Source: Verrucomicrobiaceae bacterium
GTDB lineage: Bacteria > Verrucomicrobiota > Verrucomicrobiia > Opitutales > Intestinicryptomonadaceae
DNA length: 64,000 nt
Direction of reading: 5' to 3'
NCBI GenBank assembly: GCA_015061955.1
Contig: SUVO01000005.1
Coordinates: 62,001-126,000 of the forward strand
The position numbers and the translations under genes were made by a program. Position 1 is the first letter of the stretch; every line of letters begins with the position of its first letter. Positions 1-64,000 of this stretch are shown piece by piece. The notes under the pieces were generated by a model that was not told the origin of the DNA, did not search any database, and saw only the letters and a program-made list of their open reading frames with translations.

Positions 1-1
1 C

Positions 2-160
2 ACTCATAAATTCGATATAGTAGAATCGCAACATTGTTGTAAACAAGTAATAGTTGGAGCCGTAGGAATTCCTTTGGGAATTGGTGCAACATCTGGATAT
101 TATGCAAAAAATAACTGGATAGAAATTTCAAAAGCTAATCCAGATTGTGCAAAATTATAG
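2..160 (+). CDS. C-terminal end of a hypothetical protein (5' partial)
   Basis: Reading from base 2, an open frame of 52 residues runs to a TAG at 158-160; its start lies before the window. The visible tail has a CC pair, a glycine-rich hydrophobic stretch (GAVGIPLGIGAT) that could be a membrane segment, then a polar end NPDCAKL. No family is recognised. A 114-base gap without an obvious terminator separates it from the next gene. Confidence 0.45.
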   Translation, partial: THKFDIVESQHCCKQVIVGAVGIPLGIGATSGYYAKNNWIEISKANPDCAKL

Positions 161-274
161 TATCCTTACTAAACAAGCTTATGTGTTAAATTAAACTTTT
201 AGTTTAAAAAACTTTACACAAAACAAATCTTTCGACATAGTTTTTGCGATAACAACCCGTAAAATCTACTGTAT

Positions 275-2668
275 ATGAAAAATTTGTTTTGTGTTTTTTT
301 AGTATTTTTATCAGCAATAAAACTTTGTTGGAGTATTACACTATCTGAAAATTCAACAGCGAAAATGCAGATTGTGTTATCAGACACACCAACAATAGTA
401 GAAAGAACTTCAGCAAAAGAACTAAAAGAACATTTAGACATAATATGTAAAACTAATTTTGAAATTGTTCTAAATTCGCAACGCGACAATTCCCAAAGAG
501 CTATCTTTGTGGGCGACTTCAAACAAACAAAAGAAATTCTAAATTGCCAAAATTTTAATACGCTTGGCTACGATTCAATAAAAATAAAAACAACGCCTAA
601 TGGCGATATCGCTCTTTGCGGACATCCACAACGAGGCACACTCTATGCAGTATATACGTTGTTGGAAGATTTCATAGGTGTCAGATGGTGGTCGGCAAAC
701 GAACGCTATTTGCCAAACAATCCTACATTAAAAATAAGTTCAATAGATGTATCGTATACCCCTAAATTTATGTTACGCGAGGCTCTTTACAGAATTGCAT
801 TCGGTGGCGTTTTTGCATCGCGTTTGAAACAAAATGGCGCAACACTGACCAAGATGAATTTCAATCGACCTGTAATTTCAAAAGAATATGGAGGTTGTAA
901 TAACTTAGTTCTGTTCAAAGGTCGTGGGTCATCGTTCCACGCACACTACGAGATTATTCCACCAGAAAAATATTTTAAAACAAATCCCCAATGGTTTTCG
1001 TTAGTAAACGGCAAACGCACTTGCGAGCTTGCGCAATTGTGTCTGACAAACAAGGAAATGACACAACAGTACGTTGAAAATGTAAAAAAACTTTTGCGTG
1101 AAAACCCTCAAGCAACATCTATTCAAGTATCACAAAACGATTGGCAAAAACCTTGCGAATGCAAAAATTGTAAGGCTATTGACGATGAAAATCAATCACA
1201 CGCTGGCACAAACATTTACTTTGCAAACAAGATTGCACAAGCTATCGAAAAAGAATTCCCCAATGTATTTATAGATACCTTTGCTTATCAGTATACTCGC
1301 AAAGCACCAACAAAAATACGCCCTCATAAAAACGTTTTGGTGCGTTTATGCACAATAGAATGCGAATTCTCAAAACCACTTGAAGATGCCACAGCCAAAG
1401 AAAATAAGGCGTTTGTCGACGATATAAAACAATGGGCAAAATTGACAAACAACCTTTTTATATGGGATTATACAACTTGCTTTCGCTCGTATATGATACC
1501 ACATCCTAATATGCGAGTATTAGCCCCAAATATCAGATTTTTCGCTAATAACTCAGTTTCAGGGCTCTTTGAACAAGGCGATGCTTTCTGCAATTCAGGC
1601 GACTTTGTACTTCTGCGTAATTGGGTAATTTCGCACCTAATGTGGAATCCACAACTCGATGAAAATACACTGTTTAAAGAGTTTTTGTATGGTTATTATG
1701 GCAAAGAAGTAGGCTCTATTTTTGAAGAATATATAAAAGTTATCCACGATTGCTCGGATAGAAAAAGAATCTACGTTGGCTGTTTTTCTGATGAACTGCT
1801 TTGGCTTGATACCGACACATATAATAAAGCAAACGCACTAATTCAAAAAGCAAATCAAACAGCACAACAGCTTGAAAAAACTTATCCACAAAAGTATGCT
1901 GGTTTAGTCAAGAAAGTACGTCGTGAATCGTTGTCGTTCCAACATATGAGCGTGGTGTACTACAAGCAGTTGAAACTTAAAGCTATCAAAGAAGCAAAGT
2001 ACATAAATCTTCCAGAAAATCCTAAAAAATTGGTAGAATATTTAATCTCGACATGGAAAGAACTCAATGTTGAAACGTGGCGAGAATTTACAACACCAGA
2101 ACAATTTGCAACTTATCAAAAACACTTGCTAAACGATGTTGAAAAAGCTCAGTTTTTGATCACACTCCCTCAAGTAAAACAAAATAATAATTATAAACTT
2201 TTGTTTACTACTGCCGACTTTGTAAAATTAGATATTAAAAATAAATATTTTGGCTCGCCTGATATAGTAGAAGATGAAAATTCAAAACTATCGTACTCGG
2301 CAATTATTCCACAATCTGAGAATAAACAAATACTTCGCATAATATTTAATGTATCGCAGATTGATTTTTCAAAACAGGATAATATTACTTTGGATTTTTT
2401 TGCAAATATGCGTACAACAGCTTCTGACGCACCTGCAAAATCATTTGTGTCTGCAAATATAACAACTTCGCGATGGGTACCTAAAGCTAAAATAAAAATA
2501 CCACTTTCTAGAATATCTAAAAATTCTCTAAAAAATATAAAACTATTTAGCATAAATTTATCGAAGAACGACGGAACTATATTTATCGATTGGCGTGCAA
2601 ATGTAGCATCTAATAACGAAGTTTATATAGATGAAATTTTCGCACTTCCCCCATTAACGAAAAAGTAA
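275..2668 (+). CDS. Secreted DUF4838 protein (alpha-glucuronidase-like N-terminus)
   Basis: Predicted exported protein of 797 residues, probably acting on plant or host glycans. Residues 1-20 form a signal peptide (MKNLFCVFLVFLSAIKLCWS). Residues about 25-150 resemble the N-terminal domain found before GH67 alpha-glucuronidases, including the segment around GTLYAVYTLLEDFIGVRWW. The DUF4838 core follows at about 160-500, with the family-typical VSYTPKF, PEKYFKTNPQWFSL and PHPNMRVLAPN segments. The C-terminal 200 residues look like a beta-rich carbohydrate-binding-like region; that is inferred. Catalysis has not been established for the family to my knowledge. It starts at a clean ATG and is followed 4 bases later by the membrane protein at 2673. 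A paralogue sits at 30457, on the far side of the polysaccharide cluster. Confidence 0.85.
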   Translation: MKNLFCVFLVFLSAIKLCWSITLSENSTAKMQIVLSDTPTIVERTSAKELKEHLDIICKTNFEIVLNSQRDNSQRAIFVGDFKQTKEILNCQNFNTLGYDSIKIKTTPNGDIALCGHPQRGTLYAVYTLLEDFIGVRWWSANERYLPNNPTLKISSIDVSYTPKFMLREALYRIAFGGVFASRLKQNGATLTKMNFNRPVISKEYGGCNNLVLFKGRGSSFHAHYEIIPPEKYFKTNPQWFSLVNGKRTCELAQLCLTNKEMTQQYVENVKKLLRENPQATSIQVSQNDWQKPCECKNCKAIDDENQSHAGTNIYFANKIAQAIEKEFPNVFIDTFAYQYTRKAPTKIRPHKNVLVRLCTIECEFSKPLEDATAKENKAFVDDIKQWAKLTNNLFIWDYTTCFRSYMIPHPNMRVLAPNIRFFANNSVSGLFEQGDAFCNSGDFVLLRNWVISHLMWNPQLDENTLFKEFLYGYYGKEVGSIFEEYIKVIHDCSDRKRIYVGCFSDELLWLDTDTYNKANALIQKANQTAQQLEKTYPQKYAGLVKKVRRESLSFQHMSVVYYKQLKLKAIKEAKYINLPENPKKLVEYLISTWKELNVETWREFTTPEQFATYQKHLLNDVEKAQFLITLPQVKQNNNYKLLFTTADFVKLDIKNKYFGSPDIVEDENSKLSYSAIIPQSENKQILRIIFNVSQIDFSKQDNITLDFFANMRTTASDAPAKSFVSANITTSRWVPKAKIKIPLSRISKNSLKNIKLFSINLSKNDGTIFIDWRANVASNNEVYIDEIFALPPLTKK

Positions 2669-2672
2669 AAAT

Positions 2673-3434
2673 ATGATAGATTTTATATTTAATCTTTTAT
2701 TAAATACCCTAAAAATGTTCGCCATAACAACATTGCCATTTTTGGCAATAGGCTTTTTTATGAACTTTTGTACCAATTTTTTGCGAAATAAATTTGCAAT
2801 AAGCATGGGAAATAAACTCTTTGTGTATTTCACATTTATAGGAGTAGTTATCCACGAGCTTTCTCACGCCTTGATGTGCATAATCTTCAGGCATCAAATA
2901 ACCGAATTGGTGTTGTTTTCGCCTAAGAAAGATGGAACATTGGGATATGTAATGCACAAATATAATCCCAATAACCTCTATCAACAAATGGGATGCTTTT
3001 TTATAGGGATAGCTCCATTGTTTGGAGGAATTATTAGTATTTATTATCTGTCGATATTTTTGTTACCATCAGATGTTTCGACAAAATTCACATATGAATA
3101 TAGCCCATTTCTGATATTTGATGTTCTGCTTTCGAAGAGTTTTTATTTAGATTATAAAAGTTATGTGTGGATGTATTTGATGTTTTCAATATCGTTGCAT
3201 ATCACCTTGAGTGGAGCAGATTTAAAAGGTGCTATAACAGGTTTGGTTAGCTTAATAGTTGTGTTATTGCTTGTAAATTTGTATTTGATAATCGATACAA
3301 ACGCACAAATTGCAGTTGTAAATTATCTGCATAAAGTGGCAATATTCTTCATAAATCAGTTGCTGATGATTTTCACCCTACTAATGATATTTTTCGGCAT
3401 CAACTACCTGATTAGAAAAATAGTTATAAATTAG
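2673..3434 (+). CDS. Integral-membrane M50-like metallopeptidase homologue
   Basis: Membrane protein of 253 residues with about six hydrophobic segments. An HExxH motif (H61-E62-L-S-H65, HELSHALMC) lies inside a hydrophobic stretch, as in site-2-protease-like (M50/M50B) zinc proteases. No clear distal NPDG motif is visible, so catalytic activity is inferred from the HExxH alone. It begins 4 bases after the DUF4838 gene and is probably co-transcribed with it. Its 3' end overlaps the 3' end of the convergent wecB by 11 bases, with no terminator between them. A 36-residue relative of its N-terminus is found at 55798. Confidence 0.6.
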   Translation: MIDFIFNLLLNTLKMFAITTLPFLAIGFFMNFCTNFLRNKFAISMGNKLFVYFTFIGVVIHELSHALMCIIFRHQITELVLFSPKKDGTLGYVMHKYNPNNLYQQMGCFFIGIAPLFGGIISIYYLSIFLLPSDVSTKFTYEYSPFLIFDVLLSKSFYLDYKSYVWMYLMFSISLHITLSGADLKGAITGLVSLIVVLLLVNLYLIIDTNAQIAVVNYLHKVAIFFINQLLMIFTLLMIFFGINYLIRKIVIN

Positions 3435-4527
3435 AACTATTCGTTAAAATATCGGCAATTCTCACACAAGCATATCCATCACCATACGGATTGCTTGCAA
3501 CAGACATTCTATCATAAGCTTGTTTATCTTCTAACAAAATTTTAAAATTTTTGTAAATACAGTCTTCATTTGTTCCGACTAATTTCAATGTACCAGCCTT
3601 AATACCCTCTGGACGTTCTGTGGTGTCGCGCATAACTAAAACAGGTTTTCCCAAAGATGGAGCCTCCTCTTGTACCCCACCAGAATCTGTTAGAATCATA
3701 TAACTCTGTGCTAAAAAATTATGAAAATCAACAACATCCAAAGGCTCTATTATCTTTATTCTATCACACTCTCCTAATTCCTCTCTAGCGATTTCTCTAA
3801 CCATTGGATTCATATGAATTGGGTATATTGCCTTTACATCTAAATGTTCATTCATAACACGTCTAATAGCTCTAAACATGTTTCTCATGGGTTGCCCTAA
3901 ATTTTCACGCCGATGTGCAGTGATCATTATCAATTTACTATCTTTACACCAATCTAAATCCTTATGAGTATAGTTTGGATTAATTGTTGTTTTCAGAGCA
4001 TCGATAGCTGTATTCCCAGTAACATATATACAATCTGCTCTTTTCCCTTCTTTCAGTAAATTTTCTTTAGCTAATTGCGTTGGTGCAAAGTTGTACTCTG
4101 AAATAATAGAGACAGCCTGTCTGTTAAACTCCTCTGGATATGGGCTATATACATTATATGTTCTCAATCCTGCTTCAACGTGACCGACTGGAATTTGTGC
4201 ATAAAAGCAAGCCAATGCGGTTGCAAATGTAGTGGTAGTATCGCCATGAACTAATACAACATCTGGAGAGCAATCATCTAACACATTTTTTATTTTACTT
4301 AAAATATTTGTAGTAATATCGAATAAAGTTTGCGACGACTTCATTATAGATAAATCGTAATCTGGTACTACATTAAAAACCCGCAATACACTATCTAACA
4401 TTTCTCTATGTTGACCACTAACACAAACCTTAACATTTACAGTTCTACGTTCCTTCAATTCATTAACCAACGGGCACATTTTTATGGCCTCAGGACGCGT
4501 TCCGAATACTATTAATATTGTTTTCAT
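3424..4527 (-). CDS. wecB: UDP-N-acetylglucosamine 2-epimerase (non-hydrolysing)
   Basis: Cytoplasmic enzyme of 367 residues that interconverts UDP-GlcNAc and UDP-ManNAc, supplying ManNAc-type sugars for surface polysaccharide. The N-terminal FGTRPEAIKMCPL motif, HGDTTTTFATALACF, GHVEAGLRT and the C-terminal LTDSGGVQEEAPSLGKPVL segment are diagnostic of the WecB fold, and the length is normal. It is the last gene of the 13-gene minus-strand operon and overlaps the flippase gene by 4 bases. A second WecB-fold protein at 15076 groups instead with the FucNAc-type 2-epimerases, so the two copies probably serve different sugars. Confidence 0.92.
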   Translation of the reverse strand: MKTILIVFGTRPEAIKMCPLVNELKERRTVNVKVCVSGQHREMLDSVLRVFNVVPDYDLSIMKSSQTLFDITTNILSKIKNVLDDCSPDVVLVHGDTTTTFATALACFYAQIPVGHVEAGLRTYNVYSPYPEEFNRQAVSIISEYNFAPTQLAKENLLKEGKRADCIYVTGNTAIDALKTTINPNYTHKDLDWCKDSKLIMITAHRRENLGQPMRNMFRAIRRVMNEHLDVKAIYPIHMNPMVREIAREELGECDRIKIIEPLDVVDFHNFLAQSYMILTDSGGVQEEAPSLGKPVLVMRDTTERPEGIKAGTLKLVGTNEDCIYKNFKILLEDKQAYDRMSVASNPYGDGYACVRIADILTNSSNL

Positions 4528-5993
4528 ATTTTATGATTTGTACACTCTTTCCATGATTGCATTATATCTTTATATAGAATTAAGACATACACTACACCAA
4601 CCAATAAGACAATTACAAATGATGTCGAAATACTTTTAAAATCAGTTTGTACATTTAAATATCGTACAATTAAAAACATAATTATGGTCAACAATGTACA
4701 TATACTAAAGTTTTTTAAAATCTTATTCCATGAAAAAATATTCGACATTGAAATCTTTGTCAATCTTACAGAATACAACAACTGTAATATAGCCATAAAT
4801 AATATACTAATAAAAGTAGCCACAGCTGGACCAATGAATCCTATTACATTTAACAAAACTATCGACAAAACTATATTGAGCAATAGACAATAAATTGAAT
4901 TATATAAGATTTGTCGCGATTTTCCATATGCATTTAATATAGATCCCCAATAGGTAATTCTTAATAATAAAGTTAATGAATATATTCTAAAAATACCTAC
5001 ACCACTTAAATATTTTTCGGAATAGAGAATTGTTATTATTTGTGGAGCAAAAACAATTGAAATAGATGCACAGAAAAAAATTATAGCACTACAAATATAA
5101 GCCGACTCTCTCCACAAACGAATAGCACAATCCTTGTTGCCAATATTAATATATTTTACAATTAAAGGTAAAATTACAGCACTAAAAGAAGATGTTACAT
5201 ATACAAAAGGTAATTCTTTGCCAGCATTAGCATATATTGCAACCGATTGTTCTCCCATACTATAACCAATTATTAGTTTATCTAAATCGATGCTAATAGT
5301 TGATATCATAACCGATATTCCCATCGGAATTGAAAAATTTAAAACATTCTTAATTAGACCTAAATCTATATAAAATTGTATTTTTCCTTTAATACATGTT
5401 AATGCCTCCCAATATACAAGTATCGCAAATATAATTTCAACAATAACATAATAATACAAATATTGTTTTAAAGACAAGTCATACCAATACGTAAAAAATG
5501 CAACCAAAAGAAGCAAAACACTGTTTAAAATACTATAAAGAATTTCTTTTTGCGTTTTTGAAAATGCAATCAACATATTAGATCGACTTGTAATACATAT
5601 CGAGGCCCAAGGTATTACTATTAGAAAAAACAAATACAATTGAATATCTTCATTTCCATAAAAAGACGAGATCTGTGTTCTAAAAGCATACAATACAATT
5701 GCACATAATATACCTATTACAGTAATAGCAATAAAATAAAAATTTATGAATTTCGCCCTATCATCAGGATTCATACTTGGAATAAAATAGCTAAGGCTAC
5801 TGGGTAATCCAATAACCATAAACGATACAATCAAAGACGAAACAACAAGCAATTCGGAATATGTCCCATAATCAGACAACGTCATACTTCTAGCTATAAG
5901 CATAGTAGACGTTATTTTTAATGCCAAATTTATCATTCTACTCAATGTTAGAACAATAGCTGAAACACCTACATTATTTATTTTTTTTCCCAA
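4524..5993 (-). CDS. wzx: Wzx-type polysaccharide flippase
   Basis: Inner-membrane lipid-linked-oligosaccharide flippase of the MOP superfamily, 489 residues with about 12-14 hydrophobic segments. The N-terminus (VSAIVLTLSRMINLALKI, then IARSMTLSDYGTYSEL) is the usual opening of Wzx/RfbX proteins. The start is TTG (5991-5993); no in-frame ATG lies before the first transmembrane segment, so TTG is probably used. It overlaps wecB by 4 bases. In this operon it would carry the undecaprenyl-linked repeat unit across the membrane for the Wzy-like proteins at 8342 or 9599. The symbol is a functional label, since Wzx sequences diverge strongly. Confidence 0.85.
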   Translation of the reverse strand: MGKKINNVGVSAIVLTLSRMINLALKITSTMLIARSMTLSDYGTYSELLVVSSLIVSFMVIGLPSSLSYFIPSMNPDDRAKFINFYFIAITVIGILCAIVLYAFRTQISSFYGNEDIQLYLFFLIVIPWASICITSRSNMLIAFSKTQKEILYSILNSVLLLLVAFFTYWYDLSLKQYLYYYVIVEIIFAILVYWEALTCIKGKIQFYIDLGLIKNVLNFSIPMGISVMISTISIDLDKLIIGYSMGEQSVAIYANAGKELPFVYVTSSFSAVILPLIVKYINIGNKDCAIRLWRESAYICSAIIFFCASISIVFAPQIITILYSEKYLSGVGIFRIYSLTLLLRITYWGSILNAYGKSRQILYNSIYCLLLNIVLSIVLLNVIGFIGPAVATFISILFMAILQLLYSVRLTKISMSNIFSWNKILKNFSICTLLTIIMFLIVRYLNVQTDFKSISTSFVIVLLVGVVYVLILYKDIMQSWKECTNHKI

Positions 5994-6004
5994 AATGCTA
6001 TTCC

Positions 6005-7114
6005 TTAATTTAATCTTAATATTGAAATAAGATTATCTAACATTGTATTTAAATTTTCTTTTGCATAAAAACTTCTAGAGTTCGCACTATATGAATAATG
6101 ATTAGCATCTATCTCTAAAATAGCCGCCATTACTTTATTTTCATTGTTATAGTCAACAGTCTTACCCATTTTTTGGATATCTATACAATAACGCAACCCT
6201 GGAATATCGTTTCCTAACATTGGAATACCATAGCTACTATATTCGTATATCTTATTCGGGGCACAAAATATATTATTCAAAGAAACTCTATCGTAAGACA
6301 ACACACCTATATATGCATGACTTGTTATTTCTAAATGTTGTGGGGGCGTAACGAATGGTATATAATATGTATATTCATATATATCAATCAATTGCCTTAT
6401 TGAATTATTCTGATCTATACCCATCAATACGAATACAAAATCTGAATTATTTATCTTTTTTAAAACCCTAGATATTACCGATAAACTTCTATCACCCGAA
6501 TTGATATATCCTTGGTACAAAATAATTTTTTTATCGGATAATTTATTTATAATATTTTGAGCTTCTAAATTTGAAATATCTTGTTTTACATCAGAATTTG
6601 TCAATATCGGAATATTAGGAATTACAATTGGGTTTTTTTTTAAATTGTACCATGTCATGAAAATATTAGCCCTACAAAATTCAGGGACAACAAACTCCAC
6701 AGCATTTCTTACAACATATTTGATACAAAACTTGTAGAAAATAAATTTGTCATATAACTCGTTTGCCTGAAAGACATATTTAAATTTGTTTATAATACCC
6801 CATAAACAAATAGCTGTATCTGCCGAACATACATAAATATAGTCCCCTCCACCGAGAGATTTTAATATTTTTTTACATCCCCATCTAAATCCAAGCCAAT
6901 CTAAAATCTTAAATTTAAAACCAAACAATCTAGTTCTATGTTTAATCTGATAACATTTAACGCCAAATGATTCCAACACTTTAAGATTTGAGGGAGCTAC
7001 ATAAGAACAAATCAATGAAACTTTTATATCTTTTTGTTTAGCAAAATGTATAATACGTGGAATCATAGGAGGCAAACCTTCCAAAGAACCTTTTAAAACA
7101 AAAATAATATCCAT
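6005..7114 (-). CDS. Glycosyltransferase, GT-B fold, GT4-like
   Basis: Predicted cytoplasmic glycosyltransferase of 369 residues in the surface-polysaccharide operon. It opens with a Rossmann-like strand (MDIIFVLKGSLEGLPPM) and has the C-terminal nucleotide-sugar-binding region of GT-B enzymes (ILYQGYINSGDRSL near the middle, then APNKIYEYSSYGIPMLGND at about 300). The E/K pair of the EX7E motif is degenerate, and the donor and acceptor cannot be told from sequence. The upstream gene lies 2 bases away. It is more AT-rich and more divergent than the transferases at 12198 and 18372. Confidence 0.7.
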   Translation of the reverse strand: MDIIFVLKGSLEGLPPMIPRIIHFAKQKDIKVSLICSYVAPSNLKVLESFGVKCYQIKHRTRLFGFKFKILDWLGFRWGCKKILKSLGGGDYIYVCSADTAICLWGIINKFKYVFQANELYDKFIFYKFCIKYVVRNAVEFVVPEFCRANIFMTWYNLKKNPIVIPNIPILTNSDVKQDISNLEAQNIINKLSDKKIILYQGYINSGDRSLSVISRVLKKINNSDFVFVLMGIDQNNSIRQLIDIYEYTYYIPFVTPPQHLEITSHAYIGVLSYDRVSLNNIFCAPNKIYEYSSYGIPMLGNDIPGLRYCIDIQKMGKTVDYNNENKVMAAILEIDANHYSYSANSRSFYAKENLNTMLDNLISILRLN

Positions 7115-7116
7115 AA

Positions 7117-8322
7117 TTATCCCTCTATTTCCGATGAAAAATCCGATAATACCCGATCTGCAATCTTCTTAGATTTTAGATTAATAGCCTTATAAACGTC
7201 ATCTTTATTTTGAATTAGCAATTCTATAATTGTAAGCGTTTTTTTCAAATCAAACTTTTCATCGTCTACTGCATACATTTCCATTCCATAATCTTGCATA
7301 AAATCATAAGTTTTCTGATGATAACATATTGCTAACAGTGGAGTAGACGTCGACAAAGCCATTATGACAGAGTGGGTTTTATAACCAATAAAAAATCTAC
7401 ATGTAGCAACTTCATTTAAATGGTCGATCGTAGATGTTTGAAATGGAAATATTTTTATAAGAGCATTTTTATTGGACATTTGAGAAACAATTGAATTTAT
7501 ATCATCAAGCTCCTTATCGTTGTGTTCCATTCTAAAAAACTCAATAGAGTATCCTTTATCTGCAAAAAGATCTAACAACTTGGCAATATCTGGAAATAAT
7601 CTGAACGCTTTGGGTAATCCATTAAAAATGGAAATACCTATTTTTTTGTCTCTTTTTTGATATGACAGATAATTCAACCCACCAAAACCAAAAACAGAAT
7701 CATACGATTTTTTTATGTTTTTTAAATTTGGGAAAATATTATGTATACATTCTATACTATTAGCATCTCTAACATAAATTGCTTCAGCTTTTCTAAGTAC
7801 TTCATAAAAAAATGCTTTAGCTTTTGCGTTATCAAATTGAATAGGACCAATTGTCTGAGACCATAAGATATATTTTTTTGCAAAAATAGAAATTAATCCA
7901 ATATCGTAAGTAACGGAAAACAGGGCATTTCTACTTCTAATACTGGTTATATGATGTCCTCCAGTTACAATTACTAAATCCGATTCTTTTACAAGTTCAA
8001 TATAATCTTTAGAAAGAAATTTAATTAATTTTGATTTATTACCATAACTCAGCAAACGTGGATATACTAATTTACTATAAAACAATGATTGTATTTTTAT
8101 TAATACCCTTCCCAATATAGAATTCTTTATCTTATCTAAAAAATTTTTATATCCAAACCCCACAACATTAACTGATTCTAAATTCTGCCAAAGATGTGGT
8201 TCTGTTGTTGATAAGGTAATCGATGTATTAGGTATTTTTTTTAAGCACGAAATAATAAACTCTGCAATTGCACGATCCCCTTTATTTGACGCAAATTGAC
8301 AACTTATTAATATTTTTTTCAT
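7117..8322 (-). CDS. Polysaccharide pyruvyl transferase family protein
   Basis: Predicted ketal-pyruvyl transferase (CsaB/WcaK family) that would add pyruvate from PEP to a sugar of the repeat unit. Family features are the N-terminal ILISCQFASNKGDRAIAEF nucleotide-binding-like turn, VIVTGGHHITS, LWSQTIGPIQF, and the C-terminal FIGYKTHSVIMALSTSTPLLAI with its conserved histidine. I place the start at ATG 8320-8322, because MKKILIS is the natural family N-terminus; a TTG at 8335-8337 would add five residues. The product has 401 residues. The neighbours are a glycosyltransferase and a Wzy-like protein, consistent with repeat-unit decoration. Confidence 0.8.
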   Translation of the reverse strand: MKKILISCQFASNKGDRAIAEFIISCLKKIPNTSITLSTTEPHLWQNLESVNVVGFGYKNFLDKIKNSILGRVLIKIQSLFYSKLVYPRLLSYGNKSKLIKFLSKDYIELVKESDLVIVTGGHHITSIRSRNALFSVTYDIGLISIFAKKYILWSQTIGPIQFDNAKAKAFFYEVLRKAEAIYVRDANSIECIHNIFPNLKNIKKSYDSVFGFGGLNYLSYQKRDKKIGISIFNGLPKAFRLFPDIAKLLDLFADKGYSIEFFRMEHNDKELDDINSIVSQMSNKNALIKIFPFQTSTIDHLNEVATCRFFIGYKTHSVIMALSTSTPLLAICYHQKTYDFMQDYGMEMYAVDDEKFDLKKTLTIIELLIQNKDDVYKAINLKSKKIADRVLSDFSSEIEG

Positions 8323-8341
8323 TATTTTGGTATTCAAATAT

Positions 8342-9526
8342 TTAATATTTCATTACTGGCATACTCAAACTTCTTTTTTCAAGGTATAATTGATGATATA
8401 CATAACCATAAAAAACGAATATTGGTGCAAATGTTGTAGCAAAGAACAATATACTTCCAACTGAAAATGCTACAAACATGAATGTTGTAGCCGTAAAAGC
8501 AGGCGCAAATTGATGTCGAGCCATAATCAATTTAAACATAGTTCTTACAATACAAAATATAAATCCTAAATAAAAAATCGTTCCTACAATACCGTATGTA
8601 CCCAAAAAGTCTAATAAATCATTATGTGGTCTGGCAAAGAATCCAGTAGAAATATATTCGTAGTATAAATATCCCTTCCCAAAAATCTTTTCAAAAACAG
8701 ATGAATTGTATATTTCGCCTATTGTTCTCTTCCAAATATCTAACCTTCCCCCTCCAAGTGTCTCAAAAAATTGATGATATCGCTCTGTTGTAATATAGCT
8801 AATATCATCTCCAAATCTTCTATACGTAAAGAAAGCTAAAATAAAAAAGAAAGGTAATAACACAAATGTCCATATAACATCTCTATTTCTTATTATACAC
8901 ATATACAAAGTATAATATATAACAAAAGCACCAATAATACCAATAAATCCTGTACGTTTACCCGATAAAATTGTAATAATAATGATTACCAAGAATAATG
9001 AAAATTTTATAAAATTAGACTTTGATAGTAATACAAAACAAAACATCGGGATAACGGCATAAATAGAATATTTCAATAATTCAGGTCTTGTAATATACAT
9101 AAGATTCATTATCAACATGATAAAAAGCGCCATCCCAATAGTAAAAAATAAAGCATTCTTGGGTAAATTATATTCTAATAATTGGTAAGTCATTATAAAA
9201 CATAATATTGAAAAAGTTGGCATCACAAACGAAAGCACCATATCCCTAAGAGGATACGCATTATAAAACAGCAACGAAGACCCTACCATATAGAAAACCA
9301 ATAACACGCACCATATAAATATATGGTCTCTTTTCTTTATTGAAAATATCGACCATATAAACATTGGAATCGCCAATAGTAAAAATATGAAATATAACCA
9401 TTTCACAATTCCTCCCATAGATGCAACTTCATTTAATCTAGAAAGGAAACTTTGAAAACTAAAATATTGAAATGCAGTTAAAATTGCATAAAAGATAATA
9501 AAAAAAAATGTAACAAAATATCTCAT
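8342..9526 (-). CDS. O-antigen polymerase/ligase-like membrane protein (Wzy_C type)
   Basis: Polytopic inner-membrane protein of about 394 residues with 10-12 hydrophobic segments. A large periplasmic loop contains GGGRLDIWKRTIGEIY and a late RPHNDLLDFLGTYGIVG segment. That pattern is the Wzy_C signature of O-antigen ligases and polymerases, in which Arg and His contact the lipid-linked substrate. I prefer ATG 9524-9526 over the TTG at 9547. It lies 72 bases downstream of another Wzy/WaaL-like gene. One of the two may polymerise repeat units and the other ligate them to lipid A core; sequence alone does not assign which. Confidence 0.8.
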   Translation of the reverse strand: MRYFVTFFFIIFYAILTAFQYFSFQSFLSRLNEVASMGGIVKWLYFIFLLLAIPMFIWSIFSIKKRDHIFIWCVLLVFYMVGSSLLFYNAYPLRDMVLSFVMPTFSILCFIMTYQLLEYNLPKNALFFTIGMALFIMLIMNLMYITRPELLKYSIYAVIPMFCFVLLSKSNFIKFSLFLVIIIITILSGKRTGFIGIIGAFVIYYTLYMCIIRNRDVIWTFVLLPFFFILAFFTYRRFGDDISYITTERYHQFFETLGGGRLDIWKRTIGEIYNSSVFEKIFGKGYLYYEYISTGFFARPHNDLLDFLGTYGIVGTIFYLGFIFCIVRTMFKLIMARHQFAPAFTATTFMFVAFSVGSILFFATTFAPIFVFYGYVYHQLYLEKRSLSMPVMKY

Positions 9527-9598
9527 ATAAAAAGGAATAAAAAACAAACAGGTAAAATCTGGTATCGTATATTAGTCTCTATTCAAAAAAAATAGATG

Positions 9599-11059
9599 TC
9601 AATATTTTTTTCTTGCACTGCTTACACTCTCATTTTTAGGGAATTTATTATAGTCGTCGAGGATAGTATTCCTTTGCAACGACAACAAAACTGTCAAACT
9701 TATAATTATAAATAAGTTATCAAATGCATTGTCAAAAACAGAATATAATGCAATAAAAAGAAAAACTTGTAAAAGTGGATACATTATTTGATTATGTTTA
9801 TTTATACTGAACGCCTTATACGAAATAAAAACAAACAAACATACATATAACAAAAAACCAATTATTCCACATTCTATTAAAATTCCCATTAAATTTGAAT
9901 GAGAAATATTGGGAATCTCATATCTTTCATAAATATCAGAATTTCTATTCTTTTGAAAATTTTTATTAGATATAAAATAAAATTGCGATACCATTACATA
10001 AGAACCGACACCTCGACCATAAATCAAATTACCCCACGATAAATCTTTTTTTCCTATTAGAACATTAAAATCGCCTCCAGTTTTTACAATATCGCGATTT
10101 ATTTTCTGAATATTCATTCTTTTTTCTAATCCTTGCTCTTTTAATTCAGAAACTTCCTCAATATAATTATGCGTTGCAAAAAGATGCGAATAAATGCATC
10201 CGAAAAACAGGATTGTTGTCATAACGACTATAACTTTCCCAAAAGAAAGATTCCATTTTTTATTTTGTAAACTCGACAAGAAAACATATATACTAAACAA
10301 CAAGATTGTAACAGTCGAAATTATTATTCCTCCAAAACCATTCGATGCCAACACAGCTAAATACATTATAGCGATACTAAAGAACAAAGTAAAAATCAAT
10401 AACTTATGTTTTTTAATCGCCACATAATAAACAACTAATAAAAAAGCATACGCCATTGATATCATGTAGTAAACATTCCCATGAGGATGATAAGGATACG
10501 TTCCAGACGGAGACAATCTTTCTAAAAAATAAAAAGCATTAAATAAATTATATCCAAACTTTGTATATAAAATAAAACCAAAAGAATTTAATGTAGTTAA
10601 TATAACAACAATCCAAGAAAAAATTATTAAATGTTCCTTTTTTATAAGTGTTATTGATGTAGTAAATATAATCAAAAGAACGCAAATTGAACATAACAAA
10701 TAAAATAACCCATTATTTTCACTACCTGCAATCGTTATCGAAGATGGTAAAAATCTACAACAATCTGATTCACAAAACATCCAAATACCAGACAATTTCA
10801 CATAAGATCCCGATTTATTAAAATATTGAAACAGCAATATAGTTATTACCAGCAATACGAAATACACATATGGGTTTTTTAATACTTCTTTAGTTAAACA
10901 TTTTACTCTATTTTGTTTTAAAGTTAATATTTCCGTAAGAAAAAATAAAATAATGGAACACAATACCAAGCCACATTCTACTAAGCACAATCCACCTTTG
11001 CCAAATGTAAGGCACCCAACAATAAAAAAAACAAGAAAAAGCTGTATATTATTTTTCAT
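9599..11059 (-). CDS. Second O-antigen polymerase/ligase-like membrane protein
   Basis: Integral membrane protein of 486 residues with about 11 hydrophobic segments. It has a long central extramembrane loop (about 280-400) carrying LIYGRGVGSYVMVSQF and then NISHSNLMGILIECGIIGF. The GxGxGSY...H.N.......GxxG arrangement is the Wzy/WaaL-type signature. It shares little sequence with its neighbour at 8342, so the two are not a recent duplication. It starts at ATG 11057-11059, 1 base after the TPR-like gene. It probably polymerises the repeat unit or ligates it. Confidence 0.75.
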   Translation of the reverse strand: MKNNIQLFLVFFIVGCLTFGKGGLCLVECGLVLCSIILFFLTEILTLKQNRVKCLTKEVLKNPYVYFVLLVITILLFQYFNKSGSYVKLSGIWMFCESDCCRFLPSSITIAGSENNGLFYLLCSICVLLIIFTTSITLIKKEHLIIFSWIVVILTTLNSFGFILYTKFGYNLFNAFYFLERLSPSGTYPYHPHGNVYYMISMAYAFLLVVYYVAIKKHKLLIFTLFFSIAIMYLAVLASNGFGGIIISTVTILLFSIYVFLSSLQNKKWNLSFGKVIVVMTTILFFGCIYSHLFATHNYIEEVSELKEQGLEKRMNIQKINRDIVKTGGDFNVLIGKKDLSWGNLIYGRGVGSYVMVSQFYFISNKNFQKNRNSDIYERYEIPNISHSNLMGILIECGIIGFLLYVCLFVFISYKAFSINKHNQIMYPLLQVFLFIALYSVFDNAFDNLFIIISLTVLLSLQRNTILDDYNKFPKNESVSSARKKY

Positions 11060-11060
11060 A

Positions 11061-12191
11061 TTATTTATGCAATAAAAAGCGCCAACGCCACTTTTTCAAG
11101 TCTTTCAACAAATCTACTGCTTTCTGATATTCTTTTTGACTTATATATGTATCAATAATAGCAATTATAATTTTTTCGCGTTGAGAAAAAGAATCAGCAC
11201 TTATAATATTATCAATAGCTTTATTTTTTTTACCCAACAAAATATAAGCTTGAGTAACTTTTTGTTTTTTTAATCCGATAAAATATGAACTAGTCATATT
11301 ATTAGATTTATTATCAGAATAAATGTCATTTACAAATTCCTCAGCTTTATCTTTTCTGCCCAGTTCTATATAACACTTTGTTATATAGTCCAAACAAAAT
11401 ATAAATTGATACTTCCATTTTGGATTACTCAATGTTTTTATTTTCGCATCAAACTTATCTATTGTTTGAGATCTTGAGAACTTACCTCCTCGATAATCGT
11501 TCATATATTTTGCAAAATATTGAATATTTCTGTATTTAAAAAAAACGTCAATATTTGCAGGTATTTTGCACTCTGTATATATTTTCTCTAAAAACAATTC
11601 ACTAGCAGGATAATTTATATAAAAATATTTTGACATAAATTTTAATATATCAGAATACAACCCTTTGTATTCAAATTGTTTAAATATTTCAAAAAAAGCA
11701 AATCTCTTTTGTGTATTTTCTAATTTATCACAATAAAAAAAAGCTTTCGAAATATGGATAGGATTTCTACTCTCGGAATATACTACACTATAAAAAATAG
11801 TAGCTTCCAAAAATGAATCTAATTTGATATTTGCTTTCAAATAGATAAAACTATATGCTTTTATATAAGCTTGTGCAATAACCTTATTTAAGGGAATATC
11901 TACTTTGTCAATCAATATAGAAGCGTTTTCAATCTCATTGAATCGACTATATTCTCTTATCAAATTAAGATAACCTCGATCTTTAGAGCTTTTATCTTCA
12001 AGTAATTCAATTTCGGCAACTTTACTATTAGATGGTTTACAACCAATAGGAACTAAAGAGTCTGCTAAAAGCGTATTTAAATTCAAATAAGGAGCCTCTA
12101 GAATCTTTAAATACAAGACAACAAAACCATATACCAAAAATATAGCAATGATGTAAAAAAATATCTTAAAGATTTTATCATTCAATTTCAT
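11061..12191 (-). CDS. Membrane-anchored helical-repeat (TPR-like) protein
   Basis: Protein of 376 residues with one N-terminal transmembrane segment (about 9-30, KIFFYIIAIFLVYGFVVLYL); the rest is predicted outside the cytoplasm. The body is all helical with loose tetratricopeptide-like pairs, most visible in the last 120 residues (CYIELGRKDKAEEFVNDIY, AYILLGKKNKAIDNI, DTYISQKEYQKAVDLLKDL). No enzymatic motif is seen. It sits between a Wzy-like protein and a glycosyltransferase with gaps of 1 and 6 bases, which suggests a scaffold role in polysaccharide assembly. This is inferred from position only. Confidence 0.6.
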   Translation of the reverse strand: MKLNDKIFKIFFYIIAIFLVYGFVVLYLKILEAPYLNLNTLLADSLVPIGCKPSNSKVAEIELLEDKSSKDRGYLNLIREYSRFNEIENASILIDKVDIPLNKVIAQAYIKAYSFIYLKANIKLDSFLEATIFYSVVYSESRNPIHISKAFFYCDKLENTQKRFAFFEIFKQFEYKGLYSDILKFMSKYFYINYPASELFLEKIYTECKIPANIDVFFKYRNIQYFAKYMNDYRGGKFSRSQTIDKFDAKIKTLSNPKWKYQFIFCLDYITKCYIELGRKDKAEEFVNDIYSDNKSNNMTSSYFIGLKKQKVTQAYILLGKKNKAIDNIISADSFSQREKIIIAIIDTYISQKEYQKAVDLLKDLKKWRWRFLLHK

Positions 12192-12197
12192 TATCGA

Positions 12198-13406
12198 TCA
12201 CAACAATGAATTATATAATTCCACATAAGAAGCAAATGCATGCTTATCTGAAAAGTATTTTTCTGCCTTTAACCTACATGCTTTTCTCAATTCATCACGA
12301 TTCTTGTTTGTAATAGACTTAATACTTTTAAGCACGGCATTTATATCTCCTACTCCGACAACATCACCAACATTTTCATCAACTGATTCTGGACTTCCTC
12401 CGGTCGCATATGTTATTACAGGAGTTCCACAAGATATAGCTTCTAAATTAACAGTCGGATAATTATCGTTGTAGGTGGGATTTACAAAAACATCAGACAA
12501 CGAATACAACGATGCCAACACATCAATGCTATGCGTTTTTGTAATTCCTATTATACCATATTTTTCAAGTTGTTTTTTCTGAGAAAACGACACACCCACC
12601 ATAACAATTTGATATTTTTTATCAATACGTTTAGATAATTCAATAAAATCTAAAAAACCCTTCGATTTGCTCCAAACACTAGATACTCCCAATACAACGT
12701 TATCTTTCGTTATCCCATAATTCGCTTTCACTTGTTCTGTATCATAATGTGGCTTGAATTTATCAATATTGATCCCATTGTGAATAACATACGATGGAAT
12801 ATCAGCTAATGAAGACTCTTTTAGAAGATTATTTAACCAATTTGAAACTGGAACCAATTTCAATTTCTTTATTTTTTTTATGAGCCTACATTTTTCATCG
12901 AAATTATAATAAGAATTATCGCAAATATAACTACTTGGATAGGCATGAAGACGTGGACATTTCTGACAATGCGTTTTCCATTTCATACAATTATCAAAAT
13001 AAGAACACCTACCAGTAAAACTCCAACAATCGTGTAATGTCCATACAACAGGTATATCCAAACTTGATATAAAATCAAGGAACATATAGTTATTTAAATA
13101 ATATCCATGAATGTTATGAAAATGAATAATATCAGGATTTACATTTTTTATAAAATCAATAGCTCGTTGTGTAGCCAATTTTGAAACAAATCCATCAGAA
13201 TCAAAAAAACGCTGCCACATTACATTTATGAGAACTTCGGCTTTCGTTGTGTTTCTAAAAGAATTCAATCTGTCATAATAGCACCCCCTGCCATAAATAG
13301 CATAAGTATCCCAACCATAATCTTCAACAACAGATGATATCCCATCGAGAATTCGACCAGTAGATGCGATACCTGCAACAGAGTTTACTTGTAATAATTT
13401 TTTCAT
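12198..13406 (-). CDS. Glycosyltransferase family 4
   Basis: GT-B retaining glycosyltransferase of 402 residues. The N-terminal half has the WcaC-like features GIASTGRILDGISS and VWTLHDCWSFTGRCSYFDNC, with a cluster of cysteines (C140, C148 and C151 region, then CQKCPRL) that is typical of this subfamily. The C-terminal half has LGVSSVWSKSKGFLDF, FVNPTYNDNYPTVNLEAISCGTPVI and the EX7E motif. Relatives add sugars during colanic-acid-like and O-antigen synthesis. It starts at ATG 13404-13406. The donor sugar is not assignable. Confidence 0.85.
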   Translation of the reverse strand: MKKLLQVNSVAGIASTGRILDGISSVVEDYGWDTYAIYGRGCYYDRLNSFRNTTKAEVLINVMWQRFFDSDGFVSKLATQRAIDFIKNVNPDIIHFHNIHGYYLNNYMFLDFISSLDIPVVWTLHDCWSFTGRCSYFDNCMKWKTHCQKCPRLHAYPSSYICDNSYYNFDEKCRLIKKIKKLKLVPVSNWLNNLLKESSLADIPSYVIHNGINIDKFKPHYDTEQVKANYGITKDNVVLGVSSVWSKSKGFLDFIELSKRIDKKYQIVMVGVSFSQKKQLEKYGIIGITKTHSIDVLASLYSLSDVFVNPTYNDNYPTVNLEAISCGTPVITYATGGSPESVDENVGDVVGVGDINAVLKSIKSITNKNRDELRKACRLKAEKYFSDKHAFASYVELYNSLL

Positions 13407-13425
13407 ATTAAATAACTTAAACAGA

Positions 13426-15054
13426 TTAATTATTATATCCTATTGGATTTTTTATATGTGCAGTTTTACTTGATATTCGCATGCATTCTAAAATCATATA
13501 TATAACGGCTTCATCTATGTAAACATCTTCTTTTTTGTCGCTATTTAAACGCATCATCTTTACCACTTCTGGATATATTTTTATATAGCTTTCCGAGAAC
13601 CAAATAAATAGAGGTACATTATAAATACGTTCTATATTTTCGCGAGTAGCACCTCTAAGTTCATCCACTACAGCACCTTCACCATGATCAGAAAAGTATA
13701 ATATAAAAGAAGGCTCTTGACGTTTATTTAATTCTGTAGCAATTGAACCGAAAATAGAATCGAAGTAAAGAACGGTATTATCGTATGTATTATAAGTATA
13801 AATATCCTTCGGGGATTTATATTGTTCTGTGTAAACATCTTTAAGATTATCAAATTTTTTAAATTTCGATGGATATTTATTTTCAAAAACAAAATGACTT
13901 CCTTGAAAGTGCATAAATATACAATCTTTTACCGAAGTTAAAGTATTCATTTTATCAAAAAATATTTTTACCAAGTTATCATCATGCCATTTAGAAATTT
14001 CAACATCAGTAGGTATACCCCCCAAATATATCATTCCATCAAACAATTTCTTCAAAGCAAACTCTGTATCGTATACCGATGTCAACATATACGACTTTAC
14101 ACCATATGCATTCATAATCTTTGCGATAGGAGCTGATTTTTTAACTATATTGTTCTCGCTAAAACTTAAAGCCTGTAACAATGACGGAGAAGTATATTTT
14201 AAACGAGTTTTTCCTTGAAAACGTATAATTTCCCCCTCGTTTTTTGACATTATTATTTTAAGCATATTAGGTGTAGTATTACGCTTATATCCGTACATCG
14301 ACATTGGAACCCTTGATAACGATTCCCCAATCATTACAACACCACAAATATTAGATTTTGATGTATCCTTAAAATTCTTCAGTATTTCACTTAAGTTTTT
14401 TTCACTTATTTGATTTAGAACATTTGGTTTATTTTTATAAATCAAATACTGATGAAATGCATTTATAAACCAAGGGGTATTCCAAAATCCAGCAACCTTA
14501 TTTTTATATGGAGTCATATAAGCTCCCAATATCAATATAGAAAGAAATCCACACACCAAAAAGGCAATATAATAGTCTGATTTCTTCGACTCTATATTTA
14601 AACTAAAAAAGAATTTTAAAAATTTATAAAGTACAAATATAAAAACAATACATATAACTAATAATAAACAACATTTTATTATATTTAAGTTTAAATAACT
14701 CGTAATAAAATCTTTTATTAAATGCCATTGCATTAGATCATCAAGTAAAAAGAAAACAGAATAATCCATTCTAATTTTCATATACTTATACAATGAATAC
14801 GAAATTATTATATTCGGGAAAAACAATACGATTGTAAACAACCAATAAATCTTCTTAACTAAATTCCATTTTATCAACAAAAATGGAATTACAAAAAAAA
14901 CCAAACTCACAGATTCAAGCATCAACAACCTAATGCATTTGAAAAAGTGCCAACCTGGAACATATAAATTTAAAAAAATAGCAGATATTACTGAAAATAA
15001 AAATAGTATACAAAATAAAGTTATAGCCCATCTAATAGTATTTGAATTTTTCAT
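13426..15054 (-). CDS. Phosphoethanolamine transferase-like membrane sulfatase-fold protein
   Basis: Predicted EptA/CptA-family enzyme of 542 residues that would transfer phosphoethanolamine to lipid A, core or glycan. Five N-terminal transmembrane segments lie within about 1-185. A periplasmic alkaline-phosphatase-fold domain follows. It contains E244 in VVMIGESLSR, SMYGYKRNTTPNM, a candidate nucleophile threonine (T288 in KYTSPSLLQ) and the metal pair D456-H457 in YFSDHGEG. These match the known EptA metal-site pattern (Glu, Thr, Asp-His). It lies in the middle of the polysaccharide operon, which suggests that the glycan itself may carry the phosphoethanolamine. This last point is inferred. 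Confidence 0.82.
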   Translation of the reverse strand: MKNSNTIRWAITLFCILFLFSVISAIFLNLYVPGWHFFKCIRLLMLESVSLVFFVIPFLLIKWNLVKKIYWLFTIVLFFPNIIISYSLYKYMKIRMDYSVFFLLDDLMQWHLIKDFITSYLNLNIIKCCLLLVICIVFIFVLYKFLKFFFSLNIESKKSDYYIAFLVCGFLSILILGAYMTPYKNKVAGFWNTPWFINAFHQYLIYKNKPNVLNQISEKNLSEILKNFKDTSKSNICGVVMIGESLSRVPMSMYGYKRNTTPNMLKIIMSKNEGEIIRFQGKTRLKYTSPSLLQALSFSENNIVKKSAPIAKIMNAYGVKSYMLTSVYDTEFALKKLFDGMIYLGGIPTDVEISKWHDDNLVKIFFDKMNTLTSVKDCIFMHFQGSHFVFENKYPSKFKKFDNLKDVYTEQYKSPKDIYTYNTYDNTVLYFDSIFGSIATELNKRQEPSFILYFSDHGEGAVVDELRGATRENIERIYNVPLFIWFSESYIKIYPEVVKMMRLNSDKKEDVYIDEAVIYMILECMRISSKTAHIKNPIGYNN

Positions 15055-15075
15055 AATTCACAATTACAATTAAAC

Positions 15076-16200
15076 TTATTTCATCCATACAAAACGATTT
15101 ATTATTTTTGTATAGCTTTGAATTATTTTTACAACTTTTACCGACACATTATCATCTTGGTAATCTGTAGCAAGATATGTCTTTTCAGCATTCTCACGCA
15201 TTGATACTGCCAATTCTATGGCTTGTTCCACATCGTTTCCTGTTATTCCACCAACAACCACAGTACCCTTATCTAAAACTTCTGGACGCTCTGTCGATGT
15301 TCGCAACAATATTCCGGCAAATCCTAACATTGCACTTTCTTCCGACAACGTTCCACTATCACTAAGCACACAGAAACTATTCTTTTGCAATTTATTATAA
15401 TCTAAAAATCCAAATGGTTTTAATGATTTTACCAACGGATGAAATTTAAAATTGCGCGCTTCTATAAACTTTTTGCTACGAGGATGCGTAGAATATATAA
15501 CGGGCATATTATAACGCTCAGCTATATTATTTATAGCGTTCATCAACGACATAAAATTCTTCTCGTTATCTATATTCTCCTCGCGATGAGCCGACAATAA
15601 TATATATTTTCCTTTTTCAAGTTTCAAATCTTCAAGAACATTGCTTGCATCAATCTTATCCATATGTTCGCGCAACACTTCTAACATAGGCGACCCCGTA
15701 ACAAAAATATGCTCCTTACGAACGCCTTCGCTCAACAAATATCTTCGCGAATGTTCTGTATATGGAAGATTTATATCTGAAATATGATCTACTATTTTAC
15801 GATTTATTTCCTCTGGTACATTTTGGTCAAAACACCTATTTCCTGCTTCCATATGGAAAATCGGAATTTTCAAACGTTTTGCAGAAATTGCTGCCAATGC
15901 TGAATTTGTATCACCTAAAATCAATAAAGCGTCGGGCTTTTCTTCCAACATTACATCATACGACTTCGATATAATATTCCCCATTGTCTCACCAAGCGTT
16001 TTCCCAACTGAATCTAAATATTTATCGGGAGCACGCAGTCCTAAATCTTCAAAGAAAATTTGATTAAGCGTATAATCCCAATTTTGTCCAGTATGAACTA
16101 AAATATGGTTAAAATATTTATCGCATGCTTTTATACATGCTGAAAGTCGAATAATTTCTGGGCGAGTACCCACAACTGTCATAACTTTTAATTTTTCCAT
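15076..16200 (-). CDS. fnlC: UDP-N-acetyl-L-fucosamine biosynthesis 2-epimerase (FnlC/WbjD/Cap5G type)
   Basis: WecB-fold 2-epimerase of 374 residues, predicted to perform the last step from UDP-L-PneNAc to UDP-L-FucNAc. It has VGTRPEIIRLSACI, TGQNWDYTLNQIFFEDLGL, LGDTNSALAAISAKRL, HMEAGNRCFDQNVPEEINRK and LSDSGTLSEES. These segments are characteristic of the FnlC/WbjD/Cap5G branch rather than WecB. The two other enzymes of the pathway lie immediately upstream, with gaps of 3 and 2 bases, making a complete set. The symbol follows E. coli usage; wbjD and cap5G are equivalents. Confidence 0.9.
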   Translation of the reverse strand: MEKLKVMTVVGTRPEIIRLSACIKACDKYFNHILVHTGQNWDYTLNQIFFEDLGLRAPDKYLDSVGKTLGETMGNIISKSYDVMLEEKPDALLILGDTNSALAAISAKRLKIPIFHMEAGNRCFDQNVPEEINRKIVDHISDINLPYTEHSRRYLLSEGVRKEHIFVTGSPMLEVLREHMDKIDASNVLEDLKLEKGKYILLSAHREENIDNEKNFMSLMNAINNIAERYNMPVIYSTHPRSKKFIEARNFKFHPLVKSLKPFGFLDYNKLQKNSFCVLSDSGTLSEESAMLGFAGILLRTSTERPEVLDKGTVVVGGITGNDVEQAIELAVSMRENAEKTYLATDYQDDNVSVKVVKIIQSYTKIINRFVWMK

Positions 16201-16203
16201 AAT

Positions 16204-17334
16204 CTAAACTTTCTCAAAATATGTATCGGGTTTTTCGGGATTGAACGCCTCATTTGCCCACATTACCGTTACTAAATCTTCTGTACCTATATTTTCTATA
16301 TTATGTGTATATCCAGTAGGAATATCAACAACTTCAAGTTTATCGCCACTTACGTTGTATTCTATAACCTTACTTTCACCGACTTTTCTAAAACGTATTA
16401 CTGCCTTACCTTTTACCACTAAAAACTTTTCATTTTTTGAATGATGCCAATGATTTCCTTTTACGACATTTGGCTTCGTAACATTTATTGAAACTTGGCC
16501 TCGATCGATCGTTCGCAAAAACTCTGTAAATGATCCTCGTTCATCAACATTCATCTTTAATTCATACGAAAACTTATCTTGGGGAAGATAACTTAGATAT
16601 GTACTATAAAGTTTTGCCTCAAAACTACCAACATTCATTAAAGGAACTTGTAAATCTTTGCGAAAATCTCTAAAAGAATACAGCATATCGACAATTTCCC
16701 CCAACCTTATCTTGTGAGTGATTGGTACCATACAAAAATTTGATGATATTACTTTATCATCGCCTCGAGTAGGCTGACCTTTTAATGCTCGCAGAATTTC
16801 TTCGGCAATATCGTCTATGTACACTAAAGTCATCTCCACCGATGGATCGTTTACGGTAATGGGCAAATCGTTTGCAATATTATTACAAAAAGTTGCAACA
16901 GCACTGTTATAATTTGCTCGACACCACTTACCAAACACATTTGGAAGACGATACACTAATACTTCAACACCAGTTTCTTTTGCATACGCAAACATATAAT
17001 CCTCAGCAGCTTTTTTACTTTTCCCATACGGATTATCTAAAGCGGCTTGTATAGACGAGGTTATCAATACAGGAGCCTTATTATTTGCCAATTTCAACTT
17101 ACTAAGAAGTTTAGAAGTAAAGCCAAAATTACCTTCTATAAATTCGGATACATCTTTAGGACGATTAACACCTGCAAAATGCAATACAAAATCGCAATCT
17201 TGCACAGCGTTATCGAGCGTTAATTCAGGCGAATCAACATCAAATTCTATTATATTGTCATATCCTGCATTACGCAAAAAAAGGCAAACGTTTTTACCAA
17301 CAAAACCCTTTGCTCCTGTTACAAGTATTTTCAT
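16204..17334 (-). CDS. fnlB: FnlB/WbjC/Cap5F bifunctional reductase-epimerase
   Basis: Two-domain enzyme of 376 residues for the middle step of UDP-L-FucNAc synthesis (C-3 epimerisation and C-4 reduction). Residues 1-250 are an SDR/NAD(P)-binding fold with GAKGFVGKNV, FAGVNRP and the YGKSK catalytic pair (Y-x3-K at about 108-112). Residues about 265-376 form a cupin (ERGSFTEFLRT, KGNHWHHSKNEKFLVVKGKA) with metal-binding histidines. The domain order and length match Cap5F. It lies 3 bases from fnlC and 2 bases from fnlA. Confidence 0.92.
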   Translation of the reverse strand: MKILVTGAKGFVGKNVCLFLRNAGYDNIIEFDVDSPELTLDNAVQDCDFVLHFAGVNRPKDVSEFIEGNFGFTSKLLSKLKLANNKAPVLITSSIQAALDNPYGKSKKAAEDYMFAYAKETGVEVLVYRLPNVFGKWCRANYNSAVATFCNNIANDLPITVNDPSVEMTLVYIDDIAEEILRALKGQPTRGDDKVISSNFCMVPITHKIRLGEIVDMLYSFRDFRKDLQVPLMNVGSFEAKLYSTYLSYLPQDKFSYELKMNVDERGSFTEFLRTIDRGQVSINVTKPNVVKGNHWHHSKNEKFLVVKGKAVIRFRKVGESKVIEYNVSGDKLEVVDIPTGYTHNIENIGTEDLVTVMWANEAFNPEKPDTYFEKV

Positions 17335-17336
17335 TT

Positions 17337-18350
17337 TTACATTTTATAATTTGACAATTCGTCTCTAATATACGAAAGCGTAAGTAATTTTTCTTTTACT
17401 TGCTCAACATTTAACAATGTAGTATTGTTTGAATTACATTCTTCCAACGAAGCTAATTTCTCCTCGCCTTTTTCAAAATATTTATCGTAATTGAGATCTC
17501 TAACATCAGCTGGAATTCTAAAAAAGCCTCCCATATCTTCAGCCTTTACATATTCTTCTCGAGTTAGAAGTGTTTCGTAAAGCTTTTCACCATGGCGAAC
17601 TCCTATTATTTTTATTTCGTTCTTCGCCCCAAATAAACTTTTCACAGCTTCTGCCAAAACCTCGATAGTACATGCCGGTGCTTTTTGAACCATAATATCA
17701 CCAGATTTTGCATTTTGGAAAGCAAATACAACAAGCTCTACAGCCTCTTCCAAGCTCATTATAAAACGAGTCATTGAAGGTTCTGTTATCGTTAAAGGCT
17801 TTCCTGCTTTTATCTGATCAACAAACAAAGGAATAACAGAACCTCGAGAACACATAACATTACCATATCGCGTACCACAAATTAAAGTTTCTTTAGTGTT
17901 GCGAGACTTTGCTACAAATACTTTTTCCATCATTGCCTTAGATGTTCCCATAGCATTGACTGGATACGCTGCTTTATCGGTTGAAAGACATATTACTTTT
18001 TCAACACCTTCAGCTATCGCTGCATTTAAAACGTTATCAGTACCAATTACATTCGTTTTAACAGCTTCCATTGGAAAAAACTCGCAAGAAGGAACTTGTT
18101 TGAGTGCGGCCGCATGAAAAACGAAATCAACACCATGAATAGCATTTACTATACTATTTGCATCGCGAACATCGCCGATATAAAATTTAATTTTATGATT
18201 ATTATAAAATTTACGCATATCATCTTGTTTTTTTTCATCACGCGAGAATATACGAATTTCTCCTATATCGGTGTTTAAAAAGCGTTCCAAAACGGCATTT
18301 CCAAACGAACCAGTTCCACCGGTAATCAACAATGTTTTGTTCTTAAACAT
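17337..18350 (-). CDS. fnlA: FnlA/WbjB/Cap5E UDP-GlcNAc 4,6-dehydratase/5-epimerase
   Basis: SDR enzyme of 337 residues that starts UDP-L-FucNAc synthesis from UDP-GlcNAc. The N-terminal TGGTGSFGNAVLERFL cofactor loop is followed by the IFSRDEKKQDDMRKF block of this family. LSTDKAAYPVNAMGTSK places a Met-x3-Lys (MGTSK) where ordinary SDRs have Tyr-x3-Lys, which is normal for this branch. RYGNVMCSRGSVIPLF is also diagnostic. Length and order match the fnlA-fnlB-fnlC module. It lies 21 bases downstream of the glycosyltransferase at 18372 in the same operon. Confidence 0.93.
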   Translation of the reverse strand: MFKNKTLLITGGTGSFGNAVLERFLNTDIGEIRIFSRDEKKQDDMRKFYNNHKIKFYIGDVRDANSIVNAIHGVDFVFHAAALKQVPSCEFFPMEAVKTNVIGTDNVLNAAIAEGVEKVICLSTDKAAYPVNAMGTSKAMMEKVFVAKSRNTKETLICGTRYGNVMCSRGSVIPLFVDQIKAGKPLTITEPSMTRFIMSLEEAVELVVFAFQNAKSGDIMVQKAPACTIEVLAEAVKSLFGAKNEIKIIGVRHGEKLYETLLTREEYVKAEDMGGFFRIPADVRDLNYDKYFEKGEEKLASLEECNSNNTTLLNVEQVKEKLLTLSYIRDELSNYKM

Positions 18351-18371
18351 AGTACCATTTATCCTTATTTT

Positions 18372-19571
18372 TTATTTTGAAGCAAACAAATTTTCTAATA
18401 TTTCAACAGATGTCTTTGTTGAAAAATACTTTATCAAATAATTTCGTCCATTTTCTCCCATTTGTACGCGTTCTTGCTGATTATCAATCATATATTGTAT
18501 ATTTTTGAAAAACGCTTCATTATCGGCAGAATTCGACCACACGCCACATTTAGCCTGAGTTTCTATCAAAAGACGGTAATCTGTGTTTAAATCGGTAGCA
18601 GCCAATATTGGTTGCGCTAAATTCATATACGACAATGTCTTAGACGGATAATTGGGTATCGTAAATCGTGGATCTAACGATACTATTCCAACATCACAAT
18701 TTGCCGCAAATTTCTCGTATTCTTCTCGGGGTAAACGCTCAAAAAAACGCGCATTTGTTATGTTGTTTTCAGATATAAAATTCTTAATTTTTTTAGCTTC
18801 AGAACCAGAGCCAATAAAAACAAAGTATGCTTTTTTATTGTCTTTAAACTTTAAAACTGCATTTTGTATAAAAGGCAAATTTTGGGGTTTCCCCATATTA
18901 CCTGAAAATATAAAAACACACGCATCTTGAGGTATTCCATATTTTTTCTCAAATTCTATCCTATCTTTAAGTGGCAAAATAGTAGCATCTTGCGTATTTG
19001 GGAAATATACAACCTTGTGTTTGGGTAAAAAAGTATTATGCTTTAAGATGAATTCAATGTTTCCTTGCGACATACAACCTATATATGTTGCAGTTTTTAA
19101 CATCTGTTTTTCCATAAAACGAAACATCAAGTAAGGGAAGCTCCATTTAGAGAAAAATTTTAAATCTACTGCGTTTTGCGGAAATATATCTTTTTGCATC
19201 AACATAGATTCTGCACCAAACTTCTTCATTGCATATCTAATTGCTGGATACAAAGTTACAGGAGGCGCTTCAAACAATACCAAATCAAAACTTTCGTTTG
19301 TTAGGTATTCTTTCATAGCGTTTTTTAAAATTTTCGGAAGAAATAAAAACGAAAAAGCCTTTTTTATTTTGCTCGTATTGAAAATCTGTTTCGACTTAAC
19401 ACGAATTATTCTGTACGGATTATACGAATCGGTGGTACGTTCCACTTTAGCATCTAACGAAATCACTGTAACAGAATGACCTGCTTGATTCAAAGCATAT
19501 GCTAAATCGGAATATAACGACCCCCTTCCACTTTCAGAAAATGACGTTATTGAAATCTGAAGAATTTTCAT
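18372..19571 (-). CDS. WbuB-like glycosyltransferase, probable L-FucNAc transferase
   Basis: GT4-family enzyme of 399 residues and first gene of the 13-gene minus-strand operon. The N-terminus (MKILQISITSFSESGRGSLY, GHSVTVISLDAKVERTTDSY) and the C-terminal FSGNMGKPQNLPFI, FERLPREEYEKFAANCDVGIVSL and YPSKTLSYMNLAQPILA segments match the WbuB group. In other bacteria wbuB follows fnlA-fnlB-fnlC and is thought to transfer L-FucNAc. The adjacency here supports the same assignment; the acceptor is unknown. The ATG at 19569-19571 faces the divergent manC across about 130 bases. Confidence 0.8.
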   Translation of the reverse strand: MKILQISITSFSESGRGSLYSDLAYALNQAGHSVTVISLDAKVERTTDSYNPYRIIRVKSKQIFNTSKIKKAFSFLFLPKILKNAMKEYLTNESFDLVLFEAPPVTLYPAIRYAMKKFGAESMLMQKDIFPQNAVDLKFFSKWSFPYLMFRFMEKQMLKTATYIGCMSQGNIEFILKHNTFLPKHKVVYFPNTQDATILPLKDRIEFEKKYGIPQDACVFIFSGNMGKPQNLPFIQNAVLKFKDNKKAYFVFIGSGSEAKKIKNFISENNITNARFFERLPREEYEKFAANCDVGIVSLDPRFTIPNYPSKTLSYMNLAQPILAATDLNTDYRLLIETQAKCGVWSNSADNEAFFKNIQYMIDNQQERVQMGENGRNYLIKYFSTKTSVEILENLFASK

Positions 19572-19699
19572 ATAAATTTACCTCACCCTTATGTTCTCAT
19601 ACGATGTAAAAAAAAGCAACAAAAAAATGGGAACGAAAAAACAAATATATTTCTTAAAAAAGCTTGAAGAACACTATACGATGTTTTTTAATGATAACA
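19572..19699. promoter_or_regulatory. Divergent intergenic region, wbuB-like gene / manC
   Basis: 128 AT-rich bases lie between two diverging start codons, the first minus-strand operon gene and manC. Promoters for both polysaccharide operons must lie here or inside the 5' ends, so this is the most likely control point of the locus. I could not assign convincing -35/-10 pairs on either strand. TATACGAT at about 19675-19682 is a possible -10 for the plus strand. Confidence 0.4.
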
Positions 19700-20782
19700 A
19701 TGAAAAAACGATATGTAGTTATTATGGCTGGTGGTGCGGGTGAACGTTTTTGGCCCCTAAGCCGAATTGCAAAACCCAAACATTTGTGGAATGTTTTTGG
19801 TGGTGAAAAATGCATATTAGAACAAACAATAGAACGCGCTTGTAAAATTGTAGATTTAAGCAATATTATCATAATAACAAACAAAGAACAGGTTGCTGGA
19901 ATAACAAGTACATGCCCAAGTTTCCCAAAAGAAAATATAATCGCAGAACCTGTTGGCAGAAATACAACAGCCGCAATTGGATTAGCATCGGTAATAGTAG
20001 GAATGCGTGCAAATAACGAAGATGCCTCGTTTGTAGTGTTATCGTCGGATCACGTTATAAACGACACCAACGCCTTTACCAACACCATAAATTGTGCATT
20101 TGAAAAAGCAGAATCGGGCGATTTCTTAGTAACTGTGGGTATAAATCCTACATTTCCAGCAACTGGATTTGGATACATAAAACGTGGCGATGCTCAAAAA
20201 TTATCTACTGGCGAATGCTTCAAAGTTGAACGTTTTTACGAAAAACCAAATTTAGAAAGAGCTAAAAGTTATATAGAATCGGGCTGTTTCTCTTGGAATG
20301 CCGGAATTTTCATTTGGAAAACATCTTCTATAAACTCTGCAATACAACACAATGCCCCTAAAATTTCCAAAACATTAGAAAACATAAAATTAGATATCTC
20401 TAATGGCATAGGAATCGACGAAGTTTTACAAAAGCATTATCCTAATATCGAAAAAATCAGCATTGATTTCTCGGTAATGGAACGTGCAAATAACGTATGG
20501 GTTGTTCCATCAAAATTTGATTGGGACGATGTTGGTTCGTGGAATGCAATAGAGCGCCATCTTCCAAAAGATGAAAACGAATCGGTAGCTGTTGGCGAAT
20601 ATTACAGTCAAGATGCAAAATCTAATACAATTTTCGATGCAACAAAAAAGCGAGCTACCATTATTGCAGGATTGAGAGATATTGTTGTTGTTCATACCGA
20701 CGATGCAACACTTGTATGTTCAAAGGCAGACGCTGAAAAACTACGAGATTTAGTTAAATCATTACCACCAAAGTATCGATGA
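19700..20782 (+). CDS. manC: Mannose-1-phosphate guanylyltransferase
   Basis: Cytoplasmic enzyme making GDP-mannose from mannose-1-phosphate and GTP, 360 residues. The pyrophosphorylase loop is MAGGAGERFWPLSR, followed by EPVGRNTTAAIGLA, FYEKPN and WNAGIFIW, all typical of the mannose-1-P guanylyltransferase family. I start it at ATG 19700, because MKKRYVVIMAGG places the nucleotide-binding loop at the usual distance; ATG 19691 and TTG 19664 would only add residues. It lacks the C-terminal phosphomannose-isomerase domain of bifunctional ManC/AlgA, which is normal for the short class. No GDP-mannose-modifying enzyme is in the window, so mannose itself may be incorporated. Confidence 0.9.
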   Translation: MKKRYVVIMAGGAGERFWPLSRIAKPKHLWNVFGGEKCILEQTIERACKIVDLSNIIIITNKEQVAGITSTCPSFPKENIIAEPVGRNTTAAIGLASVIVGMRANNEDASFVVLSSDHVINDTNAFTNTINCAFEKAESGDFLVTVGINPTFPATGFGYIKRGDAQKLSTGECFKVERFYEKPNLERAKSYIESGCFSWNAGIFIWKTSSINSAIQHNAPKISKTLENIKLDISNGIGIDEVLQKHYPNIEKISIDFSVMERANNVWVVPSKFDWDDVGSWNAIERHLPKDENESVAVGEYYSQDAKSNTIFDATKKRATIIAGLRDIVVVHTDDATLVCSKADAEKLRDLVKSLPPKYR

Positions 20783-20856
20783 CAAGTTTTGCTACAAAAA
20801 TTAGGTTTGAAATAATATCATTTTAGTATTTATTAACGGATAACAAAAGTTTATTT

Positions 20857-22032
20857 ATGTTAGAAAATTTTAAAAAGTGGCCGCATTTTGATGATGACGA
20901 CATTCAGGTTGTCGGAGATGTACTGCGTTCTGGCAAAATCAATCGTTGGACAGGCTCGAAGAATACAGAATTTGAAGCAAAAATTTGCGAAAGTGTTGGT
21001 TGTAAATACGCAATAGCCTTAGCAAATGGATCATTAGCTTTAGAATTGGCATTAGTAGCTGGCGATATAAAAGAAGGCGATGAAGTCATAACCACTTGCA
21101 GAACTTTTATGGCATCAGCAAGCTCAGCAGTTATGCGTGGAGCAATTCCAGTTGTTGCTGATGTTGATTTAGATTCGCAAAACATCACAGCCGAAACCAT
21201 CGAAAAATGTATAACATCTAAAACTAAAGCAATAATTGCAGTTCATCATGCAGGTTGGCCATGTGATATGGACTCGATAATGGCTTTAGCTAAAAAATAC
21301 AATCTCTTTGTAATTGAAGACTGCGCTCAAGCGCATGGGGCAGTTTATAAAAATCGTCCAGTGGGATCGATTGGTCATGTTGCAGCTTGGAGCTACTGCC
21401 AAGATAAAATCATAACCACTGGTGGTGAAGGTGGCGCCGTAACAACAAACGATGAAAATCTCTGGCGCAAGATGTGGGAATACAAAGACCATGGCAAAAG
21501 CTACGATGCTGTATTTAATCGTAAGCACCCCGATGGATTCCGTTGGTTGATAGAAAGTTTTGGCACAAATTGGCGTATGACAGAAATGCAAGCGGCCATA
21601 GGAATTCGTTGGTACGAAAAACTCCCACAATGGACTACAATTCGTAATCGAAATGCCCAAATTTATACCGATACACTTGAAAAATTCCCATGTATTCGCT
21701 TAACACAACCATCAGAAAACATCACTCACGCATACTATAAGTATTACTGTTTTGTGCGTCCAGAAATGTTGAAGGACGGTTGGAACAGAGATAGAATTGC
21801 ATCAGAAATTTCAGCAAAAGGTGTTCCTTGTTTTTCTGGCTCTTGTTGGAATATATCAGAAGAGAAGTGTTTTAAAGATAAAGGTTGGAATAAATCGGAA
21901 GCAGATTTGCCAAATGCTTTTGCTTTAAAAGACACTTCTTTGATGTTGCTCGTTCATCCAACACTTGAAGAAGCCGATATAAAGCAAGCTTGCCAAATTA
22001 TAACAGAAGTTTTAAAACAAGCCCAAAAATAA
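20857..22032 (+). CDS. DegT/DnrJ/EryC1/StrS-family sugar aminotransferase
   Basis: PLP-dependent enzyme of 391 residues of the type that aminates keto-sugars bound to nucleotides. It shows LANGSLALELAL (phosphate cradle), VIEDCAQAHGAVY (Asp contacting the PLP pyridine) and the Schiff-base lysine K184 in SYCQDKIITTGGEGGAV, the variant of the SF..K.ITTGEGG motif. The C-terminal CWNISEEKCF and VHPTL segments are usual. No partner dehydratase for a 4-keto sugar is next to it except fnlA on the other strand, so the substrate is open. It lies 74 bases after manC and 9 bases before the EpsI gene. Confidence 0.85.
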   Translation: MLENFKKWPHFDDDDIQVVGDVLRSGKINRWTGSKNTEFEAKICESVGCKYAIALANGSLALELALVAGDIKEGDEVITTCRTFMASASSAVMRGAIPVVADVDLDSQNITAETIEKCITSKTKAIIAVHHAGWPCDMDSIMALAKKYNLFVIEDCAQAHGAVYKNRPVGSIGHVAAWSYCQDKIITTGGEGGAVTTNDENLWRKMWEYKDHGKSYDAVFNRKHPDGFRWLIESFGTNWRMTEMQAAIGIRWYEKLPQWTTIRNRNAQIYTDTLEKFPCIRLTQPSENITHAYYKYYCFVRPEMLKDGWNRDRIASEISAKGVPCFSGSCWNISEEKCFKDKGWNKSEADLPNAFALKDTSLMLLVHPTLEEADIKQACQIITEVLKQAQK

Positions 22033-22041
22033 AATAACCTA

Positions 22042-22794
22042 ATGAAGAAGTTTTTTTCAGTAGTATCGTTCATCGTTGCATGTTTAGGTATTTTTTTTGT
22101 ATTTACAGCCGAAAATAAATCTAAATTAATCTCAGAATCAACAGCAGTCGGATATTTAAAAACTCAAATACCCGATAAATTTATGGGAGCAACATCTGTT
22201 GAAAAAGAATTGGGAGCCACTGAAGAAGTAGTACGCGCCACAGAAAAAATCTTAAATGTAAGCGATTATCTAAATAGAGAATATACGCTTTCAAGTGGGA
22301 AAAAGCTAACCTTGTATATCTCTTACTGGGAACCAGCAAAAGAACCTATTGAATTTGCGACAACACATACCCCAGATAGATGTTGGGTAAATAATGGTTG
22401 GGTTTGTAATGAGCAAACTCGTAGAACATCGGACATTCTTACAATTGAAAACAATATAAACAAAATTAAACCTGCTCGTTATGGCGAGTATACATTTTCC
22501 ACCAATGATGGCATTTCAAAACCATATATCAGATATGTTTGGTTTTGGTTTATTGTAGATGGAAAAATATATGAATTTACAAAACAGAATAAAGGAGTAA
22601 GTCCGTATTTGTGGTTAAAAAACACTCTTACATATATGAATCAAAAAGCACCTGAAATGTATTTTATAAGAGTAGATAGCGACAAACCTCTTGATGAATT
22701 TCGCAAAAATGCAGAATTTCAGCAACTCTTGAAATACTTGGGAGATATGATTTTGTTTGAAGGCAAGAAAGGAAGAATTGGCGATGCAAAATAA
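22042..22794 (+). CDS. EpsI-family exosortase-associated protein
   Basis: Protein of 250 residues with an N-terminal signal/anchor segment (about 5-22) and an extracytoplasmic EpsI-type domain. The family signature is seen as H109-T-P-D-R-C114-W-V-N-N-G-W, preceded by LYISYWE. EpsI proteins accompany exosortases (often fused to them) in exopolysaccharide loci; their exact job is not settled. The gene overlaps the exosortase start by 11 bases and lies 9 bases after the aminotransferase, so it belongs to the same operon. Confidence 0.85.
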   Translation: MKKFFSVVSFIVACLGIFFVFTAENKSKLISESTAVGYLKTQIPDKFMGATSVEKELGATEEVVRATEKILNVSDYLNREYTLSSGKKLTLYISYWEPAKEPIEFATTHTPDRCWVNNGWVCNEQTRRTSDILTIENNINKIKPARYGEYTFSTNDGISKPYIRYVWFWFIVDGKIYEFTKQNKGVSPYLWLKNTLTYMNQKAPEMYFIRVDSDKPLDEFRKNAEFQQLLKYLGDMILFEGKKGRIGDAK

Positions 22795-23764
22795 TACCGG
22801 CAAATTTTCCATTATGAAATTACCCTTTACTTCAAAATTGATAGTAGTATCAATAATTTTAATGAATATAGCTGTATGTGTACTGCTTTCGCATACATGG
22901 GAAACGCGTTTAGATTATTCGTTTGGGTATCTAACTCCAATATTCGCATTATATATAATATACGATAGATTTCCACAAGCCCACATAATTTTATCTTCAA
23001 AATCAATACCAGATAACAAAACATTAACTTTGTTCTGTAATGGATTGTTTTCGTCAATATTAATATTCAGTTTAATCTTATTTACATTTTTCACTTTAGT
23101 TTACCACAACACAATAACATGGGGGGTTCCTGGATTTGGAACTGCATTTGGTTTTGTTTTTGCATCTATTTCGTTGATTTACTTTTTTTCTGAAAATAAT
23201 TTTAAAGGCGAAAAATTAGACATATATACAAGATTAAAATTTTTATCGTTATTTATATTCCCTTGCTTTATTTGGCTTGTATCTGCCCCCATTTTTAGCT
23301 CAACAGAAAAAGCAATAAGCTTGTTTTTGTTATCGAAAGTAGCAGCAGTAGTTGTTTCTGTAATGGATTGGCTTGGTTTTGTTGTGAATTTACAAGGCAA
23401 TACAATATCATTTCCTGGTGGAACCGTCGGTGTTGCTGACGCATGTAGTGGAATTCGTTCCTTAACAGCGTGTTTGTTTGCAGGAAGTTTTTTAGCTGCC
23501 GCATTGTTAAATAAACTTTGGAAAAAAATAATGCTTGTAATGTTATCGATGTTTTTTGCATTTTTGTTCAATCTTGTTAGAGCATTATTTTTAACATTGT
23601 GGGCGTATGAAAATGGCGCTGAATCTATCAGTGGATTTGTACACGATGCAGCAGGATACTTTGTATTGGGAATGACTGTTGTAGGATTGTTAATTTTTAC
23701 TACCCTTTTTAACATAAATCCAATTCCACCCGAATATCGCAACAAGCAAGGAAATGAAAAATGA
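22784..23764 (+). CDS. xrt: Exosortase (EpsH family, transpeptidase-like)
   Basis: Polytopic membrane protein of 326 residues with about eight transmembrane segments. The catalytic triad is in place: C221 in DACSGIRSL, R266 in FNLVRALFL and H287 in FVHDAAGYF. Exosortases process PEP-CTERM-type C-terminal signals on exported proteins and occur in exopolysaccharide loci. I choose ATG 22784, because it has a GGAAG-type ribosome site about 8 bases upstream and agrees with the family start; TTG 22757 would add nine residues. It overlaps EpsI at its 5' end and the sugar transferase by 4 bases at its 3' end. No PEP-CTERM substrate protein was found in the window. Confidence 0.9.
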   Translation: MQNNTGKFSIMKLPFTSKLIVVSIILMNIAVCVLLSHTWETRLDYSFGYLTPIFALYIIYDRFPQAHIILSSKSIPDNKTLTLFCNGLFSSILIFSLILFTFFTLVYHNTITWGVPGFGTAFGFVFASISLIYFFSENNFKGEKLDIYTRLKFLSLFIFPCFIWLVSAPIFSSTEKAISLFLLSKVAAVVVSVMDWLGFVVNLQGNTISFPGGTVGVADACSGIRSLTACLFAGSFLAAALLNKLWKKIMLVMLSMFFAFLFNLVRALFLTLWAYENGAESISGFVHDAAGYFVLGMTVVGLLIFTTLFNINPIPPEYRNKQGNEK

Positions 23765-24384
23765 AATTGTATGCAACTTTCTTTAAGCGAATTATAGATT
23801 TTCTCGGAGCTTTATTTTTAATTATATTACTACTGCCTGTATATATAATATGCTATATTCTTATAAGAATAAACATGGGATCCCCAGTATTGTTTACCCA
23901 AGATCGACCAGGAAAAAACGAAAAGATTTTTAAGATATACAAATTCAGAAGTATGAATTCTGCTACTGATGAAAATGGAAATCTACTTCCAGATAAAGAT
24001 AGAGTCACAAAATTAGGCTTATTCTTGCGAAAAACATCATTAGATGAAATCCCTCAATTCTTCAATATTCTAAAAGGCGATATGTCATTTATTGGACCAA
24101 GGCCATTATTGCCAAGATACTTGCCATTCTATACAACACGCGAAAAATTAAGACATACTATACGACCTGGTATTACCGGATTAGCCCAAGTTAATGGAAG
24201 AAATAATCTTACTTGGAATGAAAAATTGGAATTTGACACACAATATGTAGAGCGTCTATCGTTTTTTTTGGATATAAAAATTATATTTACAACAATCGTA
24301 AAAGTACTCAAACGAAGCGACATAAAGACAGACGGACAAGATCCGTTTTTAGATGAAGAACGCCAAAACAAAGACATATTATGA
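23761..24384 (+). CDS. Undecaprenyl-phosphate phosphosugar transferase (PglC/WcaJ-C type)
   Basis: Initiating enzyme of polysaccharide assembly: it transfers a sugar-1-phosphate from a UDP-sugar to undecaprenyl phosphate at the inner membrane. It has 207 residues, the short monotopic form. A reentrant N-terminal helix lies at about 10-36, then KIYKFRSMN, the catalytic dyad D95-E96 in SLDEIPQF, GDMSFIGPRPLLP and RPGITGLAQVNGRN. It overlaps the exosortase by 4 bases (ATGA) and the ATP-grasp gene by 4 bases. It is the only initiating transferase seen, so it probably primes the repeat unit assembled by the minus-strand operon. Confidence 0.93.
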   Translation: MKLYATFFKRIIDFLGALFLIILLLPVYIICYILIRINMGSPVLFTQDRPGKNEKIFKIYKFRSMNSATDENGNLLPDKDRVTKLGLFLRKTSLDEIPQFFNILKGDMSFIGPRPLLPRYLPFYTTREKLRHTIRPGITGLAQVNGRNNLTWNEKLEFDTQYVERLSFFLDIKIIFTTIVKVLKRSDIKTDGQDPFLDEERQNKDIL

Positions 24385-25316
24385 ATATATTAATTACATC
24401 ATCGGGACGCAGAGTAGAACTTGTTCAACTTACAAAGGAATGCGTAAAAAAATATAACGGACAAGTTATAGCTGCCGATGCTTCTAATGATGCGCCAACA
24501 GCTAAATTTTGTGATATATTTAAACAAATACCAAAAATATCTTCTCCCGATTTCATTCCTTCGCTATTAAAAATATGCAAAGAATACAAAATTGATATTC
24601 TTATTCCAACAATCGATACCGAATTAAAAACTATCGCAGAAAATGTTGAAAAGTTTTCAGCAATAGGAGTTTTAGTTAACATATCCTCTTACTCTGTAAT
24701 TGAAATATGTAGAAATAAGATTAACACCCAACGTTTTTTTGAAGAAAATAATATACTTGCGCCATCATTTATATCACCAAACATTTCCTCTGAAAATATA
24801 AAATATCCTGTATTTATAAAGCCATTAGACGGATCATCAAGTATTAACGCGTTTAAAGTAAATACAGCAAAACAACTTGATTTCTTTAGAAGTTACGTTC
24901 CCAATCCAATAGTACAAGAAATGATAATTGGTGAAGAATATACAGTTGATGTATTCTGTGATTTCAATTCCACCCCTATTACAATTGTACCTCGTAGAAG
25001 ATTAGCTGTTCGTTCTGGAGAAATCCTCAAAGGTAAAACAACTCGTGATTATGCTATAATAAAAGCTTCAATCGACTTAGTTGAAAAACTAAAACCATTT
25101 GGTCATATAACTTTACAATGTATAAAAAATGATACTGGTATATATTTTATAGAAATAAATCCTCGATTTGGGGGAGGCGCACCTATGTCTATCGTAGCAG
25201 GAGCAAATTCTATAGAAAATCTCATAAAACTAAAAAAAGGTGAAAAATTGTCCTACAATGAAGATTGGAAAGATAATATAATCTTTTCAAGATTTGATAA
25301 CTCGGTTATAATCTGA
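24381..25316 (+). CDS. ATP-grasp enzyme (CarB/PylC-like)
   Basis: Predicted ATP-dependent carboxylate-amine ligase of 311 residues. The N-terminal pre-ATP-grasp domain begins MNILITSSGRRVELVQL and includes LIPTIDTELKTIA. The ATP-grasp core has FIKPLDGSSSINAFKV (phosphate-binding lysine and glycine loop), VQEMIIGEEYTVDVF, and FIEINPRFGGGAPMS with the magnesium-binding Glu-x-Asn. Relatives in polysaccharide loci condense amino acids or amines with a carboxylate, often a uronic acid; ugd nearby could supply glucuronate, though this is inferred. It overlaps both neighbours, with TGATG coupling to the HAD gene. Confidence 0.82.
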   Translation: MNILITSSGRRVELVQLTKECVKKYNGQVIAADASNDAPTAKFCDIFKQIPKISSPDFIPSLLKICKEYKIDILIPTIDTELKTIAENVEKFSAIGVLVNISSYSVIEICRNKINTQRFFEENNILAPSFISPNISSENIKYPVFIKPLDGSSSINAFKVNTAKQLDFFRSYVPNPIVQEMIIGEEYTVDVFCDFNSTPITIVPRRRLAVRSGEILKGKTTRDYAIIKASIDLVEKLKPFGHITLQCIKNDTGIYFIEINPRFGGGAPMSIVAGANSIENLIKLKKGEKLSYNEDWKDNIIFSRFDNSVII

Positions 25317-25996
25317 TGATAAAACTAATAGTTTGCGATTTTGACGATACTCTTGCCTTGGAATACGATTTTATAGCAAGTGGATATAGAGTTTGCTCTA
25401 ATTATATTGCAAGCAAAATACAATCTTATTCAAATACAGAAATAGAAGGATTTTTTTGGGAGGCATTTAAACAATCACCCAAAAATGTATTCAATAGAGT
25501 ATTACAACAATTAGGCTTAGATAACGACACAGATTTGTTAAATCAACTAATAAATCTTTATAGATATCACACACCACTATTATCGTATCAATCTGATGTA
25601 TCGGAATTTATAAATGAAATAAAAAGACGCAACATCCACTCTGCTATAATTACCGATGGCAATGCCAAAACACAATTAAACAAATTAAAAGAAACTGGAG
25701 CTTTTAATGATTTTGAAAAAATCATAATAACTTCGGAATGGTCAGCTAATTGGACAAAACCATCTACACTGCCCTTTACATATCTAAAAAACTACTTCGA
25801 TGTTGATTTTACAGAAATGCTTTATATCGGAGATAATCCTAAAAAAGATTTCGCTGCAAAAGCTAATATTCCAATTTATACAGCAAGAATTATCCGACCT
25901 AAAGCAATTTATACCAATGCCGAGTATTTAAAAGAAATTCGGGAAGATTTTACAATAAAAAATCTCCCCGAAATATTCAATCTTAACTTATTTTAA
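25316..25996 (+). CDS. HAD-superfamily phosphatase
   Basis: Haloacid-dehalogenase-type hydrolase of 226 residues. Motif I is D8-F-D10-D-T (VCDFDDTLALE), motif II is SAIITDGN, the motif III lysine lies in WTKPS, and motif IV is YIGDNPKKDF. The cap is a small helical domain (about 20-95). It is the last gene of the plus-strand operon and is translationally coupled to the ATP-grasp gene. ATP-grasp plus HAD pairs occur in polysaccharide loci, but the phosphorylated substrate is unknown. Its 3' end overlaps that of the convergent licD-like gene by 4 bases. Confidence 0.82.
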   Translation: MIKLIVCDFDDTLALEYDFIASGYRVCSNYIASKIQSYSNTEIEGFFWEAFKQSPKNVFNRVLQQLGLDNDTDLLNQLINLYRYHTPLLSYQSDVSEFINEIKRRNIHSAIITDGNAKTQLNKLKETGAFNDFEKIIITSEWSANWTKPSTLPFTYLKNYFDVDFTEMLYIGDNPKKDFAAKANIPIYTARIIRPKAIYTNAEYLKEIREDFTIKNLPEIFNLNLF

Positions 25997-26781
25997 ATTT
26001 TCTCGCCAGGATAGAATATTACTTTTTTACCAAAAATATCCTTATCGCCAATATGTTTCTTTTTTGGAAGAGTATGATAATTTCCAAAACGCGCACGCAA
26101 ATACATATCAACATTTGCGGGTGCTAAAAATTTTTCATTTTCAAAAGTTATTTCAGATAATGGGAACATAATTTCATTTGGAATAGAACGCATATCATCT
26201 CTAAACATGTAAGTTACCATTCGCATTTTTATTCTATCATCAAATTCATCGTATATAAAAATATCAATTAATACATCTTTATATATAAAATGAGCCATTT
26301 GATTGTCGTAAATCATTTCTATATAGCAATTAGGTAGTTCACCTTTATCAAAGAGTAATTTTAATTTTTCAAATTCAGACGACACCATAGACACATCTGC
26401 ATCATCATCCCAAGGAATAAAACCACCATGTCTTTTAGCCCCCAATAATGTACCATAATCAAGCCAATACGATATGCTATGTTTACGACAACATTCATTA
26501 AACTTTGAAAGTGTTGCAAAAAGAGATTGTTGAAATTCAGCTCTTGCACCAACAGCTTTATTTGCTTTAGATGCCTCAATAAAATAATCCATCAACAAAT
26601 CAATTTTGAAATTCAAATCTTCAACTCGACTTTCAATATCTTTCAAACGTTGAGACTTTGATTTTGATGGTTTTGTCCATTCTTTGAGCATAGAAATGGT
26701 TTTACCCGATATACCCAGCTTATTTACAAATCCACGAATCCACTTTATTCGGCTCAATTTATTTATAAGATTACCTATCAT
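25993..26781 (-). CDS. LicD-family phosphotransferase
   Basis: Protein of 262 residues predicted to transfer a phospho-alcohol (phosphocholine, phosphoribitol or similar) from a CDP-linked donor to a glycan. The LicD signature runs from about 103 to 131: SYWLDYGTLLGAKRHGG followed by FIPWDDDADVSM, with the metal-binding aspartate cluster. A coiled-coil-like N-terminus (about 45-70) precedes it. It overlaps the cytidylyltransferase gene by 4 bases, and a cytidylyltransferase is what would make a CDP-activated donor. The transferred group is therefore probably the product of the 26778-28344 genes. Confidence 0.85.
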   Translation of the reverse strand: MIGNLINKLSRIKWIRGFVNKLGISGKTISMLKEWTKPSKSKSQRLKDIESRVEDLNFKIDLLMDYFIEASKANKAVGARAEFQQSLFATLSKFNECCRKHSISYWLDYGTLLGAKRHGGFIPWDDDADVSMVSSEFEKLKLLFDKGELPNCYIEMIYDNQMAHFIYKDVLIDIFIYDEFDDRIKMRMVTYMFRDDMRSIPNEIMFPLSEITFENEKFLAPANVDMYLRARFGNYHTLPKKKHIGDKDIFGKKVIFYPGEKI

Positions 26782-27257
26782 TTTTTTGTTTTTTTGTTTT
26801 TCTTAAATTGAATATCTACGGGAAAATGATTATCGGTCTTAGCCTTTATATTTTCAAAGTTTTGATAAATACGCTTCTTTAGGCTCGAAGAACTTATACC
26901 ATCGCCATAAGGGAAATATACAACACTTACACCAAGCTCTTCAAGATAATCGTACTTGCCAACCCAGTCATCGCCAACAACAAAAACATCGAACTTCAAT
27001 TTCTTTACTTTATCGGTATGATCAAGCGATTTTTGTGGAATTACAACATCTGGACCTTTAATTGCTTTCATCAACGCGATACGTTCTTCAAACGGTATTA
27101 TAGGTTGCGATTTATACGAGGCGACCAACTCATCGGTATTAACCCCAACAATCAATATATCGCCTAATGAACGTGCATAGTTAATCATCTTTAAATGATT
27201 GATATGCAACATATCAAAGGTTCCCGATGTATACACTACTGTTTTATTAGCTATCAT
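26778..27257 (-). CDS. TagD-like cytidylyltransferase with HxNH motif
   Basis: Nucleotidyltransferase of 159 residues in the glycerol-3-phosphate/ethanolamine-phosphate cytidylyltransferase family. It has SGTFDMLHINHLKMINYA near the N-terminus, VGVNTDEL, FEERIALMKAIKG, VVGDDW and the C-terminal ISSSSLKKRI, which corresponds to ISST. The canonical HxGH active-site motif reads H18-I-N-H21 here, so a conserved glycine is replaced by asparagine. Both histidines are kept, so activity is plausible. It lies 4 bases from the aminotransferase gene and overlaps licD, which suggests it activates the aminotransferase product with CMP for LicD. The real substrate is unknown. Confidence 0.82.
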   Translation of the reverse strand: MIANKTVVYTSGTFDMLHINHLKMINYARSLGDILIVGVNTDELVASYKSQPIIPFEERIALMKAIKGPDVVIPQKSLDHTDKVKKLKFDVFVVGDDWVGKYDYLEELGVSVVYFPYGDGISSSSLKKRIYQNFENIKAKTDNHFPVDIQFKKNKKTKK

Positions 27258-27261
27258 ACTT

Positions 27262-28344
27262 TTAACTATTTTTTATACGATTTATACAAACTGAAATTTT
27301 TTCAATCAAAAAATCAAAATCTTCAAATGTAGTATTTCCGATATGAGCTATACGTAAAATTTTAGAAGCCAATCTACCCCCACATGGATTGACATATATA
27401 CCGAAATCATTCTTTAACATTTTAAATATTTCGTAAGCATCAATATCATCAAAATACATAGGTGTTAACATATTTGAAAGCGAATATGAATCAACATAAC
27501 TTAATCCAGCTTCTTTTATTTTTTTTCTAAAATATTCACACTTATCTTTCACAAATTTAAGTCTATTATTTATACCACCTTCAAGCTGAATTAAATTTAT
27601 CATATCTTGCAGTTCATAAGCAATACAAACTGTTGGTGTAAATGGAGTCTGACCTCGTAAATTATTTTGAAAGTAATCACGAAAATCAAAATATGCAAAA
27701 GTCGGATTTGAATGCAGTTGGACTCGTTGCTTCATTCTTTCGCTTAAAACAACCATTGACATTCCAGGCGATAAGCACAATCCTTTTTGAGAACTTACAA
27801 TAGCAACATCCATACCATTTTCTTGCATATCGAAATTATCTGCCAAAAAAGAGCTTATTGCATCTACAATAAAATACATGTTCTTCTTTTTGCAGAAATC
27901 TGCTAACATTTTTACCGGATATAACTGCCCCGTAGAAGTTTCATGTATATTTACTAACAAAGCTGTATATTCATTATTGAATACTGCATTCAGATGTTCT
28001 TGCGTAAGAGACTCATTCCAATCCAAATCAATAGAATCAAATGTAATAGAATGTTTATGAAGTAATTCGCAAAAGCGTTTCCCAAATGTACCACCATTTA
28101 TTACCAAACATTTATCTGTTGCAAGCAAACAATTATCAACAACAGCTTCCATAGCACCAGTTCCAGATGAAGCCAAATTCACAACTTCAGACAAATCAGA
28201 TGCATTCATCATTTTCTTCAGATTCAAAGAATTCGATAACATTACGTCAGAAAACTCTTCTGTTCGAAAGTAAGGAAATCCTTTTAATCTAATTTCAGCA
28301 GTCGATGGATACGATTGAACTGGACCTACAGTAAATATTTTCAT
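27262..28344 (-). CDS. Class V PLP-dependent aminotransferase (PhnW/AGXT-like)
   Basis: Aminotransferase of 360 residues, fold type I class V. Seen are TVGPVQSYPS at the N-terminus, ASSGTGAMEAVVDN (PLP phosphate cradle), D161 in IVDAISS (PLP pyridine contact) and the Schiff-base lysine K187 in SSQKGLCLSPG. Relatives include 2-aminoethylphosphonate:pyruvate and alanine:glyoxylate aminotransferases. No PEP mutase or phosphonopyruvate decarboxylase is present, so the AEP route is not complete here. An aminated phospho-alcohol such as serinol phosphate is an alternative. The gene overlaps the GNAT gene by 4 bases. Confidence 0.85.
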   Translation of the reverse strand: MKIFTVGPVQSYPSTAEIRLKGFPYFRTEEFSDVMLSNSLNLKKMMNASDLSEVVNLASSGTGAMEAVVDNCLLATDKCLVINGGTFGKRFCELLHKHSITFDSIDLDWNESLTQEHLNAVFNNEYTALLVNIHETSTGQLYPVKMLADFCKKKNMYFIVDAISSFLADNFDMQENGMDVAIVSSQKGLCLSPGMSMVVLSERMKQRVQLHSNPTFAYFDFRDYFQNNLRGQTPFTPTVCIAYELQDMINLIQLEGGINNRLKFVKDKCEYFRKKIKEAGLSYVDSYSLSNMLTPMYFDDIDAYEIFKMLKNDFGIYVNPCGGRLASKILRIAHIGNTTFEDFDFLIEKISVCINRIKNS

Positions 28345-29036
28345 TTCTTTATCTTTTTTAAAATATTAATGAGTGTAGCTCTTATAAGAAGGAGAGGTTT
28401 TTCAATTATTGAACCAATTATAGTATGTGAACCATCGGCATTTTTACACATTTTACACCACGCACAAGAGTATGCAAAACGAAACTTCTGCCAAATCTTC
28501 ATCAGTAGAAAAGGTTCTTTTAAATCTTTGCGAAACAATATTGAATAATAATCGGTTCCTTCGTAAGAATTTATACGCCATTTATAAAAACCATTTTTCA
28601 AATTTCTATCAACGTTTATAGGAGAATTCAAAGCTGTTGATATAAATGCATATTTACAACCTTGTGTTTTTGCAAAATCCAATAAAAACGCTGTAACCAT
28701 TCGCGAAATTCCCTGTCGCAAAAATTTAGGTGATACACAATCGACAAATATATACATACGTTTGTTTCGGAACATAAAGCCACATTTTTGGAAATAAACA
28801 AGAGCACACGCAACAATTTCGTCTTGTTTTCTTACAACAACAACCGCGCCATTATTTTTCACAACATCTATTTGTGTTACATCAACATAACAAGCCGAAT
28901 AAACAATACCTTGCGCTTTAGGTATCTCAAAACACATCTTTATAAAATCTACGATTTCTTGATGCGACACATCATTAGGATTTACCGAAAGGGTCAATCC
29001 CAACTTGTTAAAATCACTATCCAAAACATTACTCAT
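28341..29036 (-). CDS. GNAT-family N-acetyltransferase
   Basis: Protein of 231 residues with the GNAT acetyl-CoA site around residues 85-125: an IFVDCVSPKFLRQGISRMV strand, then a FAKTQGCKYAFISTA helix-strand. An extra C-terminal helical tail (about 175-231) is rich in Cys, Lys and Leu. It is the first gene of the four-gene minus-strand operon, followed with 4-base overlaps by the aminotransferase. This suggests it acylates an amine or sugar in the same modification pathway. The acceptor is not assignable. Confidence 0.72.
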   Translation of the reverse strand: MSNVLDSDFNKLGLTLSVNPNDVSHQEIVDFIKMCFEIPKAQGIVYSACYVDVTQIDVVKNNGAVVVVRKQDEIVACALVYFQKCGFMFRNKRMYIFVDCVSPKFLRQGISRMVTAFLLDFAKTQGCKYAFISTALNSPINVDRNLKNGFYKWRINSYEGTDYYSILFRKDLKEPFLLMKIWQKFRFAYSCAWCKMCKNADGSHTIIGSIIEKPLLLIRATLINILKKIKK

Positions 29037-29092
29037 ATCACAATATGTATATAATCAAAGCGCCATTAACATTGAAGTTAAATAAAAAAAAG

Positions 29093-29131
29093 TTGCAACT
29101 CTAAAAAATAAAAACATAAATTGAGGTAGTT
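29093..29131 (+). promoter_or_regulatory. Candidate promoter and ribosome site of ugd
   Basis: TTGCAA (29093-29098) and CATAAA (29115-29120) form a weak sigma-70-like pair with a 16-base spacer. A GAGGT ribosome-binding site lies 6 bases before the ugd ATG, one of the clearer Shine-Dalgarno sequences in the window. The region is divergent to the GNAT gene. Confidence 0.35.
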
Positions 29132-30436
29132 ATGAATATTGCAGTAGTAGGCGTTGGATATGTCGGATTAGTTTCGGGAGCTTGTTTTGCCGAAATGGGT
29201 ATCAATGTTATTTGTGTAGACATAGATTCGCAAAAAATTAAAACTCTACAAAATGGAAAAATCCCAATTTACGAACCACATCTCGAAGAATTAGTTGCCC
29301 GAAATTCTGCATCGGGCAGACTTCATTTTTCATCTGACTTAGCATCGGTCTTAAATTCGGTTGAAATTGTTTTCATAACTGTTGGCACTCAACTCAACAA
29401 CGAAGGCAAACAAGATATATCGTACGTTTTAGATGTTGCAAAAAATATCGGGGCAAACCTAAACAAATATGTGCTTGTTGTAACCAAAAGCACTGTTCCT
29501 GTTGGAACTTCGCAAATAGTAAAAGCTACCATTGAAGCAGAACTCGACAAGCGTGGCGTTGACATTCAATTCGACGTAGCATCTAACCCTGAATTTCTAA
29601 AAGAAGGCAACGCTATAGAAGACTTTATGCGTCCAGACAGAGTCGTTATAGGTGCCGATTCTCAAAAGGCAAAAGATTTATTAAATTCGCTCTACAAACC
29701 TATGCAATTAGGTGGGTATCGTGTGATATTCATGGATATACCATCGGCCGAAATGGCAAAATTTGCATCGAACGCAATGCTTGCTACACGCATATCGCTG
29801 ATGAATGAATTTGCTAACTTATGCGAAAAAGTAGGTGCCGACATCTCTATGGTTAGAAAGGTTCTAGCTTCGGACACACGAATTGGTTCAAAATATCTTT
29901 ATGCTGGATGTGGATATGGTGGTTCGTGTTTCCCCAAAGACGTAAAATCGCTAATAAAAACTGCCGAAGAATGTGGTACAAAAATGGAAATTTTGAAATC
30001 GGTTGAAGCTGTAAACACAATGCAAAAAAACATACTCTTCAACAAATTCAAGAACCACTTCGGACAAATTGAAGGCAGACATGTAGCCATTTGGGGATTA
30101 TCGTTTAAACCTGAAACCGACGACATGCGTGAAGCACCATCGTTAGTTCTAATTAACCAACTCATAGAAGCTGGTTGCAAAATATCGGTTTACGATCCAG
30201 TAGCAATGCAAGAATGCAAACGCAGAATTGGCAATGCAGTAAAATACACTTCCGACATCTACGAGTGTGTTAAAAATGTAGATGCAATTTTTCATATCAC
30301 AGAATGGAAAGAATTTCGCATCCCCGATTGGGCAAAAATAAAAAGCCTAATAAACAACGATGCTATTCTCATAGACGGACGCAACGTATTTGATTCGGCA
30401 AATCTACACGGAATAAAATATTTGCGTATTGGTTAA
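29132..30436 (+). CDS. ugd: UDP-glucose 6-dehydrogenase
   Basis: Enzyme of 434 residues that oxidises UDP-glucose to UDP-glucuronate in two NAD-dependent steps. The Rossmann loop is GVGYVGLVSG (G7, G9, G12), followed by TVGTQLNNEGKQDISYV, STVPVGTS and NPEFLKEGNAIEDFMRPDR. The catalytic cysteine is C266 in GCGYGGSCFPKDVKSL. EPHLEELV and the full three-domain length fit Ugd better than GDP-mannose dehydrogenase. It supplies a uronic acid to the adjacent polysaccharide pathway. It is transcribed away from the GNAT operon and is followed by a second DUF4838 gene 20 bases later. Confidence 0.93.
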   Translation: MNIAVVGVGYVGLVSGACFAEMGINVICVDIDSQKIKTLQNGKIPIYEPHLEELVARNSASGRLHFSSDLASVLNSVEIVFITVGTQLNNEGKQDISYVLDVAKNIGANLNKYVLVVTKSTVPVGTSQIVKATIEAELDKRGVDIQFDVASNPEFLKEGNAIEDFMRPDRVVIGADSQKAKDLLNSLYKPMQLGGYRVIFMDIPSAEMAKFASNAMLATRISLMNEFANLCEKVGADISMVRKVLASDTRIGSKYLYAGCGYGGSCFPKDVKSLIKTAEECGTKMEILKSVEAVNTMQKNILFNKFKNHFGQIEGRHVAIWGLSFKPETDDMREAPSLVLINQLIEAGCKISVYDPVAMQECKRRIGNAVKYTSDIYECVKNVDAIFHITEWKEFRIPDWAKIKSLINNDAILIDGRNVFDSANLHGIKYLRIG

Positions 30437-30456
30437 AATTTACTTCTTAAAGATAA

Positions 30457-32814
30457 ATGTGGGCGTTTATTAGTAAAATTTTTATTGTATTGAGTGTCTG
30501 TATCTTTTGCACAGACTCTTTTGCGCGTTGGGAAAAGCCCAACAGAAAATTTTTAGACCTATCAAATACACACGCTCTCGAAATAGAAGTACCACACAAC
30601 GCTACTGAATTTGAAAAAGAAGTAGCAAACATCTTAAAACAAGAATTTAAAAAAGTTTTAAATAAGCACGCAGTTCAAAGAAACAATCTATCTACTACTC
30701 CACTTGTAGCAAAAATAATTTTACAAAACACGCATTGTTTAGACAAAAATTTATCAATATCTGAACTTCTCAAAAACAACAACTATCTAATTAGAGTTGG
30801 TAATAATGTAATCACATTAGAATATCCATCAGCCGACAAAATAGGTTGGGTTGTTGGAAAGTTTTTACGCGATTTTTGCAACATTAAATATTTTTCTCCT
30901 TCTCCTTTCGGCACAGAATATGGCTACACATCATTAAAATTCAAAAAGGGTGAATATAGATTTTCGCCTTCGTATTTTGCCTCGTGCTTTTCCGACTTCA
31001 ACACATCAAAACGTTGGAGAATTTTAAATGGAATAGACACTCAATACACATATTTTAAATTTAGCCACAACCTAAACAATATAATTTCGCCCAAAGATTT
31101 TCAAGAAACGCCACATTTATTTGCTCTTAAGAAAAACATCGATAATTCTCTAACACCATACATTTATGGACAACCAGACTTATTGAATTATCAAACACAA
31201 ACAAAAGTTGCAAATGAAGCTTTGAAATATTTTGCCAATCATCAACACACAAAAATGTTTTCGATTGGTATAAACGACTCGCAAACTGTTGATGAACGTT
31301 CAGAATATTTATTGTACAAGGATGGATACTTCAGGGGTTATCCAAACTGGAGCAACGCCGTTTTTGAATTTTCTAACGAAGTTGCAAAACGAGTTTCAAA
31401 ACAAAAACCTAATGCAATCTTAGGTTTACTTGCCTACATGATTTGCGAAAAGCCTCCGAAATTTAAGCTCGAAAAAAATCTTATTCCTTTTTACACAACC
31501 GACCGATCAAATAATTACCTTGAGAAATACCAAAAACAAGATTTTGAAATTTTACAACAATGGGGACAATCTGGTGTAGAAACTTTTGGTATTTACGAAT
31601 ATCTTTACGGGCTTCCTTATCTGATGCCTCGCGATTTTTCTGAAAAATCGACTACTGCTATAAAATTTGCACACAATTCTAAAGCCAGATTATACTATGC
31701 TGAAACTTATTCGTTATGGGCATTTGATGTTAAAAAAATGTGGATAACAGCACGCATTTTAGAAGATTGCTCTTTACAATACGAAGCTTTAGAAAAACAA
31801 TTTTACGCAGAATACTTTAAGAGTGCCTCGAAACCCATGCAGGAGTTTTTCAACACTTCAAACTCAATTTGGAAAACTCGAAAAATACCTAATAGGTGGC
31901 TTGCTTTATACAAAGCAGAAAATGCGCTTTTACTTTTAAACAAAACGCAACTTCTAAAGATGTCGGAAGCATTGAAAGAAGCTAAAAAACTTGCTGAATT
32001 AGACTCCGACAAAAACATAGCAAGACGTGTAGAAGAAATTGTTAAATGTTTTAAAATAACACAATCGGCATACAATTTGCATATCGCAAAAACAGAAATG
32101 TCTGACTTGCTACAAGCTAATGCTTCCACTCAAAAATTAATTTCTGCATTAAAAAAATACGATTCACTTAAAACTGAATTTCTAACAGCTCAAAACGACG
32201 CTCAAAATGAATATTTGCACATTCAAAAATTTAACATTTATAATCAAGAGCGTTTTGCACCTCTCGACAAACTAACAAAACATCTTTTAATAAACGGCAT
32301 TACCCAACAAGATATTTCTAAACTCAACTTAAAAAACGTAGATTTGAAATCTACATTTACAGCCATTGAAGAAATTGAAAAACACAGTTTGTATTCGTAT
32401 TCAATATCTAAGTGGGGAAATTTTAAGAGCAATTTTTCTGTACTCCACAAAGACTTTGAAAACGCTTTTATGAATACAGAAAACAACACGCTAACTTTCA
32501 AGAATTGCGAATTATCGGGAATAGCGAAAAACTTTTTTATAAAAGAACACACCAAAATTATTTTTGAAGGAAGTGTAGAAAATGTCTGCACCGCAGGAAC
32601 ACTATGCTATGCTTCATTAGTATTTTTAGATACAAATAATATAGAATTAAAGCGCAAAACATTGATATTTAATTCTCGCAAGAATATCGACTTTACCCTC
32701 GCCGATATGGCTCCATTAAAAACTCAAAAAGCAAATATTTCGATATATGCAACTCGTCAAAAATCAGGCGACATATTCAAAGTAAAAGAAGTAAACGTAA
32801 GAATTGCCGAATAA
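30457..32814 (+). CDS. Second secreted DUF4838 protein
   Basis: Exported protein of 785 residues with a signal peptide (about 1-23, WAFISKIFIVLSVCIFCTDS). The DUF4838 core lies at about 150-470 and includes SPSYFASCFSDFNTSKRW, FQETPHLFALKK, SIGINDSQTVDERSEYL and GLPYLMPRDFSEKS. The long C-terminal part (about 500-785) is helical and then beta-rich. It is only distantly similar to the protein at 275, so the two are not recent duplicates. It starts 20 bases after ugd. No active-site assignment is possible from sequence. Confidence 0.82.
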   Translation: MWAFISKIFIVLSVCIFCTDSFARWEKPNRKFLDLSNTHALEIEVPHNATEFEKEVANILKQEFKKVLNKHAVQRNNLSTTPLVAKIILQNTHCLDKNLSISELLKNNNYLIRVGNNVITLEYPSADKIGWVVGKFLRDFCNIKYFSPSPFGTEYGYTSLKFKKGEYRFSPSYFASCFSDFNTSKRWRILNGIDTQYTYFKFSHNLNNIISPKDFQETPHLFALKKNIDNSLTPYIYGQPDLLNYQTQTKVANEALKYFANHQHTKMFSIGINDSQTVDERSEYLLYKDGYFRGYPNWSNAVFEFSNEVAKRVSKQKPNAILGLLAYMICEKPPKFKLEKNLIPFYTTDRSNNYLEKYQKQDFEILQQWGQSGVETFGIYEYLYGLPYLMPRDFSEKSTTAIKFAHNSKARLYYAETYSLWAFDVKKMWITARILEDCSLQYEALEKQFYAEYFKSASKPMQEFFNTSNSIWKTRKIPNRWLALYKAENALLLLNKTQLLKMSEALKEAKKLAELDSDKNIARRVEEIVKCFKITQSAYNLHIAKTEMSDLLQANASTQKLISALKKYDSLKTEFLTAQNDAQNEYLHIQKFNIYNQERFAPLDKLTKHLLINGITQQDISKLNLKNVDLKSTFTAIEEIEKHSLYSYSISKWGNFKSNFSVLHKDFENAFMNTENNTLTFKNCELSGIAKNFFIKEHTKIIFEGSVENVCTAGTLCYASLVFLDTNNIELKRKTLIFNSRKNIDFTLADMAPLKTQKANISIYATRQKSGDIFKVKEVNVRIAE

Positions 32815-32900
32815 TGAATGTCTTTGCTTTTGCGAGAAAGTTTAAATGTATCTCTTAATATGTTCACATTTTTTATCCATAAAAAATAAAGAGCTAATAA

Positions 32901-33431
32901 AAAATAGAACGTTTCTTTTTTATAGCATTGAGAGAAGCTGTTATAAACGCATTCGTCCATAACGATTATTCATCTGGCGATAGTCCTGTTTTTGAAGTTT
33001 TTTCAGATAGATTTGTAATAACATCTTATGGAGGTTTAATAGATGGATTAAGCAAAAAAGAGTTTTTTAGTGGAATTTCAAAGCCGCGAAACAGAGAGTT
33101 GATGCGAATATTTAAGGATTTGGGATATGTCGAACATTTGGGCTCTGGAATGAATCGAATAATGAAAAAATACGATAAATCCATATTCGAGTTTACAGAT
33201 CACTTCTTAAAAGTAACTTTTCCATTTTCAAAAATTAAAAGTAAGGAGAAAAGTAGGGAGAAAATATTAAATCTCATAAGAGAAAATAGATTCATAACAA
33301 CTTCTGAGCTTGCTTCTGAATTAAGATTATCAACTTCTGCCATAGAAAAGCATATTCGGAATCTTAAATCAGAAGGTATTTTAAGTCGTATTGGTCCAGA
33401 TAAAGGAGGACACTGGGAAATACAGTCATAA
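32901..33431 (+). pseudogene. 5'-truncated ATPase/winged-helix regulator (AlbA_2-HATPase_c_4 type)
   Basis: This is the C-terminal part of an ATP-dependent DNA-binding regulator of the Schlafen-AlbA_2 type. The first recognisable motif, ALREAVINAFVHNDYSS, is the HATPase_c_4 block that normally sits in the second half of a 400-500-residue protein. GSGMNRIMKKYDKS follows, then a winged helix (about 108-165, ITTSELASELRLSTSAIEKH). The frame is open from 32901 after an in-frame TAA and has no ATG; a TTG at 32928 would give 167 residues. The N-terminal DNA-binding half is missing, so I read it as a decayed remnant at the left edge of the island. Confidence 0.7.
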
Positions 33432-33456
33432 ACAAAGTTTCATACAATTTACCACT

Positions 33457-33487
33457 AAGCCCCGTTTTATCGGGGCTTTTTATTTTT
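33457..33487 (+). terminator. Rho-independent terminator
   Basis: A perfect 8-bp stem, AAGCCCCG/CGGGGCTT, with a 6-base loop followed by a T-rich tract, 26 bases after the truncated regulator's stop codon. Its GC-rich stem stands out from the surrounding sequence. Confidence 0.85.
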
Positions 33488-33601
33488 CAACTGCTACGCA
33501 GTTTAACTGTTGGTGATGAGTTGAGAGCTTAAAAATTTTCGGGACGGAAAATTTTAACCTCTATAAACAATCGTTTTTTAACAAATAAAAAAAGGATAAA
33601 A

Positions 33602-33841
33602 ATGAAACCAACAGATATTATCAAAATAAAACGTATTATAAGTAATAATAACATCACAGCGAAGGAGCTTGAATTGTCAGATTCGGACTTCCTCGCATAC
33701 AAAGAAGCTGCAAGGATTGTAAAAGCCTTGATAAACACCCTTGGTAACAAAATCTATGAATGTGATGTGGTAGACTTATTCATAACATCGAATTTCATGC
33801 GAGAGCATACTCAAAATCCAATTCAAAGCCTTCATCGATAG
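33602..33841 (+). CDS. Small hypothetical protein (79 aa)
   Basis: Short frame with an AAAGGAT ribosome site about 7 bases before the ATG. The product is charged and largely helical (DIIKIKRIISNNN, DFLAYKEAARIVKALINTL), without signal peptide or membrane segment. No family is recognised. It lies in the left part of the island between the truncated regulator and the operon. Its 3' end overlaps a small antisense frame (33795-33941), so at most one of the two tails may be real. Confidence 0.45.
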   Translation: MKPTDIIKIKRIISNNNITAKELELSDSDFLAYKEAARIVKALINTLGNKIYECDVVDLFITSNFMREHTQNPIQSLHR

Positions 33842-33941
33842 GATATTTTTTCACCCAATATTCATAGAATTCTTGATACGTTATTGGCGGATCAGACAAT
33901 GGCGGTATTACTTGTGGTTCTTTTCCCCTACGCTTTCTCAC
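33795..33941 (-). CDS. Possible small protein or gene remnant (48 aa)
   Basis: A minus-strand frame starting at GTG 33939-33941 encodes a polar, proline-containing sequence: VRKRRGKEPQVIPPLSDPPI, then TYQEFYEYWVKKYPIDEGFE and LDFEYALA. Its composition looks protein-like, unlike neighbouring frames. The frame continues upstream for seven codons (TSDYILL) to a stop without an ATG, so it may be a real small gene with a lost start. It lies 41 bases downstream of the ankyrin gene on the same strand. Confidence 0.3.
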   Translation of the reverse strand: MRKRRGKEPQVIPPLSDPPITYQEFYEYWVKKYPIDEGFELDFEYALA

Positions 33942-33982
33942 GGGTAATAAAATATAATCAGATGTTTATTCTCTACTATTTA

Positions 33983-34570
33983 TTAGTTTCTAACTGACTT
34001 TGTTGCTCCATAAAAAATCAATAAATTTTCAATATCTCTCCAAACCATACTTCTTGCATAGCCCAATGGGGTACAATAGCCATGCTCATCTATTCTAAAT
34101 TGTGCATTCGGGTTTGCTCCGTTTTGAAGTAATAATTTTATTAGCTCGTAGTCTTTATTATAAAGAGCCCAACCTAACGGAGTCCACCTACTACGATATC
34201 TATCAAATTCACAATTATTATATTTCCCCTCTTGGATAAGTTTTTTTGCTAAACTTCTTTTTTTGTTTAAAAGAGCAAAAGCAAGTGATTTTTTGCCTTC
34301 AACCGCTTCTTTTTTTGATACCGGAGGAGAAACAGGGGCAATAGAAGTAATAGAAACTGCATCGGAAGTGCTTTCTTCTCTGTTATAAGAAGGCTTTTTA
34401 TTTTCTTCTTCTTTTGAAAGACTTGTTTTATTATCGATTTTTTTCTTCTTTAATTCTTCAGAAGGATATACATGAAAAACAGTTTCTATTTGTTTGTATA
34501 GATTGTTTACTTCAATTGCTTTTTTGGGGTCTGAGAATTTGTAGAAAGGAGTACTAATTCCAACGGTCAC
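33983..34570 (-). CDS. Ankyrin-repeat protein, last gene of the island operon
   Basis: From its only canonical start (GTG 34568-34570) the product has 195 residues. A charged, low-complexity linker (about 40-95) is followed by two to three ankyrin repeats: RWTPLGWALYNKDYELIKLL with LQNGANPNAQF, and CTPLGYARSMVWRDIENLLI. Ankyrin repeats bind proteins, so it may be a recognition subunit. The same frame stays open upstream to 34975 with protein-like sequence but no ATG, GTG or TTG, so the true gene is probably longer and damaged or unusually initiated (see 34571-34932). It is the seventh and last gene of the operon. Confidence 0.6.
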   Translation of the reverse strand: MTVGISTPFYKFSDPKKAIEVNNLYKQIETVFHVYPSEELKKKKIDNKTSLSKEEENKKPSYNREESTSDAVSITSIAPVSPPVSKKEAVEGKKSLAFALLNKKRSLAKKLIQEGKYNNCEFDRYRSRWTPLGWALYNKDYELIKLLLQNGANPNAQFRIDEHGYCTPLGYARSMVWRDIENLLIFYGATKSVRN

Positions 34571-34932
34571 AGATTCTGTTTTGTACTCTGTTGTGAAAAA
34601 AGTTTCTTTTTTATATTTAATACTTAAAACATCTGATTCGTAAAAATGACCACTAATTTCTAAAGGTGAATCTCCTGAAAATTTTTTCCAATAACGAAGA
34701 TATGTTGTGTTGCGACTTGAAGAAATATAGGATACCCCATTGTCAAACTGAAAAGGAACAGCTCCTTTATATAATATAAATTTTTGATACCAAATTATAT
34801 CATATGTAATATTATTTAAAAAGTTTCTTATTTTTTCTTCAAATGGTTTAGTAAAATGTTTTTTTAACTCGCTAATAACTTCAGACGTGACAATAGTCTT
34901 TTTAATTGTCCTATTCTTTCTTGCCTTTGCAT
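34571..34932 (-). other. Open, start-less upstream extension of the ankyrin frame
   Basis: These bases hold no other gene. The ankyrin frame remains open here for about 120 codons and translates into ordinary-looking protein (segments such as SELKKHFTKPFEEKIRNFL, YDIIWYQKFILYKGAVPFQF, TYLRYWKKFSGDSPLEIS). A tidy ATG immediately follows the upstream gene's stop (34930-34932), but it lies in a different frame that ends after 22 codons. This looks like a frameshift near the 5' end of a gene of about 320 residues, or a sequencing error. Confidence 0.45.
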
Positions 34933-36042
34933 TTATTTCATAAATAAGTTTTTTGTAGAATCTTCCAACAGTATTTCAAAATAAATATCATCAAAATCTT
35001 TATCTTTTAAAGACACCTCTGAAAAATCTCTATCGTGATGCTTCTTTAGATATTCTCTATAATTTGTTTTTAATATATTTATTATGTTTTGCAATTCTAA
35101 AGCTTTAGAAAGATTTAATATTTCCTTAAACGTATAGATGTTCTCTTTGTTAAAATCATTTGATTTAAAAAAAGACTTCAAATGCGTATTTAAATTCGTT
35201 TCATAAAAACTTTTTACTTCTTGATATTGTGGTGTTTTGTAAAAATCAAGATATTCTTTGATATTGTCCACTCCAAGATAATAAATTGTCTTCGATAAAG
35301 GTTCATTTTCTATTTTATTTTTAATCTGATTTTTTAAATCATCATAAATATATTTTTTTTGTATATATGTAAAATATTTAAAACAATCTTTGTATTGGAA
35401 TGCTTGTTTTGTATTATTTGTTTTCTTTATAAAACCATAATATAAGTCAAAAAAATGTTTTTTCTCTGTTTCTGGAATATTTTGGTAAAGTTTGTTAGAA
35501 AAAATTTCTTGGAACTGATTCTTTTCTATTAACTTATAAATGCTAGCTAATTTGTATTTTGAATGTAAATTTAAAGGAGTTGTGTCATAAGTGTTTTCTT
35601 GGCTATCTTTAAAAAACAACATTCTTTTTAAATTTTGATTTTTATTTATAATTCTTTCAATTTTATCTACTAAAGACAAGATACGTTGTTGTGATTCTAT
35701 TGTTTCGCAAAAAGTGAAAACAATGTATAGATCTTTTTCGGGAAGAAGTAATAGTGTATTTTCAGGAATTTCTTCGCAAATGTTTTTTGTTATTGGACAA
35801 GAAAAATCTTTTAATTTTGCTTTTAAATTTAAAAACTGTATTATTTTTTCAACTTTATTCTCTTGGCAAATACGATGATGTAGACTTTTATATGCTTCTG
35901 TATATTCATTTAAAGAATCGCGATCTTTCATTAAACTTGCACATATATACAACTCATCTAAATCCGCGTAATTGTAATTCTCTGCGAAAGAAAAGTAAAA
36001 GAGATTAAAAAAAATCAAAACATATAAAATAAATCTTTTCAT
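34933..36042 (-). CDS. Exported hypothetical protein, island operon
   Basis: Protein of 369 residues with a signal peptide (about 1-20, KRFILYVLIFFNLFYFSFAE). The mature part is highly charged and predicted all-helical, with lysine-rich segments and no recognised domain. It contains four cysteines in the first 85 mature residues (ICASLMK, HRICQEN, DFSCPITKNICEE) that could pair outside the cytoplasm. It overlaps the preceding gene by 4 bases, so translation is coupled. Base composition is very AT-rich, as in the whole operon. Function unknown. Confidence 0.65.
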   Translation of the reverse strand: MKRFILYVLIFFNLFYFSFAENYNYADLDELYICASLMKDRDSLNEYTEAYKSLHHRICQENKVEKIIQFLNLKAKLKDFSCPITKNICEEIPENTLLLLPEKDLYIVFTFCETIESQQRILSLVDKIERIINKNQNLKRMLFFKDSQENTYDTTPLNLHSKYKLASIYKLIEKNQFQEIFSNKLYQNIPETEKKHFFDLYYGFIKKTNNTKQAFQYKDCFKYFTYIQKKYIYDDLKNQIKNKIENEPLSKTIYYLGVDNIKEYLDFYKTPQYQEVKSFYETNLNTHLKSFFKSNDFNKENIYTFKEILNLSKALELQNIINILKTNYREYLKKHHDRDFSEVSLKDKDFDDIYFEILLEDSTKNLFMK

Positions 36043-36815
36043 AGGTTATTTGTGCCATTAATGGTTTTTATATCATTTTGAATTCGTTTACATTCTTCCG
36101 ATATTAAAGATGTAACACCTGAAACTTTTTTAAGCTCTGCTTCTAATATTTTTGAATCAGATTCTGTTTTATGAATAGCGAATAAAATATCGTAAGCTTC
36201 TTTTAAGTCTTGAAGTTTTTTAGTGAAAATACTTTTTATAAATGTGTATGTTATAATCTCTTCTTTTATAATTTCTTTTGCGTTAGGGTCATTTATTTTT
36301 TCCAGTTTTCGTAAAGCTTCTATTTGCTTTTCAGAAATAATAGATATTCGTTGAGTAATTTCATTTTTGCTTTTATACAAATCTGGAAATTTATTTTTTA
36401 TATAGCTTGATGGTTTTATTTTTTCTTTTCTAACTTTTACTTTTTTTTCTATAACAGGTTTTGGCTGATCAATATTGGAACCAGATAATATATCAGTGTT
36501 TTGAACAACAAAAGGCATAATTATTGAAAAAAGAGAAATAATTAATACCGGAACTATAGGATAGTTAAATACATTGTTTTCTTTTAGAAAAAGCAAAGAT
36601 AAAATACCAATAAACAAAAAAAGAAAATATCCCATCCCAAAGATACAGATAGACAAACAAAAAGAAGCTTTAATATTTGTTATATATAAATCTGATTGAG
36701 TTAGATAAAAGGACACATAAAAAACAAGACTAAAAATAAAAAATATAACAAAAAATATAACAAAAAATTTTAACCAATCCTTTATAATATTTACGATATT
36801 AGAAATATTGTACAT
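36039..36815 (-). CDS. Membrane protein with cytoplasmic coiled coil, island operon
   Basis: Protein of 258 residues. Three hydrophobic segments (about 15-35, 45-70, 82-105) are followed by a basic linker (VIEKKVKVRKEKIKPSSYIK) and a long coiled-coil-like C-terminal half (about 145-258) rich in Glu, Lys and Ile. No catalytic motif is visible. It is one of three consecutive membrane plus coiled-coil proteins in this operon, which suggests they assemble with each other at the membrane. The gene starts 24 bases after the preceding one and overlaps the exported protein gene by 4 bases. Confidence 0.65.
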   Translation of the reverse strand: MYNISNIVNIIKDWLKFFVIFFVIFFIFSLVFYVSFYLTQSDLYITNIKASFCLSICIFGMGYFLFLFIGILSLLFLKENNVFNYPIVPVLIISLFSIIMPFVVQNTDILSGSNIDQPKPVIEKKVKVRKEKIKPSSYIKNKFPDLYKSKNEITQRISIISEKQIEALRKLEKINDPNAKEIIKEEIITYTFIKSIFTKKLQDLKEAYDILFAIHKTESDSKILEAELKKVSGVTSLISEECKRIQNDIKTINGTNNL

Positions 36816-36839
36816 AGTATCTCTGTTTGTTATTTTTAT

Positions 36840-37388
36840 TTATTCTTTTGATTTTTCGATAGTCAAAATAGTATCTTGATTCGTTTTTATTAAATTGTCT
36901 AATTGAGAGAGAACATTTAATGCAACTTTTTCAAGTACATCATTTTTTCCACTCATTGCATACAATTTTTCAATTTCTATATTTAATGAAATAATATTTT
37001 TTTCAATTTCTTTATTTTTTGCTTTTAATGATATTATTTTTTTTTCAAAAATATCTATAGCCCTTTGTGTTTCAATTTCTGATGCATATCTATTAAATTC
37101 ATCTATAAGTTGTTTGTTTTTTTCTTTGATTGAAAGAAGAAATCTTCTTTTTTTAAAGATAAGAGGAAAATTTGCGTTAACATATTCAACAATATCATCA
37201 TGCAATCCTTCTGAATTATCAACAATAACACCTTTACGATCTTCTTTAGAAGTTTGAATCGAAAAAGATGAAAATTGTGCATTTTCATCTTTTTTCGAAA
37301 AATATTCTGAACAAGATGTAAAATTCCTTAAAAACAACAAGAAAAAAAATAGAATTGTTACTGATAAAAGAGAAATTAGTATATTCAT
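36840..37388 (-). CDS. Single-pass membrane coiled-coil protein, island operon
   Basis: Protein of 182 residues. It has an N-terminal hydrophobic segment (about 2-22, NILISLLSVTILFFFLLFL) that could be an uncleaved anchor. A short polar linker follows, then a helical coiled-coil region from about 80 to the end with heptad-like Ile/Leu spacing (EIEKNIISLNIEIEKLYAM). No known domain. It starts 4 bases after the preceding gene. Its architecture resembles its neighbours at 36039 and 37393 without obvious sequence identity. Confidence 0.62.
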   Translation of the reverse strand: MNILISLLSVTILFFFLLFLRNFTSCSEYFSKKDENAQFSSFSIQTSKEDRKGVIVDNSEGLHDDIVEYVNANFPLIFKKRRFLLSIKEKNKQLIDEFNRYASEIETQRAIDIFEKKIISLKAKNKEIEKNIISLNIEIEKLYAMSGKNDVLEKVALNVLSQLDNLIKTNQDTILTIEKSKE

Positions 37389-37392
37389 CTTT

Positions 37393-37962
37393 TTATTTTG
37401 TGTCCATCAGCGCAACGTCAAGCTCAGCGTTAGCTTTATCTAAATCAACATAAATAGATTCAATTACCTTTTCTAAATCTCTTCCACTTGTTAAACTTTT
37501 AGCATCCGCACCTAAAACAGAAGTTGCAGCTTTAGTAATAGACATTTCAGCTTCCACAATTTCTAAATTAGCTCTAAGTTCTTCAAATTTTGCATTTGCT
37601 GTTTTGTATGCCTTTGTTGCACGGGCATCTACTTCATCCAACTTGTTTATTAAAGCTTGATAACGAAGTTTATGTTCTTCTGTCAATTTAGGATTTTGTA
37701 AGTGGCGATTTATTGTGCGACGCACTGTTTTTACTTTTATAAGTTTGAGTTTTATATCTTCAATTCGTTTAATTGCTAATTTCTCTGCCACTTCAATTTT
37801 TCCGACAGCATCGACCATTTTATTTTCAGCATTGTCTTTTGCTACTTCAATAGCAGCTTTTGCCTTTTCGCTACCGAAAAAGTAAAATCCACCAGCAATT
37901 AATGCAATTCCTGCAATTATTCCTAATATTAACGATAATATTGATCCTTTACGTGCTTTCAT
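37393..37962 (-). CDS. Membrane-anchored coiled-coil protein, island operon
   Basis: Protein of 189 residues from ATG 37960-37962; an upstream TTG (37992) would overlap the preceding gene. A basic start (MKARKGS) precedes one transmembrane segment (about 6-28, LSLILGIIAGIALIAGGFYF). A long Ala/Lys/Glu-rich coiled coil of about 150 residues follows (KAKAAIEVAKDNAENKM, DEVDARATKAYKTANAKFEE). The pattern is reminiscent of phage-shock or tape-measure-like helical proteins, but no homology can be claimed. It lies 4 bases from both neighbours. The codon choice is less extreme in AT than in the genes downstream. Confidence 0.65.
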   Translation of the reverse strand: MKARKGSILSLILGIIAGIALIAGGFYFFGSEKAKAAIEVAKDNAENKMVDAVGKIEVAEKLAIKRIEDIKLKLIKVKTVRRTINRHLQNPKLTEEHKLRYQALINKLDEVDARATKAYKTANAKFEELRANLEIVEAEMSITKAATSVLGADAKSLTSGRDLEKVIESIYVDLDKANAELDVALMDTK

Positions 37963-37966
37963 AATT

Positions 37967-39364
37967 TTATTTTTTGTTTCTTTTTGTTTCAATTTCTTTT
38001 AATCTTTCTCTGTATTTTTTGTATAAACTATCCCAATCAAAATCTATTTTATTAGTGTATAAATCCTTCAATTTTGATTTAATTAGAATAGTTCCTATGC
38101 GGTCTGCCTCTTCTTTAATTTGACTTGGGTTAAATTTGTCTAGAAATTGAGGCTGATACTTTATAAGATCTGCTATATCTGAACCACGAAAAGCAGCCCA
38201 TGAAAAACATCTATTAGAAAACTGAGGTTGCTTTGATAATATTTTAACCCAGTCTTGGACATCGAACTTTTTCCAAATAAAGAACTCATCGCATTTATCG
38301 TCAAACTGAGGTTGCTTTAATAACAATGCCGCCCAGTCTTCATGTCTAAAATTCCATTTGTCGCATTTATTGGCAAACTGAGGACGTTTCGCTAATAATA
38401 GAGACCAGTCCATATGTTCCCATCCGTTGTATTCATCACATTTTTTTAAATATTGCAATTGCACAGATAACAATTTGCCCCAATGTTCAAACTGACACCA
38501 TCCATAATATTCTTCAAATTTTTTCTCAAAACTTGGATTTTTTGTTAATAAACGTGCCCAGTGTTCGGACTTTAATTCTCTCCATTCTCCATTTATATCA
38601 AATCTATCCACAAATTGTGGTTGATTACACAATATCTCAACTTTTCCATCAATATCTATACAATTCCAGTCAAATTTGTCTATAAATTGCGGGTGTTTTG
38701 ATACTAATTTTGCGATATCAATTGATGCCCAAGGTTCCCCTCTACTATTTTTGTCTACCCGCCCATTCCTATCAAAACTGGGGTTCCTCCAACCGTTAAA
38801 TTCATCACATAAATTCGCAAATTGTGGTTGTGATAGTAATAGAGAACTCCAACAGGTATCGTTGAATTCTAAAAAGATATCTTTCAAATTGTTATGGTAG
38901 TAGCTTTCAATATTAGTCGCATCTATAATTTGTGGCTGTTTTTTAAGTAAATTCACAAAACTGATGCAACCAGCACCAAAATGTCCTCTGTATTCTAAGT
39001 TATAAATTAAATCTGAAATGTCGCCAATAAATCGTATAAAATTTGGTTGATACGACAATACATATAGCCAATGCCTAGCATTAACTTGATGTTTGTCATT
39101 GCTGTATCCTGGAGTAGACCCAAGGAAGAATTCGTCCCAATAGTCCCAAACACAGCTTGAACGTTCTTCAAAAAACTGAAGATATTTATAAATATATTCA
39201 GGATACATAGCTATTATCTCATGCCACATATAACCTATAGGCATCCTTTTTAATGTAGGGTCTGTTTCTATAATTTCCCTAATCGAAATTGGAACTGAAG
39301 CATTTTTTTTGCTTTCGTCTTCAAGCGTATATGGCTGAAATAATTTTTTTATAATATTAAGCAT
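37967..39364 (-). CDS. QPQF-repeat protein, island copy (465 aa)
   Basis: Protein of 465 residues built almost wholly from about 12 copies of a 23-35-residue repeat with consensus DWxxLLxxQPQFxxKCxxW. Examples are SQPQFANLCDEF, NQPQFVDRFD, KRPQFANKCDKW and KQPQFSNRCFSW. No signal peptide or membrane segment is seen. The N-terminal 50 residues and the basic C-terminal 70 residues (DLYTNKIDFDWDSLYKKYRE) lack the repeat. It has no PGVFE-MLS-LRKL cap, unlike the two relatives at 49920 and 52094. The repeats probably stack as an alpha-solenoid binding scaffold; this is inferred. I know of no named family. It sits between a nuclease-like gene and a membrane coiled-coil gene. Confidence 0.75.
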   Translation of the reverse strand: MLNIIKKLFQPYTLEDESKKNASVPISIREIIETDPTLKRMPIGYMWHEIIAMYPEYIYKYLQFFEERSSCVWDYWDEFFLGSTPGYSNDKHQVNARHWLYVLSYQPNFIRFIGDISDLIYNLEYRGHFGAGCISFVNLLKKQPQIIDATNIESYYHNNLKDIFLEFNDTCWSSLLLSQPQFANLCDEFNGWRNPSFDRNGRVDKNSRGEPWASIDIAKLVSKHPQFIDKFDWNCIDIDGKVEILCNQPQFVDRFDINGEWRELKSEHWARLLTKNPSFEKKFEEYYGWCQFEHWGKLLSVQLQYLKKCDEYNGWEHMDWSLLLAKRPQFANKCDKWNFRHEDWAALLLKQPQFDDKCDEFFIWKKFDVQDWVKILSKQPQFSNRCFSWAAFRGSDIADLIKYQPQFLDKFNPSQIKEEADRIGTILIKSKLKDLYTNKIDFDWDSLYKKYRERLKEIETKRNKK

Positions 39365-39376
39365 AATTTATGTGTT

Positions 39377-40546
39377 TTATTGTTTTGTATTCATTCTTTT
39401 AGGGTTCATTTTAAAGAAAGCCTTAATAACGTTCTTAATATTATCAAAAGAATAATACGATTTTAGCTTTTCACGATCATACCAATACAACATATCAGGA
39501 GCAAACTTTCCGATAGGAATATATTCTTCCTTAAAAATAGACTCATCCCATTTTACCCCAATGTCATTTAAAAGATTTTTCAGATCTTTTTGGGATATAC
39601 AATTTCTCTTTTTTGAGCTTTTGATAATACTATTTGCACTTGCAAACTTTTTTAAATCCAATTGTTTTTGAGTTAATTTCACATAATATCTTATTTGACC
39701 ACCTTGAATCTGAATCCCTGCACATCCTTTATTTTTATTGCTTTTGTCTTTAGCGTTACTGGGGAATCCTTCTTCACAATGAAAATCATTTCGCCATATA
39801 GAAATTAAGGCATCTTTTCTTGTAAATCCAAATTCATAATGATAGTCATTTTGTTTAAAATATTTTTGTAGAAAATCTTGAAGGCGACTCATACGAGCCT
39901 TGAAATAAAAGTCTCTTAATTTAACTTCTTCCAAAAAATTATATTCGTGATTATTTGAAACAAAATCATATATATCTTTTTTGTTTTTAATCAGCGAATT
40001 TATAAATTTCAAATATTCGACATAGCTATTCTTTAAATATTTTATATGCTTACGATCTGAAGTCTTGCAAAAGTTAAATTCATTAAATCCATCTAATACT
40101 TTTATTATTTTACTGTAATAAACAATCTTCCAATTAGAATTTTCAGATGTCATAAAGCGAACACAATCAAACAACAACAAAGTTCCCGAAAAATTATACC
40201 CCCTATATATTTCTGAAACTTTATTCTTGTAATCTTTAAGTTGTTCTTGTGATGGATATGATGTTATTTTATTTTCTATAACAAAAATAGATTGAGTCGA
40301 TTTGTCTTTGAAAAATATGTCAAAATGATTTTTTTCACGAATAGCTTTAATTCCTTTTGGCATTTTTTCACCAAACAAGACTTTAAATAACTTTTCTTTA
40401 GCTTGTTCATTTAAAACATCATTAAAGAGCCAGACTAAAACATTAGAATGAAATAACTCCTTATTACCGAGAGAAAATACATACATGGGATTTTGCTTTA
40501 ATAAACCCACATCCTTAATAATATTAGAAATCTCTCTCTTAATCAT
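39377..40546 (-). CDS. PD-(D/E)XK nuclease-superfamily protein, first gene of island operon
   Basis: Protein of 389 residues. The N-terminal domain shows the PD-(D/E)XK pattern: E30 in GNKELFHSNVLVWL, D76 in HFDIFF, then E91-N-K93 in FVIENKI, followed by a glutamine at about 100. This layout matches the PDDEXK nuclease family often found in defence or mobile loci. The C-terminal half is basic and of unknown fold. The active-site residues appear intact, so DNA or RNA cleavage is plausible. The ATG (40544-40546) lies only about 10 bases after a predicted -10 element. It heads a seven-gene operon with gaps of 4-24 bases or overlaps. Confidence 0.75.
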   Translation of the reverse strand: MIKREISNIIKDVGLLKQNPMYVFSLGNKELFHSNVLVWLFNDVLNEQAKEKLFKVLFGEKMPKGIKAIREKNHFDIFFKDKSTQSIFVIENKITSYPSQEQLKDYKNKVSEIYRGYNFSGTLLLFDCVRFMTSENSNWKIVYYSKIIKVLDGFNEFNFCKTSDRKHIKYLKNSYVEYLKFINSLIKNKKDIYDFVSNNHEYNFLEEVKLRDFYFKARMSRLQDFLQKYFKQNDYHYEFGFTRKDALISIWRNDFHCEEGFPSNAKDKSNKNKGCAGIQIQGGQIRYYVKLTQKQLDLKKFASANSIIKSSKKRNCISQKDLKNLLNDIGVKWDESIFKEEYIPIGKFAPDMLYWYDREKLKSYYSFDNIKNVIKAFFKMNPKRMNTKQ

Positions 40547-40555
40547 TTATACACG

Positions 40556-40582
40556 ACTATAGTATTATAATACTCATGTCAA
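40556..40582 (-). promoter_or_regulatory. Island operon promoter with 14-bp palindromic operator candidate
   Basis: On the minus strand a perfect TTGACA (-35, 40577-40582) is followed after 15 bases by TATAGT (-10, 40556-40561). The perfect palindrome AGTATTATAATACT (40561-40574) fills the spacer, where a bound repressor would block polymerase. Transcription would start at about 40549, only 2-4 bases before the nuclease ATG, so the mRNA would be leaderless or nearly so. Confidence 0.5.
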
Positions 40583-40712
40583 TTCTTTTTTAGTAATTCT
40601 TAATAATCCCTTTATTTTACAGCGTTTCAAGATGATTAAATTTTTTACAAGATATTCCAATAAAGCCACACAGAGAAATGTTGTTTTATAACTACATAAC
40701 GCTCAAATATTT

Positions 40713-40955
40713 TTGTTAGACGATGAGGGATTAAGTATTTGTGAGCTTGCCGAAAGAGAAAATCTCAAACATGGAATGATAGGGAGACAGCTCAAAATAC
40801 TTGATAGGCTTTCAGCAAGTGCAATCGAATTGATTCTCAAACTTCGATATGAACGCCAAACAAAGCAATTGACGTTTCGTAAGCTGGAGGAGATTTCAAA
40901 ACCCCCTCAAGCCAACCACATAAAGCTCATCAAACAACTGGTAAATTTGAGATGA
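40713..40955 (+). pseudogene. Recombinase C-terminal fragment (HTH region)
   Basis: An 80-residue frame starts only at a TTG and has no ATG before residue 22. Its sequence (LSICELAERENLKHGMIGRQ, then LSASAIELILKLRYERQTKQ and LTFRKLEEI) follows the pattern of the helix-turn-helix tail of serine recombinases: eiA..eg.s..yv.r.L.LA.LaP.iveaI..G.qP..Lt...L. The catalytic domain is absent, so I read it as a remnant. It ends 28 bases before an attC-like site, so an alternative reading is a small gene cassette. Confidence in homology is moderate. Confidence 0.45.
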
Positions 40956-40983
40956 TTCTAAATTGCATAAGTTGTTGATAAGT

Positions 40984-41078
40984 GTCTAACACTTCTTCCT
41001 GAAAATTAGCCGATTTTCGACCAAATATCGACTTTTTGAGACTTTTAACAAGGCTCTTATCACGAACCTGCGTTAGAC
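40984..41078 (+). other. Integron attC-like recombination site
   Basis: The 95-base segment begins with GTCTAAC (40984-40990, fits RYYYAAC) and ends with GTTAGAC (41072-41078, fits GTTRRRY); the two are exact reverse complements. The flanking bases continue an imperfect inverted repeat (CCTGA against TCACGAACC, AGCC against GGCT), as the L boxes and stem of attC sites do. A second GTTAGAC at 40715-40721 would define a 357-base cassette holding the 80-codon frame. No integron integrase is in the window. Confidence 0.45.
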
Positions 41079-41170
41079 ATTTTTTACTCTTTTTAAAGTG
41101 GCGGCGAACGGCTAACGCCGTTGCACCTTGGCTTTGAGGTTAAAGGTATAATGAATAGTGGTTATAAAAC

Positions 41171-41205
41171 AAAAAAATCTAACACGGTTCGTGTTAGATT
41201 TTTTT
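41171..41205 (-). terminator. Terminator of the tRNA-Leu gene (works on both strands)
   Basis: A perfect hairpin, TCTAACAC/GTGTTAGA with a 5-base loop, is flanked by an A-run and a T-run. It lies immediately downstream of the minus-strand tRNA and ends in seven T residues on that strand. The symmetry means it could also stop plus-strand transcription. Confidence 0.85.
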
Positions 41206-41206
41206 G

Positions 41207-41287
41207 TACTCGGGACGGGACTTGAACCCGTACGATTTTACTCGGCGGATTTTAAGTCCGCTGCGTCTACCATTCCGCCACCCGAGC
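41207..41287 (-). tRNA. tRNA-Leu (anticodon UAA)
   Basis: A complete 81-base cloverleaf. The acceptor stem GCTCGGG pairs with CCCGAGT, with a G-T pair at the end and discriminator A. The D-arm region is GGCGGAATGGTAGACGC. The anticodon stem is GCGGA/TCCGC with loop CTTAAAA, so the anticodon is TAA (UAA). A short class II variable arm (CGAGTAAAATCG) is present, as expected for leucine tRNAs, and the T-loop is TTCAAGT. CCA is not encoded. It sits at the right edge of the island, a usual place for integration. Confidence 0.95.
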
Positions 41288-41338
41288 ATTTTTAAAAATA
41301 CATATAATCTTAATTTTCTGCATACAGTCAAGCAAAAA

Positions 41339-42781
41339 TCACTTAACTTTTGCATCATCCCATCTAAATGCCGACATCGATACCACCCAAAAACTAGCAA
41401 TAACTGCTATATTCTGGAATGGAATCTCTACCAACGACATCCCCAACACACAAAAAACTGCCAACATCATTACCACACTAGGCCAACTAAACTCGCGTTT
41501 TACAAGCCAACGAACAAAAAAACACAAGAATGTAAGCCCACTGAACACAAAACCAACTAATCCATTCTCGATATACTCATGCAACACATCTACATTTGCA
41601 CTTTTCCACGGCAACGCACCCAAATCACTACCCTGATACAATGAAAATACACTCGGAAACGATGCCGAACCATAACCCAAAAGCTTTCTATCTTCTGAAA
41701 ACATCTTCATTGTATCCTCAACAACTGCCATTTTTTCTACATATGTTATCGAATTATCATTATTCTCATCTACATACAACAACTGCGAATTTTTACACAC
41801 TTCGTGTACTGAAATTATTGTCATAAACCAAAACACAATAGCACCAAGCCCGTACAACACAAAAGGTACACGCATTTTCTTTAATCGCTTCGTATGCGAC
41901 GACACTCTAAGCAACAATTCGTGTCTATATAAATTCATTTTTACAGGCAATAGATAAAATGCCATAACGCTCATACCAACTGCCATTACCAAACTAGCAC
42001 TAAGCTCGTGCACCAACTTCCCCGCAATAAGAACGCCCAAATACAAAACACAACCCGACGCCAAACAAGCAAAACGTACAGACCAAAAGAACTGAAACGA
42101 TCTAAAACGCTGTTCCGAAAACAACGCCATTGCCATAGATGCACCAATCCACAACACCGCAAACGATGCCCATTGTGCAGAATTTGGGAATGTAGAAAAG
42201 AAATCGGTTGAAGAATCAGCAAACATTGTCCCTTCAAATCTCCACATAAACATAATGCCACAACCCAAAATCATTAACACTACAATCATTGCTGACGCCC
42301 AAATTAAAATCTTTCGTATCACGTAGCAAGAATCGGTTATCATAAAAATAGAAAGCCCACACAAAAATGCCGACAATCTCGCCAAATCATCTGATATAGC
42401 AACCAATGGTTTATCACCTACAAAAATTGGTATATTGGCACAATCGGTCGACAACGCGTAATAAGTGAAACCTCCCAACTCGTACATGTCGAAGCCACCA
42501 TTACAAATACCCCAAATGGTAATGCCAAACATAGCCAAAAAAGGCAACGTATAAAACAACATCTGCCCTACCATTCTACCTGGACAAGCATTCCATGTGT
42601 ACGCATAATTTATAATATTTATTGGGGCAACCATGCCAAGCGACACAAACAGCCCCATAAATAATTCAGAACTACCACCAAAAAATATAACAGGTAACAA
42701 CAATACACAGAGAACATTATAAACAAGAATTGTCTCGTTTGTATTGCGAGTTGATTTAATTACTACATCTTCGTCGAGCAT
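41339..42781 (-). CDS. O-antigen ligase-like membrane protein
   Basis: Polytopic membrane protein of 480 residues with 11-12 hydrophobic segments. The periplasmic loop at about 330-410 holds LGYGSASFPSVFSLYQ and SANVDVLHEYIENGLVGF, matching the Wzy_C/O-antigen-ligase signature with a conserved His-Glu near the last segments. It is the third such protein in the window and the only one outside the main polysaccharide cluster. It may therefore be the general ligase attaching polymer to lipid A core, while the other two act as polymerases; this is inferred. It ends the rsmA operon and lies 9 bases after the DJ-1 gene. Confidence 0.78.
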   Translation of the reverse strand: MLDEDVVIKSTRNTNETILVYNVLCVLLLPVIFFGGSSELFMGLFVSLGMVAPINIINYAYTWNACPGRMVGQMLFYTLPFLAMFGITIWGICNGGFDMYELGGFTYYALSTDCANIPIFVGDKPLVAISDDLARLSAFLCGLSIFMITDSCYVIRKILIWASAMIVVLMILGCGIMFMWRFEGTMFADSSTDFFSTFPNSAQWASFAVLWIGASMAMALFSEQRFRSFQFFWSVRFACLASGCVLYLGVLIAGKLVHELSASLVMAVGMSVMAFYLLPVKMNLYRHELLLRVSSHTKRLKKMRVPFVLYGLGAIVFWFMTIISVHEVCKNSQLLYVDENNDNSITYVEKMAVVEDTMKMFSEDRKLLGYGSASFPSVFSLYQGSDLGALPWKSANVDVLHEYIENGLVGFVFSGLTFLCFFVRWLVKREFSWPSVVMMLAVFCVLGMSLVEIPFQNIAVIASFWVVSMSAFRWDDAKVK

Positions 42782-42790
42782 ATTAATGTA

Positions 42791-43336
42791 TTATCTCATA
42801 AAACAGGTTGAAATTTCAACTTCTTTTGCACACTCGGTCGAAAACAATTTTTCAACCAAAACTAAACCAAATTCAACTGCAGTACCAGCACCTTGCGAAG
42901 TTATAACATTACCATCAACAACAACAGCTTCATTTGTTGTACAATTTTCAAGTTCTGCAATTCGAGAAGTATGTGCAGTACAACGTTTTCCATTTAGAAT
43001 GCCTGCCTCTTTTAATACAATAGGAGCAGCACAAATAGCACCTACTACTGCACCATTTTCATACTGACGTTTTACGAAATCCAAAACATCTTTATTACTT
43101 GCAACCCAATTTGTTCCTGGACCTCCAGGAACTACGACCATATCAAAATTTTCATCTTTTTTATCTACAAACAAGCTATCACAAGTAATTGTAATACCAC
43201 TTCGCCCGACAACTTTAAGATTATCGGTTAACGATGCCAAACAAACTTCAGCTTTTGCTCGTATCAAAAAATCAATAGGCGCTATAGCCTCAAGCTCCTC
43301 TACATTATCAAACATCAAAACTATTACTTTTTTCAT
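42791..43336 (-). CDS. DJ-1/PfpI family protein
   Basis: Cytoplasmic protein of 181 residues of the DJ-1/ThiJ/YajL group, implicated in protein or glyoxal stress handling. It has the N-terminal FDNVEELEAIAPIDFL with the conserved glutamate, VVVPGGPGTNW, and the nucleophile-elbow cysteine C102 in VGAICAAPIVLKEAG. A HTSR motif lies further on (CTAHTSRIAELE). Length is normal. It overlaps the alpha/beta hydrolase gene by 4 bases, suggesting coupled translation in the rsmA operon. Confidence 0.9.
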   Translation of the reverse strand: MKKVIVLMFDNVEELEAIAPIDFLIRAKAEVCLASLTDNLKVVGRSGITITCDSLFVDKKDENFDMVVVPGGPGTNWVASNKDVLDFVKRQYENGAVVGAICAAPIVLKEAGILNGKRCTAHTSRIAELENCTTNEAVVVDGNVITSQGAGTAVEFGLVLVEKLFSTECAKEVEISTCFMR

Positions 43337-44106
43337 AACTCATTTATAAATCTTTTTAGTTCACTCCAATACTGTTGACTTTCAAAAAGTGGATAATGAC
43401 CATAATCTTTGAATTTAACTAATCTACCTTTTTTTGCAACCGACAAATTCTCGTATCCATTTCTAATATGTACGGTTTTATCGCGCGTTCCATGGAAAAA
43501 CAAAATTGGAATTTCGGTTTTTGACACATATTCAACAGTGTGCAAAATTTTCCATGGAACAATATCGTATGGCAACATTGTTTTAATCGCGCGCGACACA
43601 CCTCCAACTAACAAAGCACCTTTTGCATTTGAATGTTTTGACGCCAAATACGCTGTTGGATAACTACCCAAAGAATAACCTGCAAAAAACATATCTTCGG
43701 GTTTAAAACCAAGTGTTGTAGTTGCATAATTATACATAACATTGGCACACTCGATTAAATCGGGTTCCGACATTTTCCCCTCGCTTATACCATATCCACA
43801 ATAATCGTAAACAAACACATTTACATTTAACTTATCGCGATATTGTTGCATTAACTCATAGATTTTCCCTAAATCTTCGCCATTACCATGCGAATAAATT
43901 ACACAAATTTTCGATTTTTTATTTTCAAAAAATAACGTAGCAATCTTTCTACCATCATTGAGAGGTAGCATTTTAATTCCGTCGATTTTTTCGTACGTAG
44001 ACTTGGGCGTAGGGAAAATTAACTTTTCTGAAAACAAAAACGCAAACAGAAGTAATCCTATATAAACAACTGCGCAAGTTACAAAAATTGAACACAAAAT
44101 TTTCAT
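43333..44106 (-). CDS. Membrane-anchored alpha/beta hydrolase
   Basis: Protein of 257 residues with one N-terminal hydrophobic anchor (about 5-26) and an alpha/beta-hydrolase domain. YSHGNGEDLG forms the oxyanion-side HGNG motif, Y-D-Y-C-G-Y-G-I follows, and the nucleophile elbow is G143-Y-S145-L-G. The acid and base are in HGTRDKTVHI and GHYPLF. It resembles the YfhR/ABHD17 type. The substrate is unknown. It overlaps rsmA and the DJ-1 gene by 4 bases each. Confidence 0.85.
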   Translation of the reverse strand: MKILCSIFVTCAVVYIGLLLFAFLFSEKLIFPTPKSTYEKIDGIKMLPLNDGRKIATLFFENKKSKICVIYSHGNGEDLGKIYELMQQYRDKLNVNVFVYDYCGYGISEGKMSEPDLIECANVMYNYATTTLGFKPEDMFFAGYSLGSYPTAYLASKHSNAKGALLVGGVSRAIKTMLPYDIVPWKILHTVEYVSKTEIPILFFHGTRDKTVHIRNGYENLSVAKKGRLVKFKDYGHYPLFESQQYWSELKRFINEL

Positions 44107-44939
44107 TTTACAATTCCATCAAAAATTTTCCAATGAACAGAATCTATACGTTCTGGTCGAATATCGGGCGAAAGAGTTTTATCTTGTTCAAGCCATGCAA
44201 GTAGCAACTCTGAAAATTCGCCTGCCGACTTTGCTATCGACAACATTTGCTTTCTACGTTTTGAAAAAACATAACGCATTATCTCTTTTGTTTTAGGTTT
44301 GAACACAAACGGACATTCTTTACGTTTAAGCGCCAACAACACAGAATCAACAGCAGGACGTGGATGAAAGCACGATGCCGATACTTTATGACGTGCCGAA
44401 ACATCGTATGCCTCAGAAAGACATATAGAAATTGGCGAAAATTCTTTCGAACCTCCAACAGCGGCAAATCGCAATGCTGCTTCTTTTTGCAACATAAGCG
44501 ACATCATTGAAGGCAACCTATCCGATAACACTTTATCTAACCACGGTGTACTGATTGCGTATGGTAAATTTGCAACAATCTTAAAATCGGAAACTTCATC
44601 AGGCAAACTTGCCAACGGATATTCAACTGCATCGGCATTTATCAACGAAAAATTTTCCACCTGCGAAAAATGTTCCTTCAAATACGCGTGCAAAGTTTTA
44701 TCTAATTCCACTGCATACACTTTGGCTCCAGCCTGCAATAATGCTCCAGAAAGCGTACCCAACCCAGGACCTACTTCTACAACCACATCATCTTTTTTTA
44801 CATCGGCAAGTTCTAACGATTTACGCACAATATTTGAATCAACTAAAAAATTCTGACCAAGCTTCTTTACTGGCGAATGTTCAAGTTGTTTCAAAAGCTC
44901 TAATGTTTGCGAAGGACTGAGTTGACCATTGATATCCAT
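44103..44939 (-). CDS. rsmA: 16S rRNA dimethyladenosine transferase
   Basis: SAM-dependent methyltransferase (KsgA) that dimethylates two adjacent adenosines near the 3' end of 16S rRNA during 30S maturation, 278 residues. It shows KKLGQNFLVDSNIVRK, the SAM loop VEVGPGLGTLSGALL, AVELDKTL and the catalytic NLPYAISTPWL. The C-terminal domain has SKRRKQML. Length and motifs are standard. It is the first gene of a four-gene minus-strand operon and is divergent to mazG with 53 bases between them. Confidence 0.96.
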   Translation of the reverse strand: MDINGQLSPSQTLELLKQLEHSPVKKLGQNFLVDSNIVRKSLELADVKKDDVVVEVGPGLGTLSGALLQAGAKVYAVELDKTLHAYLKEHFSQVENFSLINADAVEYPLASLPDEVSDFKIVANLPYAISTPWLDKVLSDRLPSMMSLMLQKEAALRFAAVGGSKEFSPISICLSEAYDVSARHKVSASCFHPRPAVDSVLLALKRKECPFVFKPKTKEIMRYVFSKRRKQMLSIAKSAGEFSELLLAWLEQDKTLSPDIRPERIDSVHWKIFDGIVK

Positions 44940-44992
44940 AATTGGCGTATTATTGTTGCAATATATAAACTAATCGCAACAATATTTTTTCA

Positions 44993-45622
44993 ATGAAATC
45001 AATCGACAAGCTTATCGACATAATAAAAGCCTTGCGCGCCCCCGATGGTTGCCCATGGGACAGAGAACAAACTCACGCATCTATAAGAGGTCATTTAGTT
45101 GAGGAATGTGCAGAACTTTTGGAAGCAATCGACCTAAATTCAACCGAAAAAATGCGTGAAGAATTAGGCGATGTCTTAATGCATGTGGCTCTTCATGCAG
45201 AAATTGCATCTGAAGAAAATCGCTTTAATCTTGATGATGTTGTAAACGAACTCAACGAAAAACTCGTACGCCGACACCCTCATGTTTTTGCCGACAAAAC
45301 TGCATTCACAAGTGATGATGTTTTGAAAATTTGGCAACAAGTAAAAAAAGAAGAAAAAAAAGAACGTGTTGTTGGAAAACTTTTCGATGGTATTCCACCT
45401 GCACTTTCTGCCCTAAGATACGCATACGATGTAGCTAAAAAAGTCGATACCGACTTACTTGCGCAAGCCGATATTTCAGCCGAAACTAACAAAAAAACTA
45501 TGGCTGGCAAAAAAATTTTCGACGCTGTTCGAGATGCTCTTGCCGATAAATTTGAACCAGAAACAGCCTTGCGCGACTACATTTTAGAAATACGAAAAGC
45601 CGCCGACAAAAAAGGTGTTTAA
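44993..45622 (+). CDS. mazG: MazG nucleotide pyrophosphohydrolase
   Basis: House-cleaning NTP pyrophosphatase of 209 residues. The N-terminal MazG domain has LRAPDGCPWDREQTHASI, the metal-binding HLVEECAELLEAI and REELGDVLMHVALHAEIA, followed by VNELNEKLVRRHPHVF. The C-terminal repeat of the domain is reduced to a helical stretch (about 125-205), so the protein is shorter than E. coli MazG (263 residues). That is common in this family. It is divergent to rsmA and followed 4 bases later by the YgjP-like gene. Confidence 0.92.
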   Translation: MKSIDKLIDIIKALRAPDGCPWDREQTHASIRGHLVEECAELLEAIDLNSTEKMREELGDVLMHVALHAEIASEENRFNLDDVVNELNEKLVRRHPHVFADKTAFTSDDVLKIWQQVKKEEKKERVVGKLFDGIPPALSALRYAYDVAKKVDTDLLAQADISAETNKKTMAGKKIFDAVRDALADKFEPETALRDYILEIRKAADKKGV

Positions 45623-45626
45623 GAAT

Positions 45627-46373
45627 ATGAATGAGCGTGAAGTTTCAGTTGATGTTCAACTTGGCGAAAACGAAAATTCTCGCACAGAACGCATTGCTGT
45701 AAAAATCAAAAATGTACCAAACTCACGCTCATTTAAAATAAGATTGACCGATAAAAATACTGCAATTCTTACAAAGCCAAGATACGCATCTATAAAAGAA
45801 GCCTTAGAATTTTTAAATTCGTGTACATCTTGGCTTGCAAAACAAATATTAGCCACACGCAAAAAAATATCATTGGCAGAATTTTTACAAAACTCGCCTA
45901 AGATATATCATTTAGACTCCGAAATTTCAGTTGAAATTATAGTATCGAGAACATCGCCATTTATGCTTGCCGATACGCAAAATAAAAAACTTGTTTTGGC
46001 TCCTACTCAAGAAAACTTCGAGACCGACTTAGAAAATCTATTTCTAAAATTTGCAACAAAATCGCTCGCCGAACTAGCTGATGTAAATTCAAAAGAAACT
46101 GGCTTAAACTTTACTAAAACATCGATACGCGACCAATCAAGCCGATGGGCATCGCGTTCTTCAAGTGGCACACTATCGTTGAACTGGCGCATAATTTTAC
46201 TTGAACCACAATACCAAACTTACATAATTCGCCACGAATTAGCCCATACAAAATTTATGGACCACTCGGTGTCGTTTTGGATATTTCTAAACAGAATTTG
46301 CCCCAACGCACAACGTTTAGACAAAGAAGTAGAAGCAAAAGCAAAAGAAATTTTTAACATTCAATTAACTTAA
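45627..46373 (+). CDS. YgjP-like (DUF45) zinc metallopeptidase
   Basis: Protein of 248 residues from ATG 45627; GTG 45615 would overlap mazG and add four residues. The C-terminal half has the HELAH zinc motif (203-207) with a third histidine at 213 (FMDHS), characteristic of the YgjP/WLM group of M48-like peptidases. DQSSRWASRSSSGTLSLNWR before it is also diagnostic. The N-terminal half is the usual beta-rich region of the family. Its cellular role is not known. It lies between mazG and an exported esterase, with gaps of 4 bases on each side. Confidence 0.85.
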   Translation: MNEREVSVDVQLGENENSRTERIAVKIKNVPNSRSFKIRLTDKNTAILTKPRYASIKEALEFLNSCTSWLAKQILATRKKISLAEFLQNSPKIYHLDSEISVEIIVSRTSPFMLADTQNKKLVLAPTQENFETDLENLFLKFATKSLAELADVNSKETGLNFTKTSIRDQSSRWASRSSSGTLSLNWRIILLEPQYQTYIIRHELAHTKFMDHSVSFWIFLNRICPNAQRLDKEVEAKAKEIFNIQLT

Positions 46374-46377
46374 GAAT

Positions 46378-47505
46378 ATGAAAAAATTATTAGTAATATC
46401 TATCATTTTTACAGCGATACTATCGCTACATGCACAACAAGACATAACAAAAATCGACAAAAATTTTGCCGTTGAGAAAATCGACAACCTCGAAGTTGTA
46501 TATTTTGATGCACTCGAAAAACCTTTTGAACTTGAAGGGTTCCCTTGGTACGAAAAAGGCAAACCACTACGCCGTATTCCTCATAATGTTGGTGCTAAAG
46601 AAACAAACAATGGTGTCAACGTTTTGGCAAATCACACTGCTGGTGGCGTAATTCGTTTTCGTACCAACTCGCCATACATAACAATAAAAGCAAAACTCTT
46701 GAACGAACACCAACTATTTGGTCATATGCCATCAACGGGAATTTCTGGGTTTGATATGTTTTGTGGAACATACTCGAAGAATGTAAATCCTCTACAAAAA
46801 GGTAAATTGATGTCGCCAGTTGAAGCCGTTGTAATAAAAGAAGGCACAAGTGGTACTGGAATGCGAGATTGCACATTGTACATGCCTTTATACAATGGCG
46901 TTGAGTGGATAAAAATTGGCGTTGCACCAAATTCAAAAATAGAAAAGCCAAAACCTCACAAGATAAAAAAGCCAATTCTCTTTTATGGATCATCAATCAC
47001 ACAAGGTGGCTGTGCAAGCCGACCAGCAAACGCTTATACTGCTATGTTGTGCAGAAAATTAGATGCCCCAATGATAAACCTCGGCTTCTCTGGAAGTGCA
47101 AAGGGCGAAGAGAAAATAGCAGAGCTTATTGCATCGCTCGACATTTCTGTCTTTGTTTACGACTACGACCATAACGCACCAAATCTAAAACATCTCAAAG
47201 AAACTCACGAAAAATTCTTCAAATACATTCGTGCAAAGCGCCCCGACTTGCCTATCATTATGATGTCGAGAATTACGCGACCAGAATGGGCAAAAGATCG
47301 TGCATCTGTAATTAAACAAACTTACGACAACGCTCGTAAAAATGGCGACAATTTGGTATGGTTTATCGATGGACACATCTTTACAAAAGATATTGATCAA
47401 GCCCACTGGACAATGGATAATACTCACCCAAACGATTTTGGATTTTATCTGATGTATAAACACACTCTGCCAGTGTTAAAAGAAGCTCTTGAAAAATCTA
47501 AATAA
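46378..47505 (+). CDS. Secreted SGNH/GDSL hydrolase (carbohydrate-esterase-like)
   Basis: Exported protein of 375 residues with a signal peptide (1-19, KKLLVISIIFTAILSLHA). Residues about 30-190 form an N-terminal beta-sandwich accessory domain (GGVIRFRTNSPYITIKAKL). The SGNH hydrolase domain has the nucleophile S206 in YGSSITQGGCAS, GFSGSAKGE, and the acid-base pair D347/H350 in DNTHPNDFG. The layout matches secreted carbohydrate esterases of polysaccharide-degrading bacteria, so de-acetylation of plant or host glycan is likely. It starts 4 bases after the metallopeptidase gene and is followed by a terminator. Confidence 0.88.
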   Translation: MKKLLVISIIFTAILSLHAQQDITKIDKNFAVEKIDNLEVVYFDALEKPFELEGFPWYEKGKPLRRIPHNVGAKETNNGVNVLANHTAGGVIRFRTNSPYITIKAKLLNEHQLFGHMPSTGISGFDMFCGTYSKNVNPLQKGKLMSPVEAVVIKEGTSGTGMRDCTLYMPLYNGVEWIKIGVAPNSKIEKPKPHKIKKPILFYGSSITQGGCASRPANAYTAMLCRKLDAPMINLGFSGSAKGEEKIAELIASLDISVFVYDYDHNAPNLKHLKETHEKFFKYIRAKRPDLPIIMMSRITRPEWAKDRASVIKQTYDNARKNGDNLVWFIDGHIFTKDIDQAHWTMDNTHPNDFGFYLMYKHTLPVLKEALEKSK

Positions 47506-47510
47506 CACGC

Positions 47511-47548
47511 AAAAAACTTCGTGAATTCACGAAGTTTTTTATTTTTTT
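47511..47548 (+). terminator. Rho-independent terminator after the SGNH hydrolase
   Basis: The stem ACTTCGTGAA/TTCACGAAGT sits between an A-run and a T-run, 6 bases after the stop codon. It is nearly symmetrical and could also serve a minus-strand transcript from the small frame at 47574. Confidence 0.85.
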
Positions 47549-47573
47549 AACAGACTAGTTTTTAAGAAAACAA

Positions 47574-47714
47574 TCAATCGCAGGGTTTACTGATAGACGA
47601 ACTACGAGTAAACGTGGATTTCGATTTTAACATTTCTGAAGCATACAGAAACAATTGAGTTTCGAGCTCAACTTTCAATTCGTATCCATCATCAAAACAC
47701 ACATTCTTTAGCAT
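47574..47714 (-). CDS. Possible small protein (46 aa)
   Basis: From ATG 47712-47714 the minus strand encodes a compact sequence beginning MLKNVCFDDGYELKVELETQ and continuing LFLYASEMLKSKSTFTRSSS to ISKPCD. It has balanced charge, two cysteines, and a helix-like middle with clear hydrophobic spacing. No Shine-Dalgarno is seen and no family is recognised. It fills half of an otherwise gene-free 580-base stretch and ends next to the bidirectional terminator, which fits a real small gene. Confidence 0.4.
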   Translation of the reverse strand: MLKNVCFDDGYELKVELETQLFLYASEMLKSKSTFTRSSSISKPCD

Positions 47715-47857
47715 ATTTGAATAACTCGATTCAAAAACGAAAAAATCCTTTTTTATAATACTTTACTAAAAAGTAATGATACTTGTGAACATTCATAATG
47801 CAAAAATTTTTATTTATGATATTATGCAATCAACAAAACGTTCTTTGACATAAAAAA

Positions 47858-47929
47858 GGTAGATAGGTGGAAATTACGATACGATATCCTCATAAGATAT
47901 TTGTAGCTGGGCAGTACCCTCATCTACCT
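47858..47929 (+). ncRNA. tRNA-Met-like structured element (non-canonical)
   Basis: 72 bases with tRNA dimensions. A perfect 7-bp acceptor-like stem GGTAGAT/ATCTACC is present. A perfect 5-bp anticodon-like stem ATATC/GATAT encloses the 7-base loop CTCATAA, which reads CAT in the anticodon position, as in tRNA-Met or Ile2. However, no D-arm pairing or GG is seen, and the T-arm is replaced by GGG-CAGTA-CCC without TTC. It is either a decayed tRNA or another structured RNA. Confidence 0.4.
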
Positions 47930-47948
47930 TAAATTTTAAATAGAAAAT

Positions 47949-47985
47949 ACTCTCGTAGTTCAGTTGGTTGGATGCATGAAATTAG
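47949..47985 (+). pseudogene. 5' half of a decayed tRNA
   Basis: ACTCTCG-TA-GTTCAGTTGGTTGGAT looks like an acceptor strand, positions 8-9 and a D-arm that pairs GTTC with GGAT. No anticodon stem, T-arm or complementary acceptor strand follows. It lies 20 bases after the other tRNA-like element. The rest of the stretch to 48129 is AT-rich; AATAGAAAATA at 47939-47949 pairs with TATTTTCTATT about 100 bases later. Confidence 0.4.
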
Positions 47986-48129
47986 AAAAGCTACTCGTTA
48001 TTATAGAATGCAATAAAACTACTGGAAAAATAAAATAACGTTATTTTCTATTAATAATGATTGAAAAATTTTTCTTAAAATACAAAAATTACAAACATTT
48101 ATTACAAAAACAACATAACATATAAAACA

Positions 48130-48456
48130 ATGAATATTATTAGACGAATTAATGATTTTGTTCTGTACATATGTTTCTGTTTCCTTACTGGAACAGGGCT
48201 TATGATGAAGTTATCGTTTGTCAAAGGAATGGGACGTCAAACAGTATTAAGCCTTTCAAAGCACGATTGGGAAGAGTGTCATATGTATGTTGGCATTCTT
48301 ATGTTTATTGCAATGCTTTTACACCTAATATTAAACAGGGTTTGGATATTAAAAGTTGGCTCTGCAAATAAAAAATGGGTGGCAATTACAGCTATTGCAA
48401 TAGGTATTATTTTGATTGGCGTTCTGATTTTTACACCAACAACAATTCATAAATAG
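48130..48456 (+). CDS. DUF4405 membrane protein
   Basis: Small membrane protein of 108 residues with three transmembrane segments (about 8-28, 50-72, 82-103). The DUF4405 pattern is seen in LTGTGLMMKL near the first helix and HDWEECHMYVGILMFIAMLL followed by a further histidine (LHLILNRV). Such histidines in cytochrome-b-like helical bundles may bind haem, but this is inferred. It is a single-gene unit followed by a strong terminator. Confidence 0.75.
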   Translation: MNIIRRINDFVLYICFCFLTGTGLMMKLSFVKGMGRQTVLSLSKHDWEECHMYVGILMFIAMLLHLILNRVWILKVGSANKKWVAITAIAIGIILIGVLIFTPTTIHK

Positions 48457-48474
48457 AATTTAAAGAAAACAAAA

Positions 48475-48502
48475 AAAAGGCTCATTCCGAGCCTTTTTTT
48501 AT
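48475..48502 (+). terminator. Rho-independent terminator (also usable by the convergent gene)
   Basis: AAAAAGGCTC/GAGCCTTTTT stem with a 5-base loop and T-tract between the convergent DUF4405 and Sel1 genes. The flanking A- and T-runs let it act on both strands. Confidence 0.88.
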
Positions 48503-48506
48503 TTAG

Positions 48507-49733
48507 TTATTTTGCAATTTTTAGTTTTTTCAAGATTATATCAATATCTTCTTTTTCTTTGTTTTTATCGGTTTCAAAAGAAATAAAAAATACATCGCTA
48601 TTGGTAATTTTAGGATCTTCCCAAATCATATCAACTTGCATACAATGAACACCCAAAACATTACCGGAAACTGCAATTTCTCTACGAACAGAATAACTGC
48701 TATAACCTAAACTTACTCCACCAAAATATTTTAACAACTCTATCACATAAATTCTTTCTCCATACTGACGAACTTTTTCGTACCCCAAAAGCATTATATT
48801 AGATGAACTTCCTATAGAGCCACCTGAATTCGAAAAATACTCCACTAAAAACAATCCATTTGAAAACTTAGCCAATTGACGATAGCCCTTCCGGCAACCT
48901 GTCTCTTTCTCTACAGACATCACAACGTCACCCCTTATTTCGAGATCACCTTTGCACGAAAATCTGTTACGCTGTAAAGGATCTAACATATAAACGCCTT
49001 GACCATCATCGGATAACCAACCTACAAATTCATATAAGCACTCAGGTGATACAAGGTTAGCTTTGTCAATATAAAGACCGTCCATTTCTTTATAAGAACC
49101 ATCTTCGTCTTTTTTCTCTTTTACAAATGGTGCAATGTTTGCCTTATTAGGATCGAAAATTCTTGGCATGTCCTTTTCGTCTGTAACGAGATGTTCTAAG
49201 AAAAAATTATTTCTTACAACTTCATAAATATTGGTCTCGAAATAAAATGCATAAATAACACGAGCATCTAAATCTTTCTTTTTAGAAGCCGATAACCACC
49301 ATTCTTTTGCAATATCTATATTCTTTTTAACACCGACTCCTTTGTGATGAAGTAAGCCCAACATAACCATTGCATCTGAATTTCCAGACTTTGCCGATTT
49401 TATCAACATATCGTAGGCTTTTGAAAACTCTTGTTTTACACCTACTTTCTTTGCCAATTCGTTATAGCCTTTAATATTGTAATAATCTGGTCCGTTTACT
49501 CTATTGTAATAATTAAATTCAACAACAGTAGCATCGCCGATATGAAATTTTACAAATTCCATTAGAGCACTTTTATTATTTTTTGCAATTCCCTGCTCTA
49601 CAACTTTCATTTTTTCAACAAATGCTTCTTTGGTAGAAGTTTGTTTTAAAATGTTTCTATACGATATTGTTTCGGTTGCAAATAAAGAGCAGCTAAGCAT
49701 TAAAAATGTCGAGATTATAAAATGTTTTTTCAT
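48507..49733 (-). CDS. Secreted Sel1-repeat protein
   Basis: Exported protein of 408 residues with a signal peptide (1-19, KKHFIISTFLMLSCSLFA). Sel1-like helical repeats lie at about 85-170, clearest in AYDMLIKSAKSGNSDAMVML followed by GLLHHKGVGVKKNIDIAKEW. The C-terminal half (about 205-400) is beta-rich with no recognised domain. Sel1 repeats mediate protein contacts. It lies 186 bases downstream of the QPQF-repeat gene on the same strand; whether it belongs to that operon is uncertain. Confidence 0.75.
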   Translation of the reverse strand: MKKHFIISTFLMLSCSLFATETISYRNILKQTSTKEAFVEKMKVVEQGIAKNNKSALMEFVKFHIGDATVVEFNYYNRVNGPDYYNIKGYNELAKKVGVKQEFSKAYDMLIKSAKSGNSDAMVMLGLLHHKGVGVKKNIDIAKEWWLSASKKKDLDARVIYAFYFETNIYEVVRNNFFLEHLVTDEKDMPRIFDPNKANIAPFVKEKKDEDGSYKEMDGLYIDKANLVSPECLYEFVGWLSDDGQGVYMLDPLQRNRFSCKGDLEIRGDVVMSVEKETGCRKGYRQLAKFSNGLFLVEYFSNSGGSIGSSSNIMLLGYEKVRQYGERIYVIELLKYFGGVSLGYSSYSVRREIAVSGNVLGVHCMQVDMIWEDPKITNSDVFFISFETDKNKEKEDIDIILKKLKIAK

Positions 49734-49919
49734 AGATAATAAATTTTTGTATCTGATTTTTTATTCGTAAAATTGTAAAATTTTTCTAAGCAAATTTAAA
49801 ATTATAATTATGCACAAATATTATACCACTGCGACTAATAATAAAACATCGCTACCACATAACAGATATATAAATTTTATTTTTGTTTCTATATTTTATC
49901 ATTAATTTTGTTTATTTTT

Positions 49920-52076
49920 TCACTTACACAGCTTTCGTAAACTTGAAAGCATGTGCTTTTCTTCAAAAACGCCTGGGTGTTTAGCTTCGAGTTCAGACCA
50001 TTGTTCAAAAGAAAACAAATCTAAAACTTCTTCGGGAAAAAATTCTAAAAGCTTTGGATTATACCAAAGAATATCGCTCCAACATTCAGCTATATCATCT
50101 TTATCTTGATAAGAATCTTCTAAATCCGACAACTCATCAATTATGTAATTCCAATCGCAATTAAGAATAAAACGTGGTTGAGTCAATAATAAAGAATTCC
50201 AATTATGTGAATCAAAGTTTTGCCAAAGGTCGCATTTATCGGCTAAATGTGGATACTCAGACAAAATCCTGACCCATTGCTCTTCATTAAAATCTTCCCA
50301 GCATATTTTTTCACATGCCGGATTTATCAATGCTAATTCGAACCAATCCTTAATAGAAAACCAATCCCAACACAAACATTCAGACTCTTTTGCAACATCT
50401 GATTTCATCATAGCAATAGAAACCTTTGGGCAATATTTCCATAATTGAGGCTGTACGTTTAAAACGAAATCCCAATTTAAAGATTCAAAAGATTCAAAAT
50501 CGTAATGAAAGTCTTTTATCATTTCTGGAAACAACATTAATATTGCTGTTTGTCCGTCGACAAACTCTTTTGCTTTTTTTATAAGAGAGGTTTGTTTTTC
50601 TAAAAGATTTACCCAATCTTCTATCGAAAAATCCTCAAAACTGCAATCTGAACAATCATGAAACTTGTCTACTAAATGTGGATAAATCGACAACAACGCA
50701 ACCCATGTAGAAATTTCAATTTTATCCCAATGGGTATCCTCAAATCTACCAATACACTTACACTTTTTTATGTTAGAAACATCTTCATTTATTTTCTTTA
50801 CTGACATTTCTGTATTGTACACCCACAATTCTGGTTGATTGTACAACAGTATTTCCCAATTTAAATCATCAAAATCTTCCCATATATTGCATTTGTCGGC
50901 AAAATGTGGTTGTTCAGATAATAAATTAATCCAATCTTCTGTATTAAAATCTTCCCATACGTTGCATTGCTGAAAAAACTCTGGCTTGTTGCGCAAAATA
51001 GAACTCCAGCCCGAAGCAGATTTAGTAGCGAGTTCAAAAAATTGTGGCTGTGCCGACAGCAATTTATTCCATTCGTACGAATCAAAAAGATTTAAGTCGT
51101 ATTGTATTTGATTGAATTTTTCGATAAATTGTGGCTGTTTTGATAAAAGCGTTGTCCAATCGGAATAGTCAAAATCTTTCCATTTATTACATTTATCACT
51201 AAATTGTGGCTGTGCCGATAAAAGCTGACTCCAATCCCAAGAATAAAGAGAATCCCATTGTGAAAATTTGCTGATTAGTTGTGGTTGAAACGACAACACC
51301 TTGCACCAATCTGCAATTCTAAATTCTTTTAACAATTTGCATTCTGTAATAAAATGAGGTTGCTTAGTTAATAAATTTACCCAATCACCTAATTTAAAAT
51401 TCTTCCATTTGCTACATTTGTTTGCAAACTGTGGACATACTGCAAGCAAGTTTACCCAATCATTTACTTTGAATCTACGCAAACACTTGCAATCACTTAT
51501 TTTTTCTGGATATTTTTTTAATTCTTCAATAGAGCCACAAACTGAATAAATCCAGAATTGAGGTTGTTTAGCTAATAATAGGTTCCAGTCTTCTTCATCT
51601 AAAATTCCCCATATCGATTGTATATCATCGACTTCATCGACAAGTTGTGGTTGAGCAGATAACAGTAAAGCCCACTCGTATGAATCTAAATCGTACCATT
51701 TATTAAATTGATTAGCCAATTGAGGATGAACCATCAGAATTTTAAGCCAATGATCTGTTCTAAATCTGCGTCGACATTTACATTCTGCGTATTTTGAAAC
51801 ATCAGCAATTATAGTTTTTACAGATTCTTCTGGGAAATAGGCCCAAAATTGAGACTGATGAAAAAGTAGATTGTTGATATCTGTTGAATTAAAATCTTTC
51901 CATAATTTACATTTATTTGCAAATTTTGGACATACACTTAACATTTTAACCCAATTCTGAACACTTAAATTTTCCCATAATCCATATGTATCGAAATCGG
52001 CCGAAAGCGTGTTGTTGTTTAATATGGCTTCAACAAGCTTTGAGGGGGGTAATTTCTTTAATTGTTTAACTTCCAT
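49920..52076 (-). CDS. Large QPQF-repeat protein (718 aa)
   Basis: Protein of 718 residues made of about 23 copies of the DWxxLLxxQPQFADKCxxW repeat, 23-40 residues apart. Some copies are diverged (QPHFADKC, YPHLVDKF, QPELWVYN). There is no signal peptide, membrane segment or catalytic motif. The last 35 residues (FEQWSELEAKHPGVFEEKHM, then LSSLRKLCK) form a cap nearly identical to that of its neighbour at 52094. The repeats probably form an alpha-solenoid. Variation at the non-consensus positions is large, as expected for a binding surface. It lies 17 bases after the 342-residue relative, in an operon that begins with MoxR and vWA genes. No named family is known to me. Confidence 0.78.
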   Translation of the reverse strand: MEVKQLKKLPPSKLVEAILNNNTLSADFDTYGLWENLSVQNWVKMLSVCPKFANKCKLWKDFNSTDINNLLFHQSQFWAYFPEESVKTIIADVSKYAECKCRRRFRTDHWLKILMVHPQLANQFNKWYDLDSYEWALLLSAQPQLVDEVDDIQSIWGILDEEDWNLLLAKQPQFWIYSVCGSIEELKKYPEKISDCKCLRRFKVNDWVNLLAVCPQFANKCSKWKNFKLGDWVNLLTKQPHFITECKLLKEFRIADWCKVLSFQPQLISKFSQWDSLYSWDWSQLLSAQPQFSDKCNKWKDFDYSDWTTLLSKQPQFIEKFNQIQYDLNLFDSYEWNKLLSAQPQFFELATKSASGWSSILRNKPEFFQQCNVWEDFNTEDWINLLSEQPHFADKCNIWEDFDDLNWEILLYNQPELWVYNTEMSVKKINEDVSNIKKCKCIGRFEDTHWDKIEISTWVALLSIYPHLVDKFHDCSDCSFEDFSIEDWVNLLEKQTSLIKKAKEFVDGQTAILMLFPEMIKDFHYDFESFESLNWDFVLNVQPQLWKYCPKVSIAMMKSDVAKESECLCWDWFSIKDWFELALINPACEKICWEDFNEEQWVRILSEYPHLADKCDLWQNFDSHNWNSLLLTQPRFILNCDWNYIIDELSDLEDSYQDKDDIAECWSDILWYNPKLLEFFPEEVLDLFSFEQWSELEAKHPGVFEEKHMLSSLRKLCK

Positions 52077-52093
52077 GATAAAAAAGATTTATA

Positions 52094-53122
52094 TTAAAGT
52101 TTACGAAGGGTTGAAAGCATGCGCTTTCCTTCAAAAACTCCAGGGTATTGGGCTTCAAGTTCTTCCCACTGTTTTTGGGTCAATTTATCATATATTCTAT
52201 TAGGACACTTATTAGCAAATTGAGGTTGAGAGGACAAGAGGTTGTACCAATCAAGATATTTAAACTTTCTCCAGCATTTGCATTCGCGACATTTATCAGC
52301 AAATTGTGGCTGGACGGATAAGAGATTGATCCAATCACCAGACTCAAACTCATTCCACTTACTACATTCATCTGCAAGTTCTGGATTTGATTGTAAGATA
52401 GCAACCCAGCCGGCTTTAAATCCTTTAGCTTTTTCTGCAAATTGTGGTTGGGTGGATAAAAGACGAGACCAAACCCCTGAATGAAACCTTTCCCACTCAT
52501 TTGCAGTAGACTTGTCGGCAAATTGTGGTTGGGCTTCTACGAGAATACTCCAATCGGCAGAATTAAGCCTCCCCCAGCCGTTGTATTCAGTACACTTGTC
52601 GGATAATTGTGGTTGCATTAGTAAAAGTTCTCTCCAATACCAAGAAGTAAATTCATGCCATTTATCGCACTTATCAGCAAATTGAGGTTGAGATGATAAG
52701 AGTTCGCTCCAATCCCAACGTCCAAACATTCTATAGCATTTACATTCATTTGCAAGTTCAGGTTTTATTGCTAAAAGTCCAGCCCAGCCATGCGAATATT
52801 CTTTAGCTTTTTCTTGAAATTGTGGCTGGGCAGACAAAAGTTTAATCCAATCTGCAGAATAAAACTCATCCCACTTTTCACATTTATTCGCAAATTGTGG
52901 TTGTGTAATTAAAATATGTTTCCAACCGAAAGCACTAAACATTTGCCATTTGTTGCATTTGTCAGCAAATTGCGATTGAACAATTAAAAGATTAATCCAA
53001 TCACCTGAAGAAATTTTATCCCACAAATTTAATCGATCGAATTCTGCAACATCAATATTCCCTTGTTGGATAATTTCAACAATTTGGAAAGAACTAATAT
53101 TATCTAAATTCAAGTTATACAT
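52094..53122 (-). CDS. QPQF-repeat protein (342 aa)
   Basis: Protein of 342 residues with about 12 repeats, the most regular set in the window: QPQFADKC, QPQFANKC, QPQFQEKA, KPELANEC, QPQLSDKC, QPQFAEKA, NPELADEC. Repeat-to-repeat similarity is also high at DNA level (GCAAATTGTGGTTG-like blocks on the plus strand), which suggests recent expansion by duplication. It starts MYNLNLDNISSFQIVEIIQQ and ends with the cap YPGVFEGKRMLSTLRKL. It lies between the vWA gene (67 bases) and the 718-residue relative (17 bases), so all four genes are probably co-transcribed. Confidence 0.78.
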   Translation of the reverse strand: MYNLNLDNISSFQIVEIIQQGNIDVAEFDRLNLWDKISSGDWINLLIVQSQFADKCNKWQMFSAFGWKHILITQPQFANKCEKWDEFYSADWIKLLSAQPQFQEKAKEYSHGWAGLLAIKPELANECKCYRMFGRWDWSELLSSQPQFADKCDKWHEFTSWYWRELLLMQPQLSDKCTEYNGWGRLNSADWSILVEAQPQFADKSTANEWERFHSGVWSRLLSTQPQFAEKAKGFKAGWVAILQSNPELADECSKWNEFESGDWINLLSVQPQFADKCRECKCWRKFKYLDWYNLLSSQPQFANKCPNRIYDKLTQKQWEELEAQYPGVFEGKRMLSTLRKL

Positions 53123-53189
53123 ATTTTATTTTTGATAGAAATAACAACATTTATTTAGAGATAAAAAACACAAGTATCATTTTTTAATA

Positions 53190-54506
53190 CTATCGTCGAT
53201 TGTTCATTTTAATTGTTTTTATTTTGGCGTTTTTGAGTGTAGATTCATCGCCGTCTTTCGAGATTATCGCCAAGCACTTTTTAGGCATAATCGGATCACC
53301 TTCGATATAGCCATCGGTTAGATAAATAATCAAACTTTCTGTATTGCGATTTCTATGTTTCTCTAAATATTCTTGTACGCAAGAAATATGTGTACCACCG
53401 GTCGAGTGAATATTTTTTGCTGGGGTGAAAAGTTGGCGAAGGTTTTTACGCGTAAAGACTTCGTCGTTTTTCTCGTCAACTTCTGTCGACCAATACAAAC
53501 GACGTATTGAAATTTCGCTCGCTGCTTTTGCAACGCCTACAACTTCGCTCAAGAACTCTCGCAACTCTTCTTCGCCGATACTACCCGAAACGTCGATACA
53601 AACAGTTACGCCCAATGGCTTACGCAAAATCTTTGGCTCGTAAACCTTAATAGCATACGATTTCTTTGCTGGTGTACTATACGAATAATCGAACGGAATT
53701 AGCTCGATTAAATGTTTACGCAAAACTGCGCGCCAATCGATTTGTGGCTTAAGAATTGAGTCGATATATCTACCATACCAACATCCTCCTCCACCGTAAT
53801 CTTTATTTGGCTGAACGCTTTGTTGAAAGATATCTGCGCCGATAAGTGTTTCGTTCCACTTCGATTGTTCTTCTAATTTTTCAGCTTCGGCTAGAATTTC
53901 TTTGAAATCGTGATTATCAAATCCTTCAGCAATTTGCTTTTTGCCTTTACTGTTTCCTGTTTTACCACTATCATAAGAAAGGTTTTCGTCTTTTAAAAGT
54001 GGATAAATTTCGTCGTAGATTTCAATGCTCGATTTATTTCTACATTTTATTTTATGACGTTTTTTATTTTTTATAAAAACAAACTCGCCACTATTTCTAT
54101 CGGGAGCAAAACCTGAAATTGAGCTTGAATTATTGCCTTTACCAGTATCCAAATTTAACTCGGTATTCATTGGCAAATCCATATTTTCAAGGTTTACGAT
54201 AATATCGTTTACCTCTAAATCGGCAGCAAAATTCATTATTGATCTATCTACCGTATCGCGAAAATATATAGTGTGCAAAAACACTGCGTGCAATGCCTCG
54301 TGCGACAACACTGCAAGCAAATTTGCATCAGTCATTTTTCTGATAAAATCTTTGTTGTACGAAACATTACATTTTTCATCAATGCAAAGCGTATCAATAT
54401 TTGGATTTTCCGAAATATTTAAACGTGCAACAATATACCCAAAGAACGGGAATTTCATAAAAAGTCCCGCCTTTGCTGTTTCTATTCGCAATTGATGTTC
54501 TTCCAT
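53190..54506 (-). CDS. DUF2201 metallopeptidase-like/vWA protein
   Basis: Protein of 438 residues from ATG 54504-54506, 1 base after the ATPase gene; TTG 54518 would overlap it. The N-terminal DUF2201_N domain has H69-E70-A-L-H73 (LSHEALHAVFLH), a possible zinc site, with DLEVNDII after it. The C-terminal vWA-like domain has the MIDAS motif D305-V-S-G-S309 (VCIDVSGSI), a threonine in GGTHIS and YLTDGYIEGD. DUF2201 proteins are regularly paired with MoxR-type ATPases, as here. The pair is thought to act as a chaperone-like or regulatory machine; the substrate is unknown. Confidence 0.88.
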   Translation of the reverse strand: MEEHQLRIETAKAGLFMKFPFFGYIVARLNISENPNIDTLCIDEKCNVSYNKDFIRKMTDANLLAVLSHEALHAVFLHTIYFRDTVDRSIMNFAADLEVNDIIVNLENMDLPMNTELNLDTGKGNNSSSISGFAPDRNSGEFVFIKNKKRHKIKCRNKSSIEIYDEIYPLLKDENLSYDSGKTGNSKGKKQIAEGFDNHDFKEILAEAEKLEEQSKWNETLIGADIFQQSVQPNKDYGGGGCWYGRYIDSILKPQIDWRAVLRKHLIELIPFDYSYSTPAKKSYAIKVYEPKILRKPLGVTVCIDVSGSIGEEELREFLSEVVGVAKAASEISIRRLYWSTEVDEKNDEVFTRKNLRQLFTPAKNIHSTGGTHISCVQEYLEKHRNRNTESLIIYLTDGYIEGDPIMPKKCLAIISKDGDESTLKNAKIKTIKMNNRR

Positions 54507-54507
54507 T

Positions 54508-55701
54508 CTACTGAACAATCTTGTTTAACACTGCCGCATGGCGATCCTGCAAAAGTTTAAAACAATCTTTATTTTTAGTTATTATTTCCAAAACTTCTTT
54601 TACTTTGTTTTGAGCTTTTATTTGTTTCCAAGCCAAAACAAATAAGTTTGATGGCAGATAAACAATAACTGTAATAAGTTGTACGAGTTTCTTATTCTTT
54701 TCGTCAGCCGACAACTTTTTGTCTTTGAGAACCGACAAAATTCTTTCGGTACAACCACCAATAATTGCATAGCGTTTTTCAGTATCGTAAAGTGAATTAT
54801 CGGCAACGCTTTCTGGATTTGCCAAAATCTTAGTAAAGTCCAAGTTTTGATAAACGCTTAAATACGCTTTGAATTGAACTGTCCAACCATTACCAACGCA
54901 ACCAGCTATTGCATCAAACAAGAATGGTGTAATTTCCAACCCTTTTGAATCTTTAGCAAACATATTGATGATTTTTGAAGCACGTTCTATGCCACGGGGC
55001 GTTACATGTTTATCAGAATCGTTTTCTGAAAGATGATGAATCCACGACTCCTTAAATGTGCAGAAAGAATAAATCATCGGATGACAATGTTGAGGAGCCC
55101 ACTCATTGAGCCAAGCTTGTGAATCGAAAGCAACTTCAAGCTCTGCAAAACGGTCTTTGAGTGGATTTGGCATATCGTAAACGATGTCGGTATCTCTTGT
55201 AGTATTGCCAGCAGCGACGATATTAACGCCTGGTGAAATGTGTCGGTCAGAAATTACCCTATCGTTGATAATCTGATATGCAGACGCTGCAATTTGTGGT
55301 GCTGCGAGATTTATTTCGTCTAAGAAAAGTGTACCACAAGCGTCTGGACGTGTAATGTACATCACCCAAGACCACGGAATTGTTTGTAAACATGGAAGTT
55401 CTTGTGTGTTGAAAATATTGGGGATACCACGAATATCACTTGGTTCCATTTGCGATAAGCGAATATCAATTAACGCAAAATATTTTGATGGATTTTTCAA
55501 CGCATCAAGCTTTACTTCATCTGAAGAAGCCATCCAATCGATGTAAGTACGTTCGGGATATTTTTCAGCCTTATCTTTTGCTGAACTTCTGACAATGTCA
55601 GATTTTCCAATTCCAAACGTTCCGTAAATCATAAGTGGAACATTAGCTTTGTCGAAAAGTTCAATATGTTTTTTTAGTTCACCTATTTTTATGTTTCTCA
55701 T
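54508..55701 (-). CDS. MoxR-type AAA+ ATPase
   Basis: ATPase of 397 residues and first gene of the operon. Walker A is G27-T-F-G-I-G-K33-S34. The insert-like DIRGIPNI segment is typical of MoxR enzymes. Walker B is L-F-L-D128-E129-I-N, sensor 1 is NIVAAGNTTRD, and an arginine-finger region DRFAELEV follows. The C-terminal 150 residues are helical. MoxR ATPases act with vWA-domain partners, and the gene at 53190 fits that role. The 300 bases upstream contain a short gene remnant and AT-rich sequence. Confidence 0.9.
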   Translation of the reverse strand: MRNIKIGELKKHIELFDKANVPLMIYGTFGIGKSDIVRSSAKDKAEKYPERTYIDWMASSDEVKLDALKNPSKYFALIDIRLSQMEPSDIRGIPNIFNTQELPCLQTIPWSWVMYITRPDACGTLFLDEINLAAPQIAASAYQIINDRVISDRHISPGVNIVAAGNTTRDTDIVYDMPNPLKDRFAELEVAFDSQAWLNEWAPQHCHPMIYSFCTFKESWIHHLSENDSDKHVTPRGIERASKIINMFAKDSKGLEITPFLFDAIAGCVGNGWTVQFKAYLSVYQNLDFTKILANPESVADNSLYDTEKRYAIIGGCTERILSVLKDKKLSADEKNKKLVQLITVIVYLPSNLFVLAWKQIKAQNKVKEVLEIITKNKDCFKLLQDRHAAVLNKIVQ

Positions 55702-55797
55702 ATTTTTTTATTTAATAGTTCTACTATATATTCGTTCTTATTCTGAAAAATATTTCAAAAAACACAATTTATTTATATGTATTAGGCATAATATAGT

Positions 55798-55908
55798 ATG
55801 ACTTATTTTATAATAAATTGTTTGGTAGATGCAATCAAGATGTTTGTTGTTATGGTATTGCCTTTTTTATCATTGGCGTTCTCACACAAGCGTGTACTGC
55901 TGTTTTAA
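55798..55908 (+). pseudogene. Truncated N-terminal copy of the membrane peptidase at 2673
   Basis: A 36-residue frame starting at ATG 55798 reads MTYFIINCLVDAIKMFVVMV then LPFLSLAFSHKRVLLF. It aligns with the start of the protein at 2673 (MIDFIFNLLLNTLKMFAITT then LPFLAIGFF) at the F-I, N, L, KMF and LPFL positions. It then diverges and stops, with no HExxH region. It is either a decayed paralogue or a small membrane peptide of the same family. It is the only coding-like content in the gap 55702-56005. Confidence 0.4.
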
Positions 55909-55949
55909 CTACAAAGTAGCAAAGTAATTGTTAAAAAATACTTTTTCTA

Positions 55950-55983
55950 AAAAAAAATGAGTGGTATTAATACCACTCATTTT
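55950..55983 (-). terminator. Terminator of the rubrerythrin gene
   Basis: A perfect 24-base palindrome (55957-55980, ATGAGTGGTATT and its complement) is followed on the minus strand by about eight T residues. It lies 25 bases downstream of the rubrerythrin stop codon. Confidence 0.88.
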
Positions 55984-56005
55984 ACAAAATCTACTTTCTT
56001 ACAAA

Positions 56006-56542
56006 TTAGTAATTTTTAGCGTTGAGCTTAAAGTGTGCCTTTTTATGAACACACACTGGACAAATTTCTGGAGCACTTTTACCTACATGCAAATGTCCAC
56101 AATTACCACATTCCCAAAGAACTTCTTCGTCTTTCGCAAAAACTTTATCTTCTTTTACATTTGAAAGAAGTTTACGATAACGTTCTTCATGGGCTTTTTC
56201 AATTTTTGCAACTTCTTCAAATAGATATGCTATATGATCAAACCCTTCTTCTTTTGCTTCCTTTGCAAATGTTGCGTACATATCGGTCCACTCATACTTT
56301 TCGCCTTCGGCAGCATCTAACAAGTTTTCTGCAGTTGAAGAAATACCATCATGCAAAAGTTTAAACCAAATCTTTGCATGTTCCTTTTCGTTATTAGCAG
56401 TTTCTTCAAAGAGTGATGCAATTTGAACAAAACCATCTTTTTTTGCCTTAGAAGCATAATATGTATATTTATTGCGTGCTTGCGACTCTCCAGCAAATGC
56501 AGTTTGCAAATTCTTTTCTGTTTTTGAACCTTTTAATTCCAT
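56006..56542 (-). CDS. Rubrerythrin
   Basis: Non-haem di-iron peroxidase of 178 residues protecting anaerobes from hydrogen peroxide. The N-terminal four-helix domain has the iron ligands in [28 protein letters not shown] and [15 protein letters not shown]. The C-terminal rubredoxin-like domain has C145-x2-C148 and C161-x2-C164 (ECGNCGH, ICPVC). The ATG at 56540-56542 is preceded by an AAAGGAT ribosome site. It is a single-gene unit with its own terminator. It fits an anaerobic lifestyle together with nrdD. Confidence 0.95.
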
Positions 56543-56728
56543 ATATTATCCTTTCAGATTTTCAGTTTTTGTTTTTAGCTAAGACATTTTAAAAACTACG
56601 AATTACTATTAAAAAGTCAATGTTTTGATTAAATACAACACTGCACTTAATAGTAATGATTATTATTAATAAAACATTTTATAGATAAATTTCAATATTT
56701 TTTTACTAAAATTAAACTACATCAAATA

Positions 56729-56764
56729 AAAAAAGAAGATTATTCAAAGAACAATCTTCTTTAT
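56729..56764 (-). terminator. Terminator of uxaC
   Basis: AAAGAAGATT pairs with AATCTTCTTT around a short loop, with a T-tract on the minus strand, 22-54 bases downstream of the uxaC stop codon. Confidence 0.75.
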
Positions 56765-56785
56765 AAATGTTAATATCTTCTTTTA

Positions 56786-58186
56786 CTAAAGATTAAAATA
56801 AGCCTTTGGATTATTATATGCAATATTAGCAACAATTTGTCCGACCAAAACAGTATCTTTTGGCAACAAACCACGCTGCATTTCATCGCCCAAAATATTA
56901 CACAACAATCTACGGAAATACTCATGACGCGTATACGAAAGGAACGAACGCGAATCGGTAAGCATACCCACAAATCTGCCCAACAACGACAAATTCGACA
57001 CTGCTTCTAACTGGCGACGCATTCCATCTAAGTTATCCATAAACCACCACGCACTACCCAACTGAATTTTACCTGCAAAATCTGAACTTTGGAAATTACC
57101 AAGCATTGCGGCAATCATTTCATTATCTTTTGGATGTATATTATATATAATGGTTTTGCCAAGTTTACCTGCCGAATTCAAGTTATTAAGGTGTTTCGAC
57201 AACGCCTTAGCATAATTCGATTCTCCAATAGAATCGAAACCTGCATCGGCACCGAGTGCTTCAAACATAACATTATTATTATTACGAAGAGGTCCGATAT
57301 GCAACTGACGCACCCAACCTTTATCGCAATCCATTGCGGCACATTCACGCAAAACAGCATCTTTAAACGCTGCGGCTTCTTCTGGTGCTATTTTTTCACT
57401 ACTTGAAATTGCTTTTTGGAATGTATCTTCAATCTCATAGTTGAAAGCTTTTTTATGCCAAATAGTTTCTACGCCATAATCGGAAACTCTACAACCATTT
57501 TCGTGGAAAAAGTCGTGTCGACGTTTAAGTGCGACCAATAGATCATCGTACGAACGAATTTCAATATCGGCAGCTTTTTCCAATTTTTCGAGATACTTTA
57601 TATAAGAAAGATGATCTTCAATTGCAAAAGCTTTATCTGGTCGGAAAGTTGGACGCACTTTTACTTTAAAATCGGAAGAAGCAATTTCTTTGTGATATTG
57701 CAAATCAGATGTTGGGTCATCTGTAGTACAAACAGCCTCGACATTACTACGCAACATACATTCTTTAGCCGACAATGTTTTTAAAACATCGTTTGCTCTA
57801 TTCCAAATTTCTTCAGCAGTATCCCCCGACAAAAGAACATCATCGATACCGAAGAAACGTGCTAACTCTAAATGGCACCAATGGTACATCGGATTGCGAA
57901 GCAACATTGGCATTGTTTCGACAAACTTTTGAAATTTTTCTCTGTCTGAAGCATTGCCCGTTATGTATGTTTCTTCTATTCCATTAGAACGCATAGTGCG
58001 CCATTTATAATGGTCGCCACCAAGCCACACTTGAGTAATATTATCCCAATGCTTATCTTGACTAATTTCAGCAGGGTCTAAGTGGCAATGAAAATCAATC
58101 AACGGTTGGTTTTCAGCATAGTTATGGTAAAGTTCTTGGGCGTATTTCGACTCAAGAAGAAAGTCGTCATTTATGAATTTTTCCAT
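56786..58186 (-). CDS. uxaC: Glucuronate isomerase
   Basis: Enzyme of 466 residues converting D-glucuronate to D-fructuronate (and galacturonate to tagaturonate), the entry step of uronate catabolism. It opens INDDFLLESKYAQELYHNYA with the metal-binding DFHCHLDP, then DHYKWRTMRSNG, VCTTDDPTSDL, QLHIGPLRNNN and GMLTDSRSFLSYTRHEYFRR, all characteristic of UxaC. It is divergent to a LacI-type regulator with 48 bases and a palindromic operator between them, so it is probably repressed without uronate. It links to the DUF4838 and esterase genes as a glucuronoxylan or host-glycan use function. Confidence 0.95.
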   Translation of the reverse strand: MEKFINDDFLLESKYAQELYHNYAENQPLIDFHCHLDPAEISQDKHWDNITQVWLGGDHYKWRTMRSNGIEETYITGNASDREKFQKFVETMPMLLRNPMYHWCHLELARFFGIDDVLLSGDTAEEIWNRANDVLKTLSAKECMLRSNVEAVCTTDDPTSDLQYHKEIASSDFKVKVRPTFRPDKAFAIEDHLSYIKYLEKLEKAADIEIRSYDDLLVALKRRHDFFHENGCRVSDYGVETIWHKKAFNYEIEDTFQKAISSSEKIAPEEAAAFKDAVLRECAAMDCDKGWVRQLHIGPLRNNNNVMFEALGADAGFDSIGESNYAKALSKHLNNLNSAGKLGKTIIYNIHPKDNEMIAAMLGNFQSSDFAGKIQLGSAWWFMDNLDGMRRQLEAVSNLSLLGRFVGMLTDSRSFLSYTRHEYFRRLLCNILGDEMQRGLLPKDTVLVGQIVANIAYNNPKAYFNL

Positions 58187-58199
58187 TGACTATTATGCT

Positions 58200-58213
58200 C
58201 TCAAACGATTGAG
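58200..58213. promoter_or_regulatory. Probable LacI-family operator between uxaC and its regulator
   Basis: CTCAAACGATTGAG is palindromic at 12 of 14 positions (CTCAA-n-CG-n-TTGAG) with the central CG typical of LacI-family operators. It lies in the 48-base gap between divergent start codons, so a bound repressor would cover both promoters. Confidence 0.6.
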
Positions 58214-58234
58214 TTGTAGTCAAGAAAATTTCTC

Positions 58235-59221
58235 ATGAAGGTCACACAGAAAGATATAGCAGCAAAATTAGGAGTTTCTACATCGTTGGTTTCGCGTGTC
58301 TTGTCGGGACAAGCCCACAGAATAGGAGTACATCCGAGCAAAATAGAAGAAATTCTTAGAGTAGCCAAAGAAATGAATTACGTTCCCTCGCCTGCTGCAT
58401 TAGCATTGCGTGGAAAAAAATCTAATACTGTTGGCATAGTTGCATACGATTTTCATTCACCATATTTTTCTCTACTAATTAGCGAACTTCAAGAGTTAGC
58501 CCATTCAAAAAATTATTCATTATTGTTAGTTGGCTTTTTAAACAGAAAACCAAACGAAGCCGACTTATTGCCTTTATACAAGCATTCGGTTGAAGGAATA
58601 ATAATTTTGGGATCGTATGGAGACCTATCTTGGACAAACGCGTTTGGCGAAATTCCAGTTGCACGTATTGGTCATGGAGAACACGAAAATCTCAAACTTT
58701 CAATAAGTGTTGATGAACACGACGCCATGCAAAAAATTTTTAGATACATATCGAAAGATTTAAAGAAAACCAAAACAGCTTTTGCAATGCGTTCTTTACC
58801 AGCTCACGAACTACGCTGTACCTGCGCAAAAGAAAGTGCTAACAATTTTGGTTGTAGTATTGAAATCTTGCCAACATCTAATGCCGACAAAGACTTTGCT
58901 TGTGGTAGCGATATTGCTCGAGAAATACTAAAAACCAGAGACAAACTACCCGAAGTTATAGTTTGTGCAACCGATATGATTGCTATGGGTATGATAAAAA
59001 AATTCTACGAAAACGATATAAGAGTACCTGAAGATATAGCGATAATCGGCTTTGATGATATTCCTGAAGCATCGAATTACATTCCATCTATAACATCATT
59101 TCGTCAACCAATAAAGGCGTATGCTAAGGAATGTTTTAATGCTGTAATAGATGAAAATTATCAAACTTCTAAAGTAAAACTTTTAGAGGGCGACTTACTC
59201 ATACGCAAATCTACTCTCTAA
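58235..59221 (+). CDS. LacI-family transcriptional regulator of uronate genes
   Basis: Repressor of 328 residues. The N-terminal HTH is MKVTQKDIAAKLGVSTSLVS then RVLSGQAHRI, and the hinge helix is SPAALALRGKKSNTVGIVAY. A periplasmic-binding-protein-like sensor domain follows (GIIILGSYGD, CATDMIAMGM, IIGFDDIPEASNYIPSITSF). It is divergent to uxaC, with an operator between them, so it probably senses glucuronate or a related sugar and controls uxaC and itself. The effector is inferred from the neighbour. Confidence 0.9.
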   Translation: MKVTQKDIAAKLGVSTSLVSRVLSGQAHRIGVHPSKIEEILRVAKEMNYVPSPAALALRGKKSNTVGIVAYDFHSPYFSLLISELQELAHSKNYSLLLVGFLNRKPNEADLLPLYKHSVEGIIILGSYGDLSWTNAFGEIPVARIGHGEHENLKLSISVDEHDAMQKIFRYISKDLKKTKTAFAMRSLPAHELRCTCAKESANNFGCSIEILPTSNADKDFACGSDIAREILKTRDKLPEVIVCATDMIAMGMIKKFYENDIRVPEDIAIIGFDDIPEASNYIPSITSFRQPIKAYAKECFNAVIDENYQTSKVKLLEGDLLIRKSTL

Positions 59222-59235
59222 AATTCATAAAAGCT

Positions 59236-59889
59236 TTAAATACGTTTTACTTTTATCGAATTTGCTACATCGAACGACACACTAATTTCGTTGTTCGATG
59301 TTTTTAATTTTAGTAAATCAGCTTTTTTTTGTAAAAGCGAAAAAGTTGAACCTATATCTAACTTAGCGTTATTTAATATTTGCAAATTTTCGCAACTTAA
59401 AACAACTGCAAAATCGCCCTCTGACAACTTCGACATATCAATTGCATGTGGGCAATTATTTTTACAATCTTTATTTTTATGTTTGCATGTTGAACACATA
59501 TTGCCACTACAATCTTTCAAAAACTTAACAAGTTTACTCATTATAGAGTCTTCTAAGGCGTGTTCCATTTTGCATGCAGCAATATCGGCATCAGACTGAT
59601 TTACACCCAATGTACCAATCAAAAAATCGCTTAAAAGTTGATGCTTTCTGCGTACCTTTTGTGCAAGAATTTCGCCATCTGCCGTTAGAGCAACTGGTTT
59701 ATATCTTTCATAAACTACCAAACCACGCTCTGAAAGTGTATTTAACGCAGAGGTAACCGATGGCTTTTTAACCGACATTGCATTTGCTATATCGGTAAGA
59801 CGCGCAGAACCATTCTCGGCAGACAAAGACGCTATCACTTCAAGATAGTCTTCCAAGTTTTCCGACAATTTTTTTGATTGATGTTCCAT
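59236..59889 (-). CDS. DtxR-family metalloregulator with cysteine-rich insert and FeoA-like domain
   Basis: Repressor of 217 residues. An N-terminal winged helix (1-65, LTDIANAMSVKKPSVTSALN) is followed by the metal-binding and dimerisation domain with H83 and C106-K-M-E109-H110. The Cys-x2-Glu-His pattern matches DtxR-type iron sensors rather than manganese MntR, which has Glu at the first place. A C-terminal FeoA/SH3-like domain lies at about 150-217. Between them is an unusual segment with five cysteines (C127, C132, C135, C142, C146) and nearby histidines, able to bind a metal or Fe-S cluster. No iron-uptake gene is adjacent in the window. Confidence 0.85.
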   Translation of the reverse strand: MEHQSKKLSENLEDYLEVIASLSAENGSARLTDIANAMSVKKPSVTSALNTLSERGLVVYERYKPVALTADGEILAQKVRRKHQLLSDFLIGTLGVNQSDADIAACKMEHALEDSIMSKLVKFLKDCSGNMCSTCKHKNKDCKNNCPHAIDMSKLSEGDFAVVLSCENLQILNNAKLDIGSTFSLLQKKADLLKLKTSNNEISVSFDVANSIKVKRI

Positions 59890-59943
59890 AAGTTTCCTAT
59901 ACGCAATCTGATAATCAATACCACAACAGTCAAGCTTTATTCA

Positions 59944-60432
59944 CTAATACTGTAAAATCTCGGCTGTTTTTACTTTTATTATGCGTTGGTTTGAACTACC
60001 TCTAAACGCCAAATTCACATTGCGTTTACGCTCTACAAATGGACCATCAACTAAAACGTCTATATATTTTAGACATTTACTTCTGATAGCATCTTTTTGT
60101 AAACGCTCAAACACAAAACCAGTATAACACCAAACATTTGCCTTTGTATTTTTCTTAAGCTTTTTAAGAAAATCTAAAAGCCCCTCTGGATTATACATAG
60201 GATCGCCACCACTCAATGTAACGCCACTTAAAAGAGGATTTGCATTTATCTCTGAAAAAATACGAGTTTCCAAACTTTCATCGAGAATCGATCCTTGATT
60301 GTACTCCCATGTTTCCGGATTTTGACACCCCTTACAACAATGTGCACACCCAGAGAAATATATCGAATAGCGAAGTCCTTCGCCATCGACAATCGTCTCT
60401 GGATAAATATTTATAACACGCAATGGCAACAT
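59944..60432 (-). CDS. nrdG: Anaerobic ribonucleotide reductase activating protein
   Basis: Radical-SAM activase of 162 residues that installs the glycyl radical on NrdD. The Fe4S4 site is C29-x3-C33-x2-C36 (SGCAHCCKGCQNPETW), and GVTLSGGDPMY and CYTGFVFERLQ are family-typical. It lies 11 bases downstream of nrdD in the same operon. Confidence 0.95.
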   Translation of the reverse strand: MLPLRVINIYPETIVDGEGLRYSIYFSGCAHCCKGCQNPETWEYNQGSILDESLETRIFSEINANPLLSGVTLSGGDPMYNPEGLLDFLKKLKKNTKANVWCYTGFVFERLQKDAIRSKCLKYIDVLVDGPFVERKRNVNLAFRGSSNQRIIKVKTAEILQY

Positions 60433-60443
60433 ATCTTAGTGCC

Positions 60444-62840
60444 TTAACAATGCTTTACACGATCACGTTCTTCGGCTTGTTTTGCAGAATTCCAAGTTTC
60501 TAAACTACCAGTTAAGTAGCCTGTAATTCTGCGTATTCTAGTTATATCTTCGCTACCACAAACTGGGCATGTTGAATATATAACACCTTTGTGTCCACAC
60601 GAACGACATGTATCTACTGGGTGATTTATTGAACCATAGCCAATGTTTGCATCGTTCATAGCTTTTACAATAGTAAAGATACTCTTTACGTTTTTCTTAG
60701 CTTCGCCATCAAGCTCAACGTATGTAATGTGTCCACCCTTTGTTATCGCGTGGAATGGAGCTTCTAAGCGAATTTTTTCCAACGCACTTATTGGACGTTT
60801 TACATCGACATGGAACGAATTTACATAATATTCAAGATCGTTTACTCCGGGGATAACTCCATATTTTTCTCTATCCATTCGGGTAAATCTACCTGCCAAA
60901 CCTTCGGCTGGTGTAGCTAAAACTGCATAGTTTAAGTTGTACTTTTTCTTATACTTTACAACTACTTCGTTTATAACTTCAATAGCCTCAGTAAGAGTCT
61001 GGTACGCTTCTTTGTTATCGGCATGACCTTCGCCATAAATTGCGACCATAGCATTATGTCCACCAATAAAACCTATACCCAATGTACCATGATTTAACAA
61101 ATCACCAACTTGCGAATCTGGTGAAACATCTTTACCACCTTTCCAGATGTTATTACCCATCATAAATGGGAACTGACATGCCAACGCTGTACGCTGATAT
61201 TGGAAACGTTCGTAAAGTTGTTCGGCTATAGATTCCGACATTGTACGAACCGATGTTAAGAAAATATTTTTAGCTTCGTTTTCAATAACATGCTTATCTG
61301 AGCCTGGCCACATTTCTTCGGCTTCACGCTTTGCCTCGATTGCCAAACGTGGCATATTCATTGACGTAAACGACAAATTGCCTCTGCCCCACGATGTAGT
61401 TTCGCCATGTAAATTTTCAAAAACACGTGTTCTACATCCCATTGTAGCAAGCTCGTATTTGAAACGATTTTTATCGTTCTTCTTCCAAAGTGGATTTACG
61501 TTGTAAGGCGTATCCAAGAACAAGAAGTTAGGAAACAACGATGTTGATGTAGTTTTACACGACTTCAACAACAAATCAAAGTTTGGCGCACTGAACTTCA
61601 TCTTACCCGACATTGCTTTATCGAAATCTTTCAAAGCTTTTTGTGCATCAGCTTCAGAATAAGAAACTCCATCTTTTACCTTGAAAATCTGAATTGGGAA
61701 AATTGGCACTTCGCCCTTACCCAAGCCTTCAACAGTGACATCGAGCAACTCGCTGATAACCATTCTACCTTCAGGAGAAGTATCGGTACCATAATTTATC
61801 GAACTAAACACAACTTGATTACCACCACGCGAATGCATTGTGTTTAGATTATGGATAAATCCTTCCATAGCTTGATGCGTTTCTTTGCGAACTTGCTCGC
61901 GTGAATGCGACAACAAATATTCTAAATCGCTATCGGAAATTTTTACCTTCAATTTTTTAGCCAACGCAAGCAAATCGCTCTTTTGCTTTTTCGACATCTC
62001 AATAGATGTTATTTTTTTCTGAGCAAAAGCTTTAAATTGATCAACTTCTTTGCCGTTTTCATCTAAACGACCTGCGAAAATCAAATCTTTAACAACCTGC
62101 TTTTTAAACGACTTCAACACACCTTTCGCCATAAAGTAGTCGAAAGCTGGAATTGATTGACCACCATGTTGTTCGTTTTGGTTTGTTTGGAAAATTATGG
62201 TTGCCAAAGTTGCATAACTTAGAATGGATTGTGGCGTACGTATACTACCATTCTTAGTGTGGAAACCACGTTCAAAAATATCTTCAAGGTCGTATTGCAC
62301 GCAAGTGGTTGTCTTGGTTGGATAATAATCGAGATCATGGATATGAATATCACCATTTCTATGAGCTCTTGCATACTTTATACCAATCAAATATTTGTGA
62401 GCATAATCTTTAGTAATTTCCGACGCAAAAGTCATCATTTGCCCAGCTGGTGTATGCGAACTCATATTAGCATTGCTCAAATTAACATCGTTACGTTCGA
62501 TAGAAACAATACCATCCATAGTGCGTTTCATCGAAGTACGTTTATCACGTTCGGTATTACGCCATTCTCTGTAAATGATATATTTTTTTGCAATATACGG
62601 ATTTGCAAGCATTAACTCGTGCTCGACTATATCTTGAATTTCTTCAACAGTTATGCGATCTTTATCTATCGATTTAACTACTCGACGCACAATCTTATCG
62701 ATTTCCAACGCTTGATTATTTATACCACCTGCGTTGTAAGCTTTTGTTATTGCACGACGAATTTTATCTGAAGTAAAAACTTCTTCGTTACCATCGCGTT
62801 TAATTATTAAAATTGATTTTTTTTCCTGTGTTGAAGACAT
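60444..62840 (-). CDS. nrdD: Anaerobic ribonucleoside-triphosphate reductase (class III)
   Basis: Glycyl-radical enzyme of 798 residues making dNTPs without oxygen. I start at ATG 62838-62840, which has an AAGAGAGAG purine tract about 12 bases upstream; GTG 62879 would add 13 unconserved residues. An ATP-cone lies at about 8-100 (ILIIKRDGNEEVFTSDKIRR). The core has MSSHTPAGQMMTFASE, DLDYYPTKTTTCVQYDLE, and FENLHGETTSWGRGNLSFTS. A Cys4 zinc ribbon (CRSCGHKG, CPVCGSED) precedes the radical glycine G774 in RRITGYLTGSLE. The C-terminal VKHC is as in other NrdD proteins. nrdG follows. Confidence 0.95.
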   Translation of the reverse strand: MSSTQEKKSILIIKRDGNEEVFTSDKIRRAITKAYNAGGINNQALEIDKIVRRVVKSIDKDRITVEEIQDIVEHELMLANPYIAKKYIIYREWRNTERDKRTSMKRTMDGIVSIERNDVNLSNANMSSHTPAGQMMTFASEITKDYAHKYLIGIKYARAHRNGDIHIHDLDYYPTKTTTCVQYDLEDIFERGFHTKNGSIRTPQSILSYATLATIIFQTNQNEQHGGQSIPAFDYFMAKGVLKSFKKQVVKDLIFAGRLDENGKEVDQFKAFAQKKITSIEMSKKQKSDLLALAKKLKVKISDSDLEYLLSHSREQVRKETHQAMEGFIHNLNTMHSRGGNQVVFSSINYGTDTSPEGRMVISELLDVTVEGLGKGEVPIFPIQIFKVKDGVSYSEADAQKALKDFDKAMSGKMKFSAPNFDLLLKSCKTTSTSLFPNFLFLDTPYNVNPLWKKNDKNRFKYELATMGCRTRVFENLHGETTSWGRGNLSFTSMNMPRLAIEAKREAEEMWPGSDKHVIENEAKNIFLTSVRTMSESIAEQLYERFQYQRTALACQFPFMMGNNIWKGGKDVSPDSQVGDLLNHGTLGIGFIGGHNAMVAIYGEGHADNKEAYQTLTEAIEVINEVVVKYKKKYNLNYAVLATPAEGLAGRFTRMDREKYGVIPGVNDLEYYVNSFHVDVKRPISALEKIRLEAPFHAITKGGHITYVELDGEAKKNVKSIFTIVKAMNDANIGYGSINHPVDTCRSCGHKGVIYSTCPVCGSEDITRIRRITGYLTGSLETWNSAKQAEERDRVKHC

Positions 62841-63105
62841 TGCTGTTGCTCTCTCTTTAGTAGGTTTTGGTAGAAACACGCACCACCCGATTATCCATAA
62901 AGCGATATCAGTTAATACATGTTTAATAAAATTCTAAATTGTTGTTATTACTATTTTAAATTGTGAAAGATATAATATATCTCTTACAAATTAGTCTGAC
63001 ATAAGTCTCTAAATCAGAGACAAAATTGTCAAACACTTTCTTGCTAATACCCCTGTATCTTGCCAATTTAAAGCATATAATTTTCATTTTTTAACCAACC
63101 CCCCA

Positions 63106-63136
63106 GAAAATAAGGAACTCGCCGTAGCAAGTCCCG
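63106..63136 (-). terminator. Terminator of the esterase gene
   Basis: On the minus strand GGGACTTGC/GCGAGTTCC forms a 9-bp stem with a TACG tetraloop, followed by TTATTTT, 37-67 bases after the esterase stop. The rest of the 330-base gap to nrdD (62841-63105) is AT-rich, with no gene and only a small AGATATA/TATATCT repeat near 62965-62985 noticed. Confidence 0.75.
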
Positions 63137-63172
63137 TATATTGCTGTTTATAAGATATTAACAAAAGGCTTT

Positions 63173-64000
63173 TTAATTCTTTTTCAATACGTAGTGTTTG
63201 CAATTCTTTGAAAATTCGTTTGCACCACTATGCAATCCATTCTGACCAAAGTCGATAGTTGTCTTGGTTTTAGAATTATTGTACAAAACCATAATACCAG
63301 CAGGTGGACAAACATAATCACCCAACCATGCTGTAATGAATACTGGACATTTCACACGCTTGATTGCAAAAGTAGAATCGAAATAGCGTATTGATGGCGT
63401 CCATTTGGGTCTGAATTCGCATGCCTGACGCGTTGTATTGTTATCACTAGCCCACAAATCGGTCATCCAAGGAACATGTGGTCGGCATAGTGTTATATCT
63501 TTATCGAGATAGCTCAAGAAGATAGAGCGAAATCCTCCCATACTACCACCTCGAACAGCTATATTTTTACCGTCCCATTCTGCAACATTTTTCTTTACCC
63601 ACGAAAGAGTACGATAGTCGCGCAAAACCATAAACTTAAAATAACAATTTTCTGGATTTTCATTTATCTTAGCTGATAAACCAAAACCTTTTAGCTCGCC
63701 TTTTTTGAGATTATCGTAATATGATTTTTCTCGAAGCAATTCATAAGAATGGCGCGATACTAACACACCTATTGCATCATCTACTATGTTAGGAAGTTCG
63801 CGACCAACTCCATAACCATACAAAGCTACATTTATTGGCAACGATTTTTTTCCTGCATTCTTAGGAATAGAAAGCCATGCTTTTGCTGGTTTACCCAAGC
63901 AATCTATTGTAAGTTCGTAAACATTATGTTTTTTCTTTGAAAATTTTTCGTTCTTTTGCATTTTGCAATTTTCTGGAACATTTGCCAAAGCCTTCAACTG
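63173..64000 (-). CDS. Acetyl-xylan-esterase-like hydrolase (AXE1/CE7), N-terminus outside window
   Basis: The frame is open to the window edge, so only the C-terminal 275 residues are visible. It resembles the AXE1/CE7 alpha/beta-hydrolase family: GKPAKAWLSIPKNAG, the nucleophile elbow in AVRGGSMGGFRSIFLSYLD, the acid in LGDYVCPPAGIMVLYN and the histidine in QNGLHSGAN. CE7 enzymes deacetylate xylan fragments. This fits the nearby glucuronate isomerase and DUF4838 genes. A codon TTG at 63997 exists, but the frame continues upstream, so the start cannot be given. Confidence 0.82.
   Translation of the reverse strand, partial: QLKALANVPENCKMQKNEKFSKKKHNVYELTIDCLGKPAKAWLSIPKNAGKKSLPINVALYGYGVGRELPNIVDDAIGVLVSRHSYELLREKSYYDNLKKGELKGFGLSAKINENPENCYFKFMVLRDYRTLSWVKKNVAEWDGKNIAVRGGSMGGFRSIFLSYLDKDITLCRPHVPWMTDLWASDNNTTRQACEFRPKWTPSIRYFDSTFAIKRVKCPVFITAWLGDYVCPPAGIMVLYNNSKTKTTIDFGQNGLHSGANEFSKNCKHYVLKKN

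Follow-up and report, generated by a model that had tools for sequence, protein, structure and literature searches.

A possible two-gene defence module of a PD-(D/E)XK nuclease and a QPQF-repeat protein in probable mobile cargo of a Verrucomicrobiaceae bacterium

Organization of the block

The window (the whole 64,000-nucleotide stretch analysed here, from a gut bacterium) contains a compact minus-strand gene block that lies beside the end of a mobile element and a tRNA gene. The features discussed below are as follows.

39377..40546, minus strand: PD-(D/E)XK nuclease, PDDEXK_4 (PF14281), 389 aa (Pfam, PADLOC, alignment of seven nucleases)
37967..39364, minus strand: QPQF-repeat protein of 465 aa, its repeats spanning roughly residues 105–405 (repeat units)
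37393..37962, minus strand: coiled-coil-1, one N-terminal hydrophobic segment (hydropathy; the start of the listed ORF is TTG 37992, and an ATG lies at 37962)
36840..37388, minus strand: coiled-coil-2, N-terminal hydrophobic segment (ORF analysis, hydropathy)
36039..36815, minus strand: membrane protein, three to four hydrophobic segments and a C-terminal helical part (hydropathy)
34933..36042, minus strand: putative exported protein, 369 aa, six cysteines (ORF analysis)
34948..34954, minus strand: A AAA AAC heptamer, candidate slippery site, in frame with the exported ORF
33983..34975, minus strand: ankyrin frame, ankyrin repeats near its end (Pfam, frame analysis)
40713..40955, plus strand: C-terminal remnant of a large serine recombinase, 80-aa ORF with 94% identity to the last part of the recombinase on contig C34
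40716..41079, plus strand: right end of a mobile element; the homologous element on contig C34 stops at the same point
41206..41287, minus strand: tRNA-Leu(TAA) (ARAGORN)

ORF analysis of the window confirmed six tightly packed ORFs from 40546 to 34933, all on the minus strand, in agreement with the one-strand arrangement given in a preliminary description of this DNA. The nuclease and QPQF genes are separated by 12 bases, QPQF and coiled-coil-1 by 4 (with ATG 37962 as the start; the listed TTG start at 37992 would overlap), the two coiled-coil genes by 4, and coiled-coil-2 and the membrane gene by 24, while the membrane and exported ORFs overlap by 4. That description had counted seven genes at gaps of 4–24 bases or overlaps. 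The count holds for six; the ankyrin ORF was rejected as a seventh gene so spaced, as its frame contains no ATG, GTG or TTG before 34570, 362 bases past the end of the exported ORF (34933). GC content by gene, from nuclease to ankyrin, is.27,.33,.33,.23,.24,.23 and.33, and the AT-richness noted earlier is clearest in the coiled-coil-2, membrane and exported genes (23–24% GC).

The nuclease

The first gene product matches Pfam PDDEXK_4 at 1.9e-7 (31.7 bits, above the curated cut-off of 22.3). Residues E30, D76, E91, K93, Q102 and Y106, which make up the E91-x-K93 and Q102xxxY106 motifs, are invariant in all seven aligned nucleases, the focal one included. The earlier assignment of a PD-(D/E)XK protein with E30, D76, E91 and K93 in place is thus upheld, and by its sequence the focal nuclease is a genuine PDDEXK_4 protein whose predicted active site is intact. 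Pfam and NCBIfam scans found no trafficking, processing or pre-toxin domain on it, and a hydropathy scan found no hydrophobic export signal. In viral contigs the nuclease had no match, or next to none, and plasmids and phages each gave a single weak one; its profile retrieved three PDB matches only, at E 0.7 or worse. Literature searches for PDDEXK_4 linked to defense, for PF14281 and for PDC-S26 by name found nothing.

The QPQF-repeat protein

The repeats of the second protein proved to be real, with units mostly of 24, 25 or 28 residues. Across 146 units of 25 residues, W6, L9, L10, A17, C20 and W23 are conserved and positions 2–5, 7–8, 11–12 and 24 are variable, in units collected with a search pattern that itself fixes P14 and restricts positions 13, 15 and 16. 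The protein matches no Pfam family over the cut-off and nothing in NCBIfam or PHROGs, its profile matched no PDB entry, and its one PADLOC match is marginal (PDC-M62A, 0.0022, residues 397–459 only). Phages and plasmids yielded no or almost no QPQF matches, and viral contigs yielded one locus, with a score equal to that of the G001 protein. A literature search for QPQF as a bacterial repeat protein found nothing, the matches listed for the string being unrelated, and one combining Opitutales, defense systems and repeat protein returned, among the matches listed, only unrelated work. Judged from sequence, the QPQF repeat is the novel part of the block, and the protein is probably an alpha-helical solenoid. 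The focal protein has no hydrophobic segment by hydropathy.

Downstream genes and the ankyrin frame

Hydropathy bears out the two single-pass coiled-coil proteins of the preliminary description, with one hydrophobic segment each, and also the membrane segments of its three-pass protein, which number three to four. The two coiled-coil proteins and the membrane protein look alike by eye; as paralogues they were rejected, with shuffles giving z values of -0.2 to 0.3. The protein described as exported and cysteine-containing has its 6 cysteines, and its start resembles a signal peptide by eye but was not flagged by the hydropathy scan at its threshold; it is probably exported.

Relatives of these genes are scarce. 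Coiled-coil-1 has a single weak match in 87 other genomes (G052, 25%, 3e-5), and coiled-coil-2 has no relative in the retrieved loci or family libraries. The membrane protein matched 0/59 other genomes in a search run without a positive control. The 369-aa protein was found in 0/35 other relatives, in a search that did match its own genome, and in 0/59 other genomes. In viral contigs, the membrane and exported proteins had no match, or next to none. The idea of a membrane-linked module is accordingly not supported by conservation in the genomes and loci searched.

The ankyrin frame, open from 34975, lies in the -1 frame relative to the exported ORF and shares about 43 bases with it. It was scanned against PHROGs, with matches in the ankyrin region, and from GTG 34570 against Pfam, PADLOC and NCBIfam. 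Upstream of 34570 it is codon-like, scoring +0.27 against -0.18 and -0.51 for the two alternative frames. A6 runs in frame are frequent in this block: the six genes have 19 in 1868 codons, and the exported ORF has 4 in its 370, so we put chance occurrence in the ~14-codon overlap at about 15%. No stimulatory fold stands out downstream of the heptamer (z -0.29). Although the heptamer is present, programmed -1 frameshifting into the ankyrin frame is a weak candidate.

The insertion site

The right end of the mobile element shares 349 of 364 bases with positions 5873–6236 of locus L166, and the 80-aa remnant corresponds to the end of the 651-aa recombinase ORF on contig C34 of the same genome. 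With the C13 recombinase the remnant shares only 40% identity (63 residues), a point against the joint explanation given below. The tRNA-Leu(TAA) gene is a probable insertion hotspot; among nine sister loci, a tRNA-Leu gene comes after the same ligase-type gene five times. We searched for a left attachment copy and found none; at the left end lies a truncated HATPase_c_4 plus winged-helix ORF. Mobile remnants had been reported at both ends; the right one, the serine recombinase end, stands, and the left one is only putatively mobile. As part of our best joint explanation, the block would be cargo beside a serine-recombinase element remnant at tRNA-Leu. Type II R-M and Gabija sit on a second serine-recombinase element of this genome.

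QPQF neighbors in other genomes

Among 387 sampled genomes of the phylum, QPQF occurs in 43, PF14281 in 32 and both in 9 (Fisher p 0.0045). Those nine have 11 nucleases, of which 6 are no more than 3 kb from a QPQF gene, where about 1% each is expected (P ~4e-10); with the window's genome left out, the figure is 3 of 8 (P 2.6e-5). The QPQF locus counts behind this statistic were read by hand, among the matches listed. A nuclease stands no more than two genes from a QPQF gene in five loci (the window, L026, L028, L046 and L126). Besides the focal nuclease and that of G017, the nucleases so placed are PDDEXK_4 proteins from contig C6 of the window's genome, from G177 and from G186; in G004 one lies about 2 kb away on the opposite strand. 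Near-identical DNA is shared by L042/L046, L126/L131 and L028/L029, so the loci are not all independent. In G017 (L026), which belongs to a different genus within the family, a nuclease 41–42% identical to the focal one is followed by a QPQF gene. Only from this one other genome is so near a homologue of the focal nuclease known beside QPQF; G029 has a relative with no QPQF nearby. Gene order is therefore conserved elsewhere for the first two genes and, in the genomes and loci searched, not for those downstream. Together, these data hint that nuclease and QPQF genes in proximity mark a little-known defence module.

GmrSD genes, paired or single, lie near QPQF in 4 loci, and MoxR with DUF2201-VWA in 5; SLOG genes are neighbors as well, and there is one fusion of QPQF to TIR. 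MoxR-AAA and DUF2201-VWA genes adjoin QPQF genes in L050, in L078 and in the window itself at 49.9–55.7 kb, where a separate cluster with MoxR and VWA genes occupies 53.2–55.7 kb. Two of the MoxR-VWA loci, L142 and L144, belong to one genome and have QPQF on the opposite strand. A literature search for DUF2201 with MoxR found nothing.

Discussion

We consider it plausible, with a probability of roughly 0.4, that the nuclease and the QPQF protein encoded directly downstream form a two-gene functional core within mobile cargo, with QPQF supplying the sensing or scaffold function of a defence pair. The QPQF protein would serve recognition or assembly, its variable positions on a fixed framework binding a trigger that probably comes from a phage or plasmid. 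Trigger binding would then release or position the nuclease, which may cut DNA in defence. The coiled-coil, membrane and exported proteins encoded after the pair could provide an envelope tether or relay, or could be independent cargo. The recurrence of QPQF near nucleases, GmrSD, MoxR-VWA and SLOG, and its one fusion to TIR, support an effector-plus-repeat conflict module by association only, and to that extent the effector nuclease and repeat-based sensing proposed earlier survive; the membrane-linked half is not supported.

Two other readings are each rather unlikely. QPQF might be an antidote, a repeat-type inhibitor of the nuclease encoded upstream in a toxin-antitoxin or toxin-immunity pair. 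This would suit the same-strand order of nuclease then QPQF in the window, L026, L028 and L126 and the tandem QPQF genes of L050 and the window, which resemble immunity arrays; ankyrin, HEAT and LRR immunity proteins and REase-fold toxins are known, according to PMC3482391. However, L046 has the QPQF gene first, the nuclease has no detected trafficking domain or hydrophobic export signal, and the TIR fusion and the MoxR-VWA and GmrSD neighbors need no single common antidote.

Islands collect defence genes, so the nuclease-QPQF proximity may instead be hitchhiking, with QPQF a common scaffold repeat of unrelated jobs and the block a composite without joint function. In keeping with this, 50 of 63 QPQF loci have no scored partner label, GC content is uneven along the block, and the downstream genes have no convincing relatives in the genomes and loci searched. 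The operon-tight spacing here (12 bases) and in L028, where the two genes overlap by 13 bases, argues against it, as does the recurrence of QPQF proximity with divergent nucleases.

A broader extension of our preferred reading, unlikely as a whole, would make QPQF a so far undescribed helical repeat and the interchangeable recognition part of a conflict-system family in gut and rumen Verrucomicrobiota, varied by repeat duplication and plugged into PD-(D/E)XK nucleases, GmrSD-type restriction proteins, MoxR-VWA and TIR; here it would couple the nuclease to a membrane-anchored coiled-coil assembly and an exported protein with a frameshifted ankyrin tail. That the block is decaying cargo that has lost function is quite improbable: the recombinase is reduced to 80 aa, the ankyrin frame has no start and a QPQF gene on contig C6 is split into two pieces, but six ORFs are intact and the catalytic residues are retained. 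Least probable is a role of the membrane, exported and ankyrin products in acting on competitors or eukaryotes, from the envelope or extracellularly, with the nuclease pair separate. The signal-like start of the sixth ORF with ankyrin repeats in the frame behind it and the lipoprotein-like start of the L032 QPQF protein would speak for this, whereas 79 of 82 distinct QPQF proteins have no N-terminal hydrophobic stretch at the hydropathy threshold used.

If the two-gene module is real, an overlooked repeat family flags defence-type loci in a little-studied gut and rumen phylum, and the QPQF profile offers a sequence handle for collecting such loci and learning what they recognise.

Comparison with known systems

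The PADLOC check, run as the preliminary description had suggested, gave a partial PDC-S26 match for the nuclease and, for QPQF, only the marginal match above. The focal nuclease and PDC-S26 have in common the PDDEXK_4 domain and the E-D-ExK plus QxxxY residues. Nearly all of the nuclease on contig C6 of this genome aligns to PDC-S26 (1.6e-70, residues 3–386 of 392), whereas the focal nuclease, with QPQF as its partner, does so over residues 30–180 of 389 only (1.7e-14); PDC-S26 too has just candidate status. Polymorphic toxin-immunity systems, as PMC3482391 presents them, resemble the block in a nuclease followed by a repeat protein and in ankyrin, but the focal nuclease has no detected trafficking or processing domain and QPQF lies outside Pfam families (over the cut-off). 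CoCoNuTs, the coiled-coil nuclease tandems of PMC11090510, likewise combine a nuclease and coiled-coil proteins in one operon; in contrast to CoCoNuT/McrBC, the block has no McrB-type GTPase and no McrC match (Pfam, PADLOC, NCBIfam). Finally, the focal operon is without the MoxR and VWA components (Pfam, PADLOC) of MoxR-vWA ternary conflict systems. In these systems the effector position is often held by superstructure-forming repeats and coiled coils, according to PMC7159879, whose main text mentions neither DUF2201 nor ankyrin. The likeness lies at other loci, where QPQF genes adjoin MoxR-AAA and DUF2201-VWA.

Operon layout and downstream genes

The preliminary description had counted seven genes in a single operon. 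It is largely borne out: six of them form a packed run. The seventh differs in detail from that description:

40546-34933, minus strand: six consecutive ORFs (nuclease, QPQF-repeat protein, coiled-coil-1, coiled-coil-2, membrane protein, exported protein)
34570, minus strand: first ATG/GTG/TTG of the ankyrin ORF, 362 bases past the preceding ORF

The six ORFs are spaced, in order, by 12, 4, 4 and 24 bases and then overlap by 4, the second spacing holding if coiled-coil-1 starts at ATG 37962 rather than at the listed TTG. The ankyrin frame is open and codon-like from 34975, overlapping the exported ORF in the -1 frame, and an in-frame A AAA AAC heptamer lies inside the overlap; similar A runs are common in the operon genes. 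Frameshifting, a mutation or misassembly of the A run could each explain this frame, and no relative was found to choose among the three. GC content drops from 33% in the QPQF and coiled-coil-1 genes to 23-24% in the next three (coiled-coil-2, membrane, exported), so that the block may be composite.

Neither the membrane nor the exported protein matched any of 59 other genomes, QPQF carriers among them, and both were absent from the viral contigs searched. The exported protein was present in the window's own genome and in 0 of 35 others. Coiled-coil-1 gave a single weak match (genome G052), and the four downstream proteins had no homologue in the loci then fetched, bar copies of the window itself. 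By shuffle test, coiled-coil-1, coiled-coil-2 and the membrane protein are not mutual paralogues.

Pairing of the nuclease with QPQF genes

The nuclease exceeds the Pfam cut-off for PDDEXK_4 (PF14281). Residues E30, D76, E91, K93, Q102 and Y106 are kept in all seven aligned nucleases, namely those of the window and of fetched loci L026, L028 (two), L046, L029 and L037; we take QxxxY to be a mark of RecB/Cas4-type nucleases. The window, L026, L046 and both L028 nucleases each have a QPQF gene at most two genes away, the L029 nuclease has one about 2 kb off on the opposite strand, and that of L037 has none near. Close relatives of the focal nuclease are rare, occurring in two of 35 other relatives (G017 and G029) and, at 1e-8, in 2 of 387 phylum genomes, the window's own and G055 only.

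PF14281 itself gave 36 matches, spread over 32 of 387 phylum genomes, and none in 14 control genomes; QPQF proteins were found at 1e-8 in 43 of 387, the two sets of 387 being assumed identical. Both occur in nine genomes (Fisher p 0.0045). Of the 11 nucleases there, 6 have a QPQF gene within 3 kb, against about 1% expected for each from locus counts read by hand. The corresponding P is ~4e-10, or 2.6e-5 without the window's genome (3/8), values that take no account of both genes preferring islands. L028 and L029, the latter from a sister genome, supply three of the six proximal nucleases and are 94-97% identical over two 1.3 kb stretches, so that independent pairing events number fewer than six.

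QPQF repeats and their neighbourhoods

QPQF proteins are arrays with the consensus x-D-W-x-x-L-L-S-x-Q-P-Q-F-A-D-K-C-D-x-W, in which motifs recur at intervals of 24 (n = 273), 25 (150), 28 (39), 21 (20) and other residues. Pfam gave no match above cut-off in the repeats of five such proteins (the focal one, two more in the window, and those of L078 and L066), the focal protein had no match in NCBIfam or PHROGs, and the repeat profile had none in the PDB. By eye, the ends of the L078 QPQF proteins look like ankyrin repeats; Pfam gave no match for the one of them that was submitted.

A scan of named genomes yielded 41 QPQF loci. Records are labelled Lentisphaeria or Lentisphaerae, Kiritimatiellae, Verrucomicrobia or Opitutales, some just "uncultured bacterium", with single records from Puniceicoccaceae (Marseille-Q1082) and Flavobacteriales; the record titles often mention rumen or gut samples. 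Among 88 nearer relatives, counting the window's own genome, 7 match the focal protein. Among viral contigs the sole QPQF locus is L079, near a record end and scoring like the protein of genome G001.

Neighbours were surveyed at 63 loci (82 distinct QPQF proteins, loci partly non-independent), scoring labels up to three genes away with models built from seeds drawn from these same loci.

Labels scored near QPQF genes
PDDEXK_4 nuclease: 5 loci (window, L026, L028, L046, L126)
DUF262/GmrSD: 4 loci (L036, L044, L046, L136)
MoxR with DUF2201-VWA: 5 loci (second window cluster, L050, L078, L142, L144)
TIR fused to QPQF: 1 locus (L066 4954-6339, Lentisphaeria genome)

Thirteen distinct loci carry these labels and 50 of 63 carry none. 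L142 and L144 belong to one genome, and in both the QPQF gene is encoded on the opposite strand; L067 is a further QPQF locus with an ankyrin neighbour. The second window cluster (48507-55701) holds, consecutively, a MoxR-type AAA protein, a DUF2201 VWA/metallopeptidase, two QPQF proteins and a Sel1 protein, and L050 and L078 hold similar MoxR-VWA-QPQF clusters. L028 8172-13666, on contig C6 of the window's own genome, carries in a row a uracil-DNA glycosylase, an unknown gene, a PDDEXK_4 nuclease, a QPQF gene, a small gene and a second PDDEXK_4 nuclease, near a recombinase-like ORF. L045 (7565-9166) and L046 (3667-4665) show a QPQF protein whose N-terminal part is long, next to a neighbour with a weak, below-cut-off DNA gyrase B match.

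Mobile element context

Positions 40716-41079 are identical at 349 of 364 bases to a stretch of contig C34 of the same genome that covers the final part of a large serine-recombinase gene and the sequence following it. There, the recombinase has a NikA/MobC-like mobilisation gene upstream and tRNA-Leu(GAG) after it. In the window this homology stops about 130 bases short of tRNA-Leu(TAA). ARAGORN found a tRNA-Leu adjoining the same ligase-type gene in five of nine sister loci (four TAA, one TAG), once on the opposite strand and once with a small ORF intervening; the other four, one at a contig end, had none beside it. Past the tRNA, gene content differs where the contig continues. The operon appears to lie inside a mobile element, a placement kept tentative because the element's other end was looked for and not found. 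At the island's left edge (32928-33431) is a truncated HATPase_c_4 and winged-helix ORF.

Comparison with known defence systems

A third serine recombinase, on contig C13 of this genome (L167 1195-14000), shares 40% identity over 63 residues with the recombinase remnant in the window and adjoins a TrwC relaxase, a type II R-M system (two methyltransferases and a restriction enzyme in two ORFs) and Gabija (GajA/GajB). In Pfam, 7 of 20 proteins from QPQF loci had no match at 0.001; the remainder include GmrSD_N, TIR_2, a SLOG domain, uracil-DNA glycosylase, an AAA protein, three PDDEXK_4 and DUF2201. In PADLOC, three other QPQF proteins had no match; residues 397-459 of the focal one match candidate model PDC-M62A at 0.0022, and the nuclease matches candidate PDC-S26 over part of its length. 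The operon had been read as a membrane-linked defence module. For the nuclease-QPQF pair, association supports a possible defence role; for the other operon genes a membrane-linked role is at most hinted at by adjacency.
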